This document shows positions 1 through 25,892 of a stretch of 25,892 nt of DNA, one piece after another. This DNA comes from a virus. The notes beneath the pieces were generated by a model that was not told the DNA's origin, ran no database searches, and saw only the letters and a list, made by a program, of their open reading frames with translations. The first letter of the stretch is position 1, and every line of letters begins with the position of its first letter. The translations under genes and the position numbers were made by a program. Location: IMG/VR virus record IMGVR_UViG_3300031696_000052, positions 1 through 25,892 of that record. One strand, given 5' to 3'.

Positions 1-1
1 G

Positions 2-1030
2 ATTGCCACAGTTCCTAATGGAGCAAAAGCCATAGCAACCCAAAACCTACCAGAGCCAGCAATCATCAATTACGAAGATGAATATTACATCGAAGCAAAT
101 ATTTCTCATTCTAACGGATCAACAACAGCAGTTACGTTGCCAAAGTCTGTTTCTGGTGGTGCTATGGTTCGTATTAAACGTACAAATACTACAGGTGATT
201 GGTATATGTTTGATACGGTTCGTGGAGCCAATAAGTTTGTGCTTTGGAACAGTTCCGCAGTCGAAGACACTTCAACCTTCAGTGACCAAAACTTAACAGG
301 AACCACATTTACAATTCCGTCTGGTATGGCTAGTGGAACATATCTTTTAGAGTGCTTTTTCGTGGGCAGTTACTTCCAGATACACCCCTACTCAGGCACA
401 GGAAGTGCTAAGACAGAGAGCTTCCCCGGTACGTTGGACACAGCCCCCGGCTTTATGGCTTTTATGGAACGTACTGGAAGTGATGCTGAGACATTGGCTT
501 ACCACGAAAGCACAGGGAACACAGGGTATCTAATGCTACAAAGTACGTACCAGTTTTCAACTGGTTCTGGATTCTTGAATAATACTAGCCCCACAACAAC
601 ACAGTTCACAGTAGGCACGATGACAAATGTGAATGGTAGTGGCAATACTTACGTCTGCTACGCTTGGGCAAACTCAGGGCCGTATGCGTTTGGCAGTGCA
701 ACAGCCAATGCAAGTGCCGATGGCCCTGTAATTAATATGGGCGGCTCTCCACAAAGTGTTACCTTAAAGACTATCACAAGGGTGCAAAATTGGTATGCCA
801 CAGTGGTTCCAATCAATGATGGCAATGTAATGAATACCTTGTTACTCCCTGATGCCACTGATGCGGCATACACAAGTAGTGCTACTATAGATATAGTCTC
901 AACAGGAGTTAAGATTAGGGCGAATGGCGGTGGTACACCTAATGCTACGTCAGGTGATACAATTATCTCAATGGCATTTGGCATACAGCCGTTAACAGAC
1001 GGATCTACCAATCAGGGCAGAGCAAGATAG
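2..1030 (+). CDS. Phage fibre-like/structural protein, 3' part (5' end outside window)
   Basis: The frame is open from the first bases of the window, with no stop before 1028-1030, so 342 residues of a longer protein are visible and the first internal ATG (137) is probably not the start. The visible part is rich in Gly, Ser, Thr and Asn. It contains 'GDWYMFDTVRGANKF' and, near the end, 'NTYVCYAWANSG'; paired elements of this type recur in fibre-like or virion proteins of marine T4-like phages (DUF7483-like, from memory). The C-terminus is Ser/Thr-rich beta-type sequence with no transmembrane segment. It lies just upstream of the neck genes and is followed by a hairpin terminator, so it ends a transcription unit. 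A role in the tail fibre or virion surface is inferred; the exact function is not shown. Confidence 0.6.
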   Translation: MATVPNGAKAIATQNLPEPAIINYEDEYYIEANISHSNGSTTAVTLPKSVSGGAMVRIKRTNTTGDWYMFDTVRGANKFVLWNSSAVEDTSTFSDQNLTGTTFTIPSGMASGTYLLECFFVGSYFQIHPYSGTGSAKTESFPGTLDTAPGFMAFMERTGSDAETLAYHESTGNTGYLMLQSTYQFSTGSGFLNNTSPTTTQFTVGTMTNVNGSGNTYVCYAWANSGPYAFGSATANASADGPVINMGGSPQSVTLKTITRVQNWYATVVPINDGNVMNTLLLPDATDAAYTSSATIDIVSTGVKIRANGGGTPNATSGDTIISMAFGIQPLTDGSTNQGRAR

Positions 1031-1080
1031 TTTATAAGATTTCTTACTTCTCATAATAAAATATTATCCTAAAAAGAGAG

Positions 1081-1122
1081 CTCCAGTTGTTTATAAATAG
1101 ATGTAAATGACTGGAGTTTTTT
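1081..1122 (+). terminator. Intrinsic terminator with late promoter in its loop and gene 13 SD in its 3' arm
   Basis: CTCCAGT (1081-1087) pairs perfectly with ACTGGAG (1110-1116) and is followed by six T (1117-1122). Purines just before the left arm (1075-1080) could also pair with the T run. The 22-base loop is long for a terminator but holds TATAAATA. GGAG at 1113-1116 is also the ribosome-binding site for the ATG at 1124. Confidence 0.65.
1092..1099 (+). promoter_or_regulatory. T4-type late promoter (TATAAATA), genes 13-17
   Basis: This is an exact match to the T4 late-promoter -10 box recognised by gp55 with host RNA polymerase. The predicted start, about six bases downstream (near 1105), gives a short leader to the gene 13 ATG at 1124. 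It is the only late promoter seen before the closely spaced 13-14-15-16 genes, and probably also serves gene 17. Confidence 0.8.
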
Positions 1123-1123
1123 C

Positions 1124-1867
1124 ATGGCAATTCCTAATTCTAGACAAGCATTCAAAGAATACTGCCTTCGCAGGCTTGGTTCCCCTGTTATCGATATCAA
1201 TGTTGATGACGAACAGGTTGAGGACCGTATTGACGAAGCACTAAAATACTATCAGGATTATCATTTCGATGGTACTGAGCGTGTTTTACATAAGCATATT
1301 GTAACTGCTGCCGACAAGACCAATCGGTACATCACGATTCCAGAGTCGATCATAGGAATCAATACTATCTTACCAGTCGGGCAAGCATTACAATCCTCGA
1401 ATCTGTTTAACATACGTTATCAGATTCACTTAAACGATCTATACGATCTTTCTGCAAGTTCATATGTTCCATATGTCACGGCTATGACCCATGTGAGTAT
1501 GCTTCAAGAATTATTTGTAGGTCAAAAACCCATAAGATATAACCGTCATGTTGACAAGCTCCATATTGATATGGACTGGGATACTGATGTTCTATTGGGT
1601 CATTATATTATTGTCGATTGTTATTCAATAACAGACCCAGAAATTTATACAGATGTTTGGGGTGACCGTTGGTTATCTCGTTATGCAACTGCTATGATTA
1701 AACGTCAATGGGGTTCTAATTTAAGTAAATTTGAAGGAATGCAAATGCCAGGAGGATTGACTTTTAATAGTCAAAAGATATATGATGATGGTGAAGCAGA
1801 AATTCAAAAACTTGAAGAAGAAATGATTACATCTTACTCTCTTCCGGTATCTGATATGGTAGGATGA
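1124..1867 (+). CDS. 13: Neck protein gp13
   Basis: This 247-residue protein resembles T4 gp13, the neck protein that with gp14 closes the filled head and forms the docking site for the tail. T4 gp13 is about 309 residues, so this is the shorter form typical of marine relatives. Visible features are an N-terminal 'SRQAFKEYCLRRLGSP' segment followed by 'VEDRIDEALKYYQDYH' (around residues 31-47), and a WGDRWLSRYATAMIKRQWG block near residues 180-198. The start is fixed by GGAG at 1113-1116, seven bases before ATG. Gene 14 follows after four bases. Assignment rests on sequence character plus its position first in the 13-14-15-16-17 run. Confidence 0.88.
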   Translation: MAIPNSRQAFKEYCLRRLGSPVIDINVDDEQVEDRIDEALKYYQDYHFDGTERVLHKHIVTAADKTNRYITIPESIIGINTILPVGQALQSSNLFNIRYQIHLNDLYDLSASSYVPYVTAMTHVSMLQELFVGQKPIRYNRHVDKLHIDMDWDTDVLLGHYIIVDCYSITDPEIYTDVWGDRWLSRYATAMIKRQWGSNLSKFEGMQMPGGLTFNSQKIYDDGEAEIQKLEEEMITSYSLPVSDMVG

Positions 1868-1871
1868 TAGC

Positions 1872-2741
1872 ATGCCTACAAATAAATATTTTACTCAGTA
1901 TGCTTATGGTAGAGAACAGGATCTTGTTGAAGATTTAATTATTGAATCTATCAAACAAACTGGGTACAGTCTTAAATATATTCCGAGAACAATTGTTCGT
2001 GATGATCCTTTATTTGGTGAAGACACATTGTCAAAATTTGATGATGCAATTGAACTTGAGATGTATATTAAAAGTGTAGAGGGATTTGAAGGACAAGGTG
2101 ATTTTCTTTCCAAATTTAATTTACAGATAGACGATCAGATAACATTTACAGTTGCTAAAAAAAGATTTGATCAGGCTCGCTCAGAAAAGCTGACAACAGA
2201 AGTTGGATACAATTATCTTTTAGAATCAGCAAGCACTACAACTCCATCAAGACAAAGACTGAGTGAAGATGGTTCTACAGATTCTATTGTTCTTGAAACA
2301 GCAACTGCTGATGGATATAATATTACTTCCAATAGACCAATGGAAGGTGACATTATATTTGAACCATTCTCTCGTAAACTTTTTGAAATAAAATTTGTAG
2401 AGCATGAAGCTGTATTCTATCAATTAGGTAGATTACAAACCTATGATGTTCGGTGTGAAATCTTTAACTACAGCAGCGAAGAACTTGATACAGGCGATGC
2501 ATACATCGATAGCATTGAAGATAAGTATAGTACAGATATGCTATTTTATGAGTTGTTACTTGAGGACGATACTAAATTATTGGATGAAAGTGGTGGTTCT
2601 ATTCTACAAGAGTTTAGAATTGAAGCAACACAGCCTACTGCAAACAACGAATACTATTCTTCATCAGACCCAATATTCAGTTCAAGTTCAGTAATTGACT
2701 TTTCAGAAAGTAATCCCTTCAGTGAACAGGATCGATATTAA
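1872..2741 (+). CDS. 14: Neck protein gp14
   Basis: This 289-residue protein resembles T4 gp14 (about 256 residues), the partner of gp13 in the neck. The N-terminal 'TNKYFTQYAYGREQDLVEDL' and the following 'YIPRTIVRDDPLFGED' segment (around residues 36-52) are characteristic of gp14 in T4-like phages. The C-terminal quarter is acidic and Ser-rich. It starts four bases after gene 13 and ends two bases before gene 15, so the three are very likely co-transcribed and co-translated. No signal peptide or membrane segment is visible. Confidence 0.87.
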   Translation: MPTNKYFTQYAYGREQDLVEDLIIESIKQTGYSLKYIPRTIVRDDPLFGEDTLSKFDDAIELEMYIKSVEGFEGQGDFLSKFNLQIDDQITFTVAKKRFDQARSEKLTTEVGYNYLLESASTTTPSRQRLSEDGSTDSIVLETATADGYNITSNRPMEGDIIFEPFSRKLFEIKFVEHEAVFYQLGRLQTYDVRCEIFNYSSEELDTGDAYIDSIEDKYSTDMLFYELLLEDDTKLLDESGGSILQEFRIEATQPTANNEYYSSSDPIFSSSSVIDFSESNPFSEQDRY

Positions 2742-2743
2742 TT

Positions 2744-3580
2744 ATGTTTGGACAATATTACCACGGTACAATACGTAAATATATTATAGCATTTGGCAAT
2801 CTTTTTAACGATATTGTTATAGCAAGATTAAATACTGCTGGAGAACGTATACAAGCAATTGAAGTTCCTATTGCGTATGGCCCAAAAGAAAAGTGGTTGG
2901 TTCGTTTAAAGCAAGACCCTAATCTTGAACAGAATATTGGTATTACATTACCTCGTATCGGGTTTGAAATTGTAAGTATGGCTTATGCACCGCAAAGAAA
3001 ACTCGCTTCAACATTACAGAACGCTCATTTAAAAAATTCTGATTTGAATAAATTAAATTCACAGTACACGCCTGTTCCTTACGATTTAAATATTATGCTT
3101 TCTATTTTTGTTAAGAATGCTGACGATGGTGCACAAATACTAGAGCAGATTTTACCATACTTCCGTCCAGAGTTTACAACAAATATTCGCTTGATACCTG
3201 AGATGAATGTTGTTGTTGATACGCCAGTTGTTCTTCAAGATGTCTCAATAGAAGACACGTATGAAGGTGACTTTGATACACGGCGAGCATTAGTATATAA
3301 TTTGAATTTTAATATGAAAGCATATATATATGGTCCAGTGTTCAGTCAAGGTATTATCAAAAGAGCCATTACAAATCTATTTGATGATCTCCCAGCCGAC
3401 GCTGGTAATAAAGTTGAAAAAATAACAGTAAGTGCAGCTCAATATGCTAATGGTGCACCACTCACATCACCATCTGCTAATGCTTCACTATCTGTTGCAA
3501 CAAGTGCAATCAGTGCTAACTCTGATTATGGTTTCTCAATGAACATAGACCAAGATCCTTATAATATGGAAAATTCATAA
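2744..3580 (+). CDS. 15: Tail sheath stabilizer / tail terminator gp15
   Basis: This 278-residue protein is close in length to T4 gp15 (272 residues), the ring that caps the finished tail tube and sheath and joins tail to neck. The start 'MFGQYYHGTIRKYIIAFGNLFNDI', with 'PIAYGPKEKWLVRLKQDP' shortly after, is the recognisable gp15 N-terminus. The last 50 residues are Ala/Ser-rich and low-complexity. The stop overlaps the gene 16 start as TAATG (3578-3582), suggesting translational coupling. Confidence 0.9.
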   Translation: MFGQYYHGTIRKYIIAFGNLFNDIVIARLNTAGERIQAIEVPIAYGPKEKWLVRLKQDPNLEQNIGITLPRIGFEIVSMAYAPQRKLASTLQNAHLKNSDLNKLNSQYTPVPYDLNIMLSIFVKNADDGAQILEQILPYFRPEFTTNIRLIPEMNVVVDTPVVLQDVSIEDTYEGDFDTRRALVYNLNFNMKAYIYGPVFSQGIIKRAITNLFDDLPADAGNKVEKITVSAAQYANGAPLTSPSANASLSVATSAISANSDYGFSMNIDQDPYNMENS

Positions 3581-4008
3581 TGAAAACAAACCTTGAAAAG
3601 AATATGGAATCAATATTCAATTTACCATCTGATACAAAAACAATAGCAGAATCTATTGATGAAACAAAAGAAAGTGTTCCAATAAAAATAATACCAAATG
3701 GCAGTGATGAGGTAATGGATGATTATTATTATGCGAGAGAAAATTTAAAAGAAATTATTTCAAGCGCACAACAATCGATTGCTGACCTATCTTCAATCGC
3801 ATCTACATCAGAATCTCCCCGCGCATACGAAGTTCTCTCTACCATGATGAAAACAATTGTGGATGCAAATAAAGACCTTCTTGAACTTCAAAAGAGTGTA
3901 AAGAAACTTAAAGAAGAAGATAAGAAAGATAACCCTCAAAATGTTACTAACGCTCTTTATGTTGGTTCTACAGGTGATCTAATGAAGTTAATCAAAGATA
4001 ATAACTAA
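3580..4008 (+). CDS. 16: Terminase small subunit gp16
   Basis: This 142-residue protein sits where T4 gp16 (164 residues) lies, directly before the large terminase gene. gp16 forms an oligomer that recognises DNA and stimulates the packaging motor. The sequence is highly charged and helical, with a central stretch from about residue 50 to 115 likely to form the helical oligomerisation core. Small terminases diverge fast, so the call rests mainly on size, helical composition and position. The 3' half lies in front of a minus-strand promoter in the 16/17 gap that would transcribe it in antisense. Confidence 0.82.
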   Translation: MKTNLEKNMESIFNLPSDTKTIAESIDETKESVPIKIIPNGSDEVMDDYYYARENLKEIISSAQQSIADLSSIASTSESPRAYEVLSTMMKTIVDANKDLLELQKSVKKLKEEDKKDNPQNVTNALYVGSTGDLMKLIKDNN

Positions 4009-4018
4009 TCATTCACGC

Positions 4019-4036
4019 GGTACAATACCTATTATA
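4019..4036. repeat. 18-base inverted repeat, copy 1 (partner 16577-16594)
   Basis: GGTACAATACCTATTATA here is the exact reverse complement of 16577-16594. The copy includes a near-palindrome, GGTA-CAA-TACC (4019-4029), and on the minus strand the -10 box TATAAT (4036-4031). The match stops exactly at both ends of the 18 bases. Confidence 0.85.
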
Positions 4037-4058
4037 CTACGTTTAAAATTAATGTCAA
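4031..4058 (-). promoter_or_regulatory. Minus-strand sigma70-type promoter (antisense to gene 16)
   Basis: Read on the minus strand, TTGACA (4058-4053) is followed by a 16-base spacer and TATAAT (4036-4031), a full match to the host-type consensus. The extended -35 CTATTGACAT (4061-4052) is identical to that of the promoter upstream of uvsY. The expected start is near 4024, inside the GGTACAATACC palindrome. It points into gene 16, and no minus-strand gene of useful length lies downstream. Confidence 0.65.
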
Positions 4059-4073
4059 TAGAAAAGTGAAATA

Positions 4074-5705
4074 ATGTCAGAAAATTATCTTGCTAATCCC
4101 AATTTAAAAAAAGCATATGTACCAATTGAATGGACTGAAGAACAAGTCCAAGAAGTTATCAAGTGTTCTAAAGACATCAATTATTTTATTAAAACATATG
4201 TAAAAATTATCAATCTAGATCGTGGTCTTATTAATTTTGAAATGTATCCGTTTCAAGAAGAAATGGCTAATATGATTGCTGATAATAGATTTACAGTTAT
4301 AAAAACTTGCCGTCAGGCTGGTAAAACGACCACATCCGCAGCAGTTGTACTATGGCATGCATTATTCAATGAGTCGTACACGGTAGCGATTCTTGCTAAT
4401 AAACTATCTACTGCCCGAGAGATACTTGCCCGTGTTCAGAGAGCGTTTGAATATCTCCCAAAATGGTTACAGCAGGGTGTGGTCGTTTGGAATAAAACAA
4501 ATATGGAGCTTGAGAACGGTAGTCAGATAATTGCTTCATCAACTGCCTCATCTGCAATTCGTGGTTACTCTATCAACTTTCTATATCTTGATGAATTTGC
4601 ATTTGTGCCTCGTAATATACAAGATGACTTCTTCACTTCAGTCTATCCTACTATTATATCTGGTACAAATACAAAAGTTGTTATTACTTCTACACCAAAC
4701 GGTTTTGATTTGTTTTATAAAATATGGATTAATAGTGTAGAAGGCAGAAACGAATATGCAAACTTTGGAGTTAACTGGTGGGATGTTCCAGGGCGCGATG
4801 AGGATTGGAAAGAAAAAACGATTGCAAATACCAGTGAAGATCAGTTCCGTCAGGAATTTGAAGCTGAGTTTCTTGGTTCCGCTAACACTCTTATCTCGCC
4901 AAATGTATTACGTTCTATTGCATTTACTACTCCAATATCAACACATTACGAGGGTAGTTTAAGTGTATACAAAGAGCCAGTCAAAGATGGTGTGTATTTC
5001 TGCGTTGTAGATACAGCTAGAGGTGTTGGTATTGATGCTTCTGCTTTTGTTATTATTGATGTTGCTTCGGTTCCATATGAGGTCGTTGCTTGTTATAAAA
5101 ACAATATAATTGACCCATTAATATATCCAGAAGTTATTCATAATGTTGTAATAAACTACAATGAAGCATATACATTGGTTGAAATTAACGATAACGGACA
5201 ACAAATAGCTGATATACTACACCATGATTATGAATATGACAACATTATATTTACATCGGTTAAAGGAAGAGCAGGTCAAGTTATTGGTGGTGGTTTTTCA
5301 TCCTCTGTACAACGTGGTGTAAGAACAACAAAACAAGTTAAACGTATTGGTTGTTCTAATGCTAAAACAATGATTGAGAAAGATAAGATCAAATTACACG
5401 ATTTCAATCTTATTAATGAACTTTCTACGTTTATTCAGAAAGGAACATCATACGAGGCTGAAATAGGCGCACATGATGATCTAATAATGTGTATTGTGTT
5501 ATTTGCATGGGCTACAAATCAAGAGTTCTTTAAAGATTTAACTAATACAGACTTTAGAAAGAAACTTATGGAAGATAGAGATAGAATGATTAGTGACGAT
5601 GTACTTCCATTCGGATTTATAGATGATGGAAGTGATATTGAAGAAATAATAAATAAAGAGAATCCAGAATTTTGGAATGGATTTGATTCATCAAACAGAT
5701 GGTGA
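4074..5705 (+). CDS. 17: Terminase large subunit gp17 (packaging ATPase-nuclease)
   Basis: This is the DNA-packaging motor: an N-terminal ATPase drives DNA into the prohead and a C-terminal RNase H-like nuclease cuts the concatemer. It has 543 residues against about 610 in T4. Walker A is CRQAGKTT (about 79-86). Walker B is FLYLDEFAF (169-177), with the catalytic Glu at about 174. A TSTPNG coupling-type motif lies near 205-210. The nuclease acidic residues are visible in VVDTARG (Asp 313), VEIND (around 369-373) and HDDLIM (468-469), so the enzyme looks intact. It is preceded by a 65-base gap with only a weak ribosome-binding site (gaaaag) and no late promoter of its own. Confidence 0.97.
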   Translation: MSENYLANPNLKKAYVPIEWTEEQVQEVIKCSKDINYFIKTYVKIINLDRGLINFEMYPFQEEMANMIADNRFTVIKTCRQAGKTTTSAAVVLWHALFNESYTVAILANKLSTAREILARVQRAFEYLPKWLQQGVVVWNKTNMELENGSQIIASSTASSAIRGYSINFLYLDEFAFVPRNIQDDFFTSVYPTIISGTNTKVVITSTPNGFDLFYKIWINSVEGRNEYANFGVNWWDVPGRDEDWKEKTIANTSEDQFRQEFEAEFLGSANTLISPNVLRSIAFTTPISTHYEGSLSVYKEPVKDGVYFCVVDTARGVGIDASAFVIIDVASVPYEVVACYKNNIIDPLIYPEVIHNVVINYNEAYTLVEINDNGQQIADILHHDYEYDNIIFTSVKGRAGQVIGGGFSSSVQRGVRTTKQVKRIGCSNAKTMIEKDKIKLHDFNLINELSTFIQKGTSYEAEIGAHDDLIMCIVLFAWATNQEFFKDLTNTDFRKKLMEDRDRMISDDVLPFGFIDDGSDIEEIINKENPEFWNGFDSSNRW

Positions 5706-5728
5706 TATCTTGACTAAATCTATCATTT

Positions 5729-5736
5729 TATAAATA
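5729..5736 (+). promoter_or_regulatory. T4-type late promoter (TATAAATA), gene 18
   Basis: This is an exact TATAAATA box extended to TTATAAATAATAATG, 52 bases before the gene 18 start. The same extended form precedes genes 20, 22 and 23. Confidence 0.88.
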
Positions 5737-5787
5737 ATAATGAAAAATAAATAGATTGAATAATTCTATAAAGTAGGAGAATAGACA

Positions 5788-7758
5788 ATGCCTTTTCAAG
5801 TATCACCAGGAGTTAATGTTACTGAAATTGATCTCACTACAGTTATACCTGCAGTATCAACGACCGATGGCGCAATCGCTGGTCGTTTTAACTGGGGTCC
5901 AGCTGACAAACGAGTATTAATTGATTCAGAAGACACATTAGCCGCACAATTTCAAAAACCAGATAGTGATAACTATCAAGAATGGTTTACTGCCGCAAAC
6001 TTTTTAGCATACGGTAACTCGCTATATATTTCTCGTGTTCTAAATGGTGCCAATAACGCAACAGCATCCGCCAACACAGAAATTCTTGTGAAAAATGATG
6101 ACGATTACGAAAACAATTATTCTTCAGGTGTTGCTGGAGCAGGCGACTGGGTTGGAAAATATCCAGGAGCAATTGCTAACTCACTAGAAGTATCTGTTTG
6201 CCAAGACTCTATAGCGTGGGAATCAACAGTTAGTTCTGCTAACCTTGTATTTACACCCGCTTCAACTACTGTTCTTACTAAAGGGGCAAACACCTCTTCA
6301 GATTTAACCAGTGGTGCTAATATTAACCTAACAACAATTGTTAGTGTTGGTGATGTCTTATTCTTCCAATCAACAGGAATCAATCTTGGTGATGGAATTA
6401 AAGTAGCCTCTGCTAATAGTACTGTTATTACCCTAGCAAAAGCACCAACTGCTGAAGAGCTTGGTACGACAGGTACTACAAAAGTACAATCTGCCGCTAT
6501 CAAAAGACGTTGGGAATACTTCAATATGTTTGATGCTGCTCCTGGAACATCTACTTACGCTACTCGCGCAGGTGGTTCTGGTGATGAGCTTCACATTGCA
6601 ATTAGTGATGAAGATGGCGAAATCACTGGTGTTCGTGGTCAGGTAGTTGAGCGTTTCTCAAACCTATCTCGTGCTCGTGATGCAATGTCAGACGATGGAA
6701 CTTCTATCTATTATAAAGAAGTTATTAACCAGCGTTCACAGTGGCTTTGGTGGGCTTCTCATGTTGATAATATGACTGGTGCAGGTGGACTTGCTTCTCA
6801 GACATATACTAACTCAAATAATCTACCTACATCAGTTTCAATGTCTGGTGGTTCAGATGGTGATGCTCCAACAAATGCTCAGTTAATCAACGGTTATGAT
6901 TACTTCAGTTCTGCTGAAGATGTTGATGTATCCTTAGTTCTTGGTGGCGATTCTAATCAGACGCTTGCAGTACATATTATTAATAATATCTGTGAAACTC
7001 GTAAAGACTGTATTGTTTGCTTGTCACCAGAAGCTGCTGATGTTGTAAACAATAGTTCATATGCTGGTAAAGAAGCAGAAGATACTATCGAATTCCGCAA
7101 TACACTTCCTTCAAGCTCATATGCTGTGATGGATTCTTGCTGGAAATATCAATATGACAAATATAATGATGTATATCGTTATGTACCAATGAACGGTGAT
7201 ACTGCTGGTCTTATGGTTCGTACAGATACAACTCGCGACCCATGGTTCTCACCTGCTGGCTTTAACCGTGGTAATGTAAAAAATGTTATCAAACTTTCTG
7301 TCAATCCTAAAAAAGCAGAGCGTGATATCCTTTATAAAGCTGGTATTAACCCAGTAGTTACATTCCCAGGGCAGGGAACTATACTATTTGGTGACAAAAC
7401 TATGCTTGCCAAACCAAGTGCATTTGATCGTATCAATGTTCGTCGTTTGTTTATTGTTCTTGAGAAAGCAATTTCTACTGCTTCCAAGTTTACACTATTC
7501 GAGTTCAATGATGCTTTCACTCGGTCACAATTCCGTAACCTCGTTGAGCCATTCCTTCGGGATGTTCAAGGTCGTCGTGGTATATTTGATTTCCGTGTAG
7601 TTTGTGATGATACAAACAATACTGGCGAAGTTATTGACCGTAATGAATTTATTGGTGATATTTACATTAAGCCAGCTAGATCGATTAACTTTATTCAACT
7701 TAACTTCATTGCAGTTCGCACTGGTGTTGATTTTGAAGAAGTTGTTGGTCAGTTCTAA
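5788..7758 (+). CDS. 18: Tail sheath protein gp18
   Basis: This is the contractile tail sheath subunit, 656 residues against 659 in T4. It opens with 'PFQVSPGVNVTEIDLT', the usual sheath N-terminus that takes part in inter-subunit strand exchange. The C-terminal 130 residues carry the conserved sheath core ('RRLFIVLEKAISTASK', 'FRNLVEPFLRDVQGRRG', 'GDIYIKPARSINFIQLNF'). The middle part, about residues 130-230, is Ser/Thr/Ala-rich and resembles the variable surface insertions of this family. A good ribosome-binding site (taggaga) precedes ATG, and its own late promoter is at 5729. The next late promoter begins one base after the stop. Confidence 0.96.
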   Translation: MPFQVSPGVNVTEIDLTTVIPAVSTTDGAIAGRFNWGPADKRVLIDSEDTLAAQFQKPDSDNYQEWFTAANFLAYGNSLYISRVLNGANNATASANTEILVKNDDDYENNYSSGVAGAGDWVGKYPGAIANSLEVSVCQDSIAWESTVSSANLVFTPASTTVLTKGANTSSDLTSGANINLTTIVSVGDVLFFQSTGINLGDGIKVASANSTVITLAKAPTAEELGTTGTTKVQSAAIKRRWEYFNMFDAAPGTSTYATRAGGSGDELHIAISDEDGEITGVRGQVVERFSNLSRARDAMSDDGTSIYYKEVINQRSQWLWWASHVDNMTGAGGLASQTYTNSNNLPTSVSMSGGSDGDAPTNAQLINGYDYFSSAEDVDVSLVLGGDSNQTLAVHIINNICETRKDCIVCLSPEAADVVNNSSYAGKEAEDTIEFRNTLPSSSYAVMDSCWKYQYDKYNDVYRYVPMNGDTAGLMVRTDTTRDPWFSPAGFNRGNVKNVIKLSVNPKKAERDILYKAGINPVVTFPGQGTILFGDKTMLAKPSAFDRINVRRLFIVLEKAISTASKFTLFEFNDAFTRSQFRNLVEPFLRDVQGRRGIFDFRVVCDDTNNTGEVIDRNEFIGDIYIKPARSINFIQLNFIAVRTGVDFEEVVGQF

Positions 7759-7766
7759 TATAAATA
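7759..7766 (+). promoter_or_regulatory. T4-type late promoter (TATAAATA), gene 19
   Basis: This exact TATAAATA box lies immediately after the gene 18 stop and 25 bases before the gene 19 start. The spacing gives a leader of under 20 bases containing GGACTAGGAGA. It allows the tube protein to be made separately from the sheath. Confidence 0.85.
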
Positions 7767-7790
7767 AAGAAAAGGACTAGGAGAAACAAT

Positions 7791-8339
7791 ATGGCTTTTA
7801 ATGTAACAGAATTTCAAGGACAAATGGAGTTTGGTGGGGCACGCCCATCCCTCTTCGAAGTCAATGTAACAAACCCATTCAACTCAGCAGGAGATGATAA
7901 ATTCAGGTTTATGTGTAAAGCAGCACAAATTCCAGCATCGACTGTTGGTGTTCTTACTCAAAATTACTTTGGTCGTCCAGTAAAGTTTGCTGGCAACCGT
8001 ACTTTTGAACCATGGACCGCAACAATCATCAACGATGAAGACTTTGCTGTCCGAGCTACTCTTGAAGAATGGCAACAAAACATTAATACTGTTCAAGGAA
8101 ACTTGCGTCAAAGCGGTGCGGGTCCAGAAACATATAAATCACAAGCATCTGTTATCCATTATGGTAAACAGGGTAATGTTTTACGTGAATACAAACTTGT
8201 TGGAATATTCCCTTCAACTATTACACCAATTGATCTTGCTTGGGATACTGAAGCAATCGAAGAATTCCAGGTAACATTTGAATTTGATTACTTCACAGTT
8301 GATGGCGCAAACCAGTTTGGTATTGCTTTGAACTTTTAA
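7791..8339 (+). CDS. 19: Tail tube protein gp19
   Basis: This is the major subunit of the inner tail tube through which DNA passes, 182 residues against 163 in T4. Shared features include the N-terminal 'ARPSLFEVNVTNP' strand, 'FMCKAAQIPASTVGV' (compare FQCKATALPAGIVEK in T4), 'GNRTFEPWTATIINDEDF' in the middle, and a C-terminal 'FQVTFEFDYFTV' strand. A strong ribosome-binding site (AGGAGA) precedes ATG. The gene is a monocistronic unit, bounded by a late promoter at 7759 and a terminator at 8361. Confidence 0.95.
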   Translation: MAFNVTEFQGQMEFGGARPSLFEVNVTNPFNSAGDDKFRFMCKAAQIPASTVGVLTQNYFGRPVKFAGNRTFEPWTATIINDEDFAVRATLEEWQQNINTVQGNLRQSGAGPETYKSQASVIHYGKQGNVLREYKLVGIFPSTITPIDLAWDTEAIEEFQVTFEFDYFTVDGANQFGIALNF

Positions 8340-8360
8340 AAACAATATTTAATGATATAG

Positions 8361-8388
8361 AAAAAGGGAGCTTCGGTTCCCTTTTTTG
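8361..8388 (+). terminator. Intrinsic terminator after gene 19 (UUCG loop)
   Basis: AAAGGGAGC pairs with GTTCCCTTT (one G-T pair) around a TTCG tetraloop (8372-8375), followed by a T run. It is a textbook intrinsic terminator, 22 bases after the gene 19 stop and just ahead of the gene 20 late promoter. Confidence 0.93.
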
Positions 8389-8401
8389 TTTTTTCACTTA
8401 T

Positions 8402-8409
8402 TATAAATA
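8402..8409 (+). promoter_or_regulatory. T4-type late promoter (TATAAATA), gene 20
   Basis: This is an exact TATAAATA box in the extended form TTATAAATAATAAG, 40 bases before the portal gene and 14 bases after the terminator's T run. Confidence 0.88.
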
Positions 8410-8449
8410 ATAAGAGATAACTTATAGTACAGTATGGGGATTAAATAAT

Positions 8450-10072
8450 ATGGCTGAACTTTTTGGCTTCACCATTGCCCGAAAAAAACAAGATGATCAA
8501 CAAGAAAACCTCCCTTCAATAGTATCACCTACCCAAGAAGACGGGGCAGTTGAAATCGCTCCGGGTGGTGCATATGGGACGTATGTTGACCTTGAGGGCA
8601 AAGCAAAAAATGAAGGCGAGCTTGTAACTAAGTATCGTCAAATGGTTCAACAACCTGAGTGTGATTCTGCAGTTCAAGATGTTGTCAACGAAGCAATTGT
8701 TATTACTGAAGACGCTGGTCCAGTAAATATTGTTCTTGATAATCTAGATTATCCTCAAGCTATTAAAAAGAAAATAACAGAAGAATTTAAAGCAGTATTA
8801 AAAATGCTTGACTTTAATAACACTGCTTATGATACTTTCCGCAAATGGTATGTTGATGGGCGCTTGTATTATCATATTGTTATTGATGAAAAGAATCCAC
8901 GTCAAGGTATTAAAGACCTTCGTTATATTGATCCTCGTAAAATTCGTAAGATTCGCGAACCTATTAAAGAAAAAGATAAAAGAACTGGTGTTACAGTGTA
9001 CAAAGGTATGAACGAATACTATATGTACAATCAAGGTGGCATGACAAGTGCAAATTCATCACAGGGTGTTAAGATAGCAAAAGATTCCATTGCTTACTGT
9101 CATTCTGGTTTGCTTGATGAACGTAATAGTATGGTATATTCATATCTTCATAAAGCAATGAAACCACTCAATCAGTTGCGTATGTTAGAAGATGCTGTTG
9201 TTATCTATCGTATTGCACGAGCACCTGAGCGCAGAGTATTTTATATTGACGTTGGTAACCTTCCTAAGATGAAGGCAGAACAGTATATGCGCGACATGAT
9301 GGTCAAGCATAAAAACAAACTGATCTATGATGCATCTACAGGTGAAGTAAGAGATGATCGTAAATTTATGACGATGCTCGAAGACTTCTGGCTCCCTCGC
9401 CGTGAAGGTGGTCGTGGTACTGAGATTACAACACTTCCAGGCGGTCAAAGTCTTGGCGAAATGGATGATGTTGATTATTTTCGTCGCAAGTTATATAAGT
9501 CATTAGGTGTTCCTATCACTCGCATGGAAGCTGAAAGTAATTTTAATATTGGGCGTTCATCTGAAATTACCAGAGATGAAGTCAAATTTAATAAGTTTAT
9601 AATGCGGTTACGTTCACGCTTTTCAATATTATTTGATGAAATACTTGAAATCCAACTAGCATTGAAGGGTGTTATTACTCGTGCTGAGTGGAAAGAAATG
9701 AAACAAGATATACATTTTGATTTTCAAGAGGACAACCACTTTACTGAACTTAAAGACACTGAGATTATGCAAGGTAGACTGCAGATACTTGGTGAAATTG
9801 ATAGCTATGTTGGTAGGTATTTTTCTGGCGATTGGGTTCGTAAAAATGTTCTCCGTATGACTGAAGAAGATATTAAAAACGAGCAGAAACAAATTGATAA
9901 AGAAGAAAGTGATGCTCCTAATGAAGAAGATCCTGATGCAGAAGAAAAAGAAGAGCCAAGACCAATAGCTCAAACTGAAGAATTTGTTGCCCCTGAAGAA
10001 ATAAGCGAAGAAGAAAAAGACCTTATCAAAAAAATGTCAGTAATCTTAGACGATGTACTTGAAGAGGATTAA
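8450..10072 (+). CDS. 20: Portal vertex protein gp20
   Basis: This is the dodecameric portal at the unique head vertex, serving as assembly initiator, DNA channel and motor docking site. It has 540 residues against 524 in T4. Recognisable segments are 'LVTKYRQMVQQPECDSAVQDVVNEAI' (about residues 57-84), 'YYHIVIDEKNPRQGI', 'LRYIDPRKIRKIREP', and 'YFRRKLYKSLGVPITRME' with 'GRSSEITRDEVKF' in the stem and clip region. The C-terminal 60 residues are strongly acidic (Glu/Asp runs). The stop overlaps the next start as TAATG (10070-10074). Confidence 0.96.
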   Translation: MAELFGFTIARKKQDDQQENLPSIVSPTQEDGAVEIAPGGAYGTYVDLEGKAKNEGELVTKYRQMVQQPECDSAVQDVVNEAIVITEDAGPVNIVLDNLDYPQAIKKKITEEFKAVLKMLDFNNTAYDTFRKWYVDGRLYYHIVIDEKNPRQGIKDLRYIDPRKIRKIREPIKEKDKRTGVTVYKGMNEYYMYNQGGMTSANSSQGVKIAKDSIAYCHSGLLDERNSMVYSYLHKAMKPLNQLRMLEDAVVIYRIARAPERRVFYIDVGNLPKMKAEQYMRDMMVKHKNKLIYDASTGEVRDDRKFMTMLEDFWLPRREGGRGTEITTLPGGQSLGEMDDVDYFRRKLYKSLGVPITRMEAESNFNIGRSSEITRDEVKFNKFIMRLRSRFSILFDEILEIQLALKGVITRAEWKEMKQDIHFDFQEDNHFTELKDTEIMQGRLQILGEIDSYVGRYFSGDWVRKNVLRMTEEDIKNEQKQIDKEESDAPNEEDPDAEEKEEPRPIAQTEEFVAPEEISEEEKDLIKKMSVILDDVLEED

Positions 10073-11310
10073 TGATGTCAGAAATACGTGATGCCAAAAT
10101 TCTTTCGGCAGCAATTAAATATACTGAGAAAAAAATTGCTAATCTAAAAGAAGATTTAGTCTTACCTAATCTCATTGAAGGTCCACAAGGCGATCAAGGT
10201 GTAAAGGGCGATAAGGGAGAAAGAGGCGAACCAGGTGAGTCTGGAAGAATTATCGTCGAATCTCACGGACCAGTAGGACCAAAGGGTGAAACTGGTGATA
10301 CAGGTCCTTCAATTAAAGAAGCAAAAATTGCAGATGGCAAACTCCATTTGATTCGTGAAGACGATCAAATTTTTACTGCTGGTAATGTTGTTGGACCTCG
10401 AGGGGGGCAAGGTACACCTGGCATACAAGGAGAACGTGGTGGCCAAGGCGATCAAGGATTACTTGGAGAGCAAGGATTAATTGGGCCACAGGGTCTTGTT
10501 GGCGCAAAGGGTGATAAAGGTGATAAGGGAGACCAAGGAGATCAGGGACCAAAAGGTTTTGTTGGTTTGCAGGGCAATGATGGACTAGTAGGACCAAAAG
10601 GCGATATAGGTGATGTTGGTGCAAAAGGCGATAAAGGTGACGCAGGAGATATAGGCAAATCTGGTCCTATTGGCCCACAAGGATCAGATGGACCAATTGG
10701 ACCTGAAGGACCAGTAGGACGAGACGGTACTGAAGTAGATGTTGCTACGATAAAGAAATCAATTGAAGATGATCTTACTGGATTTCGAAATCAAATAAGC
10801 ACTCAGGTATCAAGAATTGCTATGAGTAGCGGTGGGGGCGGTGAAGTTTGGTTACATCGTCTTAATGATGTAGATTATAGTTCAACAAAAACTCCATCAA
10901 ACGGACAGACCCTTGTCTATAGTACTTCCAAAGGTAAATGGGAAGCAGGTTCATCAGCTTCAGGACTTACTATTAAAGAAGAAGGTACATTGGTTGGTAA
11001 TACGGTCAATGAAATTAATTTTATTGGAGCAACTGTAACCGCTTCTGGTAATAATACGCAAATAACAATTAATTCCAATCCAGACTCTTATTATGCAGCA
11101 AACACGTATGTCAACATATTATTATCAAATACAAATACAAGTATTGCAAGTAAGATTAGTTCTGCTAATGTAGCAATAACCACCAATGCTTCTAGTATCA
11201 CCACAACACAAGATGATGTTGCATTGGACGATAAAGCACTCGTAAATCCAGATGGTTTTGTTACATTAAATATTGGTGGAACATCATATAAATTGCCTTA
11301 CTTTAGTTAA
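10072..11310 (+). CDS. Collagen-like virion protein
   Basis: This 412-residue protein has an N-terminal helical part (1-35), then Gly-X-Y collagen-like repeats in three blocks (about 37-58, 66-79 and 108-219) separated by short non-collagen segments. A Gly-rich linker (near 253-257) leads to a beta-type C-terminal domain with 'LNDVDYSS' and 'GQTLVYSTSKGKWEAG', a pattern common in phage fibre proteins. Collagen-like stretches in phages usually form trimeric rods in fibres or head appendages, so a virion rod or fibre is inferred. Its place between the portal and prohead-core genes, and start overlap with gene 20, suggest a head or neck location, but a tail fibre is possible. Two ATG codons are adjacent (10072 and 10075). 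Confidence 0.8.
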   Translation: MMSEIRDAKILSAAIKYTEKKIANLKEDLVLPNLIEGPQGDQGVKGDKGERGEPGESGRIIVESHGPVGPKGETGDTGPSIKEAKIADGKLHLIREDDQIFTAGNVVGPRGGQGTPGIQGERGGQGDQGLLGEQGLIGPQGLVGAKGDKGDKGDQGDQGPKGFVGLQGNDGLVGPKGDIGDVGAKGDKGDAGDIGKSGPIGPQGSDGPIGPEGPVGRDGTEVDVATIKKSIEDDLTGFRNQISTQVSRIAMSSGGGGEVWLHRLNDVDYSSTKTPSNGQTLVYSTSKGKWEAGSSASGLTIKEEGTLVGNTVNEINFIGATVTASGNNTQITINSNPDSYYAANTYVNILLSNTNTSIASKISSANVAITTNASSITTTQDDVALDDKALVNPDGFVTLNIGGTSYKLPYFS

Positions 11311-11312
11311 AT

Positions 11313-11320
11313 TATAAATA
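11313..11320 (+). promoter_or_regulatory. T4-type late promoter (TATAAATA), prohead-core genes
   Basis: This is an exact TATAAATA box (TTATAAATAATG) 29 bases before the GTG start at 11349 of the gp67-like gene. It probably serves the whole 11349-13075 run up to gene 21. Confidence 0.85.
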
Positions 11321-11348
11321 ATGTAGTAAATATTAAATGGAGGTCGTA

Positions 11349-11555
11349 GTGACAGATAGTATTAAAGATGCGATTATTGCTTTACAGAATGGAGAATCAA
11401 GTCAGTTTAAAGCAGCTATTAGTGATTCAATAATGAATAAAGCAATGGGCGCAATCAACATTGAAAAAATTAGTGCTGGTCAAAAATTCTTTGATCAACC
11501 TGAAAATAATTCATACGACTCAGAGCAAGAGGATATGAGAGATGAAGAAGTTTAA
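11349..11555 (+). CDS. 67: Prohead core protein, gp67-like
   Basis: This is a 68-residue acidic protein starting 'MTDSIKDAIIALQNGESSQF' and ending in a Glu/Asp-rich tail. I choose the GTG at 11349 because an ideal GGAGG (11339-11343) lies six bases before it; the in-frame ATG at 11337 overlaps that ribosome-binding site and has none of its own. T4 gp67 is a similar small, acidic prohead-core protein located between the portal and gene 68, and marine relatives have short proteins of this type here. Sequence similarity to T4 gp67 itself is weak, so the name rests on position, size and composition. It overlaps the next gene by 14 bases. Confidence 0.65.
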   Translation: MTDSIKDAIIALQNGESSQFKAAISDSIMNKAMGAINIEKISAGQKFFDQPENNSYDSEQEDMRDEEV

Positions 11556-12102
11556 AGACCTATTTGAAGAAATAGCTGCAGACCAAAAAATACCAAAGGG
11601 TCAGAAGAAACCAGAGAAATACTTGAAGCCAGTATCAAAAGGTGAACAAGAATTTGCTGATATGCATAAAGTAGATAAGAAAGACTATCCTCTCGGAAAC
11701 GATGATATTTACACTGGCGACCATAAAGGTCCAAAGGAAGATTCTAATCAAGTAGGTGGTAAAACTAAAAAAGGCGAGCCAATCTTAAAGACGTATAAGT
11801 CTATGACTGGGGGAAAATCTTCAAAGCGTTCTGCCGATAAATCACAGGGTGATATGAAAGCAGTAATGCAAGGTTCTTCTAAAGTTTCAGAAGAAGTTGA
11901 ATATATCGACGAAGCATTTAGTGCTGGTACTCTCAAACTGAAATCTGGTGAAACGGTAAAGGTTGATGAAGCTGCTGCTAAAGCTCTCAATGCTGCTATT
12001 GGCCAACTCAGTGGTGCAAACAAAAAGCGAATGGAAACTGAAGCTATGAAAGATAAGAAATCTTTGATGAGTATGGTTAAATTCGCTAAGTCTGCAATGT
12101 AA
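11542..12102 (+). CDS. Putative prohead core protein (gp68 position)
   Basis: This 186-residue, Lys/Glu-rich, largely disordered protein begins 'MKKFKDLFEEIAADQK', a start type common in small virion-core proteins of marine T4-like phages. The C-terminal 60 residues ('TLKLKSGETVKVDEAAAKALNAA', then 'NKKRMETEAMKDKKSLMSMVKFA') form a compact block that I recall from other structural proteins of this phage group. 'YIDE|AFSAG' (around residue 128) fits the Ile/Leu-X-Glu consensus of the gp21 protease, consistent with a core protein that is cleaved during maturation. T4 has gene 68 here, but I see no clear similarity to gp68, so no symbol is given. Confidence 0.55.
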   Translation: MKKFKDLFEEIAADQKIPKGQKKPEKYLKPVSKGEQEFADMHKVDKKDYPLGNDDIYTGDHKGPKEDSNQVGGKTKKGEPILKTYKSMTGGKSSKRSADKSQGDMKAVMQGSSKVSEEVEYIDEAFSAGTLKLKSGETVKVDEAAAKALNAAIGQLSGANKKRMETEAMKDKKSLMSMVKFAKSAM

Positions 12103-12112
12103 GGAATAAACC

Positions 12113-12415
12113 ATGAAAATTAGACCTATCACAAATGCTGTCTCACTGAGTAGTGCAACGACTGTTAATGGAGCTACTGCAGTTCTTGTTCTCAATACTG
12201 GGACTACAGATCGAACAATAACTGTTGCTAATACAGTCTCTGCTGCAAGTGGTGGGGGACAATATGGTATACCTGCTGGCATTTCCTCATCAGCATCAGT
12301 TACTCTTGTTGGTGTTAAAGGTGCGACAATGATTATCAATAAAAAACCAACAGATACAATTAACGGTGGTAACGCAGAAGTTAAGGGCACTGGCATTGCT
12401 CAAAGCGGAGAATAA
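12113..12415 (+). CDS. Conserved small phage protein of unknown function
   Basis: This 100-residue protein beginning 'MKIRPITNAVSLSSATTVNG' is rich in Thr, Ala, Gly and Val, and its pattern suggests an all-beta fold. 'KGATMIINKKPTDTI' near the end is a further recognisable segment. Proteins with this start and size occur just before the prohead protease gene in marine T4-like phages, from memory, but I know of no assigned role. The position between core protein and protease, under the same late promoter, suggests a minor head or virion component. An AAGGAA ribosome-binding site (12102-12107) precedes ATG, and gene 21 starts four bases after the stop. Confidence 0.6.
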   Translation: MKIRPITNAVSLSSATTVNGATAVLVLNTGTTDRTITVANTVSAASGGGQYGIPAGISSSASVTLVGVKGATMIINKKPTDTINGGNAEVKGTGIAQSGE

Positions 12416-12418
12416 CAA

Positions 12419-13075
12419 ATGAAACTCATTACAGAGATACATGATCAAGAAATTCAGATCATCACCGAAGCAAAAGAAGACGGTGGTAAAAACTATTTCA
12501 TTGAAGGTGTTTTCATGCAGGGAGATGTTAAGAACCGTAATGGTCGCATCTATCCTATGCAAACTCTCATAAAAGAAGTTGATCGTTATAATAAAGAATA
12601 CGTTAAAGAAAACCGTGCTTATGGAGAACTTGGTCATCCACAAGGTCCGACAATCAATCTCGAACGTGTTTCGCATATGATTAAAGAACTCCATCAAGAT
12701 GGTTCAAATATCATGGGCAGAGCTAAGATTATGTCTGAAACGCCTATGGGCAATATTGTTAAGAACCTCATGGATGAAGGTGCTAAACTTGGCGTATCTT
12801 CTCGTGGTATGGGTACTCTTCGCCAGAAAAATGGCGTCAATGAAGTTCAAGGCGATTTCCAACTAGCAACTGCTGCTGATATTGTTGCAGATCCTTCTGC
12901 TCCCAATGCTTTCGTTGAAGGTGTTATGGAAGGCGTAGAGTGGATACAAAATGTCAATGGTAGCTGGGTCTCGCAATATATTGAAGAGACACAAGAAGAG
13001 ATACGTAGTGCGTCTAAAAAAGACCTACAAGAAGCAAAGTTTAGAGCATTTACAAAGTTTTTACAGAAACTCTAA
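12419..13075 (+). CDS. 21: Prohead core protease gp21
   Basis: This serine protease cleaves the scaffold and capsid proteins at Ile/Leu-X-Glu sites during prohead maturation; 218 residues against 212 in T4. The family features are 'FIEGVFMQGDVKNRNGRIYP' (27-46), catalytic His 73 in 'AYGELGHP', catalytic Ser in 'LGVSSRGMG' (127 or 128), and 'PSAPNAFV' further on, all matching T4 counterparts (GELNHP, GVSSRG, PSAPDAWV). The fold is the herpesvirus-assemblin type. The gene directly follows the small unknown protein and ends before the late promoter of its main substrate, gp22. Confidence 0.95.
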   Translation: MKLITEIHDQEIQIITEAKEDGGKNYFIEGVFMQGDVKNRNGRIYPMQTLIKEVDRYNKEYVKENRAYGELGHPQGPTINLERVSHMIKELHQDGSNIMGRAKIMSETPMGNIVKNLMDEGAKLGVSSRGMGTLRQKNGVNEVQGDFQLATAADIVADPSAPNAFVEGVMEGVEWIQNVNGSWVSQYIEETQEEIRSASKKDLQEAKFRAFTKFLQKL

Positions 13076-13087
13076 AAGATAATTTTT

Positions 13088-13095
13088 TATAAATA
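13088..13095 (+). promoter_or_regulatory. T4-type late promoter (TATAAATA), gene 22
   Basis: This exact TATAAATA box in the extended form TTATAAATAATAATG lies 49 bases before the gene 22 start. The 15-base element is identical to that before gene 18. Confidence 0.88.
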
Positions 13096-13144
13096 ATAAT
13101 GAAATTGAAAACATAATTGAATATTTCAATAAGGAGATAACAAG

Positions 13145-14224
13145 ATGTCCGAAGCACAAGTACAAGAAATCGATATGGAAGCTGAGGTTCTTGATACTGA
13201 AGATGAAAATCTTTTAGAGTTCAAGGCAAGTTTGGGCGACCAATCGGAAGTTCCGGAGCCAACTGCAAAGAAGGCTGACGAAAAGAAAAAAGGCAAAGGT
13301 GATGCTATGCCTAAGTTAAAGACAAAAGCTGGCATGATTAATGCTACTGTTCAAGCTATGTCTAAAATGAAAAAAACTGATCTACAAGCAACTTATGGTA
13401 AGATGTTTAGTGAAGATTCTGATCTTGAAGAAGTAGAAGTATTTGAAGGCGAAGATGCACCACGTGCTCTTACATCAATTACTGCTGCTGATATTGACAT
13501 CTCAGAAGATGTTGATGCAATCTTTAATGGTTCTGATCTTACAGAAGATCATAAAGAAAAAATTCAAACAGTGTTTGAAGCTGCTGTAATTGCAAAAGTC
13601 AACGAAGAAATCGCAAAATTTGCCGTTGAAGTTGAGTCTGATGCAGAAGCAACGAATGTTGAGATTGTAGACGAACTTACTGAAAAAGTAGATTCCTATC
13701 TTGATTACGTTGTTCAAGAGTGGGTTGAAGAAAATAAACTTGCTATCGAAACTGGTGTTCGCGCCGACATGGTAGAAGATTTCCTTCATGGTCTAAAAGG
13801 TCTATTCACAGAACATTATGTTGATGTTCCTGAAGAGAAAGTCGATGTTGTTGAAGAACTTATTTCTAAAGTTGAAGAACTTGAGTCTAAGTTAGACAAA
13901 CAAATTGATGAAAATGTTGAACTTTCCAGTCAAGTTAAAAGTGCTGTAAAAGAATCAGTTTTTTCAGAATCGACAGACGAACTTACTGATACGCAAGTTG
14001 AAAAACTTCGTGGTCTTGCAGAAGGTATTGAGTTTGACTCAGCAGAATTATTTGCTAAGAAAATTTCAATGCTCAAAGCTCAGTATTTTGATGTGATTGA
14101 TGAAGCAGTTTCTACAGTCATTGTCGACGATGAGAATGATCCCGTTGCTCTTGAAGAAGAAAAAAATACAACTGGGCCCATGGCTAACTATATGAGTGCT
14201 ATTTCAAGATCCGTTACAAAATAG
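13145..14224 (+). CDS. 22: Major prohead scaffold protein gp22
   Basis: This is the core scaffold around which the capsid shell assembles and which the protease degrades before packaging. It has 359 residues, longer than T4 gp22 (269). It is strongly acidic, nearly all helical, and has a coiled-coil-like heptad stretch near residues 233-262 ('VEELISKVEELESKLDKQID'). The start ATG follows AAGGAGA. Position directly between protease and capsid gene, acidity and helicity identify it; scaffold sequences are otherwise poorly conserved. The extra N-terminal 130 residues include a Lys-rich patch (near 38-60) and could hold additional protease sites. Confidence 0.88.
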   Translation: MSEAQVQEIDMEAEVLDTEDENLLEFKASLGDQSEVPEPTAKKADEKKKGKGDAMPKLKTKAGMINATVQAMSKMKKTDLQATYGKMFSEDSDLEEVEVFEGEDAPRALTSITAADIDISEDVDAIFNGSDLTEDHKEKIQTVFEAAVIAKVNEEIAKFAVEVESDAEATNVEIVDELTEKVDSYLDYVVQEWVEENKLAIETGVRADMVEDFLHGLKGLFTEHYVDVPEEKVDVVEELISKVEELESKLDKQIDENVELSSQVKSAVKESVFSESTDELTDTQVEKLRGLAEGIEFDSAELFAKKISMLKAQYFDVIDEAVSTVIVDDENDPVALEEEKNTTGPMANYMSAISRSVTK

Positions 14225-14230
14225 ATTTAT

Positions 14231-14238
14231 TATAAATA
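14231..14238 (+). promoter_or_regulatory. T4-type late promoter (TATAAATA), gene 23
   Basis: This exact TATAAATA box (TTATAAATAATTAATG) lies 40 bases before the major capsid gene and six bases after the gene 22 stop. It is followed by the strong ribosome-binding site TAAGGAGA. Confidence 0.9.
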
Positions 14239-14278
14239 ATTAATGAAGATGATATTAATACCGTAAGGAGAGAATCTA

Positions 14279-15643
14279 ATGTTTTTATCTGAAGAACTAC
14301 AAAAGAAGTGGGCACCAGTAATCGAGCACCCCGATCTTGGAGAAATTAAAGATCCACATCGTCGTGCAGTTACCGCAACACTTCTTGAGAACCAAGAAAT
14401 AGCTGCTCGCGAAGGCGCTGGCGGCACAGGTGGATACCAAGAGCCAACGCTATTGGGCGAAGCCGCACCAACTAACGCAACAGGCGGCAACATTGATAAC
14501 TTTGATCCAGTACTTATTTCACTGGTTCGTCGTTCAATGCCAAATCTAATTGCATATGACGTTGCTGGCGTTCAGCCAATGACTGGTCCAACTGGACTTA
14601 TCTTTGCAATGCGTCCACAGTACAAAGAACAAGGTGGTACTGAAGCACTTTATAACGAAGCTATTACATCGTTTGCTGCTTCTGCTAACAACGATGCTAC
14701 GTTCTCTACTCGTACTCCTGGTCGTGACCAAACCCAAGCTGGTGCAACTGCACAGGCTGGTAGCGATCCAACCTCACGTGCTTCTGGTTCTGGCTACACA
14801 GTCACACCTGGTATGGCGACAGCTAGTGCTGAAGCTCTTGGCGATGCTGCTGGAAACCATTTCTCAGAAATGGCATTCTCAATCGAGAAGATTTCCGTAA
14901 CTGCAGTTTCTCGTGCTCTTAAAGCTGAGTACACGATGGAATTGGCTCAAGACCTTAAAGCTATCCATGGTCTAGATGCTGAAACAGAATTAAGCAACAT
15001 TCTTTCTGCTGAAATTCTTGCTGAGATCAACCGTGAAGTTGTTCGTACTATCAACTACACAGCTACTGCTGGTGCTCAAGAAAATACAACTACTGCTGGT
15101 ACTTTCGACCTTGATGTCGATGCTAACGGTCGTTGGTCAGTTGAGCGTTTCAAAGGTTTAGTATTCCAAATCGAGCGTGAAGCAAATAAAATTGCTAAAG
15201 ATACTCGCCGCGGAAAAGGCAACATCATGATTTGTGGTTCGGACGTTGCGTCTGCTCTTCAAATGGCTGGTGTTCTTGACTATACTCCTGCTCTTAGCGT
15301 AAACTTGAATGTTGATGACACAGGTAATACTTTTGCTGGTGTTCTTAACGGTCGTATGAAAGTCTATGTAGACCCATACTTCTCAAGTGCTTCTGGAAAC
15401 CAGTATGCTACAATCGGTTACAAAGGCGCAAGTGCTTTTGATGCTGGTATGTTCTATTGCCCATATGTTCCATTGCAAATGGTTCGTGCAGTTGGTGAGC
15501 AGAGCTTCCAACCTAAAATTGGCTTTAAGACTCGTTACGGCATTGTTGCTAATCCATTCGCAACAACTGGTGCTAACGGTGTTATTTCTAGCCAACAGAA
15601 GAACATCTATTACCGCATTATGGCAATCGCCAACTTGATGTAA
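14279..15643 (+). CDS. 23: Major capsid protein gp23
   Basis: This is the HK97-fold shell subunit, 454 residues against 521 in T4. The segment 'LVRRSMPNLIAYDVAGVQPM' followed by TGPTG matches the strongly conserved T4 region (VRRAIPNLIAFDICGVQPMNSPTG). A likely maturation site is 'PTLLGE|AAPTN', after Glu 61, which fits the Leu-X-Glu rule of gp21 and the T4 cleavage after residue 65. The C-terminus 'FKTRYGIVANPFA' is also typical. Own late promoter, strong ribosome-binding site and terminator make it a separate, highly expressed unit. Codon use is biased towards 'gct' and 'ctt/ctg' endings, as expected for an abundant protein. Confidence 0.97.
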   Translation: MFLSEELQKKWAPVIEHPDLGEIKDPHRRAVTATLLENQEIAAREGAGGTGGYQEPTLLGEAAPTNATGGNIDNFDPVLISLVRRSMPNLIAYDVAGVQPMTGPTGLIFAMRPQYKEQGGTEALYNEAITSFAASANNDATFSTRTPGRDQTQAGATAQAGSDPTSRASGSGYTVTPGMATASAEALGDAAGNHFSEMAFSIEKISVTAVSRALKAEYTMELAQDLKAIHGLDAETELSNILSAEILAEINREVVRTINYTATAGAQENTTTAGTFDLDVDANGRWSVERFKGLVFQIEREANKIAKDTRRGKGNIMICGSDVASALQMAGVLDYTPALSVNLNVDDTGNTFAGVLNGRMKVYVDPYFSSASGNQYATIGYKGASAFDAGMFYCPYVPLQMVRAVGEQSFQPKIGFKTRYGIVANPFATTGANGVISSQQKNIYYRIMAIANLM

Positions 15644-15673
15644 TATATGTTTCAATAATAAGAAACTAAAATT

Positions 15674-15708
15674 AGAGGGTAGCCTTAAAAAGCTTCCCTC
15701 TTTTTTTG
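15674..15708 (+). terminator. Intrinsic terminator after gene 23
   Basis: AGAGGGTAGC (15674-15683) pairs with GCTTCCCTCT (15692-15701) with one T-T mismatch, around an eight-base loop, and leads into a long T run. It lies 30 bases after the capsid gene stop. Confidence 0.9.
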
Positions 15709-15721
15709 TCTTTTTCATCAT

Positions 15722-15729
15722 TATAAATA
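15722..15729 (+). promoter_or_regulatory. T4-type late promoter (TATAAATA), genes 15765-16549
   Basis: This exact TATAAATA box (TTATAAATAATAG) lies shortly after the gene 23 terminator and 35 bases before the first ATG of the following two-gene unit. Confidence 0.85.
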
Positions 15730-15764
15730 ATAGTGTTAGGGAATAGATTAACGAAGTGCATACT

Positions 15765-16019
15765 ATGATAATGATAAGAAAAACAATCGTTACATTAGAT
15801 TTGCTATACTACATGCCTGACTATGAAAATATAGTACAAACTTTCTTTTGGCAAACAAATGATGTAACTCCTGATTTTCCTAGAATAAACAAATTTTTAG
15901 ATTACTGGGATGAGCATATAGAAGCAAAGATTGCAGAAGCTAACATAGCATATGTGTACCAAGATAAAGTACGGTATAAAAAAGCAGACTTTGAAGGAAA
16001 AATAGGAACATGGCACTAA
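15765..16019 (+). CDS. Conserved small T4-like phage protein, unknown function
   Basis: This 84-residue protein contains 'LDLLYYMPDYENIVQTFFWQ' and 'PDFPRINKFLDYWDEHIEAK', a Trp/Tyr-rich helical pattern. I recall similar short proteins directly after the capsid gene in marine T4-like phages but know of no role. I choose ATG 15765 (an alternative ATG lies at 15771, and a GTG at 15756 is possible); no strong ribosome-binding site decides between them. The gene overlaps the tube-like gene by 10 bases (16010-16019), so the two are probably translated together from the late promoter at 15722, which suggests a tail or virion assembly function. Confidence 0.6.
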   Translation: MIMIRKTIVTLDLLYYMPDYENIVQTFFWQTNDVTPDFPRINKFLDYWDEHIEAKIAEANIAYVYQDKVRYKKADFEGKIGTWH

Positions 16020-16549
16020 TACCAAAAATCGGAGTTAACGCTGGTGATCCACCAGTAACATCTGTTACGCAAAATGTAAACTTTTTATCGCCACTTGGTT
16101 TTAGATTCCTGCTGTCACGGACTCCAAACGTACAGTACTTCTGTCAGTCTGCAACATTACCAACAATCTCTATGCAAGAACTAATTCAACCAACACCTTT
16201 TACACAACTACCAAGACCTGGAGACAAGATTACATATGAACCCCTAACTCTTCGTTTTCGCATAGATGAGAATATGACTAACTATCTTGAAATTTTTAAC
16301 TGGATAAAAGAACTTGCCAAACCAGAAAATTTTCAACAGTATGCTAAACACAATAATGTTTCTGATGGCAGCATATTAGTCCTTTCTTCTAACAACAATC
16401 CTAAGATTCGTATTGCTTTTGAAGATATGTTCCCACTATCGTTATCGCCACTAAATTTTGATGTGACACAAGCTGACGTTGAATATCTAGAAGCTGATGT
16501 TATGTTCCGTTATAAATTATTTACAGTAGAGCAGTTATTAATCACGTAA
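16010..16549 (+). CDS. Tail-tube-fold protein of the gp19/gp54 family
   Basis: This 179-residue protein has features of the T4 tail-tube family. 'YEPLTLRFRIDENMTNYLEIFNWIKEL' (cut here across the motif, about residues 77-104) resembles the gp54 segment with R.D...NY....W. 'IAFEDMFPLSLSPLNFD' and 'ADVMFRYKLFTVEQL' match the C-terminal strands. It is therefore a second tube-like protein besides gp19. It may be a baseplate-tube initiator, a tail-tip adaptor or a tail-completion protein; marine T4-like genomes often list gene 3 (tail completion) in this place, but I cannot confirm that identity. T4 gp54 is longer (about 320 residues). A ribosome-binding site (AAGGAAAA) precedes ATG inside the preceding gene. 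Confidence 0.7.
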   Translation: MALIPKIGVNAGDPPVTSVTQNVNFLSPLGFRFLLSRTPNVQYFCQSATLPTISMQELIQPTPFTQLPRPGDKITYEPLTLRFRIDENMTNYLEIFNWIKELAKPENFQQYAKHNNVSDGSILVLSSNNNPKIRIAFEDMFPLSLSPLNFDVTQADVEYLEADVMFRYKLFTVEQLLIT

Positions 16550-16554
16550 ATCTA

Positions 16555-16582
16555 TTGACATATTTTATAAAGTTGTTATAAT
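16555..16582 (+). promoter_or_regulatory. Sigma70-type promoter 1 upstream of uvsY
   Basis: TTGACA (16555-16560), a 16-base spacer and TATAAT (16577-16582) give a full match to the host consensus. The extended -35 is CTATTGACAT. The start near 16589 falls inside the GGTATTGTACC palindrome. The same architecture occurs on the minus strand at 4058-4031. Confidence 0.88.
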
Positions 16583-16594
16583 AGGTATTGTACC
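16577..16594. repeat. 18-base inverted repeat, copy 2 (partner 4019-4036)
   Basis: TATAATAGGTATTGTACC is the exact reverse complement of 4019-4036. It comprises the -10 box of promoter 1 and the near-palindrome GGTA-TTG-TACC (16584-16594) over the expected start site, where an operator would lie. Confidence 0.85.
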
Positions 16595-16631
16595 TTATTG
16601 AACTTAATAATATTTAATTTAGATTAATCTA

Positions 16632-16660
16632 TTGACTTAACTTAAACTATTAGTTATAAT
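16632..16660 (+). promoter_or_regulatory. Sigma70-type promoter 2 upstream of uvsY
   Basis: TTGACT (16632-16637), a 17-base spacer and TATAAT (16655-16660). It shares the CTATTGAC -35 context with promoter 1 but has no GGTATTGTACC palindrome. The start near 16667 leaves a leader of about 18 bases carrying GGAG before the uvsY ATG at 16685. Confidence 0.88.
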
Positions 16661-16684
16661 GAGTAATATTGATTTGGAGATATT

Positions 16685-17122
16685 ATGAAACTTGAAGATA
16701 TTATTAATATGTGGCAAGAAGATGTAAAGATTGATGAGACAGAGCTTTCTCGTGAAAGTATCAATACACCTATCTTACATGGTAAGTACTTAAAACATTT
16801 CTCAGAACAGAGACTCAAACTACGCAGTCTCAAACTCAAGCACAAACAACTTCATCAAAAACTATTGGATTATTATAGAGGTGATCTAAATAACCCAGAG
16901 GATCTTGCTGAGTTAGGCAGAGAACCTTATCCATTTAAGCGTTTGAAATCTGACATAAATTACTATGTAGATTCAGATAAAGATATGGTCGAGTTAAACG
17001 TAAAGATTGCATATCAATCAGAGCTAGTTGAAGTGCTTGAAGAAATAATGAAAAATATTAATATGCGTGGGTTTGTAATTAAGAATAGTATAGATTTTCT
17101 TAGATTCACAAATGGCAGCTAG
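16685..17122 (+). CDS. uvsY: Recombination mediator UvsY
   Basis: UvsY loads the UvsX recombinase onto single-stranded DNA by displacing gp32, supporting recombination-dependent replication and repair. The 145 residues match T4 UvsY (137) along the length: 'MKLEDIINMWQEDVKID' at the start (T4 MRLEDLQEELKKDVFID), 'LLDYYRGD' in the middle, 'VDSDKDMVELNVKIAYQ', and 'MRGFVIKNSIDFLRF' at the end (T4 SRGFAIKHIQDMRAF). It heads the recombination block behind two sigma70-type promoters with a GGAGA ribosome-binding site. The uvsX gene is not in this window. Confidence 0.95.
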   Translation: MKLEDIINMWQEDVKIDETELSRESINTPILHGKYLKHFSEQRLKLRSLKLKHKQLHQKLLDYYRGDLNNPEDLAELGREPYPFKRLKSDINYYVDSDKDMVELNVKIAYQSELVEVLEEIMKNINMRGFVIKNSIDFLRFTNGS

Positions 17123-17131
17123 GATTAAAAC

Positions 17132-17302
17132 ATGAGTATTAATCAATTAACAATGTTTAAATTGTGGGGTGATTTTGATGAAAATAATGATAATGGATGG
17201 AGTGAATATGAATTAAAAGTTATGAATGAAAATAGAGATGCAATGCGTCCTGTTGGATTTAAACAATCAGCCGAAAAAAAGGAAATAGACTCTATAATAT
17301 AA
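17132..17302 (+). CDS. Small protein of unknown function between uvsY and uvsW
   Basis: This 56-residue open frame starts 'MSINQLTMFKLWGDFDENND', contains 'GWSEYELKVMNENRDAMRPV', and ends at 17302. An AGGA ribosome-binding site (17121-17124) lies seven bases before ATG, and it fits tightly after uvsY (nine bases) and before uvsW (26 bases), which supports it as a real gene. I do not recognise the family. T4 has very small genes around uvsY and uvsW, so a small accessory protein here is not surprising, but no similarity to those is visible. Confidence 0.6.
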   Translation: MSINQLTMFKLWGDFDENNDNGWSEYELKVMNENRDAMRPVGFKQSAEKKEIDSII

Positions 17303-17328
17303 AAGACAGTGAATGTCTAATAAAATGA

Positions 17329-18816
17329 ATGAAGTATCACCCACAGTTTCTAATAGATAATAGCGTGGAACATAGTAAGTTGATTATTAAAAAAGTGAAT
17401 GAAGTTTACATGAAGATAGAATCGGAAGCAGTTATCCGACAAGAACTCAATGACTTCTTTTCCTTTGCAGTCCCTGGTGCTAAATTTATGCCGGCATATA
17501 AATCGAGAATGTGGGATGGTAAGGTAAGATTGTTTGATGCCATGACCAAACACTTATATCTTGGTCTTCTTCCTTATGTAGAACACTTTGCATCTGAGCG
17601 CGAATATACTATTGAAGCGAGTGAAGAAATACATTCTCAAGAAAATTATTCATTAGACGAAGGTAAAAAGTTTATTGAAAAATTACAACTCAAACTTACA
17701 CCACGTGACTACCAAATAGATTCGTTTGTTTATTGCATTCGTAATAATCGTTCAGTAATCGTATCTCCCACTGCTTCTGGTAAGTCGTTAATTATATACT
17801 TGCTTGTACAATATTATCAAAAGAAAACTTTACTTATTGTACCGACTGTATCTCTTGTGCACCAAATGCGTTCTGATTTTATGGATTACGGTATGCATGA
17901 AGATGATATTCATATAATAATGGGTGGTGAAGAAAAGAGAAGCGATGCTCCAATAATCATATCTACATGGCAATCAATATACAAGATGCGTAAAGATTAT
18001 TTTGCACAGTTTGATATTGTTATTGGCGATGAGTGTCATTTGTTTAAAGCAAAGTCTCTCACTTCTATTATGACAAAACTTGTTGATTGTAAGTATAGAT
18101 TTGGATTTACAGGCACACTCGACGGCACGGAAACTAATAAGCTAGTGCTTGAAGGGTTGTTTGGTAAAGCAAAGCAATTTGTCAAAACAAAAGAATTGAT
18201 TGATGCTAATCATCTATCTGCTTTTAAGATTAAATGTCTCGTACTCAAGCACAAAGATGAAGAAAAAAAATTAGTCAGTAAAATGAATTATCAAGATGAG
18301 ATTGATTATATTGTTAGTAATAACAGACGGAATGTTTTTATAAAAAATCTCGCAGTATCATTAAATGGAAATACACTACTACTATTTCAATATGTTGATA
18401 AACATGGGAGGATACTATATGACAAAATCTCAGAATCAGTTGATAAAGATAGAAAAGTGTTTTTCGTATATGGAGGAACCGATGCGCAGACTCGCGAACA
18501 AATCAGGGCAATTACTGAAGAGGAACGAGATGCGATCATCGTTGCATCCTATGGTACATTCAGCACTGGGATTAATATCCGCAATCTTCATAATATTATT
18601 TTTGCTTCTCCCACTAAGTCTCGTATACGTAATCTTCAGTCTATTGGGAGAGGGTTACGAAAGGGGGACAATAAAGATCAAGCAGTTCTCTTTGATATTT
18701 CGGACGACCTTCGGCATAAAGCCAAAGTAAACTATACGCTCAATCATTTTTCTGAACGAGTAAAAATATACAACTCAGAAGAATTTGAATACAAAATATA
18801 TAATATTAACTTATAA
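17329..18816 (+). CDS. uvsW: RNA-DNA and DNA helicase UvsW
   Basis: This superfamily 2 helicase unwinds branched DNA and R-loops and, in T4, helps switch replication from origin- to recombination-dependent mode. It has 495 residues, close to T4. Before the helicase core lies the small DNA-binding domain with 'DFFSFAVPGAKFMPAYK' and 'WDGKVRLFD' (T4 WDGRIRLLD). Motif I is SPTASGKS (146-153), motif II GDECHLF (DECH, 234-237), motif III FTGTL, and later motifs include 'SYGTFSTGINIRNLHNI' and 'LQSIGRGLRKG' (motif VI). The start is ATG 17329, chosen because the T4 N-terminus aligns with sequence upstream of the next in-frame ATG (17407); its ribosome-binding site is poor. Confidence 0.95.
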   Translation: MKYHPQFLIDNSVEHSKLIIKKVNEVYMKIESEAVIRQELNDFFSFAVPGAKFMPAYKSRMWDGKVRLFDAMTKHLYLGLLPYVEHFASEREYTIEASEEIHSQENYSLDEGKKFIEKLQLKLTPRDYQIDSFVYCIRNNRSVIVSPTASGKSLIIYLLVQYYQKKTLLIVPTVSLVHQMRSDFMDYGMHEDDIHIIMGGEEKRSDAPIIISTWQSIYKMRKDYFAQFDIVIGDECHLFKAKSLTSIMTKLVDCKYRFGFTGTLDGTETNKLVLEGLFGKAKQFVKTKELIDANHLSAFKIKCLVLKHKDEEKKLVSKMNYQDEIDYIVSNNRRNVFIKNLAVSLNGNTLLLFQYVDKHGRILYDKISESVDKDRKVFFVYGGTDAQTREQIRAITEEERDAIIVASYGTFSTGINIRNLHNIIFASPTKSRIRNLQSIGRGLRKGDNKDQAVLFDISDDLRHKAKVNYTLNHFSERVKIYNSEEFEYKIYNINL

Positions 18817-18821
18817 AAAGG

Positions 18822-18850
18822 TTGACATATACACATGGATATAGTATATT
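18822..18850 (+). promoter_or_regulatory. Sigma70-type promoter overlapping the start of the 18835 gene
   Basis: TTGACA (18822-18827), a 17-base spacer and TATATT (18845-18850), directly after uvsW. Its predicted start (near 18857) is inside the next gene, downstream of that gene's ATG, so it would serve gene 55 and the genes beyond. The -35 context GGTTGACAT is shared with the promoter at 24832. Confidence 0.6.
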
Positions 18851-19239
18851 TAAAATTGGTTAGTGGAGAAAGCATCATATCTTATGTGGAAACAATAGAT
18901 GAGGAATATGTTCAAGCATATAAACCTGTACAATTACACACTATTAATTCTATGGATGGGGCGTTAATAAGAACAACAAAATGGATTCCATTTACTGATC
19001 AAAATGATTTTCCAATCAAAGTAAAAAATATATTGCTGATTGCAACACCAACAAAAGAAATTGAAAAATATTATATTAGATCATTGGAAGTATTAGACAG
19101 TAAAGAAGAAGATTATCTTTTAGAAGAAAAAGAAGATTGGGATGAAGTGTTCTACGATGAGGATGAAGATGGTTGGGACGAAGAAACTGTACACGCTTTT
19201 AATGAATTGGCTGCAAATAATCAAATAAAGGTGCATTAA
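18835..19239 (+). CDS. Acidic protein of unknown function, possible Sm-like N-terminal fold
   Basis: This 134-residue protein opens with 'MDIVYLKLVSGESIISYVE', a 'V-L-SGE-I' strand pattern reminiscent of Sm/Lsm-type small beta barrels, though this is only a visual resemblance. The last 45 residues are extremely acidic ('DWDEVFYDEDEDGWDEE'). A gene of this type often sits between uvsW and 55 in marine T4-like phages, from memory, without assigned function. The ribosome-binding site is unusually distant (AAGG about 13 bases before ATG), and a sigma70-type promoter overlaps the start codon region. It ends three bases before gene 55. Confidence 0.6.
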   Translation: MDIVYLKLVSGESIISYVETIDEEYVQAYKPVQLHTINSMDGALIRTTKWIPFTDQNDFPIKVKNILLIATPTKEIEKYYIRSLEVLDSKEEDYLLEEKEDWDEVFYDEDEDGWDEETVHAFNELAANNQIKVH

Positions 19240-19242
19240 ATT

Positions 19243-19803
19243 ATGGTAAAGAAAAAGAAACAGCATTACGTTAATAATAAAGATTTTCTCGCGGCAATGA
19301 TTGTATTTCGCGATGGCGTCATTGAAGCAAAAGCAAATGATGATGGTCGACCACGTGTCCCACATTATGTTGGTGAATGTCTTATGAAAATTGCTGTTCA
19401 CCTTTCTCATAAGCCAAACTTCTCTGGTTACACATATAAAGAAGATATGATTAGTGATGGTATTGAAAATTGCCTTCTTTACATTGATAACTTTGATCCA
19501 GAAAAATCTTCTAATCCTTTTGCTTACTTCACACAAATCATCTATTATGCATTTCTTCGTCGTATTGCTAAAGAGAAAAAAGTTTTGTATACAAAGTTGA
19601 AATATACAGAAGAAAGTTATGCTCTTAATATGAACAACTCTACTCAAGAAGGTGACACAACAGATTATTCACCTCCAAGTAAAGTAAACGAATGGTCTAA
19701 TGAATATGTTGATAACTTCATTGAAGCGTTTGAAGAAAACAAACGTAAAAAGAAAATCAATAAAGACACGACTCCAGTTGATCAATTGATTAACGACGAA
19801 TAG
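19243..19803 (+). CDS. 55: Late-transcription sigma factor gp55
   Basis: gp55 replaces the host sigma on RNA polymerase and recognises TATAAATA late promoters. The 186 residues match T4 gp55 (185): 'HYVNNKDFLAAMI' (8-20; T4 NYVNNKELLQAII), 'FSGYTYKEDMISDGIENCL' (60-78; T4 has SGYT and EMIADGIEASI) and 'FAYFTQIIYYAFLRRIAKEKK' in the sigma region 2-like part. The eight matching promoters in this window fit. The C-terminus (TTPVDQLINDE) is less hydrophobic than the T4 clamp-binding end (SLDFLYE), so sliding-clamp contact may be altered. An AAAGG sits about 11 bases before ATG. Confidence 0.93.
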   Translation: MVKKKKQHYVNNKDFLAAMIVFRDGVIEAKANDDGRPRVPHYVGECLMKIAVHLSHKPNFSGYTYKEDMISDGIENCLLYIDNFDPEKSSNPFAYFTQIIYYAFLRRIAKEKKVLYTKLKYTEESYALNMNNSTQEGDTTDYSPPSKVNEWSNEYVDNFIEAFEENKRKKKINKDTTPVDQLINDE

Positions 19804-19812
19804 GAAATTGTA

Positions 19813-20883
19813 ATGACAAAAGCTGCTCTTATCACAGATACACATTTTGGTGTGCGTAATGATAGTAAACAGTTCCTTGACTTTTTTGATAAGTTTTATA
19901 CTAACGTATTCTTTCCTTATTTAAAAGAGAATAACATTAAGACTATATTCCATCTTGGTGATATTGTTGATAGGCGTAAGTTTATCAGCTACGTTACTTT
20001 AAACGAATTCAAAAGAATCTTCATTGATCGCCTTGCTGAATTTGGTATAACAATGCATGTAATTGTCGGTAACCACGATATTCCTTTTCGTAACACCAAT
20101 GAAGTCAATGCGATGGATGAGTTGTTTAGTAGAGATAATATCCACGTCTATTCTGAACCCTCAGACATAGAATATTGTGGTGTTGATATAACAATGATAC
20201 CATGGATTCAAGGCACAAACTTCAATCAGTGTATGGATCATATGGCTAATACAAAATCACAGATATTGTTTGGTCATCTTGAATTGAATGGTTTTGAGAT
20301 GCATCGTGGTTCTCCTGTAAATCATGGTGGTATGGATACTAAGCCTTTCGATAAATTTGATATGGTATGTTCTGGTCACTTTCATCATAAATCTTCTAAA
20401 GGTAACATTCATTATCTTGGAAATCCGTATGAGTTAACATGGAATGATTATAATGATCAACGTGGTTTTCATATATTTGATTCTGAAAAAAGATCATTGA
20501 CATTTCATCAAAATCCATATAGAATGTTTACTAAGGTGTGGTATGATGATGTTGATACTACACTGGATGATATTATTGGAAAACATAACTTTGAAGATTA
20601 TAAGGATACATATATAAAAGTTATTGTTCAAAACAAAAAGAACCCATATTGGTTCGATACATTCCTGGATAATCTATACAAAGCTAATCCAGCTGATGTG
20701 TCTATCGTTGAAGATAATAAACATATGGATACTCAATCTGACGAAGAGATTTTCAATGAAGCAGAAGATACTCTTACATCATTGTATAAGTTTGTTGATG
20801 GTATGGAAACTGATGTTGATAAACAAAAGCTAAATCAATTGTTTGCTAACTTATATACTGAAGCTCAATCTATGGAGATATAA
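19813..20883 (+). CDS. 47: Recombination endonuclease subunit gp47 (Mre11-like)
   Basis: This is the nuclease subunit of the gp46/gp47 complex (SbcD/Mre11 family), which resects DNA ends for recombination and degrades host DNA. It has 356 residues against 339 in T4. Metallophosphoesterase motifs are complete: DTHFG (9-13), GDIVDRR (49-55), GNHD (86-89), 'FGHLELNG' and GHFHH, with the metal-binding Asp, His and Asn residues all present. The C-terminal part ends 'LNQLFANLYTEAQSMEI', parallel to the T4 end. The stop overlaps the gene 46 start as TAATG (20881-20885), which should keep the two subunits in balance. Confidence 0.96.
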   Translation: MTKAALITDTHFGVRNDSKQFLDFFDKFYTNVFFPYLKENNIKTIFHLGDIVDRRKFISYVTLNEFKRIFIDRLAEFGITMHVIVGNHDIPFRNTNEVNAMDELFSRDNIHVYSEPSDIEYCGVDITMIPWIQGTNFNQCMDHMANTKSQILFGHLELNGFEMHRGSPVNHGGMDTKPFDKFDMVCSGHFHHKSSKGNIHYLGNPYELTWNDYNDQRGFHIFDSEKRSLTFHQNPYRMFTKVWYDDVDTTLDDIIGKHNFEDYKDTYIKVIVQNKKNPYWFDTFLDNLYKANPADVSIVEDNKHMDTQSDEEIFNEAEDTLTSLYKFVDGMETDVDKQKLNQLFANLYTEAQSMEI

Positions 20884-22598
20884 TGATTAATTTTCGTTAT
20901 GTGAAGTTCAAAAACTTCTTATCTACTGGTAATGTAGTAACTAATATTCAACTGGATCGAAGCCCAAATACATTAGTAATTGGTGAGAATGGTGCAGGCA
21001 AATCTACAATGCTCGATGCGTTGTGCTTTGCATTGTTTGGTAAACCATTTCGCAAGATTAAAAAAGCTCAATTGGTTAATTCAGTCAATCTGAAAGATGC
21101 TTTAGTTGAAGTTGAATTTGGTATTGGTAGAATTAATTATAAAATTATTCGTGGCCTTAAACCTAACAAGTTTGAAATATATGTGGATGATAAGTTACTT
21201 GATCAGACTGCATCCGTTCGTGATTATCAAGAATATCTTGAAAAGAATATACTAAAACTTAACTTCACATCATTTACTCAAATTGTAATTCTTGGATCTA
21301 GTACGTTTGTTCCATTCATGCAGTTGCCTGCAAACCAGAGGCGCGAGATCATTGAGGACCTTCTTGATATCAAAATATTTACAGCAATGAATATTCTTTT
21401 GAAAGAAAAGGTTCAATCAAACAAAGAAAATATTCAAGAGATAAAGTATAAGATTGATCTTGAGGAAGAACGGCTAAACGTACACCAAAAATATATCAGT
21501 GATATCAAGACTAAGAACCAAGAACGTATTGATACGATCAAAGAAGATATTGGTAAGTCTGAAAGGTCTATTGCTGCGTATGAACTTGATATTGATAAAA
21601 ATAATATTGAAGCATCTAAACTTCAAAAATCAATAAGTGATGAAACAGCTGTATCTAAAAAACTTAATGAGATCAAAAATATTGAATCTAAGTTTGAAGA
21701 TAAAACAAAAAAGATTCGCCGTGAGATTAAATTCTATGAAGAGAATGATAACTGTCCAACATGTCATCAAGGTATAGATGAAACACATAAGTGTAATAGT
21801 ATTGATGCAGGTAAAGTAAAACTTGATGATATCGAAGAAGCTCTCAGTAAACTTGAAGAACAACTGAATAAAGAGAATTCAAGACTTCTTGATATTACTG
21901 AGATCAATAGAGATATTCAAGAGGTGTTAGGAAAAGTTACTGAAGGCAATAATCAAATCTCTTCGCTCAACCGATACATTAAAAAGCTCAATGAAAATAT
22001 TGAAGAAGAATCAAAGCAAGGTGGTAACTTACAAGAAGAAAATAAAAAACTTGAAGAGATACAAAATTTAGTTGTTGAATGTGAGAAGAGTAAAGATGTA
22101 CTGATTCATGATAAACAGCTACTTGATGTCGCCGCTGATTTGTTGAAAGATAAAGGAATAAAAACTCAAATAGTTCGACAATATATTCCTATCATGAATA
22201 AATTAGTTAATAAATACTTGGCATCAATGGAGTTTTTTGTCAACTTAGAACTTGATGAAAACTTTGACGAAGTGATAAAATCTCGACATCGTGATGAATT
22301 TAGTTATGCATCTTTTAGTGAAGGTGAAAAAATGCGTATCGATCTTGCCTTGTTATTGACTTGGCGCTCGATTGCAAAGATGAAAAACTCGACTAATACA
22401 AACTTATTGATTCTCGATGAAGTGTTTGATGCTTCGCTTGATTCAAATGGATGTGATGAGTTTTTAAAGTTACTGAACGATCTTGGAAAAGATACGAATG
22501 TATTTGTAATATCCCATAAAGGAGATATTCTCCAAGATAAGTTTCGTTCAGTTGTGAAATTTGAGAAAGTAAAAAACTTTTCGAGGGTTGCTGCATAA
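20883..22598 (+). CDS. 46: Recombination endonuclease subunit gp46 (Rad50-like ATPase)
   Basis: This is the SMC-type ATPase partner of gp47 (SbcC/Rad50 family), 571 residues against 560 in T4. Walker A is GENGAGKST (34-42). Two long coiled-coil arms flank a zinc-hook motif CPTC (291-294). The ABC signature is FSEGEKMR (478-485), and Walker B is LLILDEVFD (508-516), so both half-sites of the ATPase are intact. A Q-loop-type region lies near 'FTQIVILGSSTFVPFMQLP' (131-149). The stop overlaps the deformylase start as TAATG. Confidence 0.96.
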   Translation: MINFRYVKFKNFLSTGNVVTNIQLDRSPNTLVIGENGAGKSTMLDALCFALFGKPFRKIKKAQLVNSVNLKDALVEVEFGIGRINYKIIRGLKPNKFEIYVDDKLLDQTASVRDYQEYLEKNILKLNFTSFTQIVILGSSTFVPFMQLPANQRREIIEDLLDIKIFTAMNILLKEKVQSNKENIQEIKYKIDLEEERLNVHQKYISDIKTKNQERIDTIKEDIGKSERSIAAYELDIDKNNIEASKLQKSISDETAVSKKLNEIKNIESKFEDKTKKIRREIKFYEENDNCPTCHQGIDETHKCNSIDAGKVKLDDIEEALSKLEEQLNKENSRLLDITEINRDIQEVLGKVTEGNNQISSLNRYIKKLNENIEEESKQGGNLQEENKKLEEIQNLVVECEKSKDVLIHDKQLLDVAADLLKDKGIKTQIVRQYIPIMNKLVNKYLASMEFFVNLELDENFDEVIKSRHRDEFSYASFSEGEKMRIDLALLLTWRSIAKMKNSTNTNLLILDEVFDASLDSNGCDEFLKLLNDLGKDTNVFVISHKGDILQDKFRSVVKFEKVKNFSRVAA

Positions 22599-23119
22599 TG
22601 GAAACATCTAAACTAGAATTGATCAAACAAAATGATCCGATACTTAAAACGCCTACTCTACCGTTCGATTTCGAAAGACCTGAATTGGATGGTAGAAGAC
22701 TTGCCGAAGATTTGGCAAATAAAATGATTGAGCTAGGCGGTGTCGGTTTGGCAGCGCCTCAAGTTGGAATACCATTATCAGTATTTGTAGTCGGAGACCC
22801 TACAAATAAAGAATCCATCATGGCTTTTTTTAACCCAATGATAGTTGACACTACTATAGATCAAGCATACTACGAAGAGGGATGTTTGAGTTTTCCTGGT
22901 CTTTATATTAATATCAAAAGACCGACTGGCATTCGATTGAGATTTACGGATATGTATAATGAAAAGACAACTACAAAATATTCTGGATTTACTGCTCGTG
23001 CAATTCAGCATGAATATGATCACCTTCAGGGTGTTATATTTAAAAGTAAAGCTACGGCTTATCATCTCGAAAAAGCTAAAAAAGATCAAAAATTACTTGT
23101 TCGACATAGCTCCAAATAG
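22598..23119 (+). CDS. def: Peptide deformylase
   Basis: This metalloenzyme removes the formyl group from the N-terminal methionine of new proteins. The 173 residues contain all three family motifs: GVGLAAPQ (48-55), EGCLS (94-98, with the metal ligand Cys 96) and QHEYDH (137-142, two His ligands and catalytic Glu), so it should be active. Bacterial enzymes are usually a little longer at the C-terminus; phage forms, known from marine phages including cyanophages, are shorter. It is translationally coupled to gene 46 (TAATG). A role in processing phage or phage-altered host proteins during infection is inferred from the cyanophage cases. Confidence 0.94.
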   Translation: METSKLELIKQNDPILKTPTLPFDFERPELDGRRLAEDLANKMIELGGVGLAAPQVGIPLSVFVVGDPTNKESIMAFFNPMIVDTTIDQAYYEEGCLSFPGLYINIKRPTGIRLRFTDMYNEKTTTKYSGFTARAIQHEYDHLQGVIFKSKATAYHLEKAKKDQKLLVRHSSK

Positions 23120-23152
23120 TTTAAAATTTAAATTAAGAAGGTGGAAAAACTA

Positions 23153-23181
23153 TTGACTTTATATCCAAATTAGGGTATAGT
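23153..23181 (+). promoter_or_regulatory. Sigma70-type promoter for the MazG-like operon
   Basis: TTGACT (23153-23158), a 17-base spacer and TATAGT (23176-23181). The -35 lies in the CTATTGACT context shared with the uvsY promoters. The start near 23188 leaves a leader of about 20 bases before ATG 23209. Confidence 0.85.
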
Positions 23182-23208
23182 TATATTATAGATTAGAAAG
23201 TGAGAATA

Positions 23209-23655
23209 ATGTCAAAAATTTATGAATCACCTGATAAAGGTAAAACTTTCACAGTACGTGAAATGAGAACTCCTCCTAAATCAAATACAAACTTTGGAAA
23301 AGTAGAACAATTTATGTCTGCCTTCGGTCAATATGTAGAGACTGAACCGCAGTGGACATCTGTGTCTGAACTTCGCTATGAGTTGATTCGAGAAGAACTG
23401 GAAGAACTCCGAGAAGGATTAGACAAACGCGATATCGTTGAAATTGCTGATGCTTTGACTGACCTTCTCTATGTTGTATATGGCGCTGGACATTCTTTTG
23501 GAATAAATCTTGACAAATGCTTCAAAGAGGTACATAATAGTAACATGAGCAAACTTGGCGAAGATGGTAAACCTATCTATCGTGAAGATGGGAAAGTATT
23601 GAAAGGTCCTAACTACTGGGCTCCTAACTTGAAAAAGGTATTATATAATGGCTAA
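23209..23655 (+). CDS. MazG-like nucleotide pyrophosphohydrolase
   Basis: This 148-residue protein has the all-alpha NTP pyrophosphatase pattern of the MazG/PRA-PH superfamily: EELEEL (62-67) followed by 'DIVEIADALTDLLYVVYGAG' (75-94), the acidic residues that bind magnesium. The C-terminal 'EVHNSNMSKLGEDGKP' and 'GPNYWAPNLKKVL' are typical of phage versions. Such enzymes hydrolyse (d)NTPs or (p)ppGpp-like nucleotides; the substrate here is not known. The start is taken as ATG 23209; a GTG at 23200 is in frame but has less room behind the promoter. The stop overlaps the next gene by eight bases, so it heads a coupled three-gene unit. Confidence 0.87.
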   Translation: MSKIYESPDKGKTFTVREMRTPPKSNTNFGKVEQFMSAFGQYVETEPQWTSVSELRYELIREELEELREGLDKRDIVEIADALTDLLYVVYGAGHSFGINLDKCFKEVHNSNMSKLGEDGKPIYREDGKVLKGPNYWAPNLKKVLYNG

Positions 23656-24289
23656 CGATTATGCAACATTTGATCAGATTATGGCGCTTGGTGACGATTA
23701 CGATCAGTATTCGAACGAAAAAAATTATATGGACTATAATGATGTTTCTCATTTAGATTTAGAGATAAACACGTTATTTGGACTTGAACTGTTTCCGAGT
23801 TATCCATATCCAGATTTTAAAAACTCGGGCGAAACTTATCAGACTAAAGATATTTTTGAAGAAATAAGCAAATTGAAGATGAGACACATAATAAATGGAA
23901 AATTGACTAACCTCGAATTCTATCAGTTACCAGAAGTATCTTATTTGTTTAAACTACAGTGGATCTATCAACACACAATAGGAAGCAGAAAGACATCTGG
24001 TGGCCATAGCAGAAAACATCGTAATGATCGTGGTAGACACGAGCTTATCCCCCATAGAGAAGAAATTGCCGACAAAGCCCCCGATGATTGTAGATGTTGT
24101 GACGTTCTTTTAGATTATAGTTACGGATTTAATAAATTATCTAATAATCATGTTTTAGGTCCTGAACGGTATACTCAACTAAAATTTGCTAGACCTTCGA
24201 TTGATCGAATAGATAATAATAAAGGTTATAAGCTATGGAATATTGAAATTATATGTAATGATTGTAACACTAAGAAGGGAACGAGTTGA
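23648..24289 (+). CDS. HNH endonuclease
   Basis: This 213-residue protein has a C-terminal HNH nuclease domain: a zinc CxxC (Cys 148 and Cys 151, in DDCRCCD), then 'PSIDRIDNNKGYKLWNIEII' (183-202) and a second CxxC (203-206) followed by NTKKG. This is the 'DRID-GY-N-C-CN-K' variant of the HNH fold found in phage endonucleases. A basic stretch near 113-136 (Arg, Lys and His-rich) probably contacts DNA. The N-terminal 100 residues are unfamiliar. It overlaps the MazG-like gene by eight bases and abuts the next gene exactly (TGA then ATG), unusual for a freestanding homing endonuclease; it might be a genuine operon member, or a homing gene that has settled. Confidence 0.82.
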   Translation: MANDYATFDQIMALGDDYDQYSNEKNYMDYNDVSHLDLEINTLFGLELFPSYPYPDFKNSGETYQTKDIFEEISKLKMRHIINGKLTNLEFYQLPEVSYLFKLQWIYQHTIGSRKTSGGHSRKHRNDRGRHELIPHREEIADKAPDDCRCCDVLLDYSYGFNKLSNNHVLGPERYTQLKFARPSIDRIDNNKGYKLWNIEIICNDCNTKKGTS

Positions 24290-24811
24290 ATGGCCAATCA
24301 CGTACAATCTTATATTACTTTTGAGAACTTGTCTGAAGAAGCGAAAACTTTTCTTGACAGTATGAATACACCTGATGAATATTTATTAAAAGAACTTTAT
24401 TCAGACTATGATGAAACTCGTGGTTGGCACATCGATAATGTCGGTGCAAAGTGGTTGACCTTTGATGATATTGATTCTACCAATATCTCATGCACTTCTG
24501 CTTGGTCACCTCCTGTTCAATTCTATGATAAACTTCATGAAAAGTTAGTTGAACTTAATTCACCAGATGCTATTCTCTGGACAACTTACGAAGATGAAAT
24601 GCCTAACTTTATTGGTGTATATGGTCTGATTAAAAATTGTTGTCATGAAGAAGAAATGTATGAAGTAGATTTTGAAGATTGTCTTGGTGTAACAGCATAT
24701 GATGAAGTAACAGAAGAATTCAATGATGGAGTTGATGGAAGACCTGACTTTTGGGAATCGATTCGTGATTGGAACCAAATAGCATATAATGAATTCAAAG
24801 AAAGGTTTTAA
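24290..24811 (+). CDS. Api92-like / ferredoxin-like domain protein
   Basis: This 173-residue acidic protein starts 'MANHVQSYITFENLSEEAK' and has 'GAKWLTFDDI', 'TSAWSPPVQFYDKLHEKL' and 'LWTTYEDEMPNFIGVYG', a pattern I associate with the Api92/YubB (DUF1281-like) ferredoxin-like domain proteins of phages and plasmids. The W-S-P-P segment followed by an aromatic 'Y-E' strand is the most telling part. No catalytic function is known to me. ATG follows the HNH gene stop directly, so expression depends on the upstream promoter and coupling. Three Cys (Cys-Cys around residue 117, Cys 130) are present but form no clear metal motif. Confidence 0.6.
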   Translation: MANHVQSYITFENLSEEAKTFLDSMNTPDEYLLKELYSDYDETRGWHIDNVGAKWLTFDDIDSTNISCTSAWSPPVQFYDKLHEKLVELNSPDAILWTTYEDEMPNFIGVYGLIKNCCHEEEMYEVDFEDCLGVTAYDEVTEEFNDGVDGRPDFWESIRDWNQIAYNEFKERF

Positions 24812-24831
24812 AAAATAAATCATTTTAGGGG

Positions 24832-24860
24832 TTGACATTATTATTAAAATAAGATATACT
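24832..24860 (+). promoter_or_regulatory. Sigma70-type promoter for the DUF262-like gene
   Basis: TTGACA (24832-24837), a 17-base spacer and TATACT (24855-24860), a near-perfect host-type promoter. The start near 24867 gives a leader of about 35 bases with 'gtgaaagaga' before ATG 24902. Its -35 context GGTTGACAT matches that at 18822. Confidence 0.88.
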
Positions 24861-24901
24861 CTATATATGATGAAAAAATAGACAGTGAAAGAGATTATAT
24901 T

Positions 24902-25892
24902 ATGAGTAAGATGGTTGAAAACACTATAGTCGAGTTCAATTGGTTGTTAGATCAGAGTAAGAAGATTATTTCTACTCCTGATCAACGCACCATCGAGCAG
25001 ATTTATACAGATATTCGAGACGGTGATTTGCATCCTAATCCAATAGGCCAACGTGCGCCAACAGTATTCGGATTTGATAATGATAAAAATATAGGCATTA
25101 TTGAAGCTATATTCAAAGGAAATGGTGTTGGAACGATTACTGTTCGTGATATCTCTAAAGATAAAGAAATGCAAAAAGTTTATCCTGGTGTAAAGTGGTT
25201 AGTGATTGATGGCGGTCACCGAACACGAGCGATTAAAGATTATATGAACAATCAGTTTGCGGTGTACGGTAAAAAGTATAAAGAGTTGAGTGATGAATGG
25301 AAAGAATTTTTCAAGTCTTCACTTATTAACTTTGATAAGAAAATCTGTACTTCTCAACAAGCCATTAACATCTTCCGAGACTTGAATAAAACAACTCAAG
25401 TCGGTGGATATGAAATGATTATGTGTGATGACGAATCTGCAATTTGTAAATATGTTCGCTCTTATATCCGTGTTGTTAAAGAATATGATACCACTCCACA
25501 TAAAATCTTTGCGACCCAAAAAAGTTCAAAAGGAATCATCGGAGAACACTTTAAAAAATCTCCAGATCAGAGAGCAGCGTGGGCAACTATGGTATTTACT
25601 ACAATCCATAAAGTTTTAGGAAAGGGCAATGTTGATGCTGGCGAAAAAACAACACTCAAACTTATCGAAGAAGAATATGCAGGAAAAAACAAACTAACCA
25701 AATCAGCCCAAGCTGTAATAGATCGTTTTTGGGATGATTTACTTCTCTTTCAACATACCCGAGGTGGTGGACATATTCCTCTGAAATTGTTTGGAGCGTT
25801 TCAACTCGTTTGGTTTTATCTATATGAAAAGAACTCGAAATTTAAAATCGAAGAGATGGAATATTTTGCCCCTACCTTTATGAAAGTATATA
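24902..25892 (+). CDS. DUF262-like (ParB/Srx-fold) protein, 3' end outside window
   Basis: The frame is open from ATG 24902 to the last base, giving 330 residues without a stop. The pattern fits the DUF262 family seen in GmrS/GmrD-type enzymes: 'GQRAPTVFGFDN' with 'IGIIEAIFKGNGVGTITVRD' (49-83; compare QR....W....-IESI--G-PI), then 'WLVIDGGHRTRAIKDY' (99-114; family DGQQR), and 'IFRDLNKTTQVGGYEM' (157-172; family F--LN). The DGGHR form resembles DGQHR-type relatives. No C-terminal HNH (DUF1524) domain is visible in the part shown. Function is unknown; members act as NTP-dependent nucleases or in defence and counter-defence. It has its own strong promoter and likely early expression. Confidence 0.7.
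   Translation, partial: MSKMVENTIVEFNWLLDQSKKIISTPDQRTIEQIYTDIRDGDLHPNPIGQRAPTVFGFDNDKNIGIIEAIFKGNGVGTITVRDISKDKEMQKVYPGVKWLVIDGGHRTRAIKDYMNNQFAVYGKKYKELSDEWKEFFKSSLINFDKKICTSQQAINIFRDLNKTTQVGGYEMIMCDDESAICKYVRSYIRVVKEYDTTPHKIFATQKSSKGIIGEHFKKSPDQRAAWATMVFTTIHKVLGKGNVDAGEKTTLKLIEEEYAGKNKLTKSAQAVIDRFWDDLLLFQHTRGGGHIPLKLFGAFQLVWFYLYEKNSKFKIEEMEYFAPTFMKVY

Follow-up and report, generated by a model that had tools for sequence, protein, structure and literature searches.

Inverted copies of a predicted early promoter with a compensated start-site palindrome in uncultured T4-like phages

Two loci of a phage fragment, the gap between the terminase genes gp16 and gp17 and the region upstream of uvsY, carry in opposite orientation what looks like the same promoter, with the same short palindrome over its expected start. 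The question that they raise is whether this palindrome is a fixed operator through which one regulator acts on both, as the initial annotation had proposed, or whether something else about it is conserved. The window (the whole stretch of 25,892 nucleotides analysed here) comes from an uncultured T4-like phage, of whose genome it covers the gp13 to gp46 region, with genes in the order gp13, gp14, gp3, gp16, gp17, gp18, gp19, gp20, a collagen-like gene, the gp21-23 region, a gp19 paralogue, uvsY, uvsW, gp55, gp47 and onward. Since the T4 core genes are in their usual order, the window belongs with the T4-like (Kyanoviridae-related) phages; among isolates, Pelagibacter phage Mosig and the Methylophilales Melnitz phages come closest to it, with ~54-55% identity in gp17. 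The collagen-like gene is a 412-aa ORF downstream of the portal gene (10072-11310) with Gly-X-Y repeats and a 9-nt periodicity. The second tail-tube (gp19-like) paralogue, at 16010-16549 between gp23 and uvsY, lies directly upstream of the sense cassette and also occurs in relatives. The features of the two loci are:

3580..4008, plus strand: gp16, terminase small subunit (PHROG 445, E 2.6e-32)
4019..4029, minus strand (4029-4019): start-site palindrome of PA, GGTATTGTACC
4031..4058, minus strand: PA, predicted antisense promoter in the gp16/gp17 gap, TTGACA-16-TATAAT, 12/12 consensus
4074..5705, plus strand: gp17, terminase large subunit, left end of the late-gene block (PHROG 2, E 2.4e-67)
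16555..16582, plus strand: PB, predicted sigma70-type early promoter upstream of uvsY, TTGACA-16-TATAAT, 12/12 consensus
16584..16594, plus strand: start-site palindrome of PB, GGTA-TTG-TACC (AGGTA/TACCT with flanks), again GGTATTGTACC
16595..16684, plus strand: A+T-rich leader from PB to uvsY (82-85% A+T, 99.5-99.9th percentile of the window)
16632..16660, plus strand: second, tandem promoter upstream of uvsY, TTGACT-17-TATAAT
16685..17122, plus strand: uvsY, recombination mediator, first gene downstream of PB (PHROG 231, E 9.7e-41)

At both sites the layout read from the sequence is TTGACA, a 16-nt spacer, TATAAT, an A and GGTATTGTACC, with the boxes of PB at 16555-16560 and 16577-16582 and those of PA, on the minus strand, at 4058-4053 and 4036-4031; both have the sequence of a sigma70-type early promoter (TTGACA and TATAAT, 16-18 nt apart). 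The 18-mer TATAATAGGTATTGTACC at 16577-16594 matches the reverse complement of 4019-4036 exactly, and the repeat with an identical −35 box at equal 16-nt spacing, as first described, is exact at both loci. With the +1 position placed from the box spacing, GGTATTGTACC does lie as a near-palindrome over the expected transcription start, its axis at PB falling ~7 nt past the −10 box, on the predicted +1; the further claim that other promoters lack this element holds for the tandem promoter at 16632-16660. The longest inverted repeat of the window pairs 16551-16594 with 4019-4062 (44 nt, 82%). Only the PA and PB copies match GGTANNNTACC in the window, whereas 0.19 sites are expected per shuffled window and two sites or more occurred in 2 of 100 shuffled windows. 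PA and PB are likewise the only 12/12 consensus matches among the 75 sigma70-like matches in 1-20000; as 73 matches are expected overall, the weaker ones carry little meaning. The 16-nt spacers of PA and PB have a similarity of 0.50, and copies from different phages average 0.42: since the spacers are hardly more alike than between phages, the shared boxes and palindrome do not appear to be merely the product of a recent duplication.

Capsid and tail genes form a block that runs from gp17 as far as the gp19 paralogue; the two cassettes flank it, and both are oriented outward. PA points into gp16, through which its predicted transcript would run antisense, and the ORF list has no minus-strand ORF of at least 50 aa from ~2424 to 4019, the first 1.5 kb beyond PA; the sequence behind PA is not A+T-rich (66th-75th percentile). 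At 4030-4036 of the plus strand TATAATA reads TATTATA on the opposite strand, so that the gp16/17 cassette could fire toward gp17 too and be bidirectional.

Homologous loci of relatives (~0.82 Mb) were collected via UvsY and gp17 protein homology, without use of the motif; because these loci are fragments, few genomes hold several copies. A scan of all loci yielded ~46 distinct copies of the promoter family at recurring sites:

In the gp16/17 gap: antisense in every case
Downstream of the gp19 paralogue: sense, with iscA, other genes or uvsY following
Between an Sm-like gene (PHROG 471, PF16243) and gp55: antisense, including the Mosig copy (AACGG-TGT-CCGTT)
Upstream of a gene of 342-344 aa, which we take to be a putative gp61 primase: sense
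At a gp4-like (PF08722) gene: antisense to it

In nearly all copies the palindrome axis lies ~7 nt after the −10 box. PB is conserved in L005, L022, L024, L051 and other relatives; PA is kept, antisense and in the same orientation, in every gap-reaching locus with gp17 at least 74% identical, and the antisense promoter is absent from loci with gp17 identity of 58% or less. Copies at the gp16/17 site hardly differ in the −35 box, in TATAATAG and in a central TTG close to the predicted start, but do differ at the intervening positions. Mosig has a single variant copy, at the gp55 site; seven cyanophages have no convincing family member, and in RB49 and Melnitz the pattern is matched without the palindrome. 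One common form of the cassette was found on 48 viral contigs versus 3 bacterial contigs in 257 Gb of bacterial genomes, and with those 3 matches only, a host-wide regulatory site was rejected. A search for GGTATTGTACC in the ~0.82 Mb of relatives returned 3 distinct contexts, all of them right after TATAATN. These results support a promoter and dyad cassette common to both loci that is phage-borne, tied to promoters and conserved in relatives.

The genes behind the uvsY-site cassette vary among relatives. An IscA-like Fe-S gene (PF01521) stands directly behind the same cassette at two genome places (L026:9467-9772 and L008:2864-3169), which suggests that cassette and gene possibly travel together. 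A small ORF behind the palindrome (ATGAAT...) was considered and rejected as inconsistent among relatives.

In the relatives' sequences, conservation attaches not to GGTATTGTACC itself but to the presence of a palindrome that has its centre on the predicted +1. The arm pairs seen across clades are GGTA/TACC, AGGC/GCCT, AGACT/AGTCT and AGCT/AGCT, and the palindromes at the gp16/17 site include GGTA-TTG-TACC, AGGT-TGTT-ACCT, AGGA-CTTG-TCCT, ATAGACT-TTGT-AGTCTAT, AATAGGC-CTTGA-GCCTATT, AATAGCT-TTGAC-AGCTATT and ATAGACC-TTGTG-GGTCTAT. In a half-swap test on 14 elements there were 68 stem pairs, compared with 38.9 after exchange of the right halves (0 of 20,000 shuffles, P below 5e-5). In a second set, found with a pattern leaving two arm positions per side open, the outer free pair was formed in 15 of 16 elements versus 8.9 expected (P = 0.00025); the inner free pair, which is usually part of the loop, had no such agreement. 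The half-swap effect is weaker at the gp55 site (P = 0.016), where several members lack a palindrome. Of 93 promoters, 37 have a palindrome at the start-site offset; most other offsets give 7-17, and one adjacent offset gives 23. Since the relatives keep the mirror symmetry while the letters change, the symmetry itself seems to matter. GGTA-N3-TACC as a fixed, conserved operator thus had to be abandoned: the arms change with compensation between clades, and copies differ within G001 and G011. The initial annotation had held that its reading would fall if relatives kept the boxes and lost the palindrome; this is the case for the sequence of the palindrome, but not for its symmetry.

The arms can also be compared between sites. 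In the four contigs that include both the gp16/17 and the uvsY site, the arms agree in the window and G035 and nearly so in G001, but not in G011; in G001 these two copies have GGC...GCC and a third has GGTA...TACC. One arm sequence per genome is accordingly the rule in the window and most clades, with G011 and the third copy of G001 as exceptions. Between the two sites the agreement of arms is 0.86 within clades versus 0.36 between clades, where some clade pairs are inferred ones, with separate contigs matched through their sample or through protein identity. For pairs with diverged spacers the corresponding values are 0.79 and 0.38 (P = 0.0045), with a spacer similarity of 0.56 versus 0.43. 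Three clades have almost the same cassette, over its whole length, at both sites, so that copying from one site to the other happens as well. The uvsY-site cassettes L005:5914-5940 and the L024 stretch match otherwise, with the palindrome and ~10 following bases exchanged as a block.

The explanation that we rank first, tentatively and at somewhat less than an even chance, is that the start-site repeat is the operator of a co-evolving homodimeric regulator. The sequence, position, orientation and conservation of the cassettes, the covariation of the arms and their agreement between sites are observed here; we infer as follows that the promoters are active, where +1 lies, that a protein binds, in which direction it regulates and what effect, if any, the antisense RNA has. 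PA and PB would be strong early promoters for host sigma70, inverted and directed away from the late block gp17-gp23; PB would drive the uvsY recombination operon, and PA would produce an early non-coding transcript that is antisense to gp16 and to the genes preceding it. The inverted repeat of 11-13 bp in both promoters, with its axis on the predicted transcription start, would be bound, in competition with RNA polymerase, by a regulator that acts as a homodimer and is probably a repressor or timing factor of the phage, so that the uvsY operon and the antisense RNA would be switched together; the letters of the operator would drift between phage clades along with the specificity of the regulator.

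That the arms agree from site to site points to a factor acting in trans. The operator reading is also supported by the perfect boxes at both sites, the phage-specific class, the fixed boxes and TTG with variable arms, the compensated palindrome, its position preference and the sharing of arms despite diverged spacers, and the dyad overlaps the promoter start as in repressor operators. Lambda-type dyads and mycobacteriophage stoperators, the latter a dispersed system, are similar in being repeated sites over an early-promoter start whose letters differ between related phages; unlike in phage repressor operators, no repressor is known here, and a single genome can have copies with different arms. 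The sites of stoperators are asymmetric (PMC9283540). The proposal of a single regulator for both loci therefore stands in part: the arms are equal at the two sites in most clades, but no regulator gene was recognised in the window, and among 36 small ORFs from G001, which covers at most half of a genome, no DNA-binding repressor family was found. To our knowledge, T4 does not use such a repressor. Symmetric change within one genome (G001, G011) suits base pairing better than protein recognition, and short-tract gene conversion could be another source of the agreement between sites.

The main rival, ranked second and in our judgement possible but rather unlikely, is a start-site stem-loop of the PeSL kind, in which self-complementarity would be what is selected, either as a hairpin in upstream read-through RNA (which has both arms, RNA started at +1 having the 3′ arm only) or as a DNA hairpin during initiation. 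Mismatches of the G-U and A-C types, an asymmetry between which would separate RNA from DNA hairpins, are few among the copies. Base pairing is suggested by the compensated change of the arms, also inside one genome, and the stems of some copies are longer, up to 8 bp into the −10 box (L109, L107), or are accompanied by T-runs at uvsY/iscA sites (L125, L045, L027). The PeSL (promoter-early stem-loop) cassettes of T4-like phages, from Arbiol 2010 and Comeau 2014 as cited in PMC4503421, are likewise small sigma70-type promoters with a stem-loop, repeated in T4-like genomes and adjoined by gene exchange, and a strong sigma70 promoter with a stem-loop is indeed repeated in the present genome; iscA behind the cassette at two places recalls their gene shuffling. 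As far as this comparison goes (it rests on the citing paper, the RB49 sequence and general knowledge), our family is set apart by the place and size of the dyad, which is short, centred on +1 and usually without a T-run, by its sites in core-gene gaps and by its frequent antisense use. In RB49 (L130), which also speaks for a stem-loop, the minus-strand TTGACA promoters at 7646, 13016 and 46800 (reverse-complement coordinates) have the −10 box in a hairpin loop or stem; these hairpins of 8-13 bp, one of them followed by a T-run, are longer than the present dyads and centred on the −10 box.

Stem-loop formation is made less attractive by the weakness of the RNA hairpins (−1.1 and −2.7 kcal/mol for the window copies), and insulation from read-through makes little sense at antisense copies. 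Strong intrinsic terminators of the window lie at 8360-8387 after gp19 and at ~15675-15707 after gp23, one with a TTCG loop, and 3′ of each there is a late-promoter-like sequence, TTATAAATAATA (stretches 8360-8415 and ~15675-15735). As the phage has these proper terminators and the hairpins are weak and mostly without a T-run, a terminator is unlikely for the window copies, where the sequence test did not support one, unlike in PeSL; T-runs do occur in some relatives. T4 late promoters of gene e and others lie within inhibitory hairpins, and since the start is inside the hairpin, local transcripts lack one arm (PMC3014915), as would be the case here; those hairpins hide a ribosome site, whereas the present ones contain none and the promoter is of the sigma70 type.

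R-loop replication origins, whose transcripts would prime leading-strand synthesis with PA as an early antisense primer opposite the late genes, are in our opinion unlikely. In T4, oriF coincides with the promoter of uvsY and includes an A+T-rich unwinding element, and an early promoter is apparently needed for oriE (PMC3016281); PB similarly has at uvsY a leader in the top 0.5% of the window for A+T, early transcription opposite late genes is predicted here, and there is no gene behind PA. PB differs from oriF in having a TTGACA box, not a middle-mode (MotA) promoter, and a palindrome at +1, which an origin leaves unexplained; moreover, the stretch behind PA is of ordinary composition, there is no clear replication skew switch, and the leader of PB may be plain intergenic DNA. 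Slightly less probable still, antisense control by PA would silence gp16 and the upstream late genes early, with the palindrome a by-product of promoter geometry: the conserved antisense orientation at the gp16/17 gap and before gp55 is consistent with it, but neither the compensated palindrome nor the sense copies are accounted for. We regard it as the least probable that this is a recombination cassette maintained chiefly through gene conversion and palindrome-templated mutation, in which the palindrome would have little part in regulation. The identity of whole cassettes between sites in three clades and the block exchange between L005 and L024 argue for it, while the start-site position, fixed across many clades with unrelated arms, argues against it.

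These results identify a family of promoters in T4-like phages that are uncultured and mostly aquatic, and provide a sequence rule for locating early promoters in them. They also reveal a conserved predicted antisense early promoter inside core packaging genes, where we know of none described, and the compensated start-site palindrome is a clear, testable puzzle about their early control. It is conceivable, if doubtful, that this is a promoter class in which self-complementarity at the start site, and not sequence, serves as the conserved control element, and that outward-facing inverted pairs around the late genes would couple the expression of recombination genes to a conserved RNA that is antisense to the terminase small-subunit gene.
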